From assembly GCF_012163145.1 (NCBI RefSeq), contig NZ_JAAVTX010000002.1:62001-126000 (forward strand): DNA of 64,000 bases, written 5' to 3'. The notes under the pieces were generated by a model. The model ran no database searches. It was given only the letters and a program-made list of their open reading frames with translations, and had not been told where the DNA came from. A program made the translations under genes and the position numbers. The DNA comes from Falsiroseomonas frigidaquae. GTDB lineage: Bacteria; Pseudomonadota; Alphaproteobacteria; Acetobacterales; Acetobacteraceae. This document shows, piece by piece, positions 1 through 64,000 of this stretch (position 1 is its first letter; each line of letters begins with the position of its first letter).

Positions 1-1
1 C

Positions 2-1417
2 AAGGATGGCGCGGCGCTGCGGCGCGCGCTGCTGAAGGCGGCGGCGGCGCGCAAGCCCGTGATCATCATGAAGGTCGGCACCACGGAGGTCGGCGCCGCG
101 GCGGCCGCCACGCATACCGGGTCGCTGGCCGGCGAGGATCGCATCTTCAGCGCGGTGTTCCGCGAATGCGGCGCCTATCGCGCCCAGTCGATCGAGGAGA
201 TGATCGACATTGCCTATCTCTGCGCCATCGCGCCGCTGCCGCCGAATGATGCGGTGGGCGTGCTGACCGTCTCCGGCGGCATCGGCGTGCTGATGGCGGA
301 TGCCTGCATCGAGGCGGGGCTCTCCGTGCCGCCGATGCCGGATGCCGCCATGGCGCGCATCCGCGAGATCCAGCCCGTCGCCGGCGGCCGCAACCCGATC
401 GACACGACGGCGCAGCTCAATGGCCGCATGCATGTCTTCGAGGCGATCAGCCAGGAGATGCTGCGTGGTGCGGAGCTGGGCTGCTTCCTGTTCTACCTGG
501 CGCATCTCGGCCGCAACGTGCCGCGCTTCCCGCCGCTGGAGCAGACGCTGGCCGCGCTGCGCCAGGCGGCGCCGGATCGGCTTGTCGTGGCGGTGATGAC
601 CTCGGTCGAGGAAATCCGCACGCGGCTGGAAGCGCTGGGCGTGCCGGTGTTCGAGGATCCGACCCGCGCCGTGAAGGCGGTGACCGGCGCCGCGCGGCTG
701 CGCGCCTTGCAGGCAGCGGCTACGGCGCCGAAGGATGTCGCAGCCGCCGCGCCCCGCCATGTCGCCGCGGGGAACGAGGCCGCGGCCAAGGCGCTGCTCG
801 CCGAGATCGGCGTGAAGGTTCTGCCCGAGCACGTTTGTGCGGAAGCCGGGCAGGCCGTGCTCGCGGCAGACGCTGTTGGTTATCCCGTCGTGATGAAGAT
901 CCTGTCCGACGACATCCCGCACAAGACGGAGATCGGCGGCGTGCTGCTGAACCTGCCGGATGCGGATGCGGTGCGGCAGGGCTTCACGACGCTGATGCAG
1001 CGCGCCGGCGCCGCCCGCCCGGATGCGAAGCTGGATGGCGTGCTGGTGGCGCCCATGGTTCGCGGCGGTGTCGAGACCATCATCGGCGTGCAGCGCGACC
1101 CGATCTTCGGGCCGATGGTGATGTTCGGCCTCGGCGGCGTCTCCGTCGAGCTGTTCCGCGACGTCGCCTTCGCCTCCGCGCCGCTGACGCCGGAACGTGC
1201 GGCGGCGCTGGTGGAGTCCGTGCAGGGCGCACGGCTGCTGGCGGGCTGGCGCGGGGCGCCGGCGCTGGACAAGGCGGCGCTGGTGCAGGCGCTGTGTGCC
1301 GTTGCCGCCTTCGCGGCGGCCCAGCCGGGGATCGAGAGCATCGAGATCAACCCCTTCCTGGTGCAGGCGCAAGGCGGCGTGGCGCTGGACGCGCTGGTGG
1401 CGATGCGCGCGCCGTAG
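2..1417 (+). CDS. ADP-forming acyl-CoA synthetase (acetate--CoA ligase family), 5' end outside window
   Basis: The reading frame is open from base 2, so the N-terminal CoA-binding domain lies upstream of the window; 471 residues are visible. The visible part begins in the succinyl-CoA-ligase-like flavodoxin fold, with a THTGSLAG segment near visible residue 38, where this family carries its phosphorylated histidine. The C-terminal half is an ATP-grasp domain (GYPVVMKILSDDIPHKTEIGGV, given here only in outline, followed by a conserved IEINPF near the end). The family makes acyl-CoA from a carboxylic acid, ATP and CoA, or runs in reverse to make ATP. The acid used cannot be read from the sequence. 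TRAP carboxylate permease genes follow in the same direction after about 57 bases, so a role in activating the imported acid is plausible but inferred. Confidence 0.9.
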   Translation, partial: KDGAALRRALLKAAAARKPVIIMKVGTTEVGAAAAATHTGSLAGEDRIFSAVFRECGAYRAQSIEEMIDIAYLCAIAPLPPNDAVGVLTVSGGIGVLMADACIEAGLSVPPMPDAAMARIREIQPVAGGRNPIDTTAQLNGRMHVFEAISQEMLRGAELGCFLFYLAHLGRNVPRFPPLEQTLAALRQAAPDRLVVAVMTSVEEIRTRLEALGVPVFEDPTRAVKAVTGAARLRALQAAATAPKDVAAAAPRHVAAGNEAAAKALLAEIGVKVLPEHVCAEAGQAVLAADAVGYPVVMKILSDDIPHKTEIGGVLLNLPDADAVRQGFTTLMQRAGAARPDAKLDGVLVAPMVRGGVETIIGVQRDPIFGPMVMFGLGGVSVELFRDVAFASAPLTPERAAALVESVQGARLLAGWRGAPALDKAALVQALCAVAAFAAAQPGIESIEINPFLVQAQGGVALDALVAMRAP

Positions 1418-1474
1418 CGGCTGCCGTGGCACCGATGTTGCTTGGTCCCGCCAGGACTCAGCAACAGGGTGGCC

Positions 1475-2080
1475 ATGGCCTCGCTCTCCGACTCCCGCGC
1501 GCCCACCAACCCGGTTGCCGCGCGGCTCAATCCCGCCACGCGTTTCTTCAGCCTGCTGTGCGGCTGGTGGCTGCTCGGCTACAGCCTGCTGGTCTGCGCC
1601 GACCTGGTTGCGCGGCGCTATTTCGGCGTGTCGCTGCAGGGCACGGATGAGATCGGCGGCTATACGCTGGCGGCGCTGGCCGCCTTCGGCTTCGGGCATA
1701 CGCTGGTGGTGCGCCGGCATACGCGGATCGACCTGTTCCTGTCGCGCATGCCGGCCGTGGCGCGGTCCGTGCTGCATGTGGTGGCGGCGCTGGCCATCGC
1801 TGCCTTCGCGGTCTTCGCCGCCAGCCGCGGCTGGGCGGAGGTTGCGGACAGCATCGAGTTCATGTCCGTCTCCACCAGCCCCTTGCAGGTGCCGCTGTGG
1901 ATTCCGCAGGGCGTCTGGTTTGCCGGCCTGGCGCTGTTCGGCCTGGTGGCGCTGGTGCTGGCGATGCACGCGGCGTCGCTGCTGATGCGCGGCCGGGTGC
2001 GGGAGGTCAATGCCTGGTACGGCCCGCCCACGGTGGATGAGGAAATTGCGGCGGAAACCGGCCGGAGCAAGCTGCAGTGA
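1475..2080 (+). CDS. dctQ: TRAP transporter small permease (DctQ family)
   Basis: A 201-residue membrane protein with about four hydrophobic helices and the DctQ-like stretch RRYFGVSLQGTDEIGGY after the first helix pair. In TRAP transporters the small subunit pairs with DctM in the inner membrane and helps dock the periplasmic receptor. The ATG at 1475 is preferred because a purine-rich AGGGTGG lies just before it; an in-frame TTG at 1442 would add 11 residues of no clear value. The gene overlaps the following dctM by four bases (GTGA), so the two are translationally coupled. No receptor gene is next to them; a DctP-type receptor lies 4 kb away on the other strand (7368-6307) and may or may not be the partner. 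Confidence 0.88.
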   Translation: MASLSDSRAPTNPVAARLNPATRFFSLLCGWWLLGYSLLVCADLVARRYFGVSLQGTDEIGGYTLAALAAFGFGHTLVVRRHTRIDLFLSRMPAVARSVLHVVAALAIAAFAVFAASRGWAEVADSIEFMSVSTSPLQVPLWIPQGVWFAGLALFGLVALVLAMHAASLLMRGRVREVNAWYGPPTVDEEIAAETGRSKLQ

Positions 2081-3387
2081 CCGGCTTCGGGGTGGCGCAG
2101 GCCGCCATCGGCTTCGTGCTGATGCTGGCCATGCTGTTCTCCGGCCTGCATGTCGGCGTGGCGATGGCGGCGGTGGCGCTGGTCGGGGCGGATCTCTATC
2201 TCGGCGCGCCGGTGATCAATGCGCTGGGCACCCAGCTCTGGGGCGCCACGGACAGTTTCACGCTGCTCGCCGTGCCGCTTTTCGTGCTGCTCGGCGAGTT
2301 GCTGGTGAAGGGCGGCGCGACGGATCGGATGTACAAGGCGCTGGCCGCCTGGCTCGGGCCGCTGCCGGGCGGGCTGCTGCACACGAATATCGGGGCCTGC
2401 GCGATGTTCGCGGCCGTCTCCGGTTCCTCCGTTGCCACGGCGGCCACGATCGGCACGGTGGCGCTGCCGAATTTCGAAAGCCGGCGTTACGATCCGCGGC
2501 TGGTGCTCGGTACCATTGCGGCGGGTGCCACGCTCGGCATCCTGATCCCGCCCTCGATCAACATGATCATCTATGGGGCGATGACCAATACCTCCGTCGG
2601 GCGGTTGTATGCGGCGGGGGTGGTGCCGGGGCTGCTGTTGACGGGGCTGTTCATGCTGGTGGCGGCGGGGCTGTGCCTGTGGCGGCCGGCGCTGGGCGGG
2701 GCGCCGGAGGCACGGCTGCCGCTGGGGGAGCGGGTCCGCGCACTGGGCGGGCTGGCGGCGCCGGTCGGGCTGTTCGTGATGGTGATGGGCAGCATCTATG
2801 CCGGCTGGGCGACGCCCACGGAAAGCGCCGCGGTGGGCGTGGTGGCCGCCTTCGTGCTGGCCGTGCTGCATGGCCGCTTCCGCGTGCAATTGCTGCATGA
2901 ATGCTTCGAGACGACGGTGACCGTCAGCTCCATGATCCTGCTGATCGTGGCGGCGGCCTTCTACCTGAACTTCGTGCTGGGCATCCTCGGCGTGCCGCAG
3001 GCGCTGTCCGCCTTCGTCACCTCGCTCGGTGTGGGCCCCATTGGCATCCTGTTCGTGCTGTTCGTCTTCTACCTTGTGCTCGGCTGCTTCCTGGAGACGC
3101 TGTCGATGATGGTGGGGACCATTCCCATCGTCGTGCCGATCGTGGTGGCGCTCGGCGTGGACCCGGTGTGGTTCGGCATCTTCCTGGTCATCATGTGCGA
3201 GATCGCGCTGATCACGCCGCCGGTGGGCATGAACCTGTATGTGGTGCAGGGGGTGCGGAGCAGCGGTTCGGTGGGTGAGGTGATCCAGGGCACCCTGCCC
3301 TTCCTGGCGGCGATGGTGCTGCTGATCCTGCTGCTGATCGCTTTCCCCGGCATCGCGCTGTGGCTACCGGGGCTGGCCTTCGATTAG
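2077..3387 (+). CDS. dctM: TRAP transporter large permease (DctM family)
   Basis: 436 residues, the usual length for DctM, with roughly 12 hydrophobic segments and typical family sequence: GSSVATAATIGTVALP near residue 113 and GATLGILIPPSINMIIYG near residue 150. It is the sodium-coupled transport subunit that moves organic acids such as C4-dicarboxylates, keto acids or sugar acids delivered by a periplasmic receptor. The GTG start at 2077 overlaps the dctQ stop and is preceded by GGAG nine bases upstream. The stop (3385-3387) overlaps the stop of the convergent amidohydrolase by four bases, leaving no room for a terminator. Substrate unknown. Confidence 0.93.
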   Translation: MTGFGVAQAAIGFVLMLAMLFSGLHVGVAMAAVALVGADLYLGAPVINALGTQLWGATDSFTLLAVPLFVLLGELLVKGGATDRMYKALAAWLGPLPGGLLHTNIGACAMFAAVSGSSVATAATIGTVALPNFESRRYDPRLVLGTIAAGATLGILIPPSINMIIYGAMTNTSVGRLYAAGVVPGLLLTGLFMLVAAGLCLWRPALGGAPEARLPLGERVRALGGLAAPVGLFVMVMGSIYAGWATPTESAAVGVVAAFVLAVLHGRFRVQLLHECFETTVTVSSMILLIVAAAFYLNFVLGILGVPQALSAFVTSLGVGPIGILFVLFVFYLVLGCFLETLSMMVGTIPIVVPIVVALGVDPVWFGIFLVIMCEIALITPPVGMNLYVVQGVRSSGSVGEVIQGTLPFLAAMVLLILLLIAFPGIALWLPGLAFD

Positions 3388-4876
3388 CGGGCCGCGTAGT
3401 GGCCGCGCACCGCCGCCACCAGCGCGGCCACCTGCGCCTCCCGCGCCGGGGTCCAGGGCTCGCGGGCGCGCTGCGCGGCCTGCGCGGCGGCTTCGGTGAT
3501 GGCGGCGGCGTCCAGGTTGGGAAAGTGGCCGTCGCGGTACAGCACGCGGCCATCCACCATGGTCAGCCGCACATCCCGCGCATCGGCACGCGCCAGCAGC
3601 AGGTCGAGCAGCGGGACGGAGGGATCGGCATAGGCACCGCGCACCCGACGCAGATCCACGGCGATGAGGTCCGCCGCCAGGCCCGGCGCCAGCCTGCCCA
3701 CCTGCCCAGCCAGCCCCATGGCGGCGGCGCCTTCCGTCGTCGCCATGGCGAGCAGCCGCGCGGCATCCGGCGGGCCGGCACCGTGCCACGCGGGTTCGGT
3801 GGACAGGCGCGCGGCCAGGCGCAGTTCCTTCCACAGATCCTCGTCGTCATCCATCGTCTGGCAATCCGTGCCGACCGCAACGCGCACGCCGGCCGCCCAA
3901 TAGGCCGCGAGCGGCGCCTGGCCGCAGCCGAGGCGCAGATTGCTGGCCGGGTTGCGGACCAGCCGCGTGCCGCTGCGCGCCGCCACCACGATATCGCCCG
4001 GCGTCAACTGCGCCGCATGCGCCAGCGGGGTCAGCGGGCCGAGCACGCCCAGCGATTCGAGCCGCGCCAGCGTGCCCTCCGGATACAGCCCGGGCGCCGC
4101 GGCGGCCTGCGCCACGCTTTCCAGCGCATGCATGTGGATCGGCGCACCACGCGCCTTCGCCGCCGCAGCCAGCCCGCTGAACAGCGCATCGCTGACCCAT
4201 TGCGGGCCGGCGGGCGCGAAGGCCAGACGGATGCGGCCATGGCCGGGCAACCTGGCCGACAGGTCATCGAACAGCGCCTCCGCCTCCGCCGCCGTACGGG
4301 CGAAGATCGGCGGGTCCGGGTCGCCGACCAGCGCGCGCAGGTCTTCGGACAGGGAAGCCAGGAAGCCGGGCTGCGCCTCGGCGGGGAAGACCAGGCTGGC
4401 GCGATCCTGCGCGCCGATGCCGACCACGGCGCGCAGCCCGGCCGCATCATAGGCGGCGATGGTGCGCACCAAATCATCCGGCTGCCTTCCGGCCGCGCCC
4501 CAGGTGGTATTGGCGTGGATGGTGGCGGTGACGCCGGAGGCGAGCATCTGCATCGCCGCCAGTGGCACCATCGCCGCCGGGTCGAGCCAGCCACGCCGCC
4601 GCTTGGTGGTCTGCAGGCCTCCAGGATCATGTCCGGGAAGCCGAGCTGCAATTGCGTCAGACCGCGGCCATGCTGGTGCGCATTCACCAGGCCGGGCATC
4701 AGCACGCAGCCTTCCAGGTGCAGGCGCTCCGCACCCGGCGCGGCCGCGACCAGCTCCGCCACCTGGCCGAGGGCGGCGATGCGGCCATCGGCGCCGACCA
4801 GCACCCCCTCGCCTTCCCGCGCCACCGGGTCCGTGGCGCCGGCGATCAGCGCCTCTGCCGTCACGATCCTGCTCAT
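3384..4876 (-). pseudogene. Amidohydrolase (cytosine deaminase/chlorohydrolase-like) with a one-base frameshift
   Basis: The gene starts at ATG 4876 (MSRIVTAEALIAGATDP) and runs in one frame through the metal-binding HxH motif (LVNAHQHGRG) to ...FPDMILEA. It then has to change frame near 4613-4617 to continue as QTTKRRRGWLDPAAMVPLAA and on to the C terminus, including HMHALES (metal/catalytic His) and VGTDCQTMDDDED (metal Asp). The span is 1493 bases, one short of a multiple of three. Restoring one G in GCCTGCAG would give Glu-Ala-Trp-Gln-Thr-Thr and a 497-residue protein, a normal length. As written the gene is broken: either a recent one-base loss or a sequencing error. When intact the family hydrolyses C-N bonds in heterocycles, amides or halogenated triazines. 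It diverges from the M20 hydrolase at 4888 through a shared palindromic ribosome-binding site. Confidence 0.85.
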
Positions 4877-4877
4877 C

Positions 4878-4887
4878 GGAGATCTCC
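4878..4887. promoter_or_regulatory. Perfect palindrome serving as ribosome-binding site for two divergent genes
   Basis: GGAGATCTCC fills almost the whole gap between the minus-strand ATG (4876-4874) and the plus-strand ATG (4888-4890). Read on the plus strand, GGAG (4878-4881) sits six bases before ATG 4888. Read on the minus strand, the complementary GGAG (4887-4884) sits seven bases before ATG 4876. One ten-base palindrome therefore gives both genes a Shine-Dalgarno sequence. It follows that the promoter of each gene must lie within the coding sequence of the other, or further upstream. Confidence 0.85.
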
Positions 4888-6159
4888 ATGACCATCGCCG
4901 CCGCCGAAGCCCGCGCGCTTGACCTTGCCGCCGGTTTCCTGGACGCGATCCGCGACGGCAGCCTGGATGCGCCGGGCGTCACCCGCGCCTCCTACGGCGC
5001 CGGGGAGCGGCTGGCGCATGCAAGGGCGCGGGAGGCGGCGGAGGGGCTGGGGCTGGAAATCCGCGTGGATCCGATCGGCACCCTGTCCATGACCCTGCCC
5101 GGCACCGACCGCAGCCTGCCCGCCGGGATCATCGGCAGCCATGCGGACAGCGTGCCGCATGGCGGCAATTTCGATGGCGCGGCGGGGGTGGCGATGGGCC
5201 TGGCCGTTGCGGCGCGGCTGCGCCACCTGGACCGGCGCCTGGACCGGGACCTGACCGTGCTGGCGATCCGGGCGGAGGAGATGGTCTGGTTCCCGGCCAA
5301 TTACCTCGGCAGCCGCGCCGCCTTCGGCCTGCTGCCGCGCGAGGCGCCGGACACGCTGCGGCGGGCCGACAGCGGCCGGAGCCTGGCCGAGCACATGGCC
5401 GAGGAGGGCTTCGACCCCGATTTCATCCGCCAGGGCCGCGCCAGCCTGGATGCCGCGCGCATCGCCTGGTTCCTGGAGCCGCATATCGAACAGGGGCCGG
5501 TGCTGGTGGAGGCCGGGCTGCCCGCCGGCATCGTCACCGGCATCCGCGGTTCGCTGCGCCATCGCAACTGCCGCGCGATCGGGCAGGATGCCCATGCGGG
5601 AGGCGCTCCGCGGCGCAACCGTCGCGATGCCGTGATCGCCGCCGCGCGCCTGGTGGCGGGGCTGGATGATCTCTGGACGGCGGAGGAAGCAGCCGGGGCG
5701 GATCTGGTCTGCACCATTGGTGAATTCTGCACCGACGCCACGCGCCACGCGCCGACCCGCGTGCCCGGGGAGGTGCGCTTCACGCTGGATATCCGCAGCG
5801 AGGATGTGGCGACCCTGGCGCGGGCCGAGGCCTGGCTGGCGCAGGCGGCGACGGAGGCGCAGGCGCGAAACGGCGTCGCGATCGACTACGGCCCGGCGCT
5901 GCATGTGCCCCCGGCCCTGATGGACCCGCGGCTGCGCGCGGCGCTGGGCGCGGCGGCGGCGGAGGCCGGGATTCCCACCATGCCCATCGCCTCCGGCGGC
6001 GGGCATGATTGCGCGACCTTCGCGGGCCAGGGCGTGCCCTCCGCCATGCTGTTCATCCGCAATGATGGCGGCAGCCACAACCCGGCGGAGGCGATGGAGA
6101 TGGATGATTTCGCCGCCGCCTTCCGCATCGCGGCGGGCGCGGTGGAGCGCTTCGGATAG
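4888..6159 (+). CDS. M20-family Zn hydrolase (N-carbamoyl-L-amino acid hydrolase / allantoate amidohydrolase type)
   Basis: 423 residues, the normal size for the HyuC/AllC branch of peptidase family M20. Visible motifs are GSHADSVPHGGNFDG (first metal His and bridging Asp, about residues 88-102), RAEEMVWF at the catalytic Glu (the usual form is EEG.RF, so the sequence after the Glu pair diverges), EPHIEQGPVL (substrate and dimer contacts), GQDAHAGG and SGGGHDC, then a C-terminal metal His in the GGSHNPAE segment. The enzymes remove the carbamoyl group of N-carbamoyl amino acids, ureidoglycine or allantoate, releasing ammonia and CO2. A PuuE-like ring-opening enzyme is nearby (7438), so an allantoin- or hydantoin-type substrate is plausible. 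A five-hairpin cluster follows its 3' end. Confidence 0.88.
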   Translation: MTIAAAEARALDLAAGFLDAIRDGSLDAPGVTRASYGAGERLAHARAREAAEGLGLEIRVDPIGTLSMTLPGTDRSLPAGIIGSHADSVPHGGNFDGAAGVAMGLAVAARLRHLDRRLDRDLTVLAIRAEEMVWFPANYLGSRAAFGLLPREAPDTLRRADSGRSLAEHMAEEGFDPDFIRQGRASLDAARIAWFLEPHIEQGPVLVEAGLPAGIVTGIRGSLRHRNCRAIGQDAHAGGAPRRNRRDAVIAAARLVAGLDDLWTAEEAAGADLVCTIGEFCTDATRHAPTRVPGEVRFTLDIRSEDVATLARAEAWLAQAATEAQARNGVAIDYGPALHVPPALMDPRLRAALGAAAAEAGIPTMPIASGGGHDCATFAGQGVPSAMLFIRNDGGSHNPAEAMEMDDFAAAFRIAAGAVERFG

Positions 6160-6181
6160 GCGCTTCACCGCCAGAAAAGGC

Positions 6182-6299
6182 GGCCGGCATGCTTTGCCGG
6201 CCGAGCGGCCGAACGGCCGCCGCCGCTTGTGCGGCGAAGCCAAGGGCCGCGGATGCGGCCCGCCCGGCGTCTGAGGGCCGAAATGCGCCAGCATTTCGG
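6182..6299. repeat. Cluster of five consecutive perfect stem-loops between convergent genes
   Basis: Five perfect inverted repeats lie head to tail in 118 bases: 8-bp stem 6182-6189/6195-6202 (loop of five); 7-bp stem 6205-6211/6214-6220 (two-base centre, so better called a palindrome); 6-bp stem 6221-6226/6231-6236 (loop TTGT); 7-bp stem 6244-6250/6255-6261 (loop GGAT); 9-bp stem 6278-6286/6291-6299 (loop GCCA). The block separates the stop of the M20 hydrolase (6159) from the stop of the convergent TRAP receptor (6307). None is followed by a T run, so these are not classical intrinsic terminators. They could be a REP-like or BIME-like element, a factor-dependent bidirectional terminator, or mRNA 3'-end protectors. 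Confidence 0.85.
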
Positions 6300-6306
6300 A
6301 CAAGGA

Positions 6307-7368
6307 TCAGTTGATGGTGAAGCCGCGGGCGGCGCCGACGGTGCCGTTCCAGGTCTGCGTGCATTGCGCCCAGACGCGGTTGCAGGTGTCGCGCCAGCTC
6401 GGAAGGATCACCGCGCTCACCGCCTCGCGCACCAGCGCCGCATCGGCGTCATTCACCGCGACCAGCGTGTTGCGGAAGGGCTTGTGTTCCGTGCAGGGGC
6501 CGCCGGTGGAGCAGGACAGCGCATCGCCATTGGAATTGGTCGCGATGTTCCACATCGCATCCTCCATCCGGCGGAACTCGCGGGTCATCGCCGTCTGCTG
6601 TTCCGGCGAGAAGCGGCGCCAGGCGGCCATGGTCATGAAATGGCCCTGCACCGCGCCGGACAGGCCCAGCGGCAGGATGTGGCTGGTCACTTCCGGCCAG
6701 TTGCCGGTGTTGCCGGAGGTGGCGGAGGTGATGGCGCAGCTCGCCACGCCGCGCTGCAGGGCGGGGTACACCTCGCTGAACTGCAGCGTCACCGGCGTTG
6801 CGCCCAGATGCTGCAGCAGGGCGGACATGGTCGGCGTGAAGGAGCGCACCTTCAAGCCGCGCAGATCGCGGACGGAGGTGATGGGCGCGTTGCAGTAGAT
6901 GATCTGCGGGCCGAAGGGCCACAGCGTCATCACCCGCGTGCCGAAACGCTGCTGCAGGCGCTGGTCGAAGGCCTCGCGATAGGATTCCACCGCCCGGCGC
7001 AGCTCCGGCACGGTGGTGGAGACGCCGATCAGGTCCAGCCCCTCGAAGAAGGGATCGTCCCGGGCGACCATGCCGATCTGCACGCTCATCACGTCAAACG
7101 CGCCGGAGCGCAGCAGACGCAGGCTGTCGGCGGCCTGGATGCCGAGCACGTCCAACGGGTTGTAGGTGACGGCCAGCGGCGTGTTCGCGGCGGCGGAGAG
7201 ACCTGCGAAGAAGGGCCGCTCCACGCCATCCACATGCTTGGTGTTCTGGCTGAAATTGCCGGCGACGCGCAGCGGGATGGGCGCCTGCGCCTGGGCCGTG
7301 GCGCCAAGGCCGAGCGTGGTCGCGGCGGCGAACAGGCCGGCTGCGAGCCGGCGCTTGAGACATTTCAT
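6307..7368 (-). CDS. TRAP transporter solute receptor (DctP family)
   Basis: 353 residues beginning with a Sec-type signal peptide (MKCLKRR, a hydrophobic stretch, then ATAQAQA cleavage region near residue 27). The mature part has the DctP-type order: FSQNTKHVDGVERPFF at the N terminus and PQIIYCNAPITSVRDLRGLKVRS in the middle, where the family Arg that binds the substrate carboxylate is expected. Start ATG 7368 is preceded by AGGAGAG at good spacing. A frame that stays open further upstream is antisense to the deacetylase and is not part of the gene. It would act in the periplasm, delivering an organic acid to a DctQM pair. The nearest permeases are at 1475-3387, not adjacent. A sigma-54-like promoter lies 36-52 bases upstream. 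Confidence 0.9.
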   Translation of the reverse strand: MKCLKRRLAAGLFAAATTLGLGATAQAQAPIPLRVAGNFSQNTKHVDGVERPFFAGLSAAANTPLAVTYNPLDVLGIQAADSLRLLRSGAFDVMSVQIGMVARDDPFFEGLDLIGVSTTVPELRRAVESYREAFDQRLQQRFGTRVMTLWPFGPQIIYCNAPITSVRDLRGLKVRSFTPTMSALLQHLGATPVTLQFSEVYPALQRGVASCAITSATSGNTGNWPEVTSHILPLGLSGAVQGHFMTMAAWRRFSPEQQTAMTREFRRMEDAMWNIATNSNGDALSCSTGGPCTEHKPFRNTLVAVNDADAALVREAVSAVILPSWRDTCNRVWAQCTQTWNGTVGAARGFTIN

Positions 7369-7403
7369 GAGCACTCTCCTGGCAGCGGATGCGGCACGGG
7401 TAT

Positions 7404-7420
7404 TGCAACATCCGGGCCAG
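7404..7420 (-). promoter_or_regulatory. Sigma-54 (RpoN) type promoter match before the TRAP receptor gene
   Basis: Read on the minus strand the site is CTGGCCCGGATGTTGCA. Against the consensus YTGGCACGRNNNTTGCW it has one mismatch (C for A in the -24 element). The invariant GG and GC dinucleotides are present with exactly ten bases between them. The predicted transcript start is about 7393, giving a leader of roughly 25 bases that contains the AGGAGAG ribosome-binding site before ATG 7368. No sigma-54 activator gene was seen in the window. Confidence 0.6.
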
Positions 7421-7437
7421 CAAGCAGGAGAAGCAGG

Positions 7438-8334
7438 ATGCGCCGCGACCTGGTGGGATATGGCTTCGACCCGCCGCGGATCGCCTGGCCGGGCGGCGCG
7501 CTGCTGGCCGTCTCCCTCGTGGTGAATTACGAGGAAGGGGCGGAGATGGCGGTGGAGGCAGGCGATGCGGAGAATGAGCGCATCGGGGAGGTCATCAGCG
7601 TGGTGCCGCCCGGCCGCCGCGACATCGGCCAGGAACAGATTTTTGGTTATGGCCTGCGCGCCGGGCTGCCGCGCTTCCTGGAGGCCTTCGACCGGCATGG
7701 GGTGAAGGCCAGCTTCTTCATGTGCGGCCGCGCCGTGGAACGCACCCCGGCGCTGGCGGCGGAGGTGGTGCGGCGCGGGCATGAGGCGGCCAACCATGGC
7801 TGGGTCTGGCGCCCGCATGCTGACTACGCGACCGAGGCGGAGGAGGAAGCCGGGCTGCTGCGCGCCACCGCCGCCATCGAGGCCGCGACCGGCGAGCGCC
7901 CCGTGGGCTTCTTCTGCCGCGGCAGCGCATCGCCCTGGACGCGCGGGCTGCTGGCCAGGCATGGCTACCGCTACGACAGCAACGCCTTCGACGACGACCT
8001 GCCCTATTGGGATGCAGGCATGCTGGTGCTGCCCTATGCGCTGGACTGCAACGACATGAAGTTCTTCCACCCGAACGGCTTCGTGCTGCCCGACCAGTTC
8101 GTCGCCTATGCGGAGGCCGCGATGGACCAGTTGATCGAGGAAGGCGCGCGCGGCGTGCCGAAGCTGCTGAATATCGGCCTGCATCTCCGCATCTGCGGCC
8201 GCCCCGCCCGCTTCCGCGCGGTGGAGGGCATTCTGCGTGCGCTGAAGGCTCGCGGCGGCGATGTCTGGGTCGCAAGGCGGCGCGATATTGCCGAACACCT
8301 GCACCGCACTTTGCCACATGGAGCCACGCCATGA
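7438..8334 (+). CDS. Polysaccharide-deacetylase-fold hydrolase, PuuE allantoinase-like
   Basis: 298 residues. The N terminus, RRDLVGYGFDPPRIAWPGGA followed by LVVNYEEGAE, follows the pattern of the PuuE/allantoinase branch of the NodB-fold family rather than true polysaccharide deacetylases. KASFFMCGRAVER, RRGHEAANHGWVW and GFFCRGSASPW supply the usual active-site strands; the His pair EAANHGW is present. PuuE-type enzymes open the hydantoin ring of allantoin or related cyclic amides in the cytoplasm. Start ATG 7438 is preceded by AGGAGAAGCAGG. Its stop overlaps the ATG of the cysteine hydrolase at 8331 (ATGA), so the two are coupled. With the M20 hydrolase at 4888 this suggests sequential opening and deamidation of a cyclic ureide; the actual substrate is inferred. 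Confidence 0.82.
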   Translation: MRRDLVGYGFDPPRIAWPGGALLAVSLVVNYEEGAEMAVEAGDAENERIGEVISVVPPGRRDIGQEQIFGYGLRAGLPRFLEAFDRHGVKASFFMCGRAVERTPALAAEVVRRGHEAANHGWVWRPHADYATEAEEEAGLLRATAAIEAATGERPVGFFCRGSASPWTRGLLARHGYRYDSNAFDDDLPYWDAGMLVLPYALDCNDMKFFHPNGFVLPDQFVAYAEAAMDQLIEEGARGVPKLLNIGLHLRICGRPARFRAVEGILRALKARGGDVWVARRRDIAEHLHRTLPHGATP

Positions 8335-9008
8335 TCACCATCGACAACCAGCAGGTCTTCACCGAGACATCGGAGCTGGTGGACCCCGCGCATACCGCGC
8401 TGGTGGTGATCGACCCGCAGAACGACTTCTGCGCCGAGGGCGGCATCTTCGCCCGTGCCGGCAAGGACATGTCCGCCTTCCCCGCCGCCATCCAGGCCTG
8501 CGCCCGGCTGATGGACCGGGCCCGCGCGGCAGGGGTGCAGGTGTTCTTCATCCAGAACCAGAAGCTGGCGCATGGCCACTCCACCTCCCCCGCCTGGCTG
8601 CGCTTCCTCACCGTGCGCAACGGCATCACGGAGGAGCCGGAGGTGTGTCTCGCCGGAAGCTGGGGCGCGGATTTCGTGCCGGAGCTGCAGCCAGCGGGCA
8701 GCGACATCGTGGTGCAGAAATGGCGCAGCTCTGCCTTCGTCGGCACCAACCTCGACATGCTGCTGCGCGTGCACCGGATCCGCACCGTGGTGTGCTGCGG
8801 CTTCATCACCCAGGGCTGCGTGGAATCCACCGCGCGAGATGCGGGCTTCTACGACTACTACCCGGTGGTGGTGGAGGATGCGGTGGCCAACCACGACCCG
8901 GAGCTGCACGCCGCGTCCCTGCTGGTGCAGCGGTCCCGCTACGACGTGTTGCCGAGCGCCGAGATCCTGCCGATCTGGGAGGCCGCGGCGCCGCAACTCG
9001 CGCGGTAA
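8331..9008 (+). CDS. Isochorismatase-family cysteine hydrolase
   Basis: 225 residues with the full catalytic triad of the family: Asp28 in VVIDPQNDF, Lys130 in VVQKWRSSAF and Cys163 in GFITQGCVESTARDA. Members cleave amide or carbamoyl bonds, for example in biuret, ureidoacrylate, N-carbamoylsarcosine or nicotinamide, through a cysteine thioester. Coupling to the PuuE-like gene by a four-base overlap suggests it acts on the ring-opened product, in line with ureidoacrylate- or biuret-type amidases. The exact substrate cannot be assigned. Cytoplasmic; no signal peptide. Confidence 0.88.
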   Translation: MITIDNQQVFTETSELVDPAHTALVVIDPQNDFCAEGGIFARAGKDMSAFPAAIQACARLMDRARAAGVQVFFIQNQKLAHGHSTSPAWLRFLTVRNGITEEPEVCLAGSWGADFVPELQPAGSDIVVQKWRSSAFVGTNLDMLLRVHRIRTVVCCGFITQGCVESTARDAGFYDYYPVVVEDAVANHDPELHAASLLVQRSRYDVLPSAEILPIWEAAAPQLAR

Positions 9009-9011
9009 GGC

Positions 9012-10028
9012 CTATGGCTGCGCCACGCCGCTGCCGCAGGACCCGCGCACCACCAGGCGCATCGGCAGGGCCAGCCGCTCCGCCGGCAGGGCCGGATCGG
9101 CGATGCGGCGCAGCAGCAGGCGCGTGGCCTCCTGCCCGATGCGGCGCGGGCTGGCCGCCAGGGTGGTGAGGCCAGGCTGGCAGGCGGCCGCTTCCGGCAC
9201 GTCGCCCACGCCGGTGACTGCCACATCCCGGCCCACCACCAGCCCCCGCTGCTGCAGGCCCACCATGGCCCCGAAGGCGGTGACGTCGTTGCCGCACATC
9301 AGCGCGGTGGGGCGCTGCGGCAAGGCGCAGAGTTGCGCCGCGGCCTGCATGCCGCCGAGGCGCGTATTCTCCACCGGCAGGAAATGCGGCCCGGCGAGCC
9401 CATGGCGGCGCAGCGCGTCGGTGACGCCGCCGATGCGTTCGCGATTGGCGGAATGCAGCGCCATCCCGCCGGCATAGGCAAAGTGCCGGTGGCCCAGGCG
9501 GATCAGATGCTCGGTCAGCAGGCCGAGACCATGCGTGTTCTGCGGCCCGGCATAGTCACCGGCGCTGCCCTCCACGAAGCGCATCACCTGGACCAGCTTC
9601 ATCCCGGCCTCCGCCAGATGCGCCATGTCCTGCCCGGTGGTGGCCGCGGCCGGGCACAGGATGACGCCATCCACCCGGTGTTCGCGCAGCCGCAGGATCG
9701 CGCGCGCCTGGCGTTCCACCACATCCTCCGTCACGGACAGGAAGGCGATGTAGCCGGCGGAATCCAGCGCGGCGCTGACGCCGGCGGTCAGTTCCGCGAA
9801 GAACGGGTTATCGATCTGGTTGACCAGCAGGCCGACGGTCTGAGTGCCGGTCGCGCGCATCGTCGCGGCGCCGCGGTTGTACAGGTAGCCCACCGCGGCG
9901 AGTGACTGCCGGACCCGCGCCTTGGTCGGCGCCGCGATCAGCGGGCTGTCGCGCAGCACCAGTGAAACCGTCGCCCGGGAAACGCCGGCATGGGCGGCGA
10001 CGTGCTTCAGCGTGATTCGATCCGACAT
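9012..10028 (-). CDS. LacI-family transcriptional regulator
   Basis: 338 residues. The N terminus (ITLKHVAAHAGVSRATVSLVL, residues about 5-25 in outline) is a LacI helix-turn-helix followed by the hinge helix region; the rest is a periplasmic-binding-protein-like effector domain with the usual NPFFAELTAG and GVDGVI-like segments (here HRVDGVILCP). Such regulators repress transport and catabolic genes and release DNA on binding a small molecule. It is transcribed away from the Bug receptor/aldolase/dehydrogenase unit, and a perfect operator-like palindrome lies in the shared upstream region, so that unit is its likely target, along with its own gene. Confidence 0.92.
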   Translation of the reverse strand: MSDRITLKHVAAHAGVSRATVSLVLRDSPLIAAPTKARVRQSLAAVGYLYNRGAATMRATGTQTVGLLVNQIDNPFFAELTAGVSAALDSAGYIAFLSVTEDVVERQARAILRLREHRVDGVILCPAAATTGQDMAHLAEAGMKLVQVMRFVEGSAGDYAGPQNTHGLGLLTEHLIRLGHRHFAYAGGMALHSANRERIGGVTDALRRHGLAGPHFLPVENTRLGGMQAAAQLCALPQRPTALMCGNDVTAFGAMVGLQQRGLVVGRDVAVTGVGDVPEAAACQPGLTTLAASPRRIGQEATRLLLRRIADPALPAERLALPMRLVVRGSCGSGVAQP

Positions 10029-10058
10029 GCGCCGCAGCCTGCCTCAAGCCGAAGGCCC

Positions 10059-10087
10059 TTGCCAGTTAGATCGATCTAATGTCTGAT
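10059..10087 (+). promoter_or_regulatory. Sigma-70-like promoter with a LacI operator in its spacer
   Basis: The site reads -35 TTGCCA (10059-10064), a 17-base spacer, and -10 TCTGAT (10082-10087), directed at the receptor/aldolase/dehydrogenase genes. The spacer holds the perfect 14-bp palindrome TTAGATCGATCTAA (10066-10079), which has the central CG typical of LacI-family operators. A bound repressor would directly block RNA polymerase. The operator is also 38 bases upstream of the lacI start, so autoregulation is likely. The leader to ATG 10254 would be about 160 bases; nothing clear was seen in it except the AAGGAG ribosome-binding site. Confidence 0.7.
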
Positions 10088-10253
10088 CCTCGAAGCCCCG
10101 GCACAGGGGCAGGTCGGAGGAACCCAAGGCATGCTTCGAAGGCGATGCGCCACGCGCGCCGGCGCTCCATCGGGCGCCCCCTCCTGCCAGGATGACATGA
10201 AGCCGCTCGCCTTCTGGCAGCACCGCACCGGGTGCCGATAAGGAGTCACCGCC

Positions 10254-11231
10254 ATGCGCCTCACGCGTCGCCAAATTCCCGCGCTGCTGCTCGGCAGTGC
10301 CGCGCTCGCCCGCCCCGCTCTCGCGCAGGCCGCCTGGCCGAACAAGCCCATCCGCCTGATCGTCGGCTTCGCCCCCGGCGGCGCCACGGACATCATGGCG
10401 CGGCTGATCGCGGCACGGATGCAGGTGGAACTGGGCCAGCCCGTGGTGGTGGAAAACCGCGCCGGCGCATCCGGCATCATCGGCACCGAGGTCGCGGCGC
10501 GCGCAACGCCGGATGGCTACACGCTGCTGATGGGCTCGATCACCACGCATGCGGTGAACGTGCCGATGTATGGCGCGCGCCTGAGCTATGATCCGGTGCG
10601 GGATTTCGCGCCGGTCACGCGGGTCTCGACCGGCTACAACGTGCTGGTGGTGCATCCCTCCGTGCCGGCGAACAGCGTCGCGGAGCTGATCGCGCTGGCC
10701 AAGTCGCGGCCGGGCGCGCTCGCCTATGGCCATGGTGGCAACGGCACCTCCACCCATCTGGCGGGCGAGATGTTCAAGGCGCAGGCGGGCATCGACGTGC
10801 TGACCGTGCCGTTCCGCAGCACCTCCCCCGCCACGGCCTCGCTGCTCGGCAACGAGATCCAGATGATGTTCGATACCTCGACTTCCGCCCTGCCGCTGGC
10901 CCGCAAGGGCAGCGTGCGGCTGCTCGCCACCTGCGCGCCGCAGCGGCGGCCGGCCATGCCCGACGTGCCCGCGGTGGCGGAGACGCTGCCGGGCTTCCAG
11001 ATGAGCACCTGGAGCGGTGTCTTCGCCCCCGCCGGCACCCCGCCCGAGATCGTCGCGAAGATCGATGTCGCCACGCGCGCCGCGATGCAGGACCCACAGA
11101 CCGTGGCGCGGTTCGAGCAGCTCGGCAACGAGCCCTTCTATGCCGGGCCCGATGAGTTCGCGGATTTCGTCCGGGCGGAAATCGTCAACTGGACCCGCAT
11201 CGTTCGCAACGCCGGCATCAGCGCCGAATAG
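10254..11231 (+). CDS. Bug/TctC-family periplasmic receptor
   Basis: 325 residues with a signal peptide (MRLTRRQIP, hydrophobic core, cleavage near ALAQA at residue 24; the twin-arginine-like RR is suggestive only). The mature protein shows the family signatures PIRLIVGFAPGGATD, QPVVVENRAGASGIIG and ATPDGYTLLMG. Bug receptors bind carboxylates, amino acids or related molecules in the periplasm, formally for tripartite tricarboxylate transporters. No TctA/TctB membrane gene is nearby, a common situation for this family. It leads a unit with an RraA-type aldolase and a 2-hydroxyacid dehydrogenase, which suggests a keto-acid or hydroxy-acid ligand. Start ATG 10254 is preceded by AAGGAG. Confidence 0.92.
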   Translation: MRLTRRQIPALLLGSAALARPALAQAAWPNKPIRLIVGFAPGGATDIMARLIAARMQVELGQPVVVENRAGASGIIGTEVAARATPDGYTLLMGSITTHAVNVPMYGARLSYDPVRDFAPVTRVSTGYNVLVVHPSVPANSVAELIALAKSRPGALAYGHGGNGTSTHLAGEMFKAQAGIDVLTVPFRSTSPATASLLGNEIQMMFDTSTSALPLARKGSVRLLATCAPQRRPAMPDVPAVAETLPGFQMSTWSGVFAPAGTPPEIVAKIDVATRAAMQDPQTVARFEQLGNEPFYAGPDEFADFVRAEIVNWTRIVRNAGISAE

Positions 11232-11243
11232 AGGATTGCACGC

Positions 11244-11918
11244 ATGACTGTCGGATTCAGGATCAAGGCCGATTTCACGCGGGTGGATGCCGCCCTCGCG
11301 ACACGCGCGGTGGCGGTGCCGGCCGCCAACATCGGCGACGTCGTCAACCGCATGCAGTCGATGCGTGGCGGCTTCAAGGCCTATGGCGGGCGCCGAGCCC
11401 TGGCCGGCCCGGCGGTGACCGTGCGCGCACGGGCGGGCGACAACCTCATGCTGCATGAGGCGCTGGACCTGGCGCAGCCCGGCGACGTGGTGATCTGCGA
11501 TGCCGGTGGCGACCTCGGCACCGCGATCATGGGCGACATCATGGCGCGCCACGCGGCCAAGCGCGGGATCGCCGCCATCATCGTCGATGGCGCGGTGCGC
11601 GACATCGCCGGGCTGGCGGAACTGCATCTCGGCGTCTGGGCGCGCAGCGTGACGCCCGCGGGGCCGTACAAGGACGGCCCCGGGGAAATCGGCTACCCGG
11701 TATCCTGCGGCGGCCTCGTCGTCATGCCGGGCGACCTGATCGCGGCGGATGAGGATGGCATCGTGGTGGTGCCGCGGGAGGATGCCGCGGAGGTGGTCGC
11801 CGCCGCCGAGGCGCATGCGCGGAAGGAACATGAGACGATCCGAGGCATCGACGAAGGCCGCGCCGATCGCGCCTGGGTCCGCAAGCTGCTGACCGAGAAG
11901 GGCGTCACCCGCATCTGA
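11244..11918 (+). CDS. RraA-family aldolase (4-hydroxy-4-methyl-2-oxoglutarate aldolase type)
   Basis: 224 residues with the family core GDVVICDAGGDLGTAIMGD (about residues 80-98) and the metal/substrate motif VDGAVRDIAGL (about residues 113-123), which keeps the Arg-Asp pair used by HMG/CHA aldolases to bind pyruvate and divalent metal. Such enzymes split 4-hydroxy-4-methyl-2-oxoglutarate or decarboxylate oxaloacetate. The sequence is also similar to RraA, the RNase E inhibitor, but catabolic context (12 bases after a Bug receptor, before a 2-hydroxyacid dehydrogenase) favours an aldolase. Confidence 0.85.
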   Translation: MTVGFRIKADFTRVDAALATRAVAVPAANIGDVVNRMQSMRGGFKAYGGRRALAGPAVTVRARAGDNLMLHEALDLAQPGDVVICDAGGDLGTAIMGDIMARHAAKRGIAAIIVDGAVRDIAGLAELHLGVWARSVTPAGPYKDGPGEIGYPVSCGGLVVMPGDLIAADEDGIVVVPREDAAEVVAAAEAHARKEHETIRGIDEGRADRAWVRKLLTEKGVTRI

Positions 11919-11986
11919 GCAGGATGGGCAGGCTGGACAGCGGCGCCCGGCGAGGCCAGCAATGCGCCTGGCGATAGGAGAGCCGC

Positions 11987-13027
11987 ATGTCCCGTCTGCG
12001 TTTCCGTGTCGGCTATCTCGACCGGCCGATGCACCAGAGCTTCCTCGACACCGCATCCGCCGCGCCGGAGCTTGAGATCATCCGCCTGTCCCTGGCGGAT
12101 GGGGCGGAGAGCATCCGCGCCGGCCTGGCCAGTTGCCAGGGCTATTACGTGCAGGCGGCGCGGGATGAGTTGCCGCTGGCCTGGCACGCCACGCCGGCGC
12201 TGCTCGCCAGCCTGCCGGGGCTGCTCGTCGTCTCCAGCTATGGCGCCGGCTACGACACCGTCGACGTCCCCGCCTGCACCGCGGCCGGCGTTGCCGTGTT
12301 GAACCAGGCGGGCGGCAATGCGGAAGGCGTGGCGGAACACGCGGTCGGCATGATGCTGACGCTGCTGAAGCGGATGCCGGAAGCGCAGCAGGCCATGCGT
12401 GCCGGCGGCGCCGCGGATCGCGGCGCCTTCATGGGGCGGGAGTTGGCGGGGCGGACGGTTGGGCTGATCGGGCTCGGCCATGTCGGGCGGCGCGTGGCGG
12501 AGATCCTGCGCCTGGCCTTCGGCTGCCAGGTGCTGGCCTGCGATCCCTACCTCTCCGCCGCCGATTGCGCCGCGCGCGGCGCCACCAAGGTGGAGTTGCC
12601 GGCGCTGCTGGCGGCCAGCGACATCGTCTCCGTCCATTGCCCGCTGGAGGCTGAGACGCGCGGCCTGATCGGCGCGGAAGCCTTCGCCGCGATGCGGCCG
12701 GGCGCCATCTTCGTCACCACGGCACGCGGCCATATCCATGACGAGGCCGCCCTGCTCGCCGCGCTGCAATCCGGCCACATCGCCGGCGCCGGGCTGGATG
12801 TGTGGGAACGCGAGCCGCCGCCGGCCGACCATCCGCTGCTCGCGCATCCGCGCGTGGTGTCCACGCCGCATACCGCCGGCGTGACGCAGGAAAGCCGCGC
12901 CCGCGTCGGCCGCTTCGCTGCGGAGGGTTTCATCGCCGCGGCGCGGGGCGAGGCGTTGCCGCGGCTGGTGAATCCGGAAGTCCTGCCGGGCTACGAACGC
13001 CGCCGCGCTCAGCTCGCGATGGCGTAA
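11987..13027 (+). CDS. D-isomer-specific 2-hydroxyacid dehydrogenase
   Basis: 346 residues. The NAD(P)-binding fingerprint GLGHVG is at residues 162-167, and the catalytic set is present: Arg247 (TTARG), Glu276 (EREP) and His295 (TPHTAG). It interconverts a 2-keto acid and a D-2-hydroxy acid. Third gene of the LacI-linked unit, 68 bases after the aldolase with its own AGGAGAG ribosome-binding site. It may reduce the keto acid released by the aldolase or oxidise an imported hydroxy acid. Its last 19 coding bases overlap the 3' end of the convergent gamma-glutamyltransferase-like gene. Confidence 0.92.
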   Translation: MSRLRFRVGYLDRPMHQSFLDTASAAPELEIIRLSLADGAESIRAGLASCQGYYVQAARDELPLAWHATPALLASLPGLLVVSSYGAGYDTVDVPACTAAGVAVLNQAGGNAEGVAEHAVGMMLTLLKRMPEAQQAMRAGGAADRGAFMGRELAGRTVGLIGLGHVGRRVAEILRLAFGCQVLACDPYLSAADCAARGATKVELPALLAASDIVSVHCPLEAETRGLIGAEAFAAMRPGAIFVTTARGHIHDEAALLAALQSGHIAGAGLDVWEREPPPADHPLLAHPRVVSTPHTAGVTQESRARVGRFAAEGFIAAARGEALPRLVNPEVLPGYERRRAQLAMA

Positions 13028-14703
13028 GCGGGGCGGCGCGGGTCGGCGCCGGCGGCCATCAGGCCGGTTGCCGGATCGGTGCGGATCGCCTCCACGCTGC
13101 CGGCGGCATAGGCCCAGTCGGGCCAGGCCTGGATCTCATGCCCCAGCCCGGCCAGCGCGGCGCGCGTTTCGGCCGGGATGCGCGATTCCACGGCCAGCTT
13201 GCGCGGGAAATACTCGAAGGGCGCGAAGGAGGAGGGGAAGGCGTAGGTCGCGATACGAGGCGCCTCAATGGCGTCCTGCACCTCCATGCCGAAATGCAGC
13301 ACGTTCAGCAGCACCTGCAGCATGGACTGCACCTGCACATCGCCGCCCGGCGTGCCGAACGGCATCACCCCGCCATCGGCCAGCACAGCCAGCGCCGGGT
13401 TCGGCGTCAGCCGCGGCCGCTTGCCCGGCGCGACGCCGCAGGGATGCGCCGGGTCCGGCCGGCTCTGCGATCCGCGGGCGGAGGGTACGATGCCCAAGCC
13501 CGGTACCACCGGCGCATTCCAGGACCCGTCGGAGGGCGTGGCGCTGAAGGCATTGCCCCAGCGATCGACGACGCAGACATAGGAGGTATCGGCCTCCACC
13601 TCCGGCGGCTTTTCGACCATCGCCGCGGGAATCTCCGTGCCATTGCCGATCAGCGGCGGCGGCATGTCCGGGCAGGCGGCGTCGGCGCGGAAGGCCTCGG
13701 CGCGGGCGGCGACATGGGCGGCGGAGAGCAACTGGTCCAGCGGCACATCGACCATGGCGGGATCGCCGAAATGGTATTCGCGGTCTGCCAGCGCCGCCTT
13801 CAGCGCCTCCGCAATCACATGCAGGTAGGCGGCGCTGTTGTGGGCCAGGCCGTCGAGGCCGATGCGTTCCGCCACCAGCAGCGCCTCCAGCAGCGCCGGC
13901 CCCTGGCACCAGGGGCCGCAGGTGGAGATGGCATGGCCGCGCCACATGCGCGTCACCGCCGGCTCGATGCGGCTGCGGAAATTCGCCAGATCCTCGCGCG
14001 AGAGAAAGCCGCCCTGATCCTGCTGGAAGGCGACGATCTTCGCGGCGATCTCGCCCTTGTAGAAGGCGGCATGCGCGGCGGCGAGGCCGGCGGCGCGGTC
14101 GCCACCGGCTGCGGCTTCCTCATCCACCATGTAGGACAGCATGGCGGCGAGGTCCGTCTGCACGAATTTCTCACCGATCGCGGGCGCCTTCCCGCCGGGC
14201 AGGTAGATCGCGGCGGTGCTCGGCCAGCGCGCATAGGAGTCGAACTTCTGCACCAGGTTCTTCGCCATGGTCGGGTGCATGGCAAAGCCATCCCGCGCAT
14301 GGCGGATGGCGGCCGCGGCGACCTCGCCGAAGCTCATGCTGCCGTGGCGTTGCAGCGCGGTGATCCAGGCATCGGGTGCCGCCGGCACCACGGTGCGCAG
14401 CACGCCCGGCGGCATCTTGCCCTTGTGCTCGCGCATGAACAGATCGGCCGGCATCGCCATCGGCCAGTGGCCGAGGCCCGCAATCGTCTCGACCTGCCCC
14501 GCGGCGGTGCGCAGGATGATCGGCGCGACGCCGGCGACATTGACAATGTCCGACTGCACCACGCCGAGCACGATGCCGGCGGCGACGCCGGCATCAATGG
14601 CGTTGCCGCCCGCCTCCAGAACCGCATGGCCCGCGGCGGTGGCCAGGTAATGGCCCGCCGAGACGGCGTGGCGCGTGCCATACAGGGTGGGGCGAAAGGC
14701 CAT
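13009..14703 (-). CDS. Gamma-glutamyltransferase-family protein (Ntn hydrolase)
   Basis: 564 residues, full length for the family. The N-terminal AVLEAGGNAIDAGVAAG and the segment around Thr373 (EADTSYVCVVDRWGN), where self-cleavage would release the Thr nucleophile, are present. The usual TTH.SVVD is varied to DTSYVCVVD, with Ser in place of the His after the nucleophile. A glycine-rich PFGTPGGDVQ segment follows, as expected for the oxyanion region. There is no clear signal peptide, unlike many periplasmic members. The family cleaves gamma-glutamyl amides. It lies two bases after a peptide receptor gene in a unit with an amine-oxidase-like flavoprotein, which suggests breakdown of gamma-glutamyl compounds; this is inferred. 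Confidence 0.88.
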   Translation of the reverse strand: MAFRPTLYGTRHAVSAGHYLATAAGHAVLEAGGNAIDAGVAAGIVLGVVQSDIVNVAGVAPIILRTAAGQVETIAGLGHWPMAMPADLFMREHKGKMPPGVLRTVVPAAPDAWITALQRHGSMSFGEVAAAAIRHARDGFAMHPTMAKNLVQKFDSYARWPSTAAIYLPGGKAPAIGEKFVQTDLAAMLSYMVDEEAAAGGDRAAGLAAAHAAFYKGEIAAKIVAFQQDQGGFLSREDLANFRSRIEPAVTRMWRGHAISTCGPWCQGPALLEALLVAERIGLDGLAHNSAAYLHVIAEALKAALADREYHFGDPAMVDVPLDQLLSAAHVAARAEAFRADAACPDMPPPLIGNGTEIPAAMVEKPPEVEADTSYVCVVDRWGNAFSATPSDGSWNAPVVPGLGIVPSARGSQSRPDPAHPCGVAPGKRPRLTPNPALAVLADGGVMPFGTPGGDVQVQSMLQVLLNVLHFGMEVQDAIEAPRIATYAFPSSFAPFEYFPRKLAVESRIPAETRAALAGLGHEIQAWPDWAYAAGSVEAIRTDPATGLMAAGADPRRPAYAIAS

Positions 14704-14705
14704 CG

Positions 14706-16295
14706 CTATTGGGCCGGCCGGGCGTGGACGGCGACCACCTGCTCATCCATCCGCGGCGTATAGGTGATGCCGCGGCGCGTGCCGATGGCGCTCATCTGCA
14801 CATAGAGCGGGATCTGCGGATACAGCGCCTCCACCTCCGCCATCAATTCGCGCAGCGCCGCCTCGCGCCCATCATCCATGCGCACCATCACCTCCCGGAT
14901 CTTGCGGTCGATCTCCGGCACGCTGAAGCCGTTGCGGTTGGCGCCGCCCAGGTTCTGCGGCAGGTCGCGCGTGTGGAAGGAGGTGGTGAGCACATAGGAC
15001 GCATCGCCGGAGGAGAAGGACCGGCCGACGAAATGCATCGGCAGCGTCACCCGCGCCGGGCGGATGCGCGGGAAGAACACCGTGCTGGGCGTGACATCCA
15101 CCGTCATCTTCAGCCCGGCGCGCGACAGCATCTGGCCCAGCGCCTGGCAGACCCGCGCATCATTCACGTAGCGGTCGTTGGAGCAGGAGATGGTCAGGCC
15201 GAAACCATCCGGATAGCCCGCTTCCGTCAGCAGGCGCCGCGCCCCGGCGGGATCACCCGGCGGCACGCGGATAGACGCGTCGTGGCCACCGAAGCCCTCC
15301 GGCGTCAGCTGGGCGGAGGGCACCGCCAGCCCTTCCATGATGCGTTCCGTCAGCGCCGTGCGGTCGATCGCCATGGACAGCGCGCGGCGCACCCGCACAT
15401 CCGAAAGCGGGTTCACCGGCAGCGGCTGGCCATCCGCGCCGACCACCAGCGGCAGCGAATCCGGCGCCACATTGACCGAGAGATACATGATGCGGTCGGT
15501 CGGCCGGCTGGCGACATTCACCCGCCCTTCCCGGCGCAGCCGCCCGACATCGCCAAGCGGCACATCCTCGATCAGGTCGTAGTCGCCCGCCAGCAGCCCG
15601 GCCAGCCGCGCCGCATCGTTCGAGACGACGCGCACATCCACCTCGCTCCATGCCGGCTGCGTGCCGTAGTAGGTGGCATTCCGCTCCAGCTTCATGCCGG
15701 AGGGCGAGACACCGCCAACCACGCGGAACGGCCCGGTGCCGATGGCGGCGCGGCCGGCGTTGAAATCCTGCGGCACGGCGGTTGCCGCCGCGCGGTGGGA
15801 AACGATGAAGACGTTGGTGAGCTGGCCCGGAATTGTCGGGTTGGGAACGGAGGTGTGCAGCCGCACCGTCAGCGGATCGACGATCTCGACGCGGTCGATC
15901 GTCCGCAGGTTGATCGTGTAGGGGCCGATATTGCCCGGCACGTTGGGGATGCGGGCGATGGAGAAGGCGATGTCTTCCGCCGTGAAGGGCGAGCCATCAT
16001 GGAAGGTGACGCCGGGCCGCAGCTTCAGTTCCCAGATGGTCGGCTCCACCGCGCGCCAGGACTGCACCGCGCCGGGCACCTGGCGGCTGTTCTCGTCGCG
16101 GCTGATCACCGTGTCGTAGATGTGCCGAGCGGCCGCCATGTTCGGGCCGTTGAAGAAGAAATGCGGGTCGAGCCCGAAGGTGGATTGCACCGCCATGGTC
16201 AGCGTCTGCGCGCCGGCGGGTGCCGCGGCCAGCGGCAGGCACACGGCGCCAAGGGCGAGCAGCCGGCGCAGGGTCTTGCGGACAGGCATGGTCAT
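14706..16295 (-). CDS. ABC transporter substrate-binding protein, peptide/dipeptide type (SBP family 5)
   Basis: 529 residues with a signal peptide cleaved near AGAQT (residue 30). Domain order is the normal one for the family: the FHDGSPFTAEDIAFS motif is at residues 98-112, GTGPFRVVGG near residue 190, and the AGYPDGFGLTIS turn into the C-terminal lobe comes after it. It would bind peptides or a related compound in the periplasm. No permease or ATPase genes accompany it, so it must share a transporter encoded elsewhere. Its ATG overlaps the stop of the flavoprotein gene (ATGA) and is preceded by AGGAG. It is a useful internal control for the permuted receptor at 34227-35921. Confidence 0.92.
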   Translation of the reverse strand: MTMPVRKTLRRLLALGAVCLPLAAAPAGAQTLTMAVQSTFGLDPHFFFNGPNMAAARHIYDTVISRDENSRQVPGAVQSWRAVEPTIWELKLRPGVTFHDGSPFTAEDIAFSIARIPNVPGNIGPYTINLRTIDRVEIVDPLTVRLHTSVPNPTIPGQLTNVFIVSHRAAATAVPQDFNAGRAAIGTGPFRVVGGVSPSGMKLERNATYYGTQPAWSEVDVRVVSNDAARLAGLLAGDYDLIEDVPLGDVGRLRREGRVNVASRPTDRIMYLSVNVAPDSLPLVVGADGQPLPVNPLSDVRVRRALSMAIDRTALTERIMEGLAVPSAQLTPEGFGGHDASIRVPPGDPAGARRLLTEAGYPDGFGLTISCSNDRYVNDARVCQALGQMLSRAGLKMTVDVTPSTVFFPRIRPARVTLPMHFVGRSFSSGDASYVLTTSFHTRDLPQNLGGANRNGFSVPEIDRKIREVMVRMDDGREAALRELMAEVEALYPQIPLYVQMSAIGTRRGITYTPRMDEQVVAVHARPAQ

Positions 16296-17623
16296 TCAAC
16301 TCCTGTCTTGACACGCCAGCCATCCAGCCGGTCGCGCAGTTGATAGGCCGTGCCGACGATCGGCATGAACCAAGGGTTCCCCGTATAAAGCGGACGGGTT
16401 TCGAAGGGCAGCCGCGCGAAGGCGGAGACGCGGTTGGAGCCGCCGAGGATCTGCTGCGCCGCGACGCGGCCGAAATGCGTCATGCCGACCACGCCGCTGC
16501 CATTGCAGGCCAATGCATAATGCACGCCATCCTGGATGCCGACATGCGGCATCATGTCGAAGGCGAAGGCGACATTGCCCTTCCAGCCATGCGTGATGCG
16601 AACGCCCACCAGGTCCGGAATCAGGTCCACCAGGAAGCGGTGCAGTGTCGCCGCCGCGAGCTTCGGGTCGGTCTGCACGAAGCTGGCGCGGCCGCCGAAC
16701 AGGATGCGGCGATGATCCGGGGATGGTCGGAAGTAGTAGAGGATCTTCTTGGTGTCGCCATAGACGCGCAGCTTCGGCAGCGCGCGGCGCACACGTTCCT
16801 CGCCCAGCTCCTCCGTCGCGATCATGTAGCTCGCCACCGGGATCAGCCGGCGCTGGAACCAGGGCGTGGCGGCGCCGGTATAGCCGTTGGTCGCCAGCAT
16901 CAGGTGCTTCGCGTGCAGGCGGCCCTTGCTGGTCTCCAGAACGAAGCTGCCATCCGCCTGCCGCGCATAGCCTTGCAGCGCGACACCGGAGGCGAGCGTC
17001 GCGCCATGCCGCGCTGCGGCCTGGGCGAGCGACCGGACATATTTCGCCGGATGCAGCCCGCCGGCGCGCAGCATCACCAGCCCGCCATGATACTTCTCCG
17101 TCGCGATCTCCGCCGCCACGCCGTCGCGCGGCACGACGAAGGCTTCCTCCGCGCCCGCGGCCTCGTTCAGCAATTCGGCGCGGCGCTTCAGCCCCTCCAT
17201 CGCCTTCGCCGCATGGGCGCCGACGAAGCGGCCGCTGCGGGTGAAGTCGCAGTCGAGCGATTCACGCTCGATCAGCGCGGCGAAATCCTCGAAGGCCGCC
17301 TCGCCCTCCTCCGCCATCTCGGCGACGAAGCGGGCGCCGAAGGCCTCCTTCAGATCGGCCCGCACCTTGCCGAGGCTGCCCGCGCCGGACAGCGCGCCGC
17401 CATTGCGGGAGGATGCGCCCCAGCCGATCGTCTCGCGGTCCAGCACCAGCGCCTTCACGCCGTTGCGGCCGAGCTCCAGCGCGGTGGACAGGCCGGCGAT
17501 GCCGCCGCCTATGATGACGACCTCGGCCGTCTCCGGCAGCGCGGCCTGACTTTCGGCGGGCGGCGCCGCCTCCCACCAATAGGGGGTGTCCTGGAAACCC
17601 GGGGCGAAGATGGCATCACTCAT
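16292..17623 (-). CDS. FAD-dependent amine oxidoreductase (DAO fold, PuuB-like)
   Basis: 443 residues. The dinucleotide-binding motif VVIIGGGIAGLSTALEL (GG at residues 39-41) is preceded by about 35 residues with PYWWEAAPP, as in gamma-glutamylputrescine oxidases and related DAO-fold enzymes. GWGASSRNGGALSG contacts the FAD and SNGYTGAAT-like and HGWKGNVAF segments follow. The enzyme would oxidise a secondary or primary amine, giving an aldehyde and hydrogen peroxide or reduced carrier. Start ATG 17623 is chosen by homology to the DAO N terminus; the Shine-Dalgarno is poor. Gene order LysR - oxidase - peptide receptor - GGT hints at a gamma-glutamylated polyamine or amino acid route. Confidence 0.85.
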   Translation of the reverse strand: MSDAIFAPGFQDTPYWWEAAPPAESQAALPETAEVVIIGGGIAGLSTALELGRNGVKALVLDRETIGWGASSRNGGALSGAGSLGKVRADLKEAFGARFVAEMAEEGEAAFEDFAALIERESLDCDFTRSGRFVGAHAAKAMEGLKRRAELLNEAAGAEEAFVVPRDGVAAEIATEKYHGGLVMLRAGGLHPAKYVRSLAQAAARHGATLASGVALQGYARQADGSFVLETSKGRLHAKHLMLATNGYTGAATPWFQRRLIPVASYMIATEELGEERVRRALPKLRVYGDTKKILYYFRPSPDHRRILFGGRASFVQTDPKLAAATLHRFLVDLIPDLVGVRITHGWKGNVAFAFDMMPHVGIQDGVHYALACNGSGVVGMTHFGRVAAQQILGGSNRVSAFARLPFETRPLYTGNPWFMPIVGTAYQLRDRLDGWRVKTGVE

Positions 17624-17670
17624 CCGGCGGAGGCTCGCATGAAGCGTGCCCCGCGGCCCATATGAATCGG

Positions 17671-18597
17671 TTATGCGGTATGCGCGGCGACCCGGTCGCG
17701 CACCGCGCGCGCCGCCTCCCGGATACATTGCGCCAGCGTGGCGCGGCCGAAATTGTCGCGCACTGCCTCCGGCCAGATCAAGCGATAGTCGAAGGTCACC
17801 GCCGGCTCGAAGGGCCGCAGCACGATGCCCCGGCCGAGGAAGGTGGCGACGGCGAAGGCATCGGCAAGGGTGATGCCGGTGCCGGCGGCGGCCAGCGCGA
17901 CGGCGCCGGTCGCCATGCGGCATTCCACAGCCTCCCGCACCCTGGCGCCGCTGCTGCGCAAGGCGTCCTCCACCAGCCCCTGCCGCCCCTCCTCCCGCGA
18001 CAGGGCGATGAAGGCCTCGCCATCCAGATCGGTCGCTCGCACCACGGCGCGGCGCGCCAGGCGGTGGCCCTTCGGCAGCACGCAGAAGGCGCGGCTGCGC
18101 ATCAGCAGGGAGGAGCGCACGCCCGGAATGCTTGGCGCGGCGATGGTCACGCCGAGATCGGCCTGGCGGGAGGCGACCAGCCCCAGCACGCCGCCCGCCG
18201 TGCGGGAATGGATGGACAGCGTCTCCGCCCGCCCGCCCGCGCGCCAGGCGGCGACAGCTTCCGGCAGCACGGAGAGGGTGATGGTCGGCAGCGCCGCGAT
18301 CACCACGCGGCGCGGCGCGCCGGCCCGCAGGCGCTCGGCCAGCGCGCCGAGCTCCTCGACGCCGGTGAAGATGCGCTCGGTTTCCTCATGCAGCGCCTGC
18401 GCCGCCGGGGTCGGCACCAGGCGGCCGCGCACACGCTCGAACAGTGGAAAGCCGGCGATGGTCTCGGTCTGCGCCAGAAGCCGGCTGATGGCGGGCTGGG
18501 AGACGCCGAGCAGCGCGCCCGCGCCGGTGACGGTGCCGCTGCGCATGATGGCGCGGAATGCCTCGAGATGCCGGAATTCGAGGGCGATGCGGGCCAT
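17671..18597 (-). CDS. LysR-family transcriptional regulator
   Basis: 308 residues from ATG 18597, which has GGAGG ten bases upstream; a TTG at 18606 in the same frame is too close to that GGAGG. The N-terminal winged helix-turn-helix reads RHLEAFRAIMRSGTVTGAGALLGVSQPAISRLL in outline (about residues 8-40), followed by the co-inducer domain. It is the first gene of a minus-strand run with the flavoprotein 47 bases downstream, and it diverges from the amidohydrolase/ThDP pair at 18689, so it could control either side. No convincing T-N11-A dyad was found in the 91-base gap. Confidence 0.92.
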   Translation of the reverse strand: MARIALEFRHLEAFRAIMRSGTVTGAGALLGVSQPAISRLLAQTETIAGFPLFERVRGRLVPTPAAQALHEETERIFTGVEELGALAERLRAGAPRRVVIAALPTITLSVLPEAVAAWRAGGRAETLSIHSRTAGGVLGLVASRQADLGVTIAAPSIPGVRSSLLMRSRAFCVLPKGHRLARRAVVRATDLDGEAFIALSREEGRQGLVEDALRSSGARVREAVECRMATGAVALAAAGTGITLADAFAVATFLGRGIVLRPFEPAVTFDYRLIWPEAVRDNFGRATLAQCIREAARAVRDRVAAHTA

Positions 18598-18688
18598 GGC
18601 CGCCAAGCCTCCGCGCTGGGGTGCGAACCGTCAAGGCTCGACAGGCGCAAGCACCCGCTTTACCCCTGGCCGGGAGGAGACATGCAAG

Positions 18689-19732
18689 ATGGCGCAAGAG
18701 GCAGGGCCGAAGAGCCCGCACGTGCCCGTTCGCGAAGCCTGGCTGGCGCAGCACCGGGAGCCGATCCTGGAGCCGTCGCTGCCGGTGATCGACCCGCACC
18801 ACCATCTGTGGGACGACCACCGCGGGCGCTACCTGGCGGAGGAGCTGTCCGCCGATGTCGGCGCCGGCCACAATATCCTGGCCACCGTCTTCATCGAATG
18901 CCGCGCCATGTGGCGCCAGACGGGGCCGGAGGCGCTGCGCCCGGTCGGCGAGACGGAATTCGTTGCCGATATCGCCGCGCGCCACCAGGGCCCCACCCGG
19001 CTTGCCGCCGGCATCGTCGCTCATGCCGAGCTGCGGCTGGGCGATGCGGTGGCGGAGGTGCTGGAAGCCCATGCGGCGGCGGCCGGCGGAAGGCTGCGCG
19101 GCATCCGCCACATCTCGGCGCATGACGCCGATCCGGCGGTGCAGAGCACCTCCGTCCCGCCCCCCGCCGGGCTGCTGGGCGATGCGGCCTTCCGACGCGG
19201 CTTCGCGCAGCTCGCGCGGCACGGGCTGAGCTTCGATGCCTGGCTGTACCACACGCAGCTGCACGAATTGCTCGACCTGGCGCGTGCCTTCCCCGAGACC
19301 ACCATCGTGCTGGACCATGTCGGCGGCCCGATCGGCGTCGCCCGCTATGCGACGATGCGGGCGGAGGTCGCGGCCCATTGGCGCGCCGGCATCACGGCGC
19401 TGGCGGCCTGCCCGAATGTGGTGGTGAAGCTCGGCGGGCTGGGCATGCGGGTGGGCGGCTTCAACCTGCATGAACCGGCGCTACCGCCAACTTCCGAACA
19501 GCTCGCTTCGCTGTTCCGGCCCTGGATCGAGCCCTGCATCCAGGCCTTCGGCCCGGCGCGCTGCATGTTCGAGAGCAATTTCCCGGTGGACAAGGGCTGC
19601 TGCGACTACGCCGTGCTGTGGAACGCCTTCAAGCGCATGAGCACCGGCTTCAACCCGGCGGAACGCGCCGCGCTCTTCGCCGGCACGGCGGCCCGCATCT
19701 ACCGGCTGAACATGGAGGAGACACCGCGATGA
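18689..19732 (+). CDS. TIM-barrel amidohydrolase (amidohydrolase_2 / lactonase type)
   Basis: 347 residues. The N-terminal metal motif is VIDPHHHLWDD (about residues 31-41), typical of the PF04909-like group that includes 2-pyrone-4,6-dicarboxylate lactonase and L-fucono- or rhamnonolactonases. TTIVLDHVGGP and MFESNFPVDK supply the later barrel strands with the conserved His and acidic residue. It likely hydrolyses a lactone or decarboxylates an aromatic-type acid in the cytoplasm. ATG 18689 has GGAGGAG nine bases upstream; another ATG at 18682 is out of frame. It overlaps the ThDP enzyme gene by four bases, so both act in one pathway. Confidence 0.85.
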   Translation: MAQEAGPKSPHVPVREAWLAQHREPILEPSLPVIDPHHHLWDDHRGRYLAEELSADVGAGHNILATVFIECRAMWRQTGPEALRPVGETEFVADIAARHQGPTRLAAGIVAHAELRLGDAVAEVLEAHAAAAGGRLRGIRHISAHDADPAVQSTSVPPPAGLLGDAAFRRGFAQLARHGLSFDAWLYHTQLHELLDLARAFPETTIVLDHVGGPIGVARYATMRAEVAAHWRAGITALAACPNVVVKLGGLGMRVGGFNLHEPALPPTSEQLASLFRPWIEPCIQAFGPARCMFESNFPVDKGCCDYAVLWNAFKRMSTGFNPAERAALFAGTAARIYRLNMEETPR

Positions 19733-21384
19733 ATGGCGCCGAATGGCTGGCCCGCAGCCTCAAGGCCTCCGGCCAGACGCATTTCTTCTTCGTCGATGCG
19801 GTGCTGCGCCGCACGCTGCTGGAGATGGAGCGCGTTGGCGTGCAGCCGGTGCTGGCGCATACGGAAAAGGCCGCCGCCTATATGGCCGATGCCTATGGCC
19901 GCATCTCCGGCCGGCCCGGCGTGGTGGCGGCGCAATCGGTGGGGGCGGCAAACCTGGCGGCCGGGCTGCAGGATGCCTGGCTGGGCCGCAGCCCGGTGCT
20001 GGCGCTGACCGGGCACAAGCCGCTCGATCACCAGCATCGCAACGCCTATCAGGAAGTGCCGCATGCGCCGCTGTTTGCGCCCGTCACGCGGCATGCGGCG
20101 CAGGTGGATGAGGCGGCCGACCTGCCACGGCAATTCCGCCAGGCCTGGGCCGCTGCCACCAGCGCGCCACCCCGCCCCGTGCATCTGGACCTGAAGGGGC
20201 TGATGGGAGAGTTCGTCGAGGTCAGTGAGACCACGGCCGAGCCCGCGGCGCTGGATGCGTGGACGGCACCGCGCCACCGCCCGGTGGCGGATGCCACTGA
20301 CCTGCGCGCCGCCGCCGCCGCGTTGCGCGCCACCGCCCGCATCGCCATCGTGGCCGGGGACGGCGCGGCCCTGTCCGGCTGCGGGGCGGAGCTGCTTGCC
20401 CTGGCACGGCTGCTGCGGGCGCCCGTCGCCACCTCGCTCGGTGCGCGCGGGCTGATCGACACGCGGGACCCGCATGCCATCGGCGTTGTCGGCAGCTATT
20501 CGGCGCCGCCCGCCAACCGCATCATCCATGCGGCGGAGCTGGTGCTGTTCATCGGCTGCGATACCGGGGACCAGCTTACCCATGCCTGGCGCATCCCGGC
20601 CCCTGGCACGCGCATCGTCCAGATCGACGCCGACCCGCTGGAATTCGAACGCAGCTACGCGACGGAGGTCGCCCTGCTCGGCGACCCGCGCGCCACGCTG
20701 GCGGCGCTGCTGACCGAACTCGGCGAACCGCTGCGGGACGGCACCCTGCTGGCGGAGGCGCAGGCGGCGATGGCGGAATGGCGTGCCGCCATGGCGCCGC
20801 GCCTGGCCAGCGAGGCCACGGCGATCGACCCGGCGCGGCTGGCGGCCGAGATCACCCGCGCACTGCCGGCGGATGGCATCCTGGTGGCCGATACCGGCTA
20901 TTCCGGCATCTGGACCGGCACGCTGATCGACCTGGCGCCGGGCCAGACCTACCTCCGCGCCGCGGGCTCGCTCGGCTGGGCCTTCCCGGCCGCGCTGGGG
21001 GCCAAATGCGCGGCGCCGGGGCGCAAGGTGGTGTGCTGGTCCGGCGACGGCGCGCTGTACTACCACCTGACGGAGCTGGAGACGGCGAAGCGGCGCGGCA
21101 TCGCGGTGGTGCTGGTGGTGAACAACAATTCGGGCTTCGGCCAGGGCTGGCCGAACTACCTGAAGCAGGCCGGCAACCGCCCGGTGGCGGCGGAACAGGT
21201 GCTGCGCTTCGGGCCGACGGATTTCGCGGCCCTCGCCGGCCAGTTCGGCCTGTGCGGCATCCGCGTGGAACGCCCGGGCGACATTGCCGCAGCTCTGGCC
21301 GAGGCGCTGGCGGCGGAGGAGACGGTGGTGGTGGATGTGGCGACCGACATCGACTGCCGCGCACCGGAGCCCTGGGCTCCATAG
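19729..21384 (+). CDS. Thiamine diphosphate enzyme, acetolactate-synthase-like
   Basis: 551 residues with the three-domain layout of the ALS/benzoylformate decarboxylase group. The N-terminal Pyr domain has the catalytic Glu in AHTEKAAAYMADAYGR (about residue 48), the middle domain has a Rossmann-like ARIAIVAGDGAALSG, and the C-terminal PP domain carries the ThDP motif from GDGALYYHLTELE to VVNNNSGFG. It would decarboxylate or condense a 2-keto acid. Coupled by ATGA to the amidohydrolase upstream, which may supply the keto acid by ring opening. The TAG stop lies inside the first unit of a 15-bp tandem repeat. Confidence 0.87.
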   Translation: MNGAEWLARSLKASGQTHFFFVDAVLRRTLLEMERVGVQPVLAHTEKAAAYMADAYGRISGRPGVVAAQSVGAANLAAGLQDAWLGRSPVLALTGHKPLDHQHRNAYQEVPHAPLFAPVTRHAAQVDEAADLPRQFRQAWAAATSAPPRPVHLDLKGLMGEFVEVSETTAEPAALDAWTAPRHRPVADATDLRAAAAALRATARIAIVAGDGAALSGCGAELLALARLLRAPVATSLGARGLIDTRDPHAIGVVGSYSAPPANRIIHAAELVLFIGCDTGDQLTHAWRIPAPGTRIVQIDADPLEFERSYATEVALLGDPRATLAALLTELGEPLRDGTLLAEAQAAMAEWRAAMAPRLASEATAIDPARLAAEITRALPADGILVADTGYSGIWTGTLIDLAPGQTYLRAAGSLGWAFPAALGAKCAAPGRKVVCWSGDGALYYHLTELETAKRRGIAVVLVVNNNSGFGQGWPNYLKQAGNRPVAAEQVLRFGPTDFAALAGQFGLCGIRVERPGDIAAALAEALAAEETVVVDVATDIDCRAPEPWAP

Positions 21385-21438
21385 ACCGGGGCGCCATAGA
21401 CCGGGGCGCCATAGACCGGGGCGCTATAAACGGGGGGG
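21379..21438. repeat. 15-bp tandem repeat, three exact copies and one decayed copy
   Basis: The unit CCATAGACCGGGGCG is repeated exactly at 21379-21393, 21394-21408 and 21409-21423, then in decayed form at 21424-21438. The first unit contains the TAG stop of the ThDP enzyme. Because 15 is a multiple of three, each further exact copy puts another TAG in the same frame, so copy-number change would not alter the protein. The array fills most of the 82-base gap to the stop of the convergent histidine kinase. Confidence 0.9.
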
Positions 21439-21466
21439 CCGCCGTCGCCTGGGAAGCCCGGAAAGG

Positions 21467-24154
21467 TCAGTCGCCGCGCCGGGCCAGCGGCACGGCGATC
21501 CGGCAGACCAGCCCCTCGGCCCGCCAGTCCAGCGACACCTGGCCGCCGAGTTGCCCGCACAGCGTCGCCTCCAGCACGCGGGACCCGAAGCCGCGCCGCG
21601 CCGGCGCGCCATCCAGCGTCGGACCACCTGTCTCGGACCATTCGAGGTGCAGCCGGCCGGGCGCGTCGCCGGTAACGTGCCAGGCCACCCGAACCCGCCC
21701 CGACAGGGTGGAGAGCGCGCCATGCTTCACGGCATTGGTGGCCAGTTCATGGATCGCCATGGCCAGCGCCTGCGCCAGCGCCGGCGTCAACGCCACGGCC
21801 GGGCCTTCCAGCGTCGCGCGCTGGTCGCCGGCGAAGGGGGCGATCTCGCCCTGCAGTAGCAGGCCCAGCATGGCGCCGTTCCACTGGTTTTCCGCCAGCA
21901 GCGTCTGCGTGCGGGCCAGCGCCGCGACCCGCCCCTCGATGGCGCGGATATAGGAGGGCAGGTCCGCCGCCTTGGTCAGGCGCAGGGCCGCCTGCACCAC
22001 CGCCAGCACGTTCTTCGCGCGGTGGTCCACTTCGCGCGCCAGCAGCGCCTGGCGTTCCGCCACCTGGCGGCTCTCAGTGATGTCGCGCGCAATGCCGGCC
22101 AGGGTCAGCGGCTCCCCGTGCGGGTCGGTCTCCACCACCGCCCCTCGGGACGCCATCCAGCGCCACCCGCCTTCCGGCCGCGGCACGCGGAATTCGGCCT
22201 CGTAGCCGGCGCTGCGGCGTTCAAGAACGGCGCGCAGCCGGGCCTCGACCATCGGGCGGTCATCCGGATGAACCGGCGACAGCCAGGTGGCCAGGGTGAA
22301 ATCCTTTGCCGGGACGCCGGGAAAATCGTTGGCGAACAGGCCTTTGCGCGCCCCCCGGTCGCGGCGGATGTCGTATTCCCAGGTGCCGAAGCCAGCCGCC
22401 TCCAGCGCCAGTCGCAGCCGCGCCTCGCTGGCCCGCAACGCCGTCGTGACCCTCTTGCGATCGGTGATGTCGATATGCGCGCCATAGGTCATGTTGCGCC
22501 CGCCGACCTCCACGCCCACCACGCGTACCAGCACATCCCGGATGGCGCCGTTGCGGAGCCGGTGCTCCGCCTCGAATTCCTGCGCGCCGTTGCTCAGGCG
22601 GCCCTGCCGGCCACGGGCGCGCATCGCCTCGGGATCGACCATCGTGTCGATGTCGCCGATTGCGAGGCGCAGGAACTCGGCACGGCTGTAGCCGTAGTCG
22701 TCGCAGGCACGCTGGTTGACGTCCAGGATGTCATGCGTCGCCGGATCGATGACGATGATCGCGAAGGGCGCGGCATCGAACAGGGCGCGATGCTGCGCCT
22801 CGCTCTCGCGGGCCTTCGCCTCGGCGTGGCGCAGGTCGGAGATGTCCATGTTGACGCCGTGGACGCGAAGCGGCTGCCCCACCTCATCCCGCACCATGAC
22901 GCCGCGCGCCAGGATCCAGCGCGTCCCGGCATCCGGCAGCGTGATGCGGAACTCGACCTGCATCGGGCCAGTCTCCGCCATCAGGCCGGCGAGCTGCGCC
23001 TCGACCAGGCCGCGATCCTCCGGATGGACGCGCTCCAGCCAGGCGGCGAAAAGGCTTTCGGGCGGCGTGGCCGGGTCAAGGTCATGCAGGCGGAACATCT
23101 CGGGCGACCAGTCGACGCGGCCGCTCGCCAGGTCCAATTCGAAGATGCCGATGCCCCCCGCCTCCTGCGCGAGGCGGAGGCGCTCCTCGCTCACCCGCAG
23201 GTCGGTCGCGGTCTGCCGCAGCGTCGTGACATCCGTCACGCTCTCCGCCACCGCCACCGGGCGGCCCGCCGCATTCCGCCGCAGCGACTTCTGCACAGCG
23301 ACGATGCAGGGCGTGCCGTCCCGCCGCAGCTGGCGCAGGTCGCCCTGCCACTGCCCCTCCTCCAGCAGCGCCGCCTCCACCGCGGCCTGGGGCACGGGGA
23401 AGCGTGAGGCCAGCAGCGTGTGGACAAGGCGGCCCTCCGCCTCCGCCGCTGTCCAGCCATAGAGACGCTCACAGCCGGCGGACCAGAAGCGGATCGTGCC
23501 GTCGAGGTCACGCACCAGCACCGCGGCGAGGTCCAGCGTCGCCACCAGGTCGCGCAGCCGGTCCTCGCCTTCGCGCCGTGCCGCCTCGGCATGGCGGATG
23601 TCGGTCACGTCGATATTGATGCCGACCATGCCGAGGAAGCGGCCATCGGTGCCGAAGCGCGGCTTCGCCTCGGTCCGCAGCAGGCGATAGCCACCGGCGG
23701 CGTGGCGGTAGCGCCCCTCCGCGACGAAGGGCGCCTGATCGCGCATGCCGGCGGCGAAGGGCCCACCCACGGCCGCCACATCCTCCGGGTGCAGGATCTG
23801 GCTCCATGCGAAGGTGGCAAGGCCATCGGCGGCTACGCCCCAGAAGTCGCGCAGCGCGCGGTTGAGGAAGACGCAGCTTCCCTGGTCGTCGCCGATCCAC
23901 AGCATCGCCGGGGCGTCCTCCGCCACCTCGAGGAACAATGCGTCCTCATGCGGCCGGGCGAAGCGGGGAGCCGGGAGGGGCGGCGCCGAATTCGGGGGAG
24001 GCCCGGACCGGCCGTCCTCGGCCTCCGCCAGCAGGCGCAACGCGGCGCGTACGACCTCGCTGGAACTACGAAACCGGCCGGAGGCAACGCGGGCATCGAT
24101 GAAGGCATCGAGCTGTGTCGTCAGGGAAACGTTTCTGGTCCGGCGGGTTACCAT
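21467..24154 (-). CDS. Orphan sensor histidine kinase: ParD-like RHH domain, five PAS domains, HWE kinase core
   Basis: 895 residues from ATG 24154. Residues 1-48 match ParD-type antitoxins: TRNVSLTTQLDAFID is the DNA-contacting strand and first helix, then VASGRFRSSSEVVRAALRLL gives the turn and second helix. A proline-rich linker (PPPNSAPPLPAP) leads to five PAS domains, about residues 70-190, 200-315, 320-445, 455-575 and 585-705, each ending in a D-[IV]-[TS]-[DE]-like connector. The kinase core has the HWE phosphoacceptor region EVDHRAKNVLAVVQAAL, the N box HELATNAVKHG, LHLEWSETGGP (the W-x-E of the HWE class) and a GFGSRVLE glycine box. No membrane segment, so a cytoplasmic sensor. No response regulator or ParE toxin is adjacent. 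An upstream in-frame GTG (24199) would add 15 residues but would leave only 63 bases for two divergent promoters. Confidence 0.88.
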   Translation of the reverse strand: MVTRRTRNVSLTTQLDAFIDARVASGRFRSSSEVVRAALRLLAEAEDGRSGPPPNSAPPLPAPRFARPHEDALFLEVAEDAPAMLWIGDDQGSCVFLNRALRDFWGVAADGLATFAWSQILHPEDVAAVGGPFAAGMRDQAPFVAEGRYRHAAGGYRLLRTEAKPRFGTDGRFLGMVGINIDVTDIRHAEAARREGEDRLRDLVATLDLAAVLVRDLDGTIRFWSAGCERLYGWTAAEAEGRLVHTLLASRFPVPQAAVEAALLEEGQWQGDLRQLRRDGTPCIVAVQKSLRRNAAGRPVAVAESVTDVTTLRQTATDLRVSEERLRLAQEAGGIGIFELDLASGRVDWSPEMFRLHDLDPATPPESLFAAWLERVHPEDRGLVEAQLAGLMAETGPMQVEFRITLPDAGTRWILARGVMVRDEVGQPLRVHGVNMDISDLRHAEAKARESEAQHRALFDAAPFAIIVIDPATHDILDVNQRACDDYGYSRAEFLRLAIGDIDTMVDPEAMRARGRQGRLSNGAQEFEAEHRLRNGAIRDVLVRVVGVEVGGRNMTYGAHIDITDRKRVTTALRASEARLRLALEAAGFGTWEYDIRRDRGARKGLFANDFPGVPAKDFTLATWLSPVHPDDRPMVEARLRAVLERRSAGYEAEFRVPRPEGGWRWMASRGAVVETDPHGEPLTLAGIARDITESRQVAERQALLAREVDHRAKNVLAVVQAALRLTKAADLPSYIRAIEGRVAALARTQTLLAENQWNGAMLGLLLQGEIAPFAGDQRATLEGPAVALTPALAQALAMAIHELATNAVKHGALSTLSGRVRVAWHVTGDAPGRLHLEWSETGGPTLDGAPARRGFGSRVLEATLCGQLGGQVSLDWRAEGLVCRIAVPLARRGD

Positions 24155-24161
24155 TGGCGTT

Positions 24162-24201
24162 ATTTCACGCTGCTCAACCTCTGTGTCAATCTTTGTCACA
24201 G
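24162..24201 (-). promoter_or_regulatory. Promoter of the kinase gene with overlapping inverted repeat; apparent leaderless start
   Basis: Read on the minus strand: -35 TTGACA (24189-24184), 16-base spacer, -10 TGAAAT (24167-24162). The expected transcript start coincides with the ATG at 24154, and no Shine-Dalgarno precedes that ATG, so the mRNA would be leaderless. The dyad CTGTG-N11-CACAG (24181-24185 and 24197-24201) overlaps the -35 box, and TGTCA is repeated at 24184 and 24195, one helical turn apart. This is a candidate operator, possibly for the kinase's own ribbon-helix-helix domain. Confidence 0.5.
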
Positions 24202-24262
24202 TCGAGCCCGCCTCGGTTACAGTGCGGCGCCCCTGTCCACATCAGCCTGAAGGGTTCGTGAC

Positions 24263-25237
24263 ATGCGTATCTGCATCTTCGGCGCCGGCGCAATCGGCGG
24301 TTTCATTGCCGCCTACATGGCGCGCGCCGGCATCGATGTTTCCATCGTCGCCCGCGGCTCGCACCTCGCCGCCATCCGCGCCCGCGGGCTGACGGTGGAA
24401 ACGCGCGACGAGACCTTCACCGTGCAGGTCCGTGCCAGCGAGGATCCGGCCGATCTCGGGGTGCAGGACGGTGTCTTCGTCACCGTGAAGGCGCCGTCCC
24501 TGCCCAGCGTTGCCGGGCTGATCGGACCGCTGCTGGCGCCGGATACGCCGGTAACCTTCCTGACCAATGGCGTGCCGTGGTGGTACTTCCACGGACATGG
24601 CGGCGCCTGGGATGGGCGACGCCTGCCAACCCTCGACCCCGGCGACGTGCTGTGGTCCGCCATCGGGCCGCGCCGGCTGGTGGGCGGCATCGCCTGGCCC
24701 GCCAGTTCGGTGCCGCAGCCTGGCGTGGTGCGGCTGACCGATCCGCGCAGCCGGCCCACCATCCTCGGCGCGCCGGATGGCAGCATCTCGCCCGGCGCCG
24801 TGCTGTTGCAGCAGGCGCTGGAGAGGGCCGGCCTGCCGGTGCAGGTGGAGACCCGCATCCGCGACCGGATCTGGGAGAAGCTGGCCTTCAACCTCAGCGC
24901 CGGTCCGCTCTGCGTGCTGACGGAAACGCCGGTGCGATCGACGCATGAGGAGCCGGTGCTGATCGAGGCGTCGCGCCGCGTGCTGGCGGAGACGGCGGAG
25001 CTGATCGCCGCACTCGGCTGCCAGGCGGAGATCGATGTGGAGCGCATCGTCGGCATCAACATGCACCTCGGCCATCGCCCGAGCGTGCTGCAGGACCTGC
25101 AGGCCAGCCGGCCGATGGAGATCGACGCGCTGTACAACGTGCCGCTGCAACTGGCCGCGCTGACCGGCGTGCGGATGCCGACGCTGGAGATGCTGGCGGC
25201 GCTGATCCGGGTGAAGGCGCGCGCCCTGGGCCTGTAG
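24263..25237 (+). CDS. Ketopantoate reductase-like protein (ApbA/PanE family)
   Basis: 324 residues. The NADP-binding motif is CIFGAGAIGG at residues 4-13. The C-terminal helical domain carries the family Lys in IRDRIWEKLAFNLSAGPLC (about residues 203-221), which in PanE positions the substrate, and the late acidic residue near RPMEIDALYN, matching the PanE catalytic Glu. PanE makes pantoate for coenzyme A, but many paralogues in catabolic regions act on other keto acids, and this copy has no pantothenate genes near it. ATG 24263 is preceded by GAAGGG. It ends one base before the stop of the convergent monooxygenase. Confidence 0.85.
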   Translation: MRICIFGAGAIGGFIAAYMARAGIDVSIVARGSHLAAIRARGLTVETRDETFTVQVRASEDPADLGVQDGVFVTVKAPSLPSVAGLIGPLLAPDTPVTFLTNGVPWWYFHGHGGAWDGRRLPTLDPGDVLWSAIGPRRLVGGIAWPASSVPQPGVVRLTDPRSRPTILGAPDGSISPGAVLLQQALERAGLPVQVETRIRDRIWEKLAFNLSAGPLCVLTETPVRSTHEEPVLIEASRRVLAETAELIAALGCQAEIDVERIVGINMHLGHRPSVLQDLQASRPMEIDALYNVPLQLAALTGVRMPTLEMLAALIRVKARALGL

Positions 25238-25238
25238 G

Positions 25239-26570
25239 CTACGCCTCGTAGCGGTTGGGCGGCACCGGCAGGCCGAGATGATCGCGCAGCGTGGTGCCGG
25301 TGTAGTCCTGCCGGAACAGGCCGCGCCGCTGCAATTCGGGCACCACCATGTCCACGAACTGCTCCAGCGGCAGTGGGTAGTGCGGCGACAGCAGGGTGAA
25401 GCCGTCGCAGGCGCCCTGCTCCACCCAATGCTGCATGGTGTCCACGATGCGCGCGGGCGTGCCGACCAGCAGGTGGTGGCCGAGCGAGGTCGCCAGGTAG
25501 CGCGCGGTCTGGATGATGGAGAGGTTGTCCCGCTTCGCCTTGTCCATCAGATGCCGCTGCCGCGCCTGCGCCGCATTGCTGAGTGGCAGCGGCGGCAGCG
25601 GCGCGTCCGGCGGCAGGGCGAAGATATCGAGGTCGCCGCAGAGCCGCGCCAGCAGCCGCATGGCGTTCTCGTCCGACATCAGGCCCTGCAGGTCGCGGTA
25701 CTTGGCCTGGGCCTCCTCCTCCGTCGCGCCGATGATGGTCATCAGCCCGGGCATGACCTTTACATGTGCCGGATCGCGCCCGTGCTTTCGGGCGCGCGCC
25801 TTGAGGTCGCGATAGAAGGCCTGCGCCTCCGCCAGGTCGCTTTGCGCGGTGAAGACGAGGTCCGCGGTGCGTGCCGCGAGTTCCATGCCGGGACCGGAAG
25901 ATCCGGCCTGGGTCACCACGGGCCGCCCCTGCGGGCAGCGCGCCACGTTCAGCGGGCCGCGCACCCGAAAATGCTTGCCGACATGATCCTGGAAATGGAT
26001 CTTCGTGGGGTCGATGTAGTTGCCGCTGTCCTTGTCGCGGATCAGCGCACCCTCGCCGAAGCTGTCCCACAGCGCGGCCACCACGTCGTAGAATTCCTCG
26101 GCGCGTTCATAGCGCTCGGCGTGCAGCATGTGGTGGTCGGCGCCGAAATTGCCGGCCTCGTCCTCGATCTGCGAGGTCACCAGGTTCCAGCCGGCGCGGC
26201 CATTGCTGATGTGGTCGATGGAGGCGAAGCGGCGCGCGATGTTGTAGGGCTCGTTATAGGTGGTGGTGGCGGTCGCGATCAGGCCGATGCGCTGCGTCAC
26301 CACGGCCAGCGCCGCCAGCAGCGTGGTGGGTTCCAGATAGGCGGTGCGCCCCTGGCCCGGTCGGTAGCGGCTGACGCCATCCAGCGCGCCGCTGCCATTC
26401 ACCGCGACGGTGTCCTGGAAGAAGATCGTGTCCATCTTGCCGCGCTCCGCCGCCTGCGCGATGCGGACATATTGTGCGAACTCCATGTCGCATTCGGTGA
26501 TGGCGTCCGGGTGGCGCCATCCGGCGGAATGGCTGCCCGGCGTGAACAGGAAGGCGGCGAGGTGCATCAT
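25239..26570 (-). CDS. FMN-dependent monooxygenase, NtaA/DmoA (luciferase-like) family
   Basis: 443 residues (442 if the second of two tandem ATGs is used). The sequence follows the NtaA/SnaA/DmoA pattern: WRHPDAI near the N terminus, AERGKMDTIFFQD, EPTTLLAALA, NGRAGWNLVTSQ and GSSGPGMELAARTADLVFTA. These enzymes use reduced FMN from a partner reductase to oxidise amine chelators, sulfides or sulfonates and break C-N or C-S bonds. It is the last gene of the peptide-ABC/HyuBA unit, 14 bases after hyuA, so it may act on a compound taken up by that transporter. No flavin reductase gene is adjacent. Confidence 0.88.
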   Translation of the reverse strand: MMHLAAFLFTPGSHSAGWRHPDAITECDMEFAQYVRIAQAAERGKMDTIFFQDTVAVNGSGALDGVSRYRPGQGRTAYLEPTTLLAALAVVTQRIGLIATATTTYNEPYNIARRFASIDHISNGRAGWNLVTSQIEDEAGNFGADHHMLHAERYERAEEFYDVVAALWDSFGEGALIRDKDSGNYIDPTKIHFQDHVGKHFRVRGPLNVARCPQGRPVVTQAGSSGPGMELAARTADLVFTAQSDLAEAQAFYRDLKARARKHGRDPAHVKVMPGLMTIIGATEEEAQAKYRDLQGLMSDENAMRLLARLCGDLDIFALPPDAPLPPLPLSNAAQARQRHLMDKAKRDNLSIIQTARYLATSLGHHLLVGTPARIVDTMQHWVEQGACDGFTLLSPHYPLPLEQFVDMVVPELQRRGLFRQDYTGTTLRDHLGLPVPPNRYEA

Positions 26571-26584
26571 GGGGTCGGGCTTTC

Positions 26585-28612
26585 TCAGCTTCGGCGCAGC
26601 AGCATCGCGCCATGCGCCAGCACCTCCGCCGTCCAGCCGGGCGGGATCAGCGTGGTGGCATCAAGCTGCGTGACGATGGCGGGGCCGTGCAGCGTGTCGC
26701 CCTGGCCGAGCACGGCGCGATCATACAGCGCCGCCTGCGCGGTGCCGGATTCGAAATGCACGGTCTGCGTGGCATGGGGCTGCGCACCGCGACCGGGGGG
26801 CAGCGTGGCCAGATGCGGCGGGGGCAGCGCGCCCACCGCCTCCAGCCGCAGGGTGACGATCTCCGCCTGGCCCTTCGGCAGGTCGAAGCCGTACAGCGCG
26901 CGATGCGCGGCGGCGAAATCCGCCGCGGCATCCGCACCATGCCAGGGCACGGGCAATTCGCCGCCCTGCCCGGCATAGCGCATCAGCACCACGCGGGCGG
27001 TGCGGCGCGCCGCGGGGGGCACGGCCTCCTCCAGGAACCAGGCCTCGGCTTCCGCCAGCAGCGCCTCGAAGCCAGCCTCGATCGCCGCCACATCCGCCCG
27101 GCCGGGCAGGACGGAGCGGCTGAATTCCGCACGCAGATCGGCCGAGAGCAGCCCCTGCGCGCAGAGTACGCCCGGCGAGGGCGGCACCAGCACCTGGTCG
27201 ATGCCGATCATCGCCGCCAGCGCGCAGCCATGCAGCGGCCCGGCGCCGCCGAAGGGCACCAGTGTGAAGTCGCGCGGGTCATGGCCGCGCTCGACGGACA
27301 CCACGCGCAGCGCGCCGACCATGTTGGAATCAACCACGGCGAGGATGCCGCGCGCGGCCTCGTGCAGCGACAGGTTCAGCGGTTCCGCCACCTCGCGCCG
27401 CACCACCGCCTCCGCCGCCGCGGCGTCCAGATGCATGCGGCCGCCGAGCAGCGCGGTGGGCAGATGGCCGAGCACGACATGCGCATCCGTCACTGTGGCC
27501 CGCTGCCCGCCGCGGCCATAGCAGGCAGGGCCGGGATTGGCGCCGGCGCTTTCCGGCCCGACCGCCAGCGCACCCTCCGCCGTGACGCGCGCGATGGAGC
27601 CACCACCGGCGCCGATCGTCACCATGTCCAGCATCGGCAATGGCAGGGGCCAGTCGCCGACGCTGCCGCGCTGCGTCAGGTTGATGGCGCCGCCCTGCAT
27701 CAGGCAGATATCGGCGCTGGTGCCACCGATATCGACCGTGAGGATGCGGGGCACGCCCGCCGCCTCCGCCATCGCCCGCGCGCCGACCACGCCGGCCGCG
27801 GGGCCGGAGAGCGCGGTGACGGCGGGGGCGCGGCGGATGGAAGCGGCGCCGGCGACGCCGCCATTGGATTTCATCAGCAGCAGCGGCGCCTCGATCGCAT
27901 CCTCCGCCAGCCTTTCCTCCAGCCGCCGCACATAGGTGGAGACGGCGGGCATGACCTGGGCGTTGAGGATGGCGGCCAGCGAGCGCTCATATTCCCGCAC
28001 CACCGGCAGCACATCGACGGAGGCGGTGACGGCGACGCCCGGCAGCGCCGCGCGCAGCAGTTCCGCGACGCGACGTTCATGCGCCGGCGCGGTGAAGGCG
28101 TGCAGCAGGCAGATGGCGACGGCGGCAACACCGGCCTGGCGGCAGGCTTCCGCCGCGCGCTGTACGCTGGCCTCATCCAGCGTCAGCAGCACCGTGCCAT
28201 CGGCGGCGACACGCTCCGTCACCTCGAAAACGCGGGAGGGTGGCACGGGCCGGCGTGGCTTCACCCAGGCATGCAGGTTCGCCCGGCGCGGAATGTCCTG
28301 GCGGCCGATCTCCAGCACATGGCGGAAGCCTTTCGTCGTGACCAGCGCGGTGGTGGCGCCCTTGTTCTCCAGGATCAGGTTGGTGGCGATGGTGGTGCCA
28401 TGCAGCACACGGCCGATCCGCGCCGCTGATTCCCCCGCATTCTCCAGCGCCAGACGCACGCCTGTGAGGAAAGCCTCGGAGGGATCGTGCGGGGTGGAGG
28501 GCGTCTTGGCGGTCCAGGCGCGGCCGGTCGCGCCATCCTGCAAGGTGATGTCGGTGAAGGTGCCGCCGATATCGACCGCGACCGAAAGCGGGCGCGTCTC
28601 AGTCAAGGACAT
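26585..28612 (-). CDS. hyuA: Hydantoinase/5-oxoprolinase A subunit (HyuA), copy 1
   Basis: 675 residues. VAVDIGGTFTDITL at the N terminus, VLHGTTIATNLILE near residue 70, TVDIGGTSADICLMQGG (second actin-fold phosphate loop) and the GAGGGSIARV glycine-rich loop show the ATP-binding HyuA fold. With HyuB it opens cyclic imides or lactams such as N-methylhydantoin or 5-oxoproline with ATP. Start ATG 28612 is favoured over ATG 28618 because GGAG lies eight bases before it. The gene overlaps hyuB by 14 bases. It resembles copy 2 (41026-43083) more than copy 3, judging from shared runs such as GFRHVLEIGR and WVKPRRP. Confidence 0.9.
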   Translation of the reverse strand: MSLTETRPLSVAVDIGGTFTDITLQDGATGRAWTAKTPSTPHDPSEAFLTGVRLALENAGESAARIGRVLHGTTIATNLILENKGATTALVTTKGFRHVLEIGRQDIPRRANLHAWVKPRRPVPPSRVFEVTERVAADGTVLLTLDEASVQRAAEACRQAGVAAVAICLLHAFTAPAHERRVAELLRAALPGVAVTASVDVLPVVREYERSLAAILNAQVMPAVSTYVRRLEERLAEDAIEAPLLLMKSNGGVAGAASIRRAPAVTALSGPAAGVVGARAMAEAAGVPRILTVDIGGTSADICLMQGGAINLTQRGSVGDWPLPLPMLDMVTIGAGGGSIARVTAEGALAVGPESAGANPGPACYGRGGQRATVTDAHVVLGHLPTALLGGRMHLDAAAAEAVVRREVAEPLNLSLHEAARGILAVVDSNMVGALRVVSVERGHDPRDFTLVPFGGAGPLHGCALAAMIGIDQVLVPPSPGVLCAQGLLSADLRAEFSRSVLPGRADVAAIEAGFEALLAEAEAWFLEEAVPPAARRTARVVLMRYAGQGGELPVPWHGADAAADFAAAHRALYGFDLPKGQAEIVTLRLEAVGALPPPHLATLPPGRGAQPHATQTVHFESGTAQAALYDRAVLGQGDTLHGPAIVTQLDATTLIPPGWTAEVLAHGAMLLRRS

Positions 28613-30371
28613 CGGCATAGCTCCGGCGATGAAAGGCTTTTGTCAGCGGACGCTGCGCGCGAAGGGCGGCGGTGGCGTCGGCATTGATGCCGAGGCCGGC
28701 GATGGCCACGCCGTAGTCGTGGCGCGCCGCTTCGGGAGAGACCAGGCCGCCCAGCACATCCTCCAGCACCGCCGCCGCCGGACGGTCGAAGGGATGGCCG
28801 CGGCCACCGCCACCGCCGGTCTCGATGCGCAAGATGTCGCCGCGCACCACGCGGTTGCCGTCGGAGAGTGGGCGCAGCTCGCGTTCCTGCGGCGTACCGG
28901 GATTCAGCACCACGCGGCCCGGCCGGCCTGATTGACCGCCGGCGGCGCCCCAGGGTGGGTTCTCCACGCCATCGATGCGGATGGCGAGGACGGACTCCTC
29001 CGCCATCACCTCATATTCGCGGATGATGCCGCAACCGCCGCGCCAGCGGCCCGGCCCGCCGCTGTCGCAGTTCAGCGCGTATTCGCGCAGGCGCACCGGG
29101 TATTCCAGTTCCAGGAACTCGACCGGGTAATTCTCCTGCGCCACGAAATACACGCCGTCGATGCCGTCGGCGAAGCCGCGCGCGCCATAACCGACGCCGA
29201 TGCCGTCGCTCATCAGGAAGGGTCTTCCGTTCATCGTGCCGCGCAGCAGCATGATGACATAGGCCGCATGCGCCGCCGGCGCCTCGCCACCCGCCACGGA
29301 AACCAGGCCGTTCAGCGCGGCCAGCATCCGCATCATGGTCAGGCCGCGCATGCCAAGGGCCGCCGGGAAGCGCGGCTGCAGCAGCGAACCCTCCCGCAGC
29401 CGCACCTCATCCAGCGATCGCGGTCCGCCTGCATTGACCACCTGCGTCGCATCGCCACCGAGGAAATACAGGCCGAGCGCCATGCCCGGCACATCCGGAT
29501 TCATCAGGAAGTTCACCGGACCGGGCGACTGGTCGTCCGTCTCCGTCGCATCCAGGATGAAGCGATCCTCCGCCGTGCGCGTCAGGGCGAAGCGCAGGCG
29601 CAGCGTGCCGCTGCCATGCCCGTCGCCATCGATGCGATCGGTGAAGCGGTGCGTGCCCACGGGAAAGGTCCGCCGCAACCGGTCCCGCACCGTGTCGCGC
29701 GTACGTGTCAGCAATTGCCGGAGCGCATCGGCCAGCACGGGCGCACCGAAGCGCGCCGCCACTTCCCGCATCCGCACCACGCCGAGCTCGACACTCGCCA
29801 TCAAGGCGCGCGTATCGCCCTGAGCCTGTTCGGGGTAGCGTGAATTGCGGTAGAAGATGGCGAGCGCGGCGTGGTTGGTCTCGCCCGCGGTGATCAGCCG
29901 CGTCGGCGGGATGATGACGCCTTCATGGAAAATCTCCGTCGCATCCGGGCTGATCGAGCCGGGGCGCAGCCCGCCGATATCCGCGAAATGCGCCCAGCCC
30001 ATGACGAAGGCGACGCGGACGCCATTCAGGAAGACGGGCGCGAGGAACACCTGGTCATTGGAATGGCTGACGGCGCCGCGCGATCCGTAGCAGTCATTGT
30101 ACCAATAGAGGTCGCCATCGCGGATCGTCTCGATCGGGAAGTCGCGGAAGACGGGGCTGCAGATGTCGCCGAAGACCGGGACATTGGAACCGACGGCCAT
30201 GACGCCATCCGCATCGAAGAGCGCGGTGTAGAAATCCTTCTTCTCTCGGATGAAGGCGGACATGGCGGTGCGCTCGATCAGCGCCTCCATCTCCGCCTGT
30301 GCGGCGCGGATGGCGCCACGCACGATCTCCAGCGTAACCGGGTTGCAGAGCCGCGGGGCGACATCATCCAT
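28599..30371 (-). CDS. hyuB: Hydantoinase/5-oxoprolinase B subunit (HyuB), copy 1
   Basis: 590 residues. The N terminus PVTLEIVRGAIRAAQAEME, the ERTAMSAFIREKKDF segment, GDLYWYNDCYGSRGAVSHSND and the C-terminal SGGPGRWRGGCG and GGGGGRGHPFDR glycine-rich segments are typical of HyuB. It is the partner of the overlapping hyuA and follows the peptide-type ABC ATPase gene by 12 bases, so the transporter probably supplies the substrate of this ATP-dependent ring-opening enzyme. Given the peptide-like receptor, 5-oxoproline or a cyclic dipeptide or hydantoin are candidates; none is proved by sequence. Confidence 0.9.
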   Translation of the reverse strand: MDDVAPRLCNPVTLEIVRGAIRAAQAEMEALIERTAMSAFIREKKDFYTALFDADGVMAVGSNVPVFGDICSPVFRDFPIETIRDGDLYWYNDCYGSRGAVSHSNDQVFLAPVFLNGVRVAFVMGWAHFADIGGLRPGSISPDATEIFHEGVIIPPTRLITAGETNHAALAIFYRNSRYPEQAQGDTRALMASVELGVVRMREVAARFGAPVLADALRQLLTRTRDTVRDRLRRTFPVGTHRFTDRIDGDGHGSGTLRLRFALTRTAEDRFILDATETDDQSPGPVNFLMNPDVPGMALGLYFLGGDATQVVNAGGPRSLDEVRLREGSLLQPRFPAALGMRGLTMMRMLAALNGLVSVAGGEAPAAHAAYVIMLLRGTMNGRPFLMSDGIGVGYGARGFADGIDGVYFVAQENYPVEFLELEYPVRLREYALNCDSGGPGRWRGGCGIIREYEVMAEESVLAIRIDGVENPPWGAAGGQSGRPGRVVLNPGTPQERELRPLSDGNRVVRGDILRIETGGGGGRGHPFDRPAAAVLEDVLGGLVSPEAARHDYGVAIAGLGINADATAALRAQRPLTKAFHRRSYADVLD

Positions 30372-30383
30372 GCGCGGTGATCC

Positions 30384-31358
30384 TCAGGCGAGATGGCAAG
30401 CGGCGTGGCGACCTGGCGCGATGGCGCGCAGCGGTGGAGCCTCCTCCGCACAGCGGGCGAAGGCAAGCGGGCAGCGGTCGCGGAAGGCGCAGCCGCTGGG
30501 CTGGTTGCGCTGGTCGGGCAGCCCGCCGATGATCGGCAGATCGCCGCGGTCCTGGTCCACCCGCGGCACCGGCACGGCGGCGACCAGGGCGCGGGTATAG
30601 GGGTGCGCGGCGCCGGCGATGACCTCCGCCGTCGGTCCGCTTTCGACGATGCGGCCGAGATACATCACCGCCACCTCCTCACAGACGTAGCGGATCAGCG
30701 CCAGGTCGTGGCTGATGTAGATGGCGGCGAGTTGCAGTTCGTCCCGCGCCCGGCGCAGCACGTTCAGCACGCCGGCGCGCACCGAGACATCCAGCATCGA
30801 AACCGGCTCATCCGCGATGATGGCGCGCGGATGCGTCACCAGCGCGCGCGCCAGCACCACGCGCTGCAGCTGGCCGCCGGAGAGTTCATGCGGGTGGCGG
30901 TCGAGATAGGCCTCCGCCGGATCGAGCCGTACACGCGCCATCGCCTCCCGGATCATCGCCTCCCACTGCGCGGCGGGCAGGCCGAAATTCCGCAGCGGCT
31001 CGGTCAGGGAGCGGCGGATGGTGAAGCGCGGGTTCAGCGCGTCGAAGGGGTTCTGGAAAACGAGCTGGACGCGGGACCGGAAGGGCAGCAGCGCAGCGCC
31101 ATGCAGCGCGGAGACGTTCTGCCCCTCGAACAGCACGGTGCCGCTCGTCGCTTCCTCCAGCCGCAGCAGCAGGCGCGCCGTGGTGGTCTTGCCGCAGCCG
31201 CTCTCCCCCACAATGCCGAGCGCGCGCCCCGCGGCAACCGCGAGCGAGACGCCATTCACCGCGCGCAGCACCGGCCGGTGGCCGCGCGCCATGTCGCGCA
31301 GGCTGCGCGAGGCCGGGAAGGCCTTCACCAGGTCATTCGCCGCGATCAGCGGGACCAT
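30384..31358 (-). CDS. Oligopeptide-type ABC transporter ATPase (DppF/OppF-like)
   Basis: 324 residues with Walker A GESGCGKTT (about residues 51-59), Q loop in LVFQNPFDALNP, signature LSGGQLQRV, Walker B AIIADEPVSMLD and the H-loop ISHDLALI. The C-terminal Cys-containing CAFRDRCPLAFARC tail is typical of peptide-transport ATPases, where it can bind an iron-sulfur cluster. The extra SRSLRDMARGHRP segment near residue 20, with its basic stretch before the first strand, is common in the DppF half. It overlaps the companion ATPase gene by 13 bases. Confidence 0.93.
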   Translation of the reverse strand: MVPLIAANDLVKAFPASRSLRDMARGHRPVLRAVNGVSLAVAAGRALGIVGESGCGKTTTARLLLRLEEATSGTVLFEGQNVSALHGAALLPFRSRVQLVFQNPFDALNPRFTIRRSLTEPLRNFGLPAAQWEAMIREAMARVRLDPAEAYLDRHPHELSGGQLQRVVLARALVTHPRAIIADEPVSMLDVSVRAGVLNVLRRARDELQLAAIYISHDLALIRYVCEEVAVMYLGRIVESGPTAEVIAGAAHPYTRALVAAVPVPRVDQDRGDLPIIGGLPDQRNQPSGCAFRDRCPLAFARCAEEAPPLRAIAPGRHAACHLA

Positions 31359-32350
31359 GTCGCGGCCTCCGAGGCCAGTGGCCGCAGTGCCGGCGCTTCC
31401 GCGGCACGCCAGCAGGCCACGTGATGATCGGGGGCCTGTTCCAGCAGCGCCGGATCCTTTTCGCAGCGCGCCACCGCGAAGGGGCAGCGCGCGGCGAAGC
31501 GGCAGCCCGTGGGCGGGTTGAGCAGGGAGGGCGGCGCGCCCTCGATCGGCACCAGCTCGCCCCCCGCACGCTCCAGGTCCGGGAAGGCGTTCATCAGGCC
31601 CATGGTGTAGGGGTGCAGCGGCGCTTCCAGCACGGCGCGCACCGGGCCGCTTTCCACCACGCGCCCGGCATACATCACCACCACGCGGTCGCAGGCATAG
31701 GCGACGACGGCGACATCATGCGTCACCAGGATCATCGCCAGGCCGAGTCGCGATTGCAGGTCCCGCATCACATCCAGGATCTGCCGCTGCACGATGACAT
31801 CCAGCGCCGTCACCGGCTCATCCGCGATCAGCAGCGCCGGGTTCAGCGCGAGCGCGAGCGCGATGGAGGCGCGCTGGCGCATGCCGCCGCTGAACTGATG
31901 CGGCCAGTCGCGCAGCCGGCCGGCATCGAGGCCGACCATGGCGAACAGCTCCACCGCCCGCGCCCCGGCCGCGGCGCGTGACAGGCCGCCGCGTTCCACC
32001 AGCACTTCCTGCATCTGCGCGGCCAGCCGCTGCACCGGGTCCAGCGCGTTCATCGCCGTCTGCGGCACGAAGGCCAGCCGCCGCCACAGCAGCTTGCGGC
32101 GCTCCGCCGGGGAGAGGGTGACGAGGTCCCGCCCCTCGAAGACGGCCTGGCCGGCGGCAATGGATGCGCTGCGCGGAAGCACGCCCATCAGTGCGCGGCC
32201 GAGGGTCGATTTGCCGCAGCCGCTTTCGCCGACCAGGCCGACGATGCCGGCCGCCGGCACCGTGAAGCTGGCGCCATCCACGGCGCGGACCGGCCCGGCG
32301 GCGGTGCGGTAATGCACGGCGAGATCGCGGACATCCAGCAGCGCGTCCAT
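31346..32350 (-). CDS. Oligopeptide-type ABC transporter ATPase (DppD/OppD-like)
   Basis: 334 residues. Walker A GESGCGKST, Q loop in FVPQTAMNALDP, signature FSGGMRQR, Walker B LLIADEPVTALD, H loop THDVAVV and a C-terminal CRFAARCPFAVARC tail place it in the peptide/nickel ABC ATPase family. The start is ATG 32350, overlapping the permease stop by one base (TGATG). Longer in-frame open sequence upstream is antisense-like extension inside the permease gene and is not used. Works with the 30384 ATPase as a heterodimer at the inner membrane. Confidence 0.93.
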   Translation of the reverse strand: MDALLDVRDLAVHYRTAAGPVRAVDGASFTVPAAGIVGLVGESGCGKSTLGRALMGVLPRSASIAAGQAVFEGRDLVTLSPAERRKLLWRRLAFVPQTAMNALDPVQRLAAQMQEVLVERGGLSRAAAGARAVELFAMVGLDAGRLRDWPHQFSGGMRQRASIALALALNPALLIADEPVTALDVIVQRQILDVMRDLQSRLGLAMILVTHDVAVVAYACDRVVVMYAGRVVESGPVRAVLEAPLHPYTMGLMNAFPDLERAGGELVPIEGAPPSLLNPPTGCRFAARCPFAVARCEKDPALLEQAPDHHVACWRAAEAPALRPLASEAATWSR

Positions 32351-33246
32351 CAATCCCCCAGCTTCGGAAACAGCAGCTTCTCCGACCCGCGCGACACCAG
32401 GAAGCCGGCCAGCACCAGCAGCACGATGCACAGGCCCGGCGGCACGAACCAGGTCCAGACGCCGCGCGACAGCGCCTGGTTGGCGAAGGCGTCCTGCAGC
32501 ATCAGGCCCCAGGAGATCGCATTGGGATCGCCGAAGCCGAGGAAGGAGGCGGAGGCCTCCGTCAGGATCGCCCAGCCCACGGCGATGGAGCCATAGAGTG
32601 CCGCAAGCGGCGCCACCTGCGGCGCGATGTGCACGAAGATGATGCGCGGCGTGGAACAGCCGGTGACGCGCGCCGCCTCCACCCATCCGCGTTCCCGGAG
32701 TGACAGGACCTGCGACCGGATGACGCGCGCCGTATTCGGCCACAGCATCAGCGCGACGGAGGCGACCAGCGTGGTGGTGCCGGGCCGAGTCAGCGCGGAG
32801 ATGACCAGCACGAAGGGCAGGAAGGGCAGGCCCAGGATGATGTCCGAGATCCGCATGATCACCCGGTCCACCCAGCCGCCGAGATAGCCCGACAGCAGCC
32901 CGAGCAGCGTGCCGATCACCACCACGAAGAAAGCCGCCGTGACGCCGACCTGCAAGGCGGAACGGGTGCCATGGACCAGTTGCGAGAATACGTCCCGCCC
33001 GCCAGCCGTCGTGCCGAGGTAATGCGTGGCGGAGGGCGGCAGGTAGCGCGCCACGCGATAGGCGCCGCGGAACAGGATTTCGCGCGGATCATGCGTCGCG
33101 ATCTGGTCGGCGAAGATCGCGAGCAGGATGAAGGTGAGGTAGATGGCCAGGCCCGCGACCGCGAAGGGCTGCTTGCGCAGGAAGCCCAGGCCCGACCCGA
33201 CGAAACCTGGCAGCGGCCGGCGCCGCATCGCGCTAGCGCCGGGCAC
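32350..33246 (-). CDS. Oligopeptide-type ABC transporter permease (DppC-like)
   Basis: 298 residues with an N-terminal cytoplasmic segment, one helix (FAVAGLAIYLTFILLAIFA), a periplasmic loop with HYLGTTAGGRDVFSQLVHG (the DppC/OppC 'GTD..GRDV.SR' pattern in variant form) and about five more helices. The ATPase-contacting EAA-like loop is EAARVTGCSTPRIIFVHIAP. GTG 33246 has GAGGG nine bases upstream and is kept as the start; ATG 33228 is an alternative without a ribosome-binding site. The GTG start overlaps the upstream permease gene by 14 bases. Confidence 0.9.
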   Translation of the reverse strand: MPGASAMRRRPLPGFVGSGLGFLRKQPFAVAGLAIYLTFILLAIFADQIATHDPREILFRGAYRVARYLPPSATHYLGTTAGGRDVFSQLVHGTRSALQVGVTAAFFVVVIGTLLGLLSGYLGGWVDRVIMRISDIILGLPFLPFVLVISALTRPGTTTLVASVALMLWPNTARVIRSQVLSLRERGWVEAARVTGCSTPRIIFVHIAPQVAPLAALYGSIAVGWAILTEASASFLGFGDPNAISWGLMLQDAFANQALSRGVWTWFVPPGLCIVLLVLAGFLVSRGSEKLLFPKLGD

Positions 33247-34210
33247 CGACGGACACCCTCGGGTCGAGCCAGGCGTAGAGCAGATCCGCCACCATGTTCA
33301 TCAGCACCAGCACCGCCGCGATCATGATGAAGGCACCTTGCGCCAGCGGGTAATCCGCGCCCTGCACCGCGGAGACCAGCACGCGGCCGAGGCCGGGCCA
33401 GGAGAACACCGTCTCGATCACCACATTGCCGCCGAAGGAACTGCCGAGGCCGAGGGCGAAGGCCGTCGCCACCGGCAGCAGCGCGTTGCGCGCGGCGTGG
33501 CGCATCACGATCGCCCAGCGCGAGAGGCCCTTCATCCGGGCCATGACGATGAACTCGTCGTTCAGCACCTCCAGCATCGTCGCGCGCATCAGAAGCAGCG
33601 GCAGGCCCTGCAGGTACAGCGCGAGGGTCAGCGCCGGCAGGATCAGGTGCCACAGGAAATCCGCCGAGGTCAGCCGCGCCCATTCGGAAGTGAACTCAGA
33701 CCCCGCGACATTGGCACCCGCGGAGGGAAAGATGCCCCAGGCGAAGGACAGCCAGGACAGCAGCAGCATGCCGAGCCAGAACTCCGGCGCCGCACGCGTG
33801 ATCAGCGCGGCGGGAATGGCGATTCCCTCCGTCACCGTGCCACGGGCGAATGCCAGGAAGGCGCCGGCGATGATGCCGAAGGCATAGGCGATGACCAGCG
33901 CGGTGATGGTCAGCGCAGCCGTGTTGGGCAGAGCCGCCAGCAGAATGTCCAGCACCGGCCGCTTCTGCAGAAAGGAGACGCCGAGGTCGCCTTGCAGCAG
34001 GCTGCCAAGATAGATCAGGTACTGCTCCGGCAGCGGCTTATCCAGGCCGAAGGATTCCAGCAGGTCCGCACGCATTTCCTCGCTGAAGGAATCAGAGAGG
34101 AAGTTCAGCGTCGGATCGCCCGGCATCAGCCGGAACAGCAGGAAGGTCAGCGTCGCGACCGCCCAGAGCACGAAGGCGGCATGCGCAATCCGCCCAGCGA
34201 AGCGCTTCAC
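33233..34210 (-). CDS. Oligopeptide-type ABC transporter permease (DppB-like)
   Basis: 325 residues if translation begins at GTG 34210 (VKRFAGRIAHAAFVLW), 16 bases after the receptor stop. An in-frame ATG at 34282 would overlap the receptor gene by 56 bases and add a basic, non-homologous tail, so it is rejected. The protein has the DppB pattern: first helix, FRLMPGDPTL, a long periplasmic loop, about five further helices, the EAA-like loop ARMKGLSRWAIVMRHAARNALLP and ETVFSWPGLGRVLVSAVQGADYPL near the end. It forms the membrane channel with the DppC-like subunit. Confidence 0.9.
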   Translation of the reverse strand: MKRFAGRIAHAAFVLWAVATLTFLLFRLMPGDPTLNFLSDSFSEEMRADLLESFGLDKPLPEQYLIYLGSLLQGDLGVSFLQKRPVLDILLAALPNTAALTITALVIAYAFGIIAGAFLAFARGTVTEGIAIPAALITRAAPEFWLGMLLLSWLSFAWGIFPSAGANVAGSEFTSEWARLTSADFLWHLILPALTLALYLQGLPLLLMRATMLEVLNDEFIVMARMKGLSRWAIVMRHAARNALLPVATAFALGLGSSFGGNVVIETVFSWPGLGRVLVSAVQGADYPLAQGAFIMIAAVLVLMNMVADLLYAWLDPRVSVGARR

Positions 34211-34226
34211 GAGATGCGGGCGCCCT

Positions 34227-35921
34227 TCACTGGAACGGCGTGGTGGTTTCCCGCACCCCCGCCGGGTAGTGCAGCTTTCCATTCACCACGCGGTAGCCGG
34301 CTTCCTGCAGCAGCCGCTTTGCGCCATCCAGGTTGCCGCCCGGCACCCGGCCGACGATGCCGGCATCGTGCCAGGCCTCCAGCGCCGGCGAGACCATCGA
34401 ATTCGCCGGAACCGCCTGCCCGTTCCACGCCGCGCCGGCCATCATCTCCCGGTTCACGGAGGCCGAGAGCGCGCGGCGGAAGGCGGCGTCGGAGAAGGGT
34501 GCACGGCGCAGGTTCATGCCGACGAACTGAAAGCCGATATCCACCTCCTCCCGCACCGCGATCATGCGGGGATTGGCCTCGGCCATCTCCTTCACCAGAT
34601 CGGGGTCGCCGAAATAGTCGGCCAGCACGTTGATCTCGCCGCGACGGAAGGCGCCGAGCGTGGCTTCCGTGTTGGTGATAATGCGCATGATCCAGCGATC
34701 CGCCTTCGGCTTCGCCCAGTGGTTCGGGTTGGCCTCCAGCACCACTTCCTCATTCACGCGGGACCGGACGAAGCGGTAGGGGCCGGAGCCGATTGGGCGT
34801 TCCTCGACATAGGATTCCAGATTCTCCGGGCGGTTCTGGTACTCCGCGAGCACCGGCGCCCAGGTCTTCTTCTGCACGATGTTCAGCTTGGCCAGCACCG
34901 CGATGCGGAAGGCGGCATCGGGCCGCTTCAGGGTGAAGCGCACCGTCTTCGGGTCGGTGGCGACGACGCTGGCGATGTTCTGCACGAAGGGGCGGTACAT
35001 CGGCGATTCATTGCCGGTGCCCGGCGCCTCGAAGGAGAAGACCACATCCTCGGCCGTCACCGGATCGCCATTGTGGAAGGCCATGCCGTCGCGCAGCGTG
35101 CATTCGATATGCAGCGGGTCCGGCTGCACCACGCGTTCCGCCGCCCAGGGCTGCGGCAGGCCGTCCGGGCCCACGCGCATCAGCCGGTCCCATACCAGAT
35201 CCGTCACCCAGCTATCCGGCGCGCCGCTGACATAGAAGGGGTTGGTCGCCTTCACCGGCTCCGTGCTGTTGACGATGATGTCGCGCTGCGCGCCGGTGGG
35301 CTGCAGGCTGATCCAGTTCCAGAAATTACGGATGCCGAGTCCCGCCTGGTTCACCGCACTGGACTCGACGAAGACCTGCTTGTTGAAGGCCTGCAGGTTC
35401 ACCGGATGCACCAGGAAGGCATAGGGCTGGTCCTGGTTCACCACCTCCTGCACCTGGCGCACCAGGGCCTGGCGGCGCGCCTGGTCCATCTCGCTGCGCT
35501 GCGCCTCCGCCAGTCGGTCATAGGCCGGGTTGTTGTAGCCGACGAAATTGTAGCCGGTCGCGATATTGGCGGAATGCAGCAGGTTGTAGACCATCTCATC
35601 CGGGTCCCCGCGCTCCGGCCGGCCGACCATCTGCCACATGGTGAAGTCCCAGCGCTGCCGCTCGTACCAGACCACCTGGCTCATCTGCTGGTTGGGCAGT
35701 GGCCGAAGCTCAATCTGCAGGCCGAGCTTGCGCCATTCCTGTGCAATCAGCTCCGCCGCCTGATAGGCCGCCGGGGCCGCCGCCTGCGGGCGGGTCAGCA
35801 GCACCAGGGGGCGGATCGGGTCGCCCTGCGCGGCCTGTGCCTGCGCCGAACCGCCACCAAGCGGCAGCCTCGACAGGCCGGTGAGAGCGGAAGCGGCGAG
35901 CAGCATGGCGCGGCGGTTCAT
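34227..35921 (-). CDS. Peptide-type ABC transporter substrate-binding protein with circularly permuted domain order
   Basis: 564 residues with signal peptide cleaved near residue 30 (GGSAQAQA). Residues 36-210 match what is normally the C-terminal lobe of SBP family 5: PLVLLTR, WRKLGLQIELRPLP, MSQVVWYERQRWDFTMWQ, NNPAYDRLAEAQ, QDQPYAFLVHPVN. Only after this come the normally N-terminal parts: LVWDRLMRVGPDGLPQPWAAE (about 242-262), TLRDGMAFHNGDPVTAEDVV (about 275-293), GSGPYRFV (about 378). The protein ends at AKRLLQEAGY...NGKLHYPAG, exactly where ordinary members run on into the C-terminal lobe. All parts are present, total length is normal, only the order is changed. Start ATG 35921 has GGGGAC upstream. 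First gene of the permease/ATPase/HyuBA unit. Confidence 0.88.
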   Translation of the reverse strand: MNRRAMLLAASALTGLSRLPLGGGSAQAQAAQGDPIRPLVLLTRPQAAAPAAYQAAELIAQEWRKLGLQIELRPLPNQQMSQVVWYERQRWDFTMWQMVGRPERGDPDEMVYNLLHSANIATGYNFVGYNNPAYDRLAEAQRSEMDQARRQALVRQVQEVVNQDQPYAFLVHPVNLQAFNKQVFVESSAVNQAGLGIRNFWNWISLQPTGAQRDIIVNSTEPVKATNPFYVSGAPDSWVTDLVWDRLMRVGPDGLPQPWAAERVVQPDPLHIECTLRDGMAFHNGDPVTAEDVVFSFEAPGTGNESPMYRPFVQNIASVVATDPKTVRFTLKRPDAAFRIAVLAKLNIVQKKTWAPVLAEYQNRPENLESYVEERPIGSGPYRFVRSRVNEEVVLEANPNHWAKPKADRWIMRIITNTEATLGAFRRGEINVLADYFGDPDLVKEMAEANPRMIAVREEVDIGFQFVGMNLRRAPFSDAAFRRALSASVNREMMAGAAWNGQAVPANSMVSPALEAWHDAGIVGRVPGGNLDGAKRLLQEAGYRVVNGKLHYPAGVRETTTPFQ

Positions 35922-35951
35922 GGCGGCGTCCCCAGATGGCATCCCGATGTC

Positions 35952-35968
35952 AGCACAATCCGTGCCAG
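35952..35968 (-). promoter_or_regulatory. Sigma-54 (RpoN) type promoter match before the peptide-ABC/HyuBA unit
   Basis: Read on the minus strand: CTGGCACGGATTGTGCT. Against YTGGCACGRNNNTTGCW there is one mismatch (G for the first T of the -12 element); the -24 element is perfect and the GG-N10-GC spacing is exact. Predicted transcript start is about 35941, twenty bases before ATG 35921. Position, direction and leader length resemble the match before the TRAP receptor at 7404-7420. Confidence 0.6.
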
Positions 35969-36101
35969 CTACACCATAGATTCCTGCGAAGCGCGCGATC
36001 GCGTCCGGGCATCGCCCAGAGGCTTTCGGCACGGTGGCTTGCGCGGCGCGGCCGCTGGTGCTGCCATCCTGCGCCGCGCCGCCGAGAGGGGACCCCTACC
36101 G

Positions 36102-37841
36102 ATGCCGATTTCCACCGAAGAACAGCGCTTCCTCGATGCCGTCTCGCTGGACGCGCCCTGGGACCTGGTGACCACCTTCGCCGGCATGCATCGCTGGCGG
36201 CCGGAGGATGTGAACAAGGCGGCCGACGTCATCGTGGCGAAGCTGCAGCGCCACGGCATCCCGGTGGAGGTGCATGAGCCGGAGATCTGCCTCTCCGTGC
36301 CGCTGGACGCCGCGGTGACGGCCGGTGGCGTGCGCTACCGCGCCAAGCCGCCCTCTTCCGCCCTGCCGGTGCCGGGCGGGCGCACGGCGCCGCTGGTGAA
36401 GCTGAACGCCAACCCGAAGGCGCTGCGGTCCTACACCCGCGACATCGCCACGCTGTTCGGCGGCTCCATCACCTCGGTCGAGGAGGTGAAGCGCAAGGTT
36501 GGCGGCAAGATCGTCATCATGCAGGGCTTCGGCAACCCGGCGCTGACCAGCCTGATCGAGGAATGGGGCGGCGTCGGGCTGATTGCCGTGAACCCGGGCA
36601 TCGACATCCATTGGGGCACCTGCACCACCATCTGGGGCAGCCCGGACCTGCACGACCTGCCGCGCAAGCCGAAGATCCCGGTGGTCGCCGTGAACAATCC
36701 GGATGGCATGAAGCTGATGGAGCTGGCCGAGGCTGGCGGCGAGGCCACCATCATGACGGACATGCAGGAAGGCTGGTTCCCGCAGAAGATTCCGGTGGTC
36801 ACGATTCCTGGCACGGAAGATCCGGAGAAATTCGTGCTGCTGCACGGCCACTACGATTCCTGGGAGGTCGGCGTCGGCGACAATGCCACGGGCGATGCGA
36901 CGATGCTGGAGATCGCCCGCGTGCTGTGGGCGAAGCGGGGCGAGCTGAAGCGCAGCGTGAAGATTGCCTGGTGGCCGGGACATTCGACGGGGCGCTATGC
37001 CGGCTCCACATGGTTCACCGATGCCTTCGCGCAGGACCTCGACGAGAACTGCCTGGCCCAGGTGAATTGCGACAGCCCCGGCTGCCGCTGGGCCACCTCC
37101 TACCACCAGACGCGCGCCTTCACCGAAAGTGCCGCGCTGGCCGCCGGCGCCATCCGGGACGTGGTGCCGGATGCGGAGATCAAGACCATCCGGCCGCCGC
37201 AGGCCGGCGACTACTCCTTCAACAATATCGGCCTGCCCAGCTTCTTCATGCTGTCCAGCACGATGCCGGAGGCGCTGCGCAAGGAGAAGGGCTATTACGA
37301 CGTCTCCGGCTGCGGCGCGAACATCGCCTGGCACACGGAGAACGACACGCTGGAGATCGCCGACCAGGGCGTGCTGATGACGGACATGAAGATCTATCTT
37401 CTGTCCGTGCTGCGCATCGCGAATGCCGAGGCCCTGCCCTTCGACTGGATCGCGACCTGCGACGAATTCGATGCGACCATCGCGGGCTATGAGAAGGCCT
37501 CCCAGGGCGCCGCGGATCTGTCCCCGGCCAAGGTCGCGGTGGCCGGGCTGCGTGAGGCACTCGGCAGGCTGGGCGCTGCGCCGGTCGCGGCCCGCAACGC
37601 GGCGGTGCATGAACTTTCCCGAATTCTGGTGCCCATCAACTATACGCGGGAGGCGCGCTTCGCGCATGACCCGGCCTATACCGTGCCGCCCCTGCCCGGC
37701 CTTGCCGTGGCGGCGGAGCTGCCGCAGCTCGACGCCGCGCTGCAGAAGCCGGCGCAGGTGGAGCTGATGCGCGGGCAGAATCGCTTCGTCGCCGCACTGC
37801 GCGCCGCCACCCGCCGCGTGCAGCAGGCCGTCGCGGCATGA
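36102..37841 (+). CDS. M28-like metallopeptidase-fold protein with PA domain, catalytic Glu position replaced
   Basis: 579 residues, no signal peptide. Residues about 60-240 look like a protease-associated domain (KIVIMQGFGNPALTSLIEEWGGVGLI). The zinc fold follows with His250 and Asp252 (LLHGHYDSW), Asp260 (VGDNATGD), Asp324 (VNCDSPG) and a late His in AWHTENDT. At the position of the normal catalytic EE pair it has WPGHSTGRYAGSTWF (His294-Ser295), so the general-base Glu and a zinc-ligand Glu appear replaced. It may be a divergent aminopeptidase subgroup or a non-classical hydrolase. It diverges from the permuted receptor gene and overlaps the M20 gene downstream by four bases. Confidence 0.8.
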   Translation: MPISTEEQRFLDAVSLDAPWDLVTTFAGMHRWRPEDVNKAADVIVAKLQRHGIPVEVHEPEICLSVPLDAAVTAGGVRYRAKPPSSALPVPGGRTAPLVKLNANPKALRSYTRDIATLFGGSITSVEEVKRKVGGKIVIMQGFGNPALTSLIEEWGGVGLIAVNPGIDIHWGTCTTIWGSPDLHDLPRKPKIPVVAVNNPDGMKLMELAEAGGEATIMTDMQEGWFPQKIPVVTIPGTEDPEKFVLLHGHYDSWEVGVGDNATGDATMLEIARVLWAKRGELKRSVKIAWWPGHSTGRYAGSTWFTDAFAQDLDENCLAQVNCDSPGCRWATSYHQTRAFTESAALAAGAIRDVVPDAEIKTIRPPQAGDYSFNNIGLPSFFMLSSTMPEALRKEKGYYDVSGCGANIAWHTENDTLEIADQGVLMTDMKIYLLSVLRIANAEALPFDWIATCDEFDATIAGYEKASQGAADLSPAKVAVAGLREALGRLGAAPVAARNAAVHELSRILVPINYTREARFAHDPAYTVPPLPGLAVAAELPQLDAALQKPAQVELMRGQNRFVAALRAATRRVQQAVAA

Positions 37842-39229
37842 CGCGCGAGGCCGCGATCGCCGCCGCCAGCGGGTTGTTGGATGATGGCAGCCTGCTGGCG
37901 CTGCTCGCCCGCCGCGTCGCCTGCCCGACGGCAAGCCAGGACCCGGATAGCGGCCCGCATCTGTGGCGCTACCTGGAGCAGGAGATGGCGCCGGATCTGG
38001 AGCGCATCGGCTTCACCTGCAGCATCCACCCGAACCCCACCGGCAAGGGCGGCCCCTTCCTGATCGGCCGCCGGATCGAGGATGCGTCGCTCCCCACCCT
38101 GCTGACCTATGGCCATGGCGATACGGTGCGCGGCCTGGATGCCGAATGGCATGAGGGGCTGTCCCCCTGGGTGCTGACGCAGCGCGGGGAACGCCTGTAC
38201 GGCCGCGGCATCGTCGACAACAAGGGCCAGCATTGCTGCAACCTGGCGGCGCTGGAATCGGTGCTGAAGGTGCGTGGCAAGCTCGGCTTCAATGTCATCA
38301 TCCTGCTGGAGACCAGCGAGGAGGTCGGCTCCCCCGGTATTGACGAGTTCTGCCGCGCGCATCGGGATGAGCTGAAGGCGGATGTGCTGATCGCCTCGGA
38401 CGGGCCACGCCTGGTGCCGGATGTGCCGGCGCTGGTGCTCGGAACGCGCGGCGCCCTCAGCCTGGATCTGCGCGTGAAGTACCGCGAGGGTGGGCACCAT
38501 TCGGGCAATTGGGGCGGGCTGCTGGCCAATCCCGGCGTGCGGCTGGCGCATGCCATCGCAGCCATCATCGACCGCGACGGCCATGTGCTGGCGCGCGACA
38601 TCCTGCCGGAGCGCATCCCCAACAGCGTGCGCGCCGCGCTGGCGCATTGCGAAGTGGATGGCGGCGAGGACGGTCCGCAGATCAACCATTGGTGGGGCGA
38701 GCGCGGGCTGACCGCGGCGGAGAAGGTCTTCGGCTGGAACACCTTCGAGGTGCTTGCCTTCAAATGCGGCCACCCCGAGGCGCCGGTGAACGCCGTGCCG
38801 CCAGAGGCCGTGGCCCGCTGCCAGATCCGCTACACGGTGGACCGCAAGCCCGCCACCTTCATCCCGGCGCTGCGCGCGCATCTGGCGGCGGCCGGCTTCG
38901 ATGACGTGACGGTTGATCCGGTGAAGTCCGGTGCCGAATGGGCGGCGACTCGGATGGATCCGGATGGGCCCTGGCCGCGCATGGTCGCGGCCTCCGTCCA
39001 GCGCAGCACCGGCAAGACGCCGATGATCGTGCCGAATGCGGGCGGGTCGCTTCCCAACGATACCTTCGCCGTCACGCTCGGCCTGCCCACCATCTACATC
39101 CCGCATTCCTACAGCGGCTGTTCCCAGCACGCGCCGAATGAACATGCGCTGCTGCCGATCATGCGGGAGGGGCTGGAGATTGCCGCCGGGCTGTTCTGGG
39201 ATCTGGGCGAGCAGGCATGGCCGGAATGA
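37838..39229 (+). CDS. M20-family metallopeptidase/amidohydrolase
   Basis: 463 residues. Motifs are LLTYGHGDTVRG (first metal His and nearby Asp, about residue 95), GRGIVDNKGQHCCNLAALE (bridging Asp region), LETSEEVGSPGIDEF (catalytic Glu pair) and a C-terminal IPHSYSGCSQHAPNEHALL with the last metal His. The dimerisation (lid) domain is inserted in the middle with HHSGNWGGLLANP. The group includes ArgE, DapE, carboxypeptidase G2-like and dipeptidase-like enzymes; the GHGDT and SGCSQHAPNEH forms suggest an acylamino-acid or dipeptide hydrolase. It is coupled by ATGA to the M28-like gene before it and, at its own stop, to hyuB copy 2. Confidence 0.9.
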   Translation: MTREAAIAAASGLLDDGSLLALLARRVACPTASQDPDSGPHLWRYLEQEMAPDLERIGFTCSIHPNPTGKGGPFLIGRRIEDASLPTLLTYGHGDTVRGLDAEWHEGLSPWVLTQRGERLYGRGIVDNKGQHCCNLAALESVLKVRGKLGFNVIILLETSEEVGSPGIDEFCRAHRDELKADVLIASDGPRLVPDVPALVLGTRGALSLDLRVKYREGGHHSGNWGGLLANPGVRLAHAIAAIIDRDGHVLARDILPERIPNSVRAALAHCEVDGGEDGPQINHWWGERGLTAAEKVFGWNTFEVLAFKCGHPEAPVNAVPPEAVARCQIRYTVDRKPATFIPALRAHLAAAGFDDVTVDPVKSGAEWAATRMDPDGPWPRMVAASVQRSTGKTPMIVPNAGGSLPNDTFAVTLGLPTIYIPHSYSGCSQHAPNEHALLPIMREGLEIAAGLFWDLGEQAWPE

Positions 39230-41025
39230 GCGTCAACGCCGTCACCATCGAGATCATCAAGGGCGCCTTGCGATCCGCCCAGGCGGAATGCGAGGCGCTG
39301 CTGGAACGCACGGCGATGTCGCCGGTGATCCGGGAGAAGCAGGATTACTTCATCGGCTTCTACGGCGCGGATGGCCGGCTCGTCACCGGCACCAAGCTGC
39401 CGCTGTTCGGCGATGTGCTGCGGCCGATTCTCGACCGCTTCCCGGCGGCGGAGATTCGGCCGGGCGACATCTTCTGGTACAATGACTGCTACGCCTCCCG
39501 CGGCGGCGTCTCCCACACTTCCGACCAGGTCTTTGCTACGCCGGTCTTCGTGGATGGCGATCTGGTGGCCTTCGCGCAGAGCTGGGCGCATTTTCGCGAT
39601 ATCGGCGGCGCCTGGCCGGGTTCCAACACGCCCGGCACCGAAAGCATCTTCCAGGAGGGGATCATCGTGCCGCCGGTGCGGCTGTATCGGGAAGGCGAGC
39701 TGAACACAGACCTTTTCGAGACCTTCGTCCGCAATTCCCGCTTCCCGCAGCATGCGCGCGGCGACACGCGGGCACTGACAGCGGCGGTTCGGCTCGGCGA
39801 GAAGCGGCTCGGCGAATTGTTCGCCCGCTTCGGCACGGAGGTGTTCCTCGGCGCGGTGGAGGCGATGATCGACCAATCCTCCCGCGTCTTCCGCCGCCGC
39901 CTGGCGGAGCTGTTCCCGCCGGGGCATAGCTGGCGTTTCGCGGATCGCGTGGATGGCGACGGCAAGGGCGGCGGGCCCTTCACCGTGCGCTTCACGCTGG
40001 AGTCGCGGGAGGATGGCTTCACGCTGGACACCACCGAGTCTGACGCGCAGGCCAAAGGGCCCATCAACTTCCTGATGAACCCCACCGTGCCCAACACGGT
40101 CTTCGGCCTGTACCTGCTGCGCGATGAGCCGGGTCTGATGATGAATGAGGGTCTGCTGCGCGCCATCTCCGATGTGCGGACCAAGGACGGCACCATCATC
40201 CAGCCTGCCTTCCCGGCGCCGCTCGGCCAGCGTTCCAACACGCTGGCGCGCGTCATCTCCAGCTGCCTCGGCCTGATCGCGCAGGCGACGGAGGGTGAGA
40301 GCCCGGCGGCGAGTTCCATCTACACCATCTACACGCTGACCGGCCGGCAGCCCTCGGATGGTTCGCTGTTCTACAAATCCGGCGGCCACGGCACCGGCCA
40401 GGGCGCGCGGCCCTTCGCCGATGGGCTCGACGTCATCTACTACGTCGCGCAGCAAAACTACCCGATCGAGTTTTTGGAGACCGACATGCCGGTCCGCATC
40501 CGCACCTACGCGATCCGCGCGGATTCCGGCGGCCCCGGGCGCTGGCGCGGCGGCTGCGGCATGGTGCGGGAGATGGAGGTGCTGGTGGATGGCGCCGTGC
40601 TGAACACGCGCATGGACAATGTCGAGAATCCGCCATGGGGCGTGAAGGGCGGCGAGAGCGGCCGCCCCGGGCGCTTCCTGCTCAACCCCGGCACGCCGGG
40701 CGAACGCGAATTGCCGCGGCTGGCGCAGGGCATTCCGGTGCAGCGCGGCGATGTGGTGCGGATGGAATCGACCGGCGGCGGCGGCTGGGGCCATCCCTTC
40801 GATCGCGAGGCCTGGCGCGTGCGGCAGGATGTGCGCGGCGGCTTCGTCAGCGTCGAGGCCGCACGCGCCGATTACGGCGTGGTGCTGCGTGATGGCCCCG
40901 ATCGCGAGGTGGATGAAGACGCCACCGCAGCATTGCGTGCCCAGCGTGCCGACAACACGGCGCTGTTCCACCGCCACGGCACGCATCGTGATGCCAAGGC
41001 CTGGTGGCAGGCCATGGCGGGGTAG
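39226..41025 (+). CDS. hyuB: Hydantoinase/5-oxoprolinase B subunit (HyuB), copy 2
   Basis: 599 residues from ATG 39226, which overlaps the M20 stop as ATGA; ATG 39217 is possible and adds three residues. VNAVTIEIIKGALRSAQAE, ERTAMSPVIREKQDY, GDIFWYNDCYASRGGVSHTSDQ and SGGPGRWRGGCG are HyuB signatures and are closely similar to copy 1, so the two are paralogues. It is the third gene of a plus-strand peptidase unit. Its matching HyuA lies immediately downstream on the opposite strand, with the two stop codons touching (41023-41025 and 41026-41028), so the pair cannot be one operon. Confidence 0.9.
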   Translation: MSVNAVTIEIIKGALRSAQAECEALLERTAMSPVIREKQDYFIGFYGADGRLVTGTKLPLFGDVLRPILDRFPAAEIRPGDIFWYNDCYASRGGVSHTSDQVFATPVFVDGDLVAFAQSWAHFRDIGGAWPGSNTPGTESIFQEGIIVPPVRLYREGELNTDLFETFVRNSRFPQHARGDTRALTAAVRLGEKRLGELFARFGTEVFLGAVEAMIDQSSRVFRRRLAELFPPGHSWRFADRVDGDGKGGGPFTVRFTLESREDGFTLDTTESDAQAKGPINFLMNPTVPNTVFGLYLLRDEPGLMMNEGLLRAISDVRTKDGTIIQPAFPAPLGQRSNTLARVISSCLGLIAQATEGESPAASSIYTIYTLTGRQPSDGSLFYKSGGHGTGQGARPFADGLDVIYYVAQQNYPIEFLETDMPVRIRTYAIRADSGGPGRWRGGCGMVREMEVLVDGAVLNTRMDNVENPPWGVKGGESGRPGRFLLNPGTPGERELPRLAQGIPVQRGDVVRMESTGGGGWGHPFDREAWRVRQDVRGGFVSVEAARADYGVVLRDGPDREVDEDATAALRAQRADNTALFHRHGTHRDAKAWWQAMAG

Positions 41026-43083
41026 TTACCCCACCTCCACCACCAGGTTGCCGAAGGCGTCCAGCGTCGCGACGTCGCCGGGATGCAGCCAGGTGGTGGC
41101 ATCCATCTGCACGACGATGCCGGGGCCGCGCAGCACGGCGCCGGCGCCCAGCGCATCGCGGCGCCAGACCGGCACGCGGGCCGGGCCGTCCTCCAGATGC
41201 ACCAGCGCATCGCCGGCCGGCGTGGTCTCGCCGGCGGGTGGCGCGGCCTCGGCCGCCGGGCCGGGCAGGCGGCCGAGCGCGGTGACCTCCAGCGTCACCA
41301 CCTCCACCGGCGTGTCGCGCTGCGCGAAGGTGTAGAGCTGTTCGTGCTGCGCGTGGAACCGCTCCACCGCCTCCGCCAGGGACGCTGCATCGGCGCTGCG
41401 GCCGGGCCAGTCCACATAGAGTTCGAAGCCCTGGTGCATGTAGCGCATGCCGGCGCGCCAGCGAATCTCGCGCGCCGCTTCCGGCACGGATTCCGCGACG
41501 AGCCAGGCCGCGGCTTCCGCATCCAGCGCGCCGAAGGCATTGGCCAGCGGTGCCACATCGGTCAGCGGCGCCCGCAGCATCACAGTCCGAGCAAATTCGT
41601 TGCGCAGCGGCGCGGCCAGCAGACCCTCCGCGGAGAGAACGCCGGGCCGCGCCGGCACCAGGATGCGCTTCATGCCCAGCAGCCGCGCGATCGCCCCCGC
41701 CTGCAACGGCCCGGCCCCGCCGAAGGGCAACAGGGAAAAATCCTGCGGGTCATGGCCGCGCTGCACGGAGACCACGCGGATCGCCCCCGCCATGGCGTTG
41801 TCCGCCACTGCGACGATGCCGCGCGCCGCGTCCTGCAGGCTGAGCCCTAGCGGCTTCGCGATCTGCGCCTCGATGGCGCGTGCGGCGGCGGCCACATCCA
41901 ACCGGATGCCGCCATCCAGCAGCGAGGGCGGCAGGCGGCCGAGCACCAGGTTCGCATCCGTCAGCGTCGGCGCCTCCCCGCCGCGGCCATAGGCGACGGG
42001 GCCGGGATCGGCGCCCGCGCTTTCCGGCCCGACCAGCAGCGCACCCTCCGGCGAGACCCGCGCGATGGAGCCGCCGCCGGCCCCGATGGTGTGGATGTCG
42101 ATCATCGGCAGGGTCAGCGGCCAGTCACCGACGCGGCCCTCGCTGGTCAGCCGTGGCTCGCCATCGATCAGGCTGATATCGGCGGAGGTGCCGCCGACAT
42201 CCAGCGTGATCAGCCGCGGATGGCCTGCCCGCAGCCCCACCGCGCGCGCCCCCACCACGCCGGCCGCGGGGCCGGAGAGTGCGGTCTGCACCGGCTGCCG
42301 CGCCGCCCCCTCGCCACGGATCACGCCGCCACTCGATTTCATCAGCAGCAGCGGCGCGGCGATGCCGCCGTCGCGCAGCCGCTGTTCCACGCGGCGGACA
42401 TAAGTGGCGACGGCCGGCATGACATAGGCGTTCAGCGCGGTCGCCATGCTGCGTTCGTACTCCCGAAAGACCGGCAGCACCTCGGTGGACAGCGTGATGG
42501 GAATGCCCGGCAGCGCCTCCGCCAGGATCGCACCTGCGCGCTGTTCGTGGCGCGGATCGGCATAGGCATGCAGGAAGCACACGGCGACGGCCTGCACGCC
42601 GAGGCGGCGGAATTCGGCGGCGGCCTCGCGCACATCCGCCTCCTCCAGTGGGGTCACCACGCTGCCATCGGCGGCCAGGCGTTCGCGCGCCTCCAGCACA
42701 TGCTCGGGTGGAATCGGGCGGCGCGGCTTCACCCAGGAATATAGGTTCTCGTGCCGCGGAATGTCGTGCCGGCCGATCTCCAGCACATGGCGAAAGCCGG
42801 CCGTGGTCAGCAGCCCGGCCTGGGTGCCCTTGTGTTCCAGGATCGCGTTGGTCGCGACGGTCGTGCCGTGCAGCACATGCGTCACCTGCGCCGCGACGTG
42901 GCCGGCCTGCGCCAGTATCTGCGCGATGCCATCCGCGAAAGCCTGTGACCTGTCAGCAGGGGTGGAGGGCACCTTGGCCTGCCAGCGCTGGCCGCTGGCG
43001 CGGTCCACCAGCACGATGTCGGTAAAGGTGCCGCCCGCATCCACGGCGACCGAGAGTTCCGCCACGCTGCCCGCTGCCGTCAT
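41026..43083 (-). CDS. hyuA: Hydantoinase/5-oxoprolinase A subunit (HyuA), copy 2
   Basis: 685 residues. VAVDAGGTFTDIVLVDR, VLHGTTVATNAILEH, TLDVGGTSADISL and GAGGGSIARVSPEGALLVGPESAG show the ATP-binding HyuA fold, similar along its length to copy 1. It lies 50 bases after the tetR gene of the RND operon and has its own promoter-like sequence there, so it may be read separately or as the tail of the efflux operon. It converges on its probable partner hyuB copy 2, an uncommon layout for subunits of one enzyme. Confidence 0.9.
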   Translation of the reverse strand: MTAAGSVAELSVAVDAGGTFTDIVLVDRASGQRWQAKVPSTPADRSQAFADGIAQILAQAGHVAAQVTHVLHGTTVATNAILEHKGTQAGLLTTAGFRHVLEIGRHDIPRHENLYSWVKPRRPIPPEHVLEARERLAADGSVVTPLEEADVREAAAEFRRLGVQAVAVCFLHAYADPRHEQRAGAILAEALPGIPITLSTEVLPVFREYERSMATALNAYVMPAVATYVRRVEQRLRDGGIAAPLLLMKSSGGVIRGEGAARQPVQTALSGPAAGVVGARAVGLRAGHPRLITLDVGGTSADISLIDGEPRLTSEGRVGDWPLTLPMIDIHTIGAGGGSIARVSPEGALLVGPESAGADPGPVAYGRGGEAPTLTDANLVLGRLPPSLLDGGIRLDVAAAARAIEAQIAKPLGLSLQDAARGIVAVADNAMAGAIRVVSVQRGHDPQDFSLLPFGGAGPLQAGAIARLLGMKRILVPARPGVLSAEGLLAAPLRNEFARTVMLRAPLTDVAPLANAFGALDAEAAAWLVAESVPEAAREIRWRAGMRYMHQGFELYVDWPGRSADAASLAEAVERFHAQHEQLYTFAQRDTPVEVVTLEVTALGRLPGPAAEAAPPAGETTPAGDALVHLEDGPARVPVWRRDALGAGAVLRGPGIVVQMDATTWLHPGDVATLDAFGNLVVEVG

Positions 43084-43107
43084 GCCCGCCCCGCCAACTG
43101 CGACCCG

Positions 43108-43137
43108 ATGCTAGGCCGCAGCAAAGCGTTGCGTCAA
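43108..43137 (-). promoter_or_regulatory. Sigma-70-like promoter for hyuA copy 2
   Basis: Minus strand: -35 TTGACG (43137-43132), 18-base spacer, -10 TAGCAT (43113-43108). The predicted start is near 43101, leaving a leader of about 18 bases with a GGGGCGGG ribosome-binding site before ATG 43083. The -35 element overlaps the tetR stop codon. Match quality is moderate (five and four of six). Confidence 0.4.
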
Positions 43138-43808
43138 ACCACCGGCGCCGATGCCTGGCGCAGCGCACCACCCAGGAAAACCTCGACCGCATCGCGCACC
43201 AGCACGGCGAGATCCGTTGTCTCCGGCGCCGCGCAGACGCCGAGCAGCATCATCATCTGGGTGGCGCCGCAGACCATGCCGAACAGCATGCGCGACGCCT
43301 CCCCCGCATCCGCCAGCTTCAGCCGGCCGGCCTGGATCTCCACGGCCAGGCGCCGCTGCAGGGCACTGGCGCCGCGGCTCAGCTTCACGCGGTGGAACGC
43401 CTCCGCCAGTTCCGGGGAGCGATGGCCCTCCGCGATCACCAGGCGGAAGATCGCGGACTGCGCCGGCGAAAGAAGGTGCTGTGCCGCAGCCAGCAGGATG
43501 CCGTTCAGGGACCGCCGCAGGTCCGGATCACGCTCCATCTCCGTGTCGAGATGCAGCGGCGCCAGGACATCCGCGATGGTCGCCTCGAACAGCGCCGCCT
43601 TGGAGGGATAAAGCTGGTACAGCGTGCGCTTGGACATGCCGGCGACGCGCGCCACGTCATCCATGCGGGACGCCACATAGCCGTCGCGCAGGAAGACATG
43701 GGCGGCCGCATCGCAGACCAGCCGCGCCCGCATCGCCTCCGGCATCGGGTCCCGCCCCGGCTTTCGCCGTTCCAGGCCACCGGTTGCCGCGCCGTTTTCC
43801 ACCGTCAT
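43134..43808 (-). CDS. TetR/AcrR-family regulator at the end of the RND efflux operon
   Basis: 224 residues. The N-terminal helix-turn-helix reads AAAHVFLRDGYVASRMDDVARVAGMSKRTLYQLYPSKAALF in outline (about residues 34-75), the standard TetR pattern; the C-terminal ligand domain is diverse, as usual. It is seven bases downstream of the RND pump gene in the same direction, so it is very likely co-transcribed with the pump and represses the operon promoter near 48200, releasing it when a pump substrate binds. Confidence 0.9.
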   Translation of the reverse strand: MTVENGAATGGLERRKPGRDPMPEAMRARLVCDAAAHVFLRDGYVASRMDDVARVAGMSKRTLYQLYPSKAALFEATIADVLAPLHLDTEMERDPDLRRSLNGILLAAAQHLLSPAQSAIFRLVIAEGHRSPELAEAFHRVKLSRGASALQRRLAVEIQAGRLKLADAGEASRMLFGMVCGATQMMMLLGVCAAPETTDLAVLVRDAVEVFLGGALRQASAPVV

Positions 43809-43815
43809 CGCGCCG

Positions 43816-46800
43816 CTACTCCGCCGGCGCCGGCAGGGGTTGCGTCGCCGTCGTCTCCGCCTTCGGCTTGGCCCGAAACAGGCGCAGCACCAGCAGGAAG
43901 AACAGCGGCACGAAGACCACGGCCAGCACCGTGCCGGTGACCACGCCGCCGATCACGCCGGTGCCGATCGCGTTCTGCGCGCCGGACCCCGCGCCGGTTG
44001 AGATCGCCAGCGGCACGACGCCCAGCGTGAAGGCGAGCGAAGTCATGATGATCGGCCGCAGCCGCAGCCGTGCCGCCTCCGCCGCCGCTTCCACCAGGCT
44101 GAGTCCGCGGTCGAAGCCCTCCTTCGCGAATTCCACGATCAGGATGGCGTTCTTCGCGGACAGGCCGATGGTGGTCAGCAGGCCGACCTGGAAATACACG
44201 TCGTTCGACATGCCACGCCCCAGGCTGGCCAGCACCGCGCCGAGCACGCCGAGCGGCACCACCAGCATCACCGCCGTCGGGATCGACCAGCTTTCATACA
44301 GCGCGGCGAGGCACAGGAAGACCACCAGCAGCGAGATGGCGTAGAGCGCCGGCGCCTGGCCGGATGCGCCACGCTCCTCGTAGGAGATGCCACTCCAGGC
44401 ATAGCCGAAGCCCGGCGGCAGCTGCGTCGCCAGCCGCTCCATCTCCGCCATCGCCTCGCCGCTGGTGCGCCCGGGCGCCGGCGCGCCCTGGATTTCGCGC
44501 GAGCCGATGCCGTTGAACCGCTCAAGCCGCGGCGAGCCATAGACCCATTCGGTGCGACCGAAGGCGGAGAAGGGCACCATCTGGCCGCTGGCATTGCGGA
44601 CGAACCAGCGATCCAGGTCGCCCGGCAGCATGCGCGCTTCCGCGATGCCCTGCATGTACACGCGCTTGATGCGGCCGCGATCCATGAAGTCGTTCACATA
44701 GGTCGAGCCCCAGGCGGTGGACAGCGTGGTGTTGATATCGGAGACGGAAAGCCCCAGCGCGCTGGCCCTTTCCCAATCCACCAGAAGGCGGAACTGCGCC
44801 TCGTCATTCAGCCCGTTCGGCCGCACGCCGGCCAGCACCGGGCTCTGTGCCGCCAGGCCCAGCAACTGGTCGCGCGCCTGCATCAGCGCCGCATGGCCGG
44901 CGCCGGCACGGTCCAGAAGCTGGAAGGTGAAGCCGGTGGCGTTGCCGAGTTCCGTGATGGCTGGCGGCGCGAAGGCGACGATGATGGCATCCTGGTAAGT
45001 GGCGAAGTGGCGCATGATGCGCCCGGTCAGCGCCTGCACGCTGTTCTGCGCGCCCGGCCGCTCATCCCAGGGCCGCAGGCTGATGAAGCCGAGTCCGGCA
45101 TTCTGGCCGCGGCCACTGAAGCTGAAGCCGTTGATGCCGAAGAAGGACCGCACCACGTCCTTCTCATCCTCCAGCAGATAGCGGTTGAGCTCATTGAGTG
45201 CGCGCTGCGTCCGGTCCGTGGTGGCGCCGGGCGGTGCGATGACCTGCACGAAGGCGGTGCCCTGGTCCTCATTCGGCAGGAAGCCGCCGGGCAGGCGCAG
45301 GAAGGCGAAGCCGAGGCCGGCCAGCAGCGCCGCGTAGATCGCCATCATCCGCCAGGGCCGCCGCATGCTGCCGCGCACGCCGCGTTCATACACCCGGGTG
45401 GTGCGATCGAAGCCGCGGTTGAACCAGCCGAAGAAGCCCCGCGTGCCCTGCCCCGGCTTGTGCGGCTTCAGCAGGGTGGCGCAGAGCACCGGCGTGAAGA
45501 AGATCGCCACCAGCACGGACAGCGCCATGGCGGTGGCGATGGTGATGGAGAACTGCCGGTAGATCACGCCGGTGGAGCCGCCGAAGAAGGCCATCGGCAG
45601 GAACACAGCGGACAGCACCAGGCCGATGCCGATCAGCGCGCCGGTGATCTGGTCCATGGATTTGCGTGTCGCCTCGATAGGCGAGAGGTGTTCCTCCGCC
45701 ATCACGCGTTCCACATTCTCCACCACCACGATGGCGTCGTCGACCAGCAGGCCGATGGCCAGCACCAGGCCGAACATGGTCAGCGTGTTGATGGTGAAGC
45801 CGGCCGCGGACAGCGCCGCGAAGGTGCCGAGCAGCACCACGGGAATTGCCAGCGTCGGGATCAGCGTCGCCCGCAGGTTCTGCAGGAACAGGAACATCAC
45901 CAGGAACACCAGCACCACCGCCTCGATCAGCGTGTGCACAACGCTGGTGATCGACAGGCGAACGAAGGGGGTGGTGTCGTAGGGGTAGACCACCTCCAGC
46001 CCCTGCGGGAAGTTCGGGCGCAGCTGGTCGATGGTCGCGCGCACCGCAGATCCGGTATCCAGCGCATTGGCGCCGCTGGCGAGGCGGATGCCGATGCCGG
46101 CGGCGGGCTGGCCGTTGAAGCGTGTGGTGAAGGCGTAGTTCTCCGCGCCGATCTCGACGCGCGCCACGTCGCGCAGCCGCACCTGCGCGCCGTCACCCTG
46201 GACGCGCAGCAGGATGGCGCCGAACTGCTCCGGCGTCTGCAGGTAGGACGGGCCGATGATGGTGGCGTTGAGCTGCTGGCCGGGCACCGAGGGCTGCGCG
46301 CCCATCTCGCCGCTGGAGACCTGCACGTTCTGCGCCTGGATGGCGGTGCGGACATCGCCCGGCGTCATGCCATAATTCACCAGCTTGGCCGGATCCAGCC
46401 AGATCCGCATGGCGAATTGCGCGCCGAACACCTGGTAGTCGCCGACGCCCGGCGTGCGGCTGATCGGGTCCTGGATGGTGCCGACCAGGAAGTCCGAGAT
46501 GTCGGCATTGCCCATCCGGCCATCGGTCGCCACGAAGCCCACCACCATCAGGAAGTTGCTGGTGGATTTCGCCACGCGGATGCCCTGCTGCTGCACCGTC
46601 TGCGGCAGGCGCGGCACGGCGAGCTGCACCTTGTTCTGCACCTGCACCTGCGCCGTATCCGGGTTGGTGCCCTGCGCGAAGGTGAGCTGGATGGTGGCGG
46701 CGCCATCCTTCGTGGTCTGCGAGGAGAAGTACATCAGCCCGTCGATGCCGCTGAGCTGCTGCTCGATCACCTGCACCACGGTGCTCTGCACCGTCTCGGC

Positions 46801-46959
46801 GGAGGCGCCCGGGTAGCTGACCTGGACGGAGATGGCGGGCGGCGCGATGGCCGGGTACTGCGCCACCGGCAGGGTGCGCAGCGCCAGGACGCCGGCCAGC
46901 ATGATGCCGATGGCGATGACCCAGGCGAAGACCGGGCGGTCGATGAAGAAGCGTGCCAT
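43816..46959 (-). CDS. RND multidrug efflux pump, HAE-1 family (AcrB/MexB-like)
   Basis: 1047 residues, standard for the family, with 12 predicted membrane helices and two large periplasmic loops. [17 protein letters not shown] at the start, [21 protein letters not shown] in helix 4 (the Asp pair of the proton relay), [12 protein letters not shown] after helix 7 and [15 protein letters not shown] in the C-terminal half (helix 10 Lys) are the expected landmarks. It exports drugs, dyes or other hydrophobic compounds with proton uptake, together with the periplasmic adaptor ten bases upstream. No outer-membrane channel gene is present, so a TolC-like protein from elsewhere must be used. Confidence 0.95.
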
Positions 46960-46969
46960 GTCGGAATGC

Positions 46970-48157
46970 CTAGCTGCGGGGCTGCGCGGCGGCGGCGACG
47001 GGCGTGGTGCCGCGCTCCGTCGCGTTCACGCGGGCGCCGGGGCGGATGCGCTGCACGCCTTCAACCACCACGCGATCCCCGGCCTGCACGCCGCCGGTCA
47101 CCATCCAATCCGTGCCGATGGCGCGGCCGGCCTGCAGGATGCGCTGTTCCACCACGCCCTCGGCATTCACCACATAGGCCATCGGCTCACCGCGCGGGGT
47201 GCGCAGAACCGCCTGCTGCGGCACCATCAGCGCCCGGTCGGTGACGCCTTCCTCCACCTCCGCCCGCACGAACATGCCGGGCAGCAGAAGCTGGTCGGGA
47301 TTGGGGAAGACGGCCCGCAGGGTGACGGAGCCGGTGCCCTGGTCGACGATGACCTCGGAGAACTGGATCTGGCCCGGATGCGGGTAGCGGCTGCCATCCT
47401 CGAGGATCAGCCGGGCCGGGGCGATCTCGGCCGAGGCCCGCCGCAGCGCGCCGCTCTCGATGTCCCGTCGCTGCTGCAGCAGCGCGGCGCTGGGCTGGGT
47501 GACGTCCACATGGATGGGGTCGAGCTGCGTCACCGTCACCAGGGAGGCCGCCTGGTTTGCCGTGACCAGCGCGCCCACCGTCACGCTGGACCGCCCGGTG
47601 CGGCCTGCAATCGGCGAGGTGACGCGGGTGTGGCCCAGGTCGATCCGTGCCGTCTCCAGCGAGGCGCGGGCCGAGAGCACATCCGCCTGCGCCTCCCGCA
47701 ACGCGGCCTCCGCATTCTCAAGGTTCTGCTGGCTGACCGCCTGGGTGCGGACCAGGGTGCGGTAGCGGTTGGCGGTGCCGGCGGCCGCCCGCTGTGTCGC
47801 TTCTGCACGGGCCAGCGCGGCCTCGGCGCGGGACAGGGCGGCTTCATAGGTGGCCGGGTCGATCTGGAACAGCGGCTGGCCGGCGGTGACGGCCTGGCCC
47901 TCGGTCAACAGCCGCTCCCGCACCAGGCCGCCGACCTGGGGGCGGACCTCGGCTTCCTGGAAGGCGGCGGTGCGGCCGGGCAGCAGGGTGGTCACTGGCA
48001 CCTCCTGCCGCTGCAGGGTCACCACGGTGACCGCCGTGGGGGGCGGCGCGGGCTGCGCCGCGGCGCCACGCGGCTGGTCCTCGCAGGCGGCGGTCAGCAG
48101 GATCAGGCCGAGGACGGCCAGGCGCGGCACAAGCTGCCTGCCAGGGAATTGGGGCAT
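46970..48157 (-). CDS. RND efflux periplasmic adaptor (AcrA/MexA-like)
   Basis: 395 residues. The N terminus [16 protein letters not shown] looks like a lipoprotein signal with Cys at about residue 25 (a T at -3 is less usual). The lipoyl and barrel domains are recognisable from [40 protein letters not shown], given in outline, and [25 protein letters not shown], with a coiled-coil hairpin of about 70 residues between them ([21 protein letters not shown]). It bridges the pump and the outer-membrane channel. First gene of the operon pump-adaptor-tetR; GAGG lies five bases before the ATG. Confidence 0.93.
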
Positions 48158-48166
48158 GGGACCTCA

Positions 48167-48221
48167 GGAAACCGGGGAGTTTTTGTTGGATGAATACTGG
48201 CCGGTTTCCAATGGAAGTCAA
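48167..48221 (-). promoter_or_regulatory. RND operon promoter with a 9-bp inverted repeat as candidate TetR operator
   Basis: Minus strand: -35 TTGACT (48221-48216), 17-base spacer, -10 AGTATT (48198-48193). The perfect 9-bp inverted repeat GGAAACCGG (48167-48175) / CCGGTTTCC (48201-48209) has a 25-base spacer; one arm sits inside the promoter spacer, the other in the leader about 10 bases before the start codon. The arms are 34 bp apart centre to centre, about three helical turns. This fits a repressor gripping two half-sites, or a stem in the mRNA leader. Confidence 0.5.
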
Positions 48222-48251
48222 TGTTGCAATGCACAAATCACGCGATCGCGA

Positions 48252-49148
48252 TCAGCTCCGGCCGGCCCCGGCGCAATCCAGGAAGGCACGCGCCAGGGCG
48301 CTCGGCGCCCCGCGTGGCGTGGCAAGCCAGATGCTGGTGGTGGCACCCGGCTCCGCCAGGTCGCGATGCGTCACCTCCGCCACGCGGATCTGCGCGAGCG
48401 AGGCCGGCATCACGGCGATGCCCAGCCCGGCGGCCACCAGGCCGATCAGGGTCGAATTCTCCCGCGCCGTCTGCGTGATGTTGGGCGTGAAGCCGGCGCC
48501 GCGGCACAGGGCGCCGAACTGGGCGTGCAGGGTGGTGCCGACGGAGCGGGAGAAGAAGATCAGCTTCTCCTCCGCCAGCGCCGCGATCGGCAGCGGGCCC
48601 GGGTGGCGGGCCAGCTTGTGATCCTCCCGCATCATCGCCACCAGGCGTTCGCGCAGCAACTCCACCGCCGTGACATCGCCCGGGATGTCGTCGGCAGAGG
48701 GGCAGCGCAGGAAGCCGGCATCCAGCGCGCCGCGCCGCAGCGCATCCACCTGTTGCAGCGTGGGGCTTTCCTGCAAGGCCAGATGCACATCCGGCAGCCG
48801 GCGGCGGAAGCTCAGAACGGCTTCGGTGAAGACGGGCAGCAGCGGCGCGGAGGCGAACAGGCCGATCCGCAGCTCGCCAATCTCACCGCGCCCGGCCCGC
48901 CGCGCCACCGTCGCGGCGCGGGCGGCCTGGTCCAGCGCCGCGCGGGCTTCCGGCAGCAGCATCCGGCCGGCCTCCGTCAGCGCCACGCGGCGGGTGCCGC
49001 GCTCGAACAGCGGTGTCGCCAGCTCCGCCTCCAGCTGCTGGATCTGCTGGCTCAGCGGCGGCTGCGCCATGCCGAGGCGGCGCGCGGCGCGGGTGAAGTG
49101 CAGTTCCTCCGCCACCGCCACGAAGTAGCGCAGATGCCGCAGCTCCAT
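48252..49148 (-). CDS. LysR-family transcriptional regulator (activator of the adjacent HyuBA-Bug unit)
   Basis: 298 residues. The N terminus MELRHLRYFVAVAEELHFTRAARRLGMAQPPLSQQIQQLE, shown in outline, is the BenM/CatM/CbbR-like LysR helix-turn-helix, and the C-terminal part is a normal co-inducer domain. ATG 49148 is preceded by GAGAGG. It diverges from hyuB copy 3 at 49221, with a clear T-N11-A dyad in the 72-base gap, so it most likely activates the hyuBA-receptor genes in response to their substrate and represses itself. The RND operon lies 94 bases beyond its 3' end. Confidence 0.93.
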   Translation of the reverse strand: MELRHLRYFVAVAEELHFTRAARRLGMAQPPLSQQIQQLEAELATPLFERGTRRVALTEAGRMLLPEARAALDQAARAATVARRAGRGEIGELRIGLFASAPLLPVFTEAVLSFRRRLPDVHLALQESPTLQQVDALRRGALDAGFLRCPSADDIPGDVTAVELLRERLVAMMREDHKLARHPGPLPIAALAEEKLIFFSRSVGTTLHAQFGALCRGAGFTPNITQTARENSTLIGLVAAGLGIAVMPASLAQIRVAEVTHRDLAEPGATTSIWLATPRGAPSALARAFLDCAGAGRS

Positions 49149-49161
49149 ACCCGTTACCTCT

Positions 49162-49184
49162 CAATATAGATGCGTTTGATATTG
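49162..49184. promoter_or_regulatory. LysR-type regulator box (T-N11-A dyad)
   Basis: CAATAT (49162-49167), 11 bases, ATATTG (49179-49184): a perfect 6-bp dyad with the T-N11-A spacing that defines LysR-family recognition sites. It lies 14-36 bases upstream of the lysR start and is centred 48 bases upstream of the hyuB start, as in many divergent LysR-controlled pairs. hyuB has no good Shine-Dalgarno before ATG 49221. Confidence 0.75.
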
Positions 49185-49220
49185 GACGGGTTGTTTCGTC
49201 GCGACTAGCGTTTCAATCGC

Positions 49221-50885
49221 ATGAACGGAAAGGCTTGCCCCTTGGAGTCCTTCGATCCGATCACCCTGGAGGTCTATTGGAGCCGCCTGATCTCCATCGC
49301 CGATGAAGCGGCGACGGGGCTGCTGCGGACCGCCTTCTCCACCATCGTCCGCGAGTCGAACGACTTCGCCACGGTGCTGATGGATCGCAACGGCGATTCC
49401 ATCTCGGAGAACACTGGCGGCATCGCCTCCTTCTCCTGCATCCTGCCGAAGACCACGAAGCACTTTCTCGCCCGCTTCCCGATCGAGACGTGGCAGCCGG
49501 GCGATTGCGTGATCACCAACGACCCGTTTCTCGCCACCGGGCATCTGCCGGATTTCACCGCTGTCTCGCCGATCTTCCATGGCGGAAAAATCGTGGGCTT
49601 CGCGGGGTCCATCGCGCATTCGCCGGATGTCGGCGGCGCGCTGTGGTCGGCGGATTGCCGGGAGCTGTTCGAGGAAGGCATCCGCATTCCGCCGTCGCGC
49701 CTGTTCCGCGCCGGCCAGCGCAACGAGGATCTGGTGGAGCTGCTCTCCGCCAATGTCCGCATCCCGGGCCCGGTGATGGGCGATCTGGAGGCGCAGGTGG
49801 TGGCGAATGAGGTGGCGGTGCGCCGCTGCGCCGAATTCCTGGACGACACCGGGCTGGACGATCTGCAGGGCCTGTCGGAGGCGCTGCAGATCCGCGCCGA
49901 CCAGGCGATGCGCCGCGCCATCGCCCAGGTGCCGGACGGCACCTACAGCGCCACCATCGAGGCGGATGGCTTCGACGAGCTGGTCACGCGCATCACCTGC
50001 GCGGTGACAGTCTCGGGCGAGACGATGCATATCGATTTCGCCGGCACCTCGCCGCAGATCGATCGCGGCATCAACTGCGTCCTGAACTACACGCATGCCT
50101 ATTCGGTCTATCCGGTGAAATGCGCGCTGGATCCCTTCACGCCGCGCAATGAGGGCAGCTACCAGGCCATCACCGTCGCGGCGCCGGAGGGCTCCATCCT
50201 CAACCCGCGCTTCCCCGCGCCCTGCAGCGCGCGGCAGCTCACGGGCCATCTGCTGGCGGGCGTGATCTACAAGGCGCTGGCGGATGTGCTGCCGGACAAG
50301 GTGCTGGCGGAATGCGGCGGCGCGCCGACCATGCGCGCGCTGTTCAGCGGCATGGACCAGAACGGCGACCGCTTCTCCCAGGTGCTGTTCGCCAGCGGCG
50401 GCATGGGCGCCAGCCCGCATCGCGACGGACTGCCGACCACGGCGTTTCCGACCAATGTCGGCGCCGGCTCCATCGAGGCCTATGAGAGCGTCGCGCCGCT
50501 GCTGGTCTGGCGCAAGCAGCTTCGTCCGGATTCCGGCGGCGCCGGGCGGTTCCGCGGCGGGCTGGGCCAGGAAGCGGAGATCGAGGTGCGCACGCCGGCC
50601 GCGGTGCGGCTTTCCCTGCTGTCGGATCGTCGCGACCATCCGGCAGAAGGCCTGCTCGGCGGTGGCCCCGGCGCGCCGGCGGTGATCGCGATCGATGACG
50701 GCACCAGGCCGCATCCGAAATCCCGCACCAGCGTGGACACGGGACGGCGCGTGACTCTGCTGTATCCGGGCGGCGGCGGCTTCGGTGATCCGAAGCAGCG
50801 CGACCCCGAAGCCGTGCGCGCGGATATCCGCGACGGCTACATCACCGAAGAGGCGGCAATGCGTGACTATGGGGTGAAGGCATGA
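49221..50885 (+). CDS. hyuB: Hydantoinase/5-oxoprolinase B subunit (HyuB), copy 3
   Basis: 554 residues, shorter than copies 1 and 2 and of a different subgroup. FDPITLEVYWSRLISIADE at the N terminus, RTAFSTIVRESNDFATVLMD, PGDCVITNDPFLATGHLPDF, SGGAGRFRGGLGQE and a C-terminal GGGGFGDPKQRDPEAVRADI are HyuB hallmarks. ATG 49221 is the first in-frame start after the LysR box but lacks a ribosome-binding site; a leaderless or weak start is possible. It overlaps hyuA copy 3 by four bases. Partner and probable regulator are adjacent, so this looks like a complete inducible cyclic-amide catabolic unit. Confidence 0.92.
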   Translation: MNGKACPLESFDPITLEVYWSRLISIADEAATGLLRTAFSTIVRESNDFATVLMDRNGDSISENTGGIASFSCILPKTTKHFLARFPIETWQPGDCVITNDPFLATGHLPDFTAVSPIFHGGKIVGFAGSIAHSPDVGGALWSADCRELFEEGIRIPPSRLFRAGQRNEDLVELLSANVRIPGPVMGDLEAQVVANEVAVRRCAEFLDDTGLDDLQGLSEALQIRADQAMRRAIAQVPDGTYSATIEADGFDELVTRITCAVTVSGETMHIDFAGTSPQIDRGINCVLNYTHAYSVYPVKCALDPFTPRNEGSYQAITVAAPEGSILNPRFPAPCSARQLTGHLLAGVIYKALADVLPDKVLAECGGAPTMRALFSGMDQNGDRFSQVLFASGGMGASPHRDGLPTTAFPTNVGAGSIEAYESVAPLLVWRKQLRPDSGGAGRFRGGLGQEAEIEVRTPAAVRLSLLSDRRDHPAEGLLGGGPGAPAVIAIDDGTRPHPKSRTSVDTGRRVTLLYPGGGGFGDPKQRDPEAVRADIRDGYITEEAAMRDYGVKA

Positions 50886-52987
50886 GCGCGGGCACGGCAC
50901 GCATCGGAGTCGATGTCGGCGGCACCTTCACGGATTTCGTGCTGCATGATCCGGTTCGCAAGCTGGTCGCCACCGGCAAGCGCCTGACCACCCCGGACGA
51001 TCCCAGCGAGGCGATCATCGCCGGCACGATGCGGCTGCTGGAGGAGACGGGCCTCAAGCCCGCCGACCTGCACAGCATCGTCCACGGCACGACGCTGGTG
51101 ACCAACACCATCATCGAGCGCACCGGCGCCACGGTCGGCCTGCTGACCACGGCCGGTTTTCGGGACGTCATCGAGATCGGCCGCGAGACGCGCTACGATC
51201 TGTACGACCTGTATCTGGAAGCGCCGCCGACCCTGGTGCCGCGGCACCGCCGTTTGGAAATTCCTGAACGCATCGACGTGCATGGCGCCACCCTGCTGCC
51301 GCTGGATGAACAGGCGGTGCGCGATGCGGTGACGCGCCTCGTTGAAGTCGAGAAAATCGAGGCGCTCGCCATCGCCTTCCTGCATTCCTACCACGCCGAC
51401 CGGCACGAGGTTCGCGCAGGCGCCATCGTGGCCGAAATGTACCCCGACCTGCCGCTTTCGCTGTCGTCCCGCGTTGCGCCGGAGATCCGCGAATTCGAAC
51501 GCACCAGCACGGCCTGCGCCAATGCCTATGTGCAGCCGCTGATGCGCCGCTACCTCGATAAGCTGGAGGCGGATCTGGCCGCGCTGGGCTTCGTCGGGCG
51601 GCTGCATGTGATGCTTTCGGGCGGCGGCATCGCCGCGGTGCGGGATGCCAAGGAATTCCCGATCCGCCTGATCGAATCCGGCCCCGCCGCCGGCGCCATG
51701 GCGGCGTCCTTCCTCGCGCGGCTGACCGGCGAGATGCATGTCGTCTCCTTCGACATGGGCGGCACCACCGCCAAGATGTGCCTGGTGGAGAATGCAGCGC
51801 CCGACCGGAAGTTCGACTTCGAGGCGGGGCGCGTGCGGCGCTTCCAGAAGGGCTCCGGCCTGCCGCTGAAGGTCTCGGTCGTGGACATGATCGAGATCGG
51901 GGCCGGCGGCGGCTCCATCTCCCGCGTCGATGAGGCTTCGGGGCTGATGAAGGTGGGGCCGCGCAGCGCGGGGGCGAAGCCGGGGCCGATCTGCTACGGC
52001 CGCGGCGGAACGGAACCCACCGTGACCGATGGCGACCTGGTGCTCGGCCGGTTGGATCCGAAATACTTCCTCGGCGGCGAGATGGCGCTGGACCCGAATG
52101 CCGTGCAGCGCGCCATCGAGACCGGCATCGCGAAGAAGCTGGGCGTGGAACGCGACATGGCCGCGCTCGGCATCCGCCGCATCGTCGACGAGACGATGGC
52201 CGCCGCCACGCGCATGCACCTGGCCGAGAAGGGGCGCGATCCGCGCCGCTACACGCTGATCGCCTTCGGCGGCGCCGGGCCGGTGCATTCCTACGACCTG
52301 GCGCGGCTTCTCAAGATGAAGCGCATGCTGGTGCCACTCGGCGCGGGTGTTGCTTCCGCGCTCGGCTTCCTCGTCGCGCCGCCGGCCACCGACCTGGTGC
52401 GCAGCCATGTCGGGCGGCTGGAGCGGCTGGACTGGGACCATGTGAACGGGCTGCTGGCGCAGATGGCCGAGGAAGGCCGTGCATTGCTGCTGGAGACCGG
52501 CGCCGACCCGGACCAGATCACGGCAGTGGCCGCCGCCGACATGCGGCATGTCGGCCAGGGTTTCGAGATTCCCGTGAAGCTGCCTTCCACGACATTGAGC
52601 GCGGCCGACCTGCCGGCGATTCGGGAGAATTTCTTCGCCAGCTATCGCGAACGCTTCGGCCGCGCGCTGACCGACCTGCCGATCGAGGCGCTGTCCTGGC
52701 GCGTCGCGTGCCTTGCACCGGGCCGCGACATCCAGCTCGCGGAGGTTGCCAACACCGCGACCGAGAGCTTCACGGATGCCACGCAGGCCGCGCGTGGCGT
52801 GCGGGACGTGCTGTTCGAGGGGATCGGCTGGCGTCCCTGCCAGGTCTATGATCGCTACGCCCTCGCGCCCGGCGCCAGCTTCTTGGGTCCGGCGCTGGTG
52901 GAGGAACGTGAATCCACCTGCGTCATCGGGCCTGAGGCGAAGGTTTCGGTGGATCGCTTCCGTAATCTGGTCGTCGAACTGCCCTGA
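50882..52987 (+). CDS. hyuA: Hydantoinase/5-oxoprolinase A subunit (HyuA), copy 3
   Basis: 701 residues. RIGVDVGGTFTDFVLHD, IVHGTTLVTNTIIERTG, SFDMGGTTAKMCLVEN and GAGGGSISRVDEASGLMKVGPRSAGAKPGP are the HyuA fold and ATP-binding segments. It belongs to a different subgroup from copies 1 and 2 (for example GRETRYDLYDLYLEAPPTLVP, outlined, instead of GRHDIPR). Coupled to hyuB by ATGA. Followed by a 113-base spacer with three hairpins and then a Bug receptor gene in the same direction. Confidence 0.92.
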   Translation: MSAGTARIGVDVGGTFTDFVLHDPVRKLVATGKRLTTPDDPSEAIIAGTMRLLEETGLKPADLHSIVHGTTLVTNTIIERTGATVGLLTTAGFRDVIEIGRETRYDLYDLYLEAPPTLVPRHRRLEIPERIDVHGATLLPLDEQAVRDAVTRLVEVEKIEALAIAFLHSYHADRHEVRAGAIVAEMYPDLPLSLSSRVAPEIREFERTSTACANAYVQPLMRRYLDKLEADLAALGFVGRLHVMLSGGGIAAVRDAKEFPIRLIESGPAAGAMAASFLARLTGEMHVVSFDMGGTTAKMCLVENAAPDRKFDFEAGRVRRFQKGSGLPLKVSVVDMIEIGAGGGSISRVDEASGLMKVGPRSAGAKPGPICYGRGGTEPTVTDGDLVLGRLDPKYFLGGEMALDPNAVQRAIETGIAKKLGVERDMAALGIRRIVDETMAAATRMHLAEKGRDPRRYTLIAFGGAGPVHSYDLARLLKMKRMLVPLGAGVASALGFLVAPPATDLVRSHVGRLERLDWDHVNGLLAQMAEEGRALLLETGADPDQITAVAAADMRHVGQGFEIPVKLPSTTLSAADLPAIRENFFASYRERFGRALTDLPIEALSWRVACLAPGRDIQLAEVANTATESFTDATQAARGVRDVLFEGIGWRPCQVYDRYALAPGASFLGPALVEERESTCVIGPEAKVSVDRFRNLVVELP

Positions 52988-53005
52988 CGACTTCATACTT
53001 CGCAA

Positions 53006-53083
53006 CGCCGCGCCACCAAGAAGCGCGGTGAACAGGGAGATGCGAAAGCATCACGGCACTCACCCACCGTCGCGCTGCGACGG
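53006..53083 (+). repeat. Three stem-loops in the hyuA - receptor intercistronic spacer
   Basis: Stem 1: 53006-53013/53023-53030 (eight pairs including one G-T, nine-base loop). Stem 2: GATGC-GAAA-GCATC at 53039-53052, a GNRA tetraloop hairpin. Stem 3: CCGTCGC-GCT-GCGACGG at 53067-53083. They lie between the hyuA stop (52987) and the AGGAG ribosome-binding site of the receptor gene at 53101. No T run follows. Such structures often protect the 3'-adjacent or 5'-adjacent mRNA segment and let a receptor be made in excess over upstream enzymes. Confidence 0.65.
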
Positions 53084-53100
53084 CGACAAGGAGATGGACC

Positions 53101-54069
53101 ATGGCGACACGTCGTTCCCTGCTGGCCGCGGGCCTCGCTCTGCCCGCGCTGCGCCCGGCCTCGGCGCAGGAGGTCTTCCCCAGCCGCCCGGTCACCCTGG
53201 TGATTCCCTGGGCGGCCGGCGGCTCCACCGATGTGATGGGGCGCGTCATCGCGCAGGCGATGGCGGCGGATCTCGGCCAGCCGGTGGTGGTGGAGAATCG
53301 GGGCGGTGCCTCCGGCACGCTCGGCCACCATCACGTCGCGCGCGCGCGGCCGGATGGCTACACCTTCCTGCTCGGCACCAACAGCACCTACGCCATCGCC
53401 CCGCATCTGATGCGGAACATTCCCTATGACAACCGCGCCGCCTTCACCGGCATCAGCCTGGTGGCGCGCAGCGCGCAGGGGCTGTGCCTGCATCCCTCCG
53501 TCCCGGCGAACACGCTGGCGGAGTTCATCGCCTATGCGAAGTCCAAGCCCGGCGAGGTGACCTTCTCCTCCGCCGGCATCGGCGCAAGCAGCCATCTGGC
53601 GACGGAGCTGTTCCAGGCGAAATCCGGCACCCGCCTGCTGCATGTGCCCTATCGCGGCGGCGGCCCCTCCGTGCAGGGCCTGCTGGCGGGCGAAGTGGCG
53701 ATGTCCTTCGTCGATCTCGTCACCTGCCTTCCCTTCCGTGCCAACAACCAGCTCAAGGTGCTGGGAGTCGGCACGGCGCAACGCTCGACCTTCGCGCCGG
53801 ACCTGCCGACGCTGGCGGAATCGGGCGTGCCCGGCTTCGCCTCCTCGACCGACGTCATCATGCTGCTGCCGGCCGGAACGCCGCAGCCGATCGTGGCCCG
53901 GCTGACGGCGTCGCTGCAGAAGGCGCTGCGCGATCCGGCGACGAAGGAGCGGCTGAACAGCATGGCGGTGGAGACCATCGGCAGCAGCGCCGCTGAGCTC
54001 GACGCCTACTGGACGGAGGAACTCGCCAAATGGGGCGAGATCATCCGCAGCCAGAACATCACCATCTGA
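53101..54069 (+). CDS. Bug/TctC-family periplasmic receptor
   Basis: 322 residues with signal peptide (MATRRSLLAAGLALPALRPA, cleavage near ASAQE at about residue 23; the TRRSLL start is twin-arginine-like). PVTLVIPWAAGGSTDVMGR, QPVVVENRGGASGTLG, RPDGYTFLLGTN and HVPYRGGGPSVQGLLAGEV are family hallmarks. It probably binds the substrate or product of the HyuBA enzyme encoded upstream. A second, distinct Bug gene follows after 13 bases, and no TctAB permease gene is near. Confidence 0.92.
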   Translation: MATRRSLLAAGLALPALRPASAQEVFPSRPVTLVIPWAAGGSTDVMGRVIAQAMAADLGQPVVVENRGGASGTLGHHHVARARPDGYTFLLGTNSTYAIAPHLMRNIPYDNRAAFTGISLVARSAQGLCLHPSVPANTLAEFIAYAKSKPGEVTFSSAGIGASSHLATELFQAKSGTRLLHVPYRGGGPSVQGLLAGEVAMSFVDLVTCLPFRANNQLKVLGVGTAQRSTFAPDLPTLAESGVPGFASSTDVIMLLPAGTPQPIVARLTASLQKALRDPATKERLNSMAVETIGSSAAELDAYWTEELAKWGEIIRSQNITI

Positions 54070-54082
54070 AGGAGGTTTCGTG

Positions 54083-55069
54083 ATGCTGACCCGCCGTCTC
54101 GCCCTGGCCGCGCTGAGCGCGGCGCCCTTCGCTTCGGCGCGCGCGCAGGCCGCCTGGCCGGATCGCGTGGTCAGCTTCACCATCCCCTTCCCCGCCGGCG
54201 GGTCGGCCGACCTGCTGGCGCGGCTGGTGGCGGACCGGATGGCGCCGGTGATCGGCCCGGCGGCACGCATCGTGGTGGAGAACCGCGCCGGCGCCGGCGG
54301 CACCATCGGCAGCGAATATGTGCGGCGTGCATCGGCGGATGGCCACGCCATCCTGCTCGGCACGCCCTCCACCCACGGCACGGTGCCGGCGCTGCAGCCG
54401 GACACCACGCCCTATGACCCGATCGCGGATTTCACCGCGATCGCCATCCTCGGCCGGTCACCGATCGCGCTCGCCGTGCCGACGAACTCGCCGCATCGCG
54501 ACCCGCAGGCGCTGCTCGCCTGGCTGCGCGCCAATCCCGGCAAGGCGAGCTGGGGCAGTTCCGGATCGGGCAGCGTCGGGCACCTGGCCGGGGAGCTGAT
54601 GAGCCTCTCGGCCGGCGGGGTGCAGGCGGAACACATCCCCTATCGCGGTGGCGCGCCGCTGGTGGAGGCGTTGACCAAAAGCGAGGTGCAGTATGGCTGG
54701 GAACCGCTCGGTTCGCTGGCCGCGGCGGCGCGGGATGGGCTGTTCCGCATCATCGGCATGGGGTCCCCCACCCGCCACCCGCTTTTCCCCGACGTGCCGA
54801 CGATGCAGGAGGCCGGGCTGGCGGGCTTCGCGGCCTCGACCTGGAATGTCATGCTCGGCCCGAAGGGCATGCCGCCGGCCATCGTCACGCGGCTGAACGC
54901 AGCAGCGAACCAGGTGCTGGCGATGGAGGATGTGAAGGCCCGGCTGGCGACCGCTGGCATCGACGCCGTGAGCGACAGCACGCCCGCGACGACCGGCGCC
55001 TTCATTGCCGGCGAATTCGCGAAATTCAAGGACATCGTAACCCGCGCCCGGCTGAACCTGGCGCGCTGA
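54083..55069 (+). CDS. Bug/TctC-family periplasmic receptor (second of a tandem pair)
   Basis: 328 residues from ATG 54083, with GGAGG seven bases upstream; GTG 54080 is in frame but too close to that site. Signal peptide MLTRRLALAALSAAPFASARAQA. FTIPFPAGGSADLLARLVADR, IVVENRAGAGGTIG, HIPYRGGAPLVEAL and FPDVPTMQEAGL define the family. It differs clearly from the receptor before it, so the pair probably extends ligand range rather than being a fresh duplication. The aminotransferase gene starts nine bases downstream. Confidence 0.92.
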   Translation: MLTRRLALAALSAAPFASARAQAAWPDRVVSFTIPFPAGGSADLLARLVADRMAPVIGPAARIVVENRAGAGGTIGSEYVRRASADGHAILLGTPSTHGTVPALQPDTTPYDPIADFTAIAILGRSPIALAVPTNSPHRDPQALLAWLRANPGKASWGSSGSGSVGHLAGELMSLSAGGVQAEHIPYRGGAPLVEALTKSEVQYGWEPLGSLAAAARDGLFRIIGMGSPTRHPLFPDVPTMQEAGLAGFAASTWNVMLGPKGMPPAIVTRLNAAANQVLAMEDVKARLATAGIDAVSDSTPATTGAFIAGEFAKFKDIVTRARLNLAR

Positions 55070-55078
55070 GGACCCATC

Positions 55079-56284
55079 ATGAGTGACGTCATCGCGGATC
55101 GGCTGAACCGCATCTCGCCTTCCCAGACCACGGCCATGCGCCAACGCGCGCAGGCGCTGAAGGCGGAGGGGAAGGACGTGCTGGCGATCTCCTCCGGCGA
55201 GCCGGATTTCGACACGCCGGAGCACATCAAGGAAGCGGCCATCGCCGCCATCCGCAACAACCAGACGCGCTACACCGATATCTCCGGCACCCTCGCCCTG
55301 CGCCGCGCCGTGGCCGCCAAGTTCAAGCGCGACAACGGGCTGGACTACGCGCCGGATGAGATCCTGGTCGGCACCGGCGGCAAGCAGGTGATCTACGACG
55401 CGCTGATCGCCACCATCAATGCGGGCGACGAGGTCATCATCCCGACGCCGTGCTGGGTCTCCTACCCGGATATCGTCGGCCTCGCCGATGGCACGCCGGT
55501 GCTGCTGCCCTGCGGCCCGAACCAGGGTTTTCGGCTGACACCAGAGCAGCTTGAGGCGGCGATCACGCCACGGACGAAATGGCTGATCGTCAACACGCCA
55601 TCCAACCCGACCGGCGCGACCTACAGCGCGGAGGAGTTGCGCGGGCTCTGCGACGTGCTGCTGCGGCATCCGCAGGTGCATATCCTGACCGATGACATCT
55701 ACGAAAAGCTGGTCTTCGACGGCCGCCGCTTCGCCACCTTCGCGCAGGTGGAGCCGCGCCTGCGCGAGCGCACGCTGACGATGAATGGCTGTTCCAAATC
55801 CTACGCCATGACCGGCTGGCGCATCGGCTTCGGCGGTGCGCCGCGCCACCTGATCAAGGCGATGGACAAGCTGCAGGGGCAATCCACCTCCAACACCTGC
55901 TCCATCGCGCAGGCCGCCGCGGTCGCCGCGCTGGAAGGCCCGCAGGATGCGACGGAGGCGATGCGCCAGGTCTATGAGGCGCGGCGCAACCGGGTGGTGG
56001 CGTCCCTCAACGCCACGCCGCATCTGCGCTGCCACATGCCGGAAGGCGCCTTCTACGCCTTCCCGGATATGACGGCCTGCATCGGCATGACTACGGCGGC
56101 GGGGACGAAGATCACCAATGACTGGGACTTCGTCTTCGCCCTGCTGACGGAACAGGGCGTGGCCACGGTGAACGGCACAGCCTTCATGTTCCCCGGCCAT
56201 TTCCGCATCAGCTTCGCCGCCGCGGATGCGCTGCTGGAGGATGCCTGCGCCCGCATCCGCCGCTTCTGCGAGGCGCTGGGCTAA
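55079..56284 (+). CDS. PLP-dependent aminotransferase (class I/II, aspartate aminotransferase-like)
   Basis: 401 residues. PLP Lys240 is in NGCSKSYAMTGWRIG, with Asp/Tyr PLP contacts in LTDDIYEKLVF and VNTPSNPTGAT. SGEPDFDTPEHIKEAA is the N-terminal substrate-binding segment of fold-type I subgroup Ib (AspC/prephenate aminotransferase-like). It transfers an amino group between an amino acid and a keto acid. As the last gene of the LysR-linked unit it could process the amino acid freed by hydantoin-type ring opening. ATG 55079 has GAGGA eight bases before it. Its stop overlaps the convergent monooxygenase stop by four bases. Confidence 0.9.
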   Translation: MSDVIADRLNRISPSQTTAMRQRAQALKAEGKDVLAISSGEPDFDTPEHIKEAAIAAIRNNQTRYTDISGTLALRRAVAAKFKRDNGLDYAPDEILVGTGGKQVIYDALIATINAGDEVIIPTPCWVSYPDIVGLADGTPVLLPCGPNQGFRLTPEQLEAAITPRTKWLIVNTPSNPTGATYSAEELRGLCDVLLRHPQVHILTDDIYEKLVFDGRRFATFAQVEPRLRERTLTMNGCSKSYAMTGWRIGFGGAPRHLIKAMDKLQGQSTSNTCSIAQAAAVAALEGPQDATEAMRQVYEARRNRVVASLNATPHLRCHMPEGAFYAFPDMTACIGMTTAAGTKITNDWDFVFALLTEQGVATVNGTAFMFPGHFRISFAAADALLEDACARIRRFCEALG

Positions 56285-57474
56285 ACGTCGCGTGCGCCGG
56301 AGGCCCTGGCCGCGAAGGCCTCCGGCACCGCCTTGCCCGCATCGGTGAAGGCCTTGCGCAGCGCCTCCACATTCGGGCTGAAGATGGTCTTGCGGTTGGC
56401 CACCGCCCATTCATGTGAACCGCGCACCGTCTCCAGCGACTGCTGGAAGCGCGGCATCACCCAGCGGGCGAAGAGCTCGTAGCTGCGCCAGGTCTGTTCG
56501 CGGTTGGCCCAGTCATGCGCGCGGAACAGGAAGCCGCCGAAGCCGCCCTCGCTCTTCTCGACCAGGTTCTCGATGCCGCGCGCCACCGTCTCCGGCGAGC
56601 CCACCAGCGTGGTGCCGGCCTGCACGCCATCCGTCAGCGGGTCCTGCGACCGGCCGGGCGGGCGGCCCAGCGCATCCTCGAAATAGGTCACGGTCTCCAG
56701 CCGCTCCCCAACCCGCACATCGGCCAGGGCCTGTTCGTCGGTCTCGGCCACATGCACATTCATCACCATGCGCCAGTCGCGGCGGCTGATGGTCTTGCCA
56801 TTTGCGGCGGCGGCTTCCTCCGCGATCTTCCACTGGCCGGGCAGCCCGGAAGGCCCGCCCGGCATGCCGGCGCCGAGCGACAGGATACCGACGCCATGCT
56901 TGCCCGCAACGGCCGGCCCCGCGGGCGTCAGCGTGCTGGCGACCGCGATCGGGAAATGCGGGTCGCTGTAGGGCTTCAGGTGCAGCCGCGCCTCATGCAT
57001 CTCGAACCAGTCGGTCTTGCGCGTCACCGGCCCGTCGCAGGCCAGCAGCGCCATGATCGCCTCCAGCGATTCATCCATCCGCCGGCGCTGCGTCGAAGGC
57101 TCGATGCCGAGCATATAGGCGTCGGAGACCAGGGCGCCCGGCCCGCAGCCCAGCATCACCCGCCCGCGCGTCATGTGGTCCAGCTGCACGAAGCGCTGCG
57201 CCACCAGGAAGGGGTGGTGGTAGGGCAGGCTGGTGACGCCGGAGCCGAGGCGGATGGTCTTGGTCCGCTCCGCCGCCGCGGCGATGATCAGCTCCGGGGA
57301 TGCGATGGTCTCCCACCCCGCCGAATGATGCTCGCCGATCCAGGCCTCGTCATAGCCGAGCCTGTCGAGGTGCTCGATCATCTCGATGTCGCGGGCGATG
57401 GCCAGCGTGGGGTTGTCGCCCAGCCTGTGGAAGGGCGCCAGGAAGATCCCGAACTGCATGCCACGCTTCGCCAT
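56281..57474 (-). CDS. Luciferase-like (LLM) FMN-dependent monooxygenase
   Basis: 397 residues from ATG 57474. MQFGIFLAPFHRLGDNP, DRLGYDEAWIGEHHSAGWE, IRLGSGVTSLPYHHP and GRVMLGCGPGAL follow the bacterial luciferase alpha-subunit-like pattern seen in limonene or alkanal-type LLM oxygenases. The flavin comes from a separate reductase not seen here. A TTG at 57507 is in frame but lies inside the upstream hairpin and is rejected. The gene follows a TauD-type dioxygenase in the same direction by 51 bases; both oxidise small organics. A hairpin that buries the ribosome-binding site lies four bases before the start codon. Confidence 0.88.
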   Translation of the reverse strand: MAKRGMQFGIFLAPFHRLGDNPTLAIARDIEMIEHLDRLGYDEAWIGEHHSAGWETIASPELIIAAAAERTKTIRLGSGVTSLPYHHPFLVAQRFVQLDHMTRGRVMLGCGPGALVSDAYMLGIEPSTQRRRMDESLEAIMALLACDGPVTRKTDWFEMHEARLHLKPYSDPHFPIAVASTLTPAGPAVAGKHGVGILSLGAGMPGGPSGLPGQWKIAEEAAAANGKTISRRDWRMVMNVHVAETDEQALADVRVGERLETVTYFEDALGRPPGRSQDPLTDGVQAGTTLVGSPETVARGIENLVEKSEGGFGGFLFRAHDWANREQTWRSYELFARWVMPRFQQSLETVRGSHEWAVANRKTIFSPNVEALRKAFTDAGKAVPEAFAARASGARDV

Positions 57475-57478
57475 CTTT

Positions 57479-57502
57479 GCTTCTCCCGCAACCGGGAGAA
57501 GC
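57479..57502 (-). promoter_or_regulatory. Perfect 10-bp hairpin sequestering the ribosome-binding site of the LLM monooxygenase
   Basis: On the minus strand, a 10-base arm (57502-57493), a four-base loop GTTG (57492-57489) and the complementary 10-base arm (57488-57479) end four bases before ATG 57474. The 3' arm holds CGGGAGAAGC, the only Shine-Dalgarno-like sequence (GGGAG). Translation would require the stem to open or the ribosome to bind during transcription. It follows the dioxygenase stop by 24 bases and lacks a T run. Confidence 0.7.
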
Positions 57503-57525
57503 TTCAACCCGAACCGCCTACCGGG

Positions 57526-58416
57526 TCAAACGGGCCGATCACCCTGGATGGTCACGCGGTTGCCGTAGCGCGTCGCCGGCCAGTAGTCCCACATGGCGCG
57601 GTGCTGGGCGCAACGATTGTCCCAGAAGGCGACGGAATTGGCGCGCCAGCGGAAGCGGCACTGGAACAGCGGGTTGGCGCTGTGCTCAAACAGATAGGCC
57701 AGGATACCCGTGCTCTCATCCGCCGGGATGTCCAGGATGCGGCGGGTGAAGCCCTTGTTGACGAAGAGCGCCTTCCGCCCCGTGACGGGATGGGTGCGGA
57801 TCACCGGATGCACCGCGCGCGGATACACCGGCTTGTCCTGCACGCCGAGATTGGCATAGGTGCCGCGATAGACCTCCTCCCCGTCATGCACGGCCGACAG
57901 GCCCTCGAGATAGGTCTTCATGCGGTCCGACAGCGCGTCATAGGCGGCGTACATATTGGCGAACAGCGTATCGCCGCCGACCGCCGGCTGCTGCTTGATG
58001 TAGAGGATGCTGCCGAGCGGCGGTTCCTCGTCACAGGACACGTCCGAATGCCAGAACTCGCCATTGGCGCGCGGGCTGTCGCGATCCGCCTTGATGATCA
58101 TCAGTGCCGGATGGCCCTCGGTCGGCGCCGCCGGGTGGATGTGCAGCTCACCGAACTGCCGGCCGAAGGACAGATGCTGTTCCGGGGTCAGGGTCTGGTC
58201 ACGGAAGAAGATCACCAGGTTCTCCGCCAGCGCCCGATGGATCTCCTGCATCTGGGCTTCGGTCGGGTTGCCGATATCGACACCGCCGATCTCGGCGCCG
58301 ATCACCGGGGTCAGCTTCTCCACCGTGATGCTGCGATAGGGGGCGGCTTCGTCCGCGCTGTGCTTGTAGCGGGGGCCCTTGGCGCCGGCCGGATTGGCGG
58401 GGCTGACATGATTCAT
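57526..58416 (-). CDS. TauD/TfdA-family Fe(II)/2-oxoglutarate dioxygenase
   Basis: 296 residues. The iron-binding facial triad is visible: His and Asp in FWHSDVSC (about residues 120-127) and His in CAQHRAMWDY near residue 270; the 2-oxoglutarate-binding Arg is in TRYGNRVT close to the C terminus. TPVIGAEIGGVDIG at the N terminus is typical. Members hydroxylate taurine, sulfonates, phenoxyacetates or similar acids, releasing products such as sulfite. Start ATG 58416 has GAGGA eight bases upstream. Substrate unknown. It is followed in the same direction by the LLM monooxygenase. Confidence 0.9.
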   Translation of the reverse strand: MNHVSPANPAGAKGPRYKHSADEAAPYRSITVEKLTPVIGAEIGGVDIGNPTEAQMQEIHRALAENLVIFFRDQTLTPEQHLSFGRQFGELHIHPAAPTEGHPALMIIKADRDSPRANGEFWHSDVSCDEEPPLGSILYIKQQPAVGGDTLFANMYAAYDALSDRMKTYLEGLSAVHDGEEVYRGTYANLGVQDKPVYPRAVHPVIRTHPVTGRKALFVNKGFTRRILDIPADESTGILAYLFEHSANPLFQCRFRWRANSVAFWDNRCAQHRAMWDYWPATRYGNRVTIQGDRPV

Positions 58417-58518
58417 GGCTATTTCCTCTCCGGTGTCCCGGCATGGCGCCGTCTTGGGCGGCACCGCTTGATTGCCTGGAAGGGAACAGCAGCGCCGGGG
58501 GCGCGTCAACTCGCGCAG

Positions 58519-58533
58519 CCGGCGCTCCGCCGG
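58519..58533 (+). other. Short GC hairpin with T-rich tail in the dioxygenase/phosphatase gap
   Basis: CCGGCG-CTC-CGCCGG is followed by TTCTTT (58534-58539), resembling a short intrinsic terminator on the plus strand, although no plus-strand gene precedes it. It lies 37 bases before ATG 58571 in the 154-base divergent gap and might be a leader attenuator or the end of a small transcript. Weak evidence. Confidence 0.3.
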
Positions 58534-58570
58534 TTCTTTACATCCTCGCCGGCATCACGATTTCTGCGGC

Positions 58571-59146
58571 ATGCAACGCCCCATCCCTCGCCGCGCCATC
58601 CTGGCGGGCCTGGCGCCCATCGCCGGCGCCCCGGCCCTGGCCCAGCCGACACCGGATGCAGAGGCTGCCTGGCAGGCGCTGGCAGAGGGCGGCATCGCGC
58701 TGTTCCGCCACGCCATCGCGCCCGGCGGTGGCGACCCGCCCGGCATGCGGCTCGGCGATTGCGGCACGCAGCGCAACCTGGACGAGGCGGGCCGTGCCCA
58801 GGCCCGGCGGATCGGCGCCACCTTCCGCGACCGGGGCATCGTGGTGGGGGCGGTGCGTGCCTCCGCCTGGTGTCGGGCGATGGAAACGGCGGAGCTGGCC
58901 TTTCCAGGCCGGGCGCGGGCGGAACCCGCCTTCAATTCGTTCTTCGGCGCACGCCAGGACCAGGAAGCCCGCACGGCGGCGGCGCGGCGGTTGATGCTGG
59001 CCTGGGATGGGCCGGGGGCGCTGTTCGTGGCGACGCATCAGGTGAACATCACGGCGCTGACCAGCATCTTCCCGGCCTCCGGCGAGGGTGTGGTGCTGCG
59101 CCGGGATGGCGAGGCGCTGGTGGTGGTGGGGCGCATCCGGCCATGA
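58571..59146 (+). CDS. Exported histidine-phosphatase-like protein
   Basis: 191 residues. The N terminus MQRPIPRRAILAGLAPIAG and ALAQP form a signal peptide with a twin-arginine-like RR pair. The catalytic His is in ALFRHAIAPGG (RHA instead of the usual RHG), followed by a conserved Arg in ASAWCRAMETAELAF and a second His in FVATHQVNITAL. Histidine phosphatases remove phosphate from small molecules through a phospho-His. This shortened, probably periplasmic version is of unknown substrate. ATG 58571 has a weak ribosome-binding site. It overlaps the small membrane protein gene by four bases. Confidence 0.8.
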   Translation: MQRPIPRRAILAGLAPIAGAPALAQPTPDAEAAWQALAEGGIALFRHAIAPGGGDPPGMRLGDCGTQRNLDEAGRAQARRIGATFRDRGIVVGAVRASAWCRAMETAELAFPGRARAEPAFNSFFGARQDQEARTAAARRLMLAWDGPGALFVATHQVNITALTSIFPASGEGVVLRRDGEALVVVGRIRP

Positions 59147-59505
59147 CCTCCACGCCGGCCATCCTGCTGCTGGTGCTGACGCTGGCGGCCGGCGTGGCGG
59201 CGGGGCTGCTGTTCCTGCAGCGCGCCCGGCGGCCCTGGCTGGTCACGGCGCATCTGGTGCTGGCGCTGGGCGCCACCGCCGCCGTGGCCCTGCTGGTTTC
59301 CGGGCTGGTTTCCGGGGGGCCGGCCGGCGCCCGGCCGCCCGGGCTGCTGCCGCTGGCGATGCTGGCGGTGGCGCTGGCCGCCGGCTGGTCCGCCGGGCGC
59401 ATCGCACGTCTCCGCCGGCCGGGTGCGACCCTGCTGCTGGCCGGCCATGCGGTGCTGGGGGTGGCCGGCTTCCTGGTCTTCCTCGCCTGGGCCCGGAACC
59501 TGTAG
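59143..59505 (+). CDS. Small membrane protein of unknown function
   Basis: 120 residues with four hydrophobic helices: AILLLVLTLAAGVAAGLLFL, a second near residue 34-54 (LVTAHLVLALGATAAVALLV), a third around residues 68-82 and a fourth near the C terminus. Short basic loops (QRARRPW, RIARLRRPG) separate them. I do not recognise the family. It is coupled by ATGA to the exported phosphatase-like protein, so it may work with it at the inner membrane. Codon pattern and coding frame bias look like those of its neighbours. Confidence 0.7.
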   Translation: MTSTPAILLLVLTLAAGVAAGLLFLQRARRPWLVTAHLVLALGATAAVALLVSGLVSGGPAGARPPGLLPLAMLAVALAAGWSAGRIARLRRPGATLLLAGHAVLGVAGFLVFLAWARNL

Positions 59506-59515
59506 AGCCGCCCAG

Positions 59516-59543
59516 TTGAAAAACGCGGCGGAGCCTCGCATAT
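59516..59543 (+). promoter_or_regulatory. Heat-shock (RpoH/sigma-32 type) promoter match before htpG
   Basis: -35 TTGAAA (59516-59521), a 15-base spacer, then CGCATAT (59537-59543), close to the RpoH pattern CTTGAAA ... CCCATNT. The predicted start leaves a leader of roughly 25-30 bases with GAGGAA before ATG 59578. RpoH control of htpG is known in other proteobacteria. Confidence 0.5.
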
Positions 59544-59577
59544 CGCGCGCCGCGTAACCCACTGAGGAACTGCCCCG

Positions 59578-61419
59578 ATGAGCGATACCGTGGAGCGGCA
59601 TGAATTCGGCGCCGAGGTCGGCCGCCTGCTGGATCTGGTCGTCCACGCCCTTTACTCCGACCGCGAGATCTTCCTGCGCGAGCTGGTGGCCAATGCCGCC
59701 GACGCCACGGATCGCCGGCGGTTCGAGGCGCTGACCGACCCCGCGCTGATGGCGCCCGAAGGCGCCAGGCTGCGGATCGTGCCGGACAAGGCGGCGCGCA
59801 CCCTCACCATTTCCGATTCCGGCATCGGCATGTCCAAGGCCGATCTGGTGCAGCACCTCGGCACCATCGCGCGGTCCGGTACGGCGGCCTTCGCCAAGAC
59901 GCTGGCGGATGCGCCGGCCGCCGACAAGCCCAGCCTGATCGGCCAGTTCGGCGTCGGCTTCTATTCAGCCTTCATGGTGGCGGAGCGGGTGGAGGTGACC
60001 TCCCGCCGCGCCGGGGCAGAGGAAGCCTGGCTCTGGGCCAGCGAGGGCCGTGGCGACTACACCCTGGCGCCAGCCGAGCGGGCGGAAGCCGGCACCGACA
60101 TCGTGCTGCACATGAAGCCGGATGCAGAGGAGTTCCTTGAGCCGATCCGGCTGCAGACCATCATCCGCAAATGGGCCGACCACATCACCATCCCCATCAC
60201 CGTCACCAAGGACGGCGTGGACGAACCGGCGAATGAGGGCACGGCGCTGTGGCGGAAATCCAAATCCGAGGTGACGGAGGAACAGACCACCGAATTCTAC
60301 CGCCACCTCGGCAACATCTTCGACCAGCCCTGGGCCACTTTGCATTGGCGGGCGGAGGGCGCGCTGGATTTCACGGCGCTGCTGTTCATCCCCGGCATGA
60401 AGCCCTTCCAGGCGGTGGAGGGCGAGCGCGAAAGCCGCGTCCGCCTGCATGTCCGCCGCATGTTCATCACGGATGAGGCCGCGCTGCTGCCGCCCTGGCT
60501 GCGCTTCGTGCAAGGCGTGGTGGATACCGAGGACCTGCCGCTCAACGTCTCCCGCGAGATGCTGCAGGCCACCCCGGTGCTCGCCCGCATCCGCCGCGCC
60601 GTCACCAGCCGGGTGCTGTCGGAGCTGAAGAACAAGGCGAAGGATGCCGAATCCTATGCCGGCTTCTGGGAGAATTTCGGCGCGGTAGTGAAGGAAGGCG
60701 TCTGGGAGGATGCCGAGCACCGCAAGGACCTGGCGCCGCTGCTGCGCTTCCGCTCCTCGGCGGTGGAGGGCTGGACCTCCCTGCCCGACTATGTGGCGCG
60801 CATGAAGCCGGGGCAGGAGGCCATCTATGTGCTGCTCGGCGACAATGCCGAGGCACTGGCGAAATCCCCGCAGCTGGAGGGCTTCCGCGCCAAGGGGGTG
60901 GAGGTGCTGCTGCTGACCGACCAGATCGACGCCTTCTGGCCGGAGCGCCTCGAAAAGTTCGAGGACAAGCCGATCCGCAGCATCACCCAGGGCAGCATCG
61001 ACCTGTCCGCGGTGGAGGGTGCCGCGCAGGAAGGCGAGGCCGCCGACCTCGGCCGCCTGCTGCCGCTGCTGAAGGATGCGCTGAAGGACCACGTCGCCGA
61101 TGTGCGCGGCACGGACCGGCTGGTGGACTCGGCCGTGGTGCTGGCCGCCGGCGAGATGGGGCCCGACCTGCAGATGCAGCGCCTGCTGCGCCGCGCCGGC
61201 CGCGGCTTCCCCGGTGGGTCCATGGGTGGGCTGCCGGTGCTGGAAGTGAACCCCCGCCACGCGCTGATCCGCCGCCTGGCGGAGAAGGCGGCGACGGAGA
61301 CGGACCTGGCGGACAGCGCCGGCCTGCTGCTGGACCTGGCCCGGGTACAGGATGGCGACACGCCGCGGGACCCGGTGGCCTTCGCCCGGCGGGTGGCGGA
61401 GGCGCTGGCGATCGGCTGA
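59578..61419 (+). CDS. htpG: Molecular chaperone HtpG (Hsp90 family)
   Basis: 613 residues, normal for bacterial Hsp90. The N-terminal ATP-binding domain has [13 protein letters not shown] (NAADA replaces the common NASDA), [14 protein letters not shown] and [14 protein letters not shown]. The middle domain carries [11 protein letters not shown] with the catalytic Arg, and the shorter C-terminal dimerisation domain ends near residue 613. HtpG folds or remodels client proteins in the cytoplasm in an ATP-driven clamp cycle. The gene stands alone with its own heat-shock-like promoter. The next gene starts 64 bases later. Confidence 0.97.
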
Positions 61420-61483
61420 CGCCGCCTCCCTTGCCTCCGCGCCGCTTCCGGCCATGCTGCGCGGAACGGCGAAAGGGCAGCAC

Positions 61484-62371
61484 ATGGCAAGCGAGGCGAT
61501 TCAGCAGGTGGCGGGATGCTGCCACCGGCAGGTGGGGGACATCCTGGTCACCGCCCTGAATGACGGTCACCAGGATGCGCCGCTGACCAGCATGGCCGGC
61601 ATCGCGACGGAGGAGGCGGCGGCCCTGCTGCAGGCCGCCTTCCGCCCGGTGCCTCGGCGCACCGCGGTGAATGGCTTCCTGATCCGCAGCGGCGGACGCA
61701 CCGCCCTGGTGGATGCCGGCTGCGGCCCGATCAAACCCACCACCGGCCGGCTCGCCGCGAATCTGGCCGCCGCCGGGGTGGCGGCGGAGGCCATCGACAC
61801 GGTGCTGATGACGCATCTGCACCCCGACCATTTCGGCGGCCTGACCGGCCCCGGCGGCGCCCCCCTGTTCCCCGCCGCGACGCTACGGCTGCATGAGGCC
61901 GAGCAGGCCCATTGGCAGGACGATGCCGCCATGGAGCGGGAGGACCCGGCCCGCCGCGCCGCCTTCTTCGGCGGCGCCCGCGCCCGGCTGGCCGCCTATG
62001 CCGATCGCACCAGCCCCTTCACATCCGGCGAGGTCTTCCCCGGCGTCACCGCCATCCCCCTGCCCGGCCACACCCCCGGCCATACCGGCTTCATGGTCGC
62101 CTCCGGCGGCAAGTCGCTGCTGATCTGGGGCGACATCGTGCATGTGCCGGAGGTGCAGGTGCCGCGGCCGGAGGCGACGATGGCGGTGGATGTGGACCCG
62201 GCCCAGGCCGCCGCCACCCGCCGCCGGATCTTCGACCAGGTAGCGACGGACCGGCAGGCAATCGCCGGGATGCACCTGCATTTCCCCGCCTTCGCGCATC
62301 TGGCCCGCGACGGGGCCGGCTACCGCCTGGTGCCGGATGCCTGGTCGATCGCACTGGAGGGAGACATCTGA
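61484..62371 (+). CDS. Metallo-beta-lactamase-fold hydrolase
   Basis: 295 residues from ATG 61484, with AAGGG before it; ATG 61454 is in frame but less well placed. The metal motif THLHPDHFGG (about residues 108-117) matches HxHxDH, with further ligands in LPGHTPGHTG, WGDIVH and the late AGMHLHFPAF. Domain order and size match the quorum-quenching lactonase/beta-lactamase-like hydrolase group. It probably hydrolyses a lactone or ester; no signal peptide, so cytoplasmic. Overlaps the alpha/beta-fold gene by one base (TGATG). Confidence 0.88.
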   Translation: MASEAIQQVAGCCHRQVGDILVTALNDGHQDAPLTSMAGIATEEAAALLQAAFRPVPRRTAVNGFLIRSGGRTALVDAGCGPIKPTTGRLAANLAAAGVAAEAIDTVLMTHLHPDHFGGLTGPGGAPLFPAATLRLHEAEQAHWQDDAAMEREDPARRAAFFGGARARLAAYADRTSPFTSGEVFPGVTAIPLPGHTPGHTGFMVASGGKSLLIWGDIVHVPEVQVPRPEATMAVDVDPAQAAATRRRIFDQVATDRQAIAGMHLHFPAFAHLARDGAGYRLVPDAWSIALEGDI

Positions 62372-63156
62372 TGCCCTGGATCGCCACTCCCGACATCGCC
62401 CTGCGCTATGAGCTTTCGGGCCAGGGCCCGCAGACCCTGCTGCTGCTGCATGAGATGGGCGGCTGCCTGGAAAGCTGGGACCCGGTGCTGCCCCTGCTGC
62501 ACCCGAATTTCCGCGTGCTGCGGCACGACCAGCGCAATGCCGGCATGTCCGAGAAGCCGCCCGGGCCGATGACGCTGGCGCAATCCGGCAATGACGCGGT
62601 GGCGCTGCTGGATGCGCTGGGCCTGACGGAGCCCGTGGTGGTGATGGGCACCGCCGTGGGCGGCGCCGTCGCGCTGCACCTGGCGGCGGCGCATCCCGGC
62701 CGGGTGCGGGCGGCGATCGTCACCTCCCCCGCCACCGGCCTGCCGGAGGCCGCCCGCCCCGCGACGCTGGAGCGCGCGGCGCTGCTGGAGCGGGAGGGCA
62801 CGCGCGCGGTGGTCGATGCCGGCCTCGCCCAGGCCTGGCCGGAGGTGCTGCGCGGCGATGCCGCCCGCTTCGCCGCCACCCGCGCCCAGCGCCTGGCCGC
62901 CGATGCAGGCGGCTGGGCGGCGACGATGCGGATGCTGGCGGGGCTCGACATGGCCGCCGACCTCGCCAGCATCGCCTGCCCGGTGCTGGTGCTGGCCGGG
63001 GTGCACGACCACACCCGCCCGCCGGACCGCGTCGCCCCCGTCGCCGCCGCCATCCAGGGCGCGGTGTTCCGCACCGTGGAGAGCGGCCACTTCATGGCGC
63101 TGCAGACGCCCGAATTGCTGGCCGCCGAGGTGCTGGGCTTCCTCGCCGATCAATAG
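62371..63156 (+). CDS. Alpha/beta-hydrolase-fold protein lacking the nucleophilic serine
   Basis: 261 residues. The fold is clear: LLLLHEMGGCLESWDPVLPLL (oxyanion region), RVLRHDQRNAGMS, then VVVMGTAVGGAVALHLA at the nucleophile elbow, and ADLASIACPVLVLAGVHDHTRPP with the acid and ESGHFMALQTPE with the catalytic His. At the elbow the GxSxG is GTAVG, so Ala95 stands where the Ser should be. It therefore cannot use the normal acyl-enzyme mechanism. It may be a cofactor-free dioxygenase-like or lyase-like member, a binding protein, or inactive. Coupled to the metallo-beta-lactamase-fold gene. Its 3' end overlaps the convergent AtzH-like gene by seven bases. Confidence 0.85.
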   Translation: MPWIATPDIALRYELSGQGPQTLLLLHEMGGCLESWDPVLPLLHPNFRVLRHDQRNAGMSEKPPGPMTLAQSGNDAVALLDALGLTEPVVVMGTAVGGAVALHLAAAHPGRVRAAIVTSPATGLPEAARPATLERAALLEREGTRAVVDAGLAQAWPEVLRGDAARFAATRAQRLAADAGGWAATMRMLAGLDMAADLASIACPVLVLAGVHDHTRPPDRVAPVAAAIQGAVFRTVESGHFMALQTPELLAAEVLGFLADQ

Positions 63157-63545
63157 GCGGGGCTGGCTTCCGTCACGGACACATGCGCGGAGACGACCTT
63201 CCAGCCGATCTCCGGGAAGCGCACCCAGGTCTGGCTCTGCCGGCCCGGCATGTCCCGCCCGCGCATGTCGAATTCCAGGTTCACCGTGGCGAAGTCCCAG
63301 CCCAGCGTGGTGATCACCAGCCGCCGCTGGCCGAGCTTGATGCCCGGCCCCGGCGGGCGGCGCACCCGATGCGCGTGGATCTCGTCAAAGCCGTAGCCAT
63401 TCTCATGGATGGCGTAGCGGATGGTGTGCGGGGATTGCCAGAAGGTGGCGTCCAGGACCTCGACATCCTTGTCGATCAACGCCTGTTCGTAGCAGTCGAA
63501 CAGGGCGCGGATTTCTGCCACCACTTCCGGGATGTTCACGTCCAT
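63150..63545 (-). CDS. AtzH-like protein (DUF3225, NTF2-like fold)
   Basis: 131 residues. EIRALFDCYEQALIDKDVEVLDATFWQ at the start and QSQTWVRFPEIGWKVVSAHVS at the end are typical of the small NTF2-like AtzH family, with FGxDEIHAHR (here YGFDEIHAHRVRRPPG) between. AtzH from the cyanuric acid pathway has been described as a small amidohydrolase acting on a dicarboxyurea; homologues often accompany AtzE-type amidases. That holds here: its ATG overlaps the stop of the amidase gene by one base (TGATG). The real substrate in this organism is unknown. Confidence 0.85.
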   Translation of the reverse strand: MDVNIPEVVAEIRALFDCYEQALIDKDVEVLDATFWQSPHTIRYAIHENGYGFDEIHAHRVRRPPGPGIKLGQRRLVITTLGWDFATVNLEFDMRGRDMPGRQSQTWVRFPEIGWKVVSAHVSVTEASPAY

Positions 63546-64000
63546 CAGGCTTTCTCCATCTCGAGTGCCGCACGCAGCAGCAGCGTATCCCCCCCCCGGG
63601 CCGCGATCAGCGACAGGCCCACCGGCCGCCCCGCCACGCTGGCGCCGGGCAGGCTGATTTGCGGATGCCCCGCCAGGCCGCCCACGGCACAGAGGCTCAG
63701 GATCTGGTCGCGGATCGGGTTCAGCGCGGAGAGCGGCAGCCCGGCCCTGGGTGCCGGGAAGGGCGTGGTCGGCATGGCCAGCACGGTGCCCGGCGGCAGC
63801 AGATGGCGCAACCGGCCGCGCACCTCCTGCCGCGTCAGCGCCGCCCAGCCGCGCTCGGCCTCCGGCGTCGCCGCGCCGAGCACCAGGCCGCGGGCGACGG
63901 AGAAGGCGAAGCGCGGATTGTCGCGCTCGATCCAGGGGCGGAAGGTTTCCCACGCCTCCACCGGCTGCAGGGTGCGCTGGGCGCGGCCCCAGGCGACCAG
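63545..64000 (-). CDS. AtzE-like amidase (amidase signature family), 5' end outside window
   Basis: Only the C-terminal 151 residues are present; the frame is open to the window edge, and the Ser-Ser-Lys catalytic part lies beyond it. PVEAWETFRPWIERDNPRFAFSVARGLVLG, outlined, GTVLAMPTTPFPAP and LAGHPQISLPGASVAGRPVGLSLIAARGGDTLLLR are typical C-terminal segments of amidases of the GatA/AtzE group. With the coupled AtzH-like gene, the carboxybiuret hydrolase-like AtzE branch is the best guess. A ureide-type substrate would fit the rest of the window. Confidence 0.8.
   Translation of the reverse strand: MVAWGRAQRTLQPVEAWETFRPWIERDNPRFAFSVARGLVLGAATPEAERGWAALTRQEVRGRLRHLLPPGTVLAMPTTPFPAPRAGLPLSALNPIRDQILSLCAVGGLAGHPQISLPGASVAGRPVGLSLIAARGGDTLLLRAALEMEKA

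Follow-up and report, generated by a model that had tools for sequence, protein, structure and literature searches.

A circularly permuted family-5 substrate-binding protein at the head of a Dpp-type ABC importer operon

By comparing the product of one gene in the window (the whole stretch of 64,000 nucleotides that we analysed) with ordinary substrate-binding proteins, we confirmed at the level of sequence a family-5 (cluster C) receptor whose C-terminal part comes first and whose N-terminal part comes second. With a probability of about 0.88 we suggest that this protein is a working, secreted receptor serving an ABC importer of the Dpp type, and that it is circularly permuted with respect to ordinary family-5 (cluster C) members. 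The gene lies on the minus strand and runs from an ATG at 35921 to a stop at 34229-34227, encoding 564 amino acids. Its predicted parts and its neighbours are as follows, the lobe limits being approximate ones of DppA.

34227..35921, minus strand: circularly permuted family-5 substrate-binding protein, 564 aa plus stop (Pfam, phmmer against the PDB, rotation scan)
35826..35921, minus strand: putative signal peptide, residues 1 to about 32 (its NRRAML start resembles a twin-arginine motif, read by eye)
35403..35825, minus strand: second half of lobe II, residues 33-173 (PDB search and DppA mapping; approximate lobe limits)
35286..35327, minus strand: junction of former C-terminus and former N-terminus, residues 199-212 (rotation scan, alignment)
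34542..35402, minus strand: lobe I, now continuous, residues 174-460 (DppA mapping; approximate lobe limits)
34230..34541, minus strand: first half of lobe II, residues 461-564 (new C-terminus after EAGY...LHYPAG)
33233..34210, minus strand: DppB-type permease (Pfam BPD_transp_1; GTG start)
32350..33246, minus strand: DppC-type permease (Pfam BPD_transp_1 and OppC_N)
31346..32350, minus strand: DppD-type ATPase (Pfam ABC_tran and oligo_HPY; start is an ATG inside a longer open frame)
30384..31358, minus strand: DppF-type ATPase (Pfam ABC_tran and oligo_HPY)
28599..30371, minus strand: hydantoinase B/oxoprolinase family (Pfam)
26585..28618, minus strand: hydantoinase A/oxoprolinase family (Pfam)
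25239..26570, minus strand: luciferase-like flavin monooxygenase (Pfam Bac_luciferase)
36102..37841, plus strand: M28 family peptidase, divergent from the receptor gene (Pfam PF04389)
37838..39229, plus strand: M20 family peptidase (Pfam)
39217..41025, plus strand: second hydantoinase B family gene (Pfam)
41026..43083, minus strand: second hydantoinase A family gene (Pfam)

The first-pass annotation had placed the receptor at the head of a transporter operon and had noted a signal peptide before the moved lobe. In agreement, Pfam identifies DppBCDF genes behind it on the same strand, a complete Dpp/Opp-type importer set of two permeases and two ATPases, and a signal-like start can be read in front of the moved segment, in a region of low conservation (mean 0.26). 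Hydantoinase A and B family pairs flank the transporter on both sides (26585-30371 and 39217-43083), forming one island. Family-5 receptors are much expanded in this genome of 6.1 Mb, where the receptor family has 75 match places (some genes giving two), and one permuted copy was seen.

The PF00496 (SBP_bac_5) profile scores the permuted receptor at 242.4 bits against a curated cut-off of 32.4. When both receptors of the window are compared with this profile, the ordinary one (14706-16295) gives one stretch, residues 73-443 corresponding to model positions 3-364, whereas the permuted one gives two, the best being residues 256-550 (model 2-285), and a single collinear match was not obtained. 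The swapped order of these stretches marks the protein as a permuted variant rather than an ordinary family-5 member. The motif positions first annotated were recovered, with FHNGDPVTAEDV starting at residue 282 of the permuted receptor and FHDGSPFTAEDI at residue 98 of the ordinary one. In a phmmer search against the PDB, residues 259-548 match AppA (1xoc) at chain positions 68-349 and residues 56-179 match it at 377-495. Searched separately, residues 30-212 find 14 chains with best stretches all within chain residues 327-516, and the receptor minus these residues finds 44 chains with best stretches within 16-367. Two further matches on the moved segment, Phage_capsid_4 and DUF1285_N, fell below the Pfam cut-off and were taken as chance. 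Residues 33-173 carry a MVGRPER(S/G)DPDE motif, and this segment stands late in ordinary chains. After duplicate removal our alignments comprised 94 permuted and 55 ordinary rows (two of the latter, L038 and L065, were dropped later); both segments were detected in 41 of the 55, and all 41 have them in the opposite order to the permuted receptor, which exceeds what chance would give.

We also rotated the mature protein in 6-residue steps against a profile built from 49 ordinary receptors only. In its native order the receptor gives two domains, the better one at 258 bits, and the scan reaches its maximum at a cut at 199-205, where one match replaces the two and the best single domain scores 347 bits. 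That the rotated chain forms one complete receptor match, together with the swapped PDB and PF00496 matches, bears out the original proposal of a circular permutation with nothing missing. All 26 permuted representatives give two domains in native order, and rotation raised the score and yielded one domain in 25 of them (change -0.7 to 87.2 bits, median 76.2), the exception being L161, which did not gain. L161 (the same gene as L174) and L169 make up a diverged branch of the permuted clade in which the chain is longer at either end: about 70 additional residues precede the first shared part, and about 25-30 follow the usual C-terminus. Since the window's ordinary receptor, our first rotation control, belonged to the training set of the profile, each of the 49 ordinary rows was left out in turn; all 49 peaked within 40 residues of their natural ends and gained at most 0.5 bits.

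On one point our mapping departs from the first-pass annotation, which had described a swap of whole lobes: alignment with E. coli DppA puts the cut inside lobe II and not between the lobes. Residue 543, the Y of EAGY, aligns to DppA 368, and the moved part picks up the DppA sequence again near position 380. We take lobe II of DppA to span about precursor residues 289-506 (for OppA, no published lobe limits were found in open-licence PMC papers), and since positions 289 and 506 map to residues 461 and 173 of the permuted receptor, the cut falls within this lobe. By this alignment the first-placed segment comprises the second half of lobe II together with the C-terminal stretch that returns to lobe I. 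Lobe II should accordingly be built from both chain ends, with lobe I (about 174-460) continuous and containing, near 199-212, the point at which the old termini are joined. Along the chain, the signal peptide is predicted to be followed by the second half of lobe II (about 33-173), then by lobe I (about 174-460) and last by the first half of lobe II (about 461-564); the new ends would fall in the loop that follows the EAGY helix, ahead of the strand preceding ligand residue R383 in DppA. In such an arrangement lobe I would be inserted into lobe II, which inverts the usual topology. The usual two lobes would fold, close on the ligand in the manner of a Venus flytrap and hand it over to DppBC.

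Whether the permutation arose once was addressed with a whole-chain tree of 75 rows (33 permuted and 42 ordinary; archaeal ordinary receptors were left out of the trees). Here the permuted rows form one side of a branch supported at 100/100, haloarchaeal and bacterial rows being mixed within it. Trees of the separate parts agree, the permuted clade having SH-aLRT support of 99 in the N-part tree and 84 in the C-part tree. One ordinary-labelled row that had fallen inside the clade proved to be the N-part half of a split copy (G070) and was dropped. In a search with the Halalkalicoccus N-part the higher-scoring matches appeared to be permuted relatives, and no clear archaeal ordinary receptor was found. 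These trees bear on two other histories. The receptor could be a chimera in which the C-part of one family-5 receptor was fused to the N-part of a different paralogue, tandem paralogues being common in its own genome and the two part trees resolving no common ordinary sister group. We regard this as unlikely, given that the permuted rows are one clade in both part trees and that the two parts together make up one complete receptor in the rotation scan. Less likely again are several independent permutations at the same loop, even though the loop may be a favoured permissive site, the members are very diverged (27-30% identity) and the sampling is without archaeal ordinary receptors; the strongly supported mixed clade and an identical cut site in the rows inspected argue against repeated events. 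Because the permuted rows form one clade at 100/100, a single old permutation event is the simplest reading on trees without archaeal ordinary receptors. The probable route of this single event would be a tandem duplication that acquired a new start and a new stop, after which the permuted form would have been inherited by descent and also moved between bacteria and haloarchaea by transfer. The origin by duplication and trimming first proposed is plausible, and no duplication intermediate was found among the loci studied. We judge it fairly likely that one ancient permutation founded a separate, unrecognised cluster C class present in alphaproteobacteria, betaproteobacteria, Trueperaceae and haloarchaea, with lobe I inserted into lobe II and with the exported N-terminus, and the membrane anchor of the lipoprotein-like haloarchaeal members, on the opposite lobe from normal.

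Evidence for function comes from the surroundings of related genes and from their substitution pattern. A motif scan of GTDB species genomes returned 316 stretches with the pattern and 181 relatives, and the best 80 of these 181 were fetched as loci, many of them from metagenome bins. Among these best 80 of 181, the next frame encodes a DppB-type permease in 75, and DppC is found in 74, DppD in 73 and DppF in 71; genes of the wider neighbourhood are also present (M28 in 64, HyuA1 in 44, HyuB1 in 41, FMO in 19 and M20 in 17). A Dpp-type gene lies nearby in all eight diverged bacterial loci examined. Values of dN/dS against four near relatives of the same group are 0.090, 0.159, 0.185 and 0.174, and against two farther relatives, where synonymous sites are more saturated, 0.442 and 0.401. 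The first-pass description of a working permutant thus gains indirect support from purifying selection, from conservation across many species and from the conserved operon. An expressed protein turned sensor or chaperone, no longer feeding a transporter, seems improbable with DppB as next frame in so many loci; the five loci lacking it there are three cut by contig ends and L058 and L075, which do offer this explanation some support. In both of these the receptor stands beside an M28 gene, and about 8 kb of downstream sequence revealed neither a Dpp permease nor a Dpp ATPase gene; they are possibly orphan receptors. Family-5 receptors are reported in a proteomic study of Ketogulonicigenium vulgare (PMC3284542), which we did not count as evidence of expression, the genes concerned being unclear. 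A preference of permuted receptors for twin-arginine signals was considered and rejected, a crude Tat pattern that misses plausible signals (including the window's own) matching 17 of the 94 permuted rows and 9 of the 53 ordinary ones, with no sign of a link.

Within a set of 147 related genomes, our own included, a match at E 1e-50 was found in 22, and 19 of these have one uninterrupted collinear copy. The other three copies are interrupted by an in-frame stop (G033), split (G070) or cut by a contig end (G019), and 6 of the 16 genomes of the genus have no permuted copy at this threshold. The nearest named relatives belong to Roseomonas/Falsiroseomonas, with identity up to 95%. We note broken copies in three genomes, namely L036 (the in-frame stop of G033), L038/L042 (the split of G070) and L067 (a stop); in the split copy the boundary between the two frames lies close to the point where the old termini are joined. 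Among the fetched loci (best 80 of 181), 79 have one open collinear frame that extends 0-5 residues beyond the match, and NCBI ranks assign 75 of the 80 to Alphaproteobacteria, two to Betaproteobacteria and two to Deinococci, one being unplaced. A junction profile gave junction-spanning matches in at least 13 of 385 genomes of the class (own included, 14 places) and a broader one, across 398 phylum-wide genomes, in our own genome only, both counts being lower bounds with up to 7 (class) and up to 6 (phylum) candidates scored per genome. A full-length profile found in the 398 phylum genomes our own gene and ordinary receptors only. With no junction match beyond our own genome in these 398, the permuted form appears uncommon in the phylum at large. 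Plasmids carry it as well: 13 plasmid records were matched with the permuted receptor as query and 37 with a diverged relative, many haloarchaeal among the 30 matches listed. Seven such records, all circular (Ketogulonicigenium, Maritalea and five haloarchaea), were analysed, and in all seven the ordinary profile matches in swapped order and the permuted profile in one stretch. The same order in 79 of the 80 loci and in all seven plasmid records shows that it is not an artefact, and an assembly error or chance fusion in our own genome can be dismissed, nothing having been found in its favour and uninterrupted frames occurring in independent assemblies of other species and circular plasmid records carrying the permuted form.

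The ligand may differ from that of DppA, in which R383 and D436 bind the carboxyl and amino groups of the dipeptide (PMC12136057). Their aligned counterparts in the permuted receptor are Q46 and E103, so that the DppA ligand residues are not matched, the R383 column being an uncertain, gappy one with a gap in 48 of the 49 ordinary rows. Q46 and E103 are invariant in 49 aligned close members, and in the diverse permuted rows Q is kept in 17 of 26 and E in 20 of 26. The scoop-loop pair E41/R42 of E. coli DppB is not preserved in the permeases of permuted-receptor loci (33233-34210 and those of the loci fetched), where other residues take its place. The DppA dipeptide-receptor equivalog NF043070 scores the permuted receptor at 93.8 bits, the threshold being 1005. 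Q46 and E103, together with the unconserved E41/R42 pair, suggest that a plain dipeptide is not the ligand. Genes next to permuted receptors encode hydantoinase/oxoprolinase, M20 and M28 proteins, an IclR regulator and a flavin oxidoreductase. These neighbours suggest that the ligand in this branch of the family may be an amino-acid derivative, such as a cyclic amide or an amino acid in acylated or carbamoylated form. Genes for creatininase, M20, M81, amidohydrolase or D-aminoacylase proteins adjoin the haloarchaeal permuted receptors L187, L188, L191 and L192, which likewise suggests substrates of the amide type.

Compared with receptors of the DppA/OppA type (PF00496, cluster C), the present protein has the same family in both parts and the same kind of operon, but its parts are in rotated order and Q46/E103 stand in place of R383/D436. 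Annotation by best PF00496 match would label such receptors as ordinary; the annotated matches in the 13 plasmid records are named ABC transporter substrate-binding protein, and one also shows hypothetical protein. No report of a natural cluster C permutant was found in open-licence PMC papers (subscription papers and preprints lie outside this search). To our knowledge there is one precedent for a structurally proven natural permutation of a transporter binding protein, TpMglB-2. PMC4990184 describes TpMglB-2 (Tp0684) of Treponema pallidum as a natural circular permutant of cluster B, for which Type Ic / Cluster Bc was proposed. In the features given there it resembles the present protein as a natural circular permutation of an ABC substrate-binding protein that is kept in a clade, one including distant bacteria, and it retains ligand binding and ligand-induced closure. 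It differs in being a cluster B glucose receptor, whereas the present protein belongs to family 5 / cluster C and would represent a separate event in another fold class, with a clade that, unlike that of TpMglB-2, includes archaea. When Pfam was searched up to E 1, SBP_bac_5 was the sole family above its cut-off for the present protein, and no cluster B sugar-receptor family was among those passing. Engineered permuted binding proteins, which serve as man-made scaffolds in biosensor work, differ from the natural and conserved arrangement seen here. The present receptor would thus be a second natural case, in the largest peptide-receptor fold class and conserved across two domains of life, and would offer a natural experiment on how the choice of the lobe that is continuous, or that bears the N-terminus, affects capture, closure and docking.
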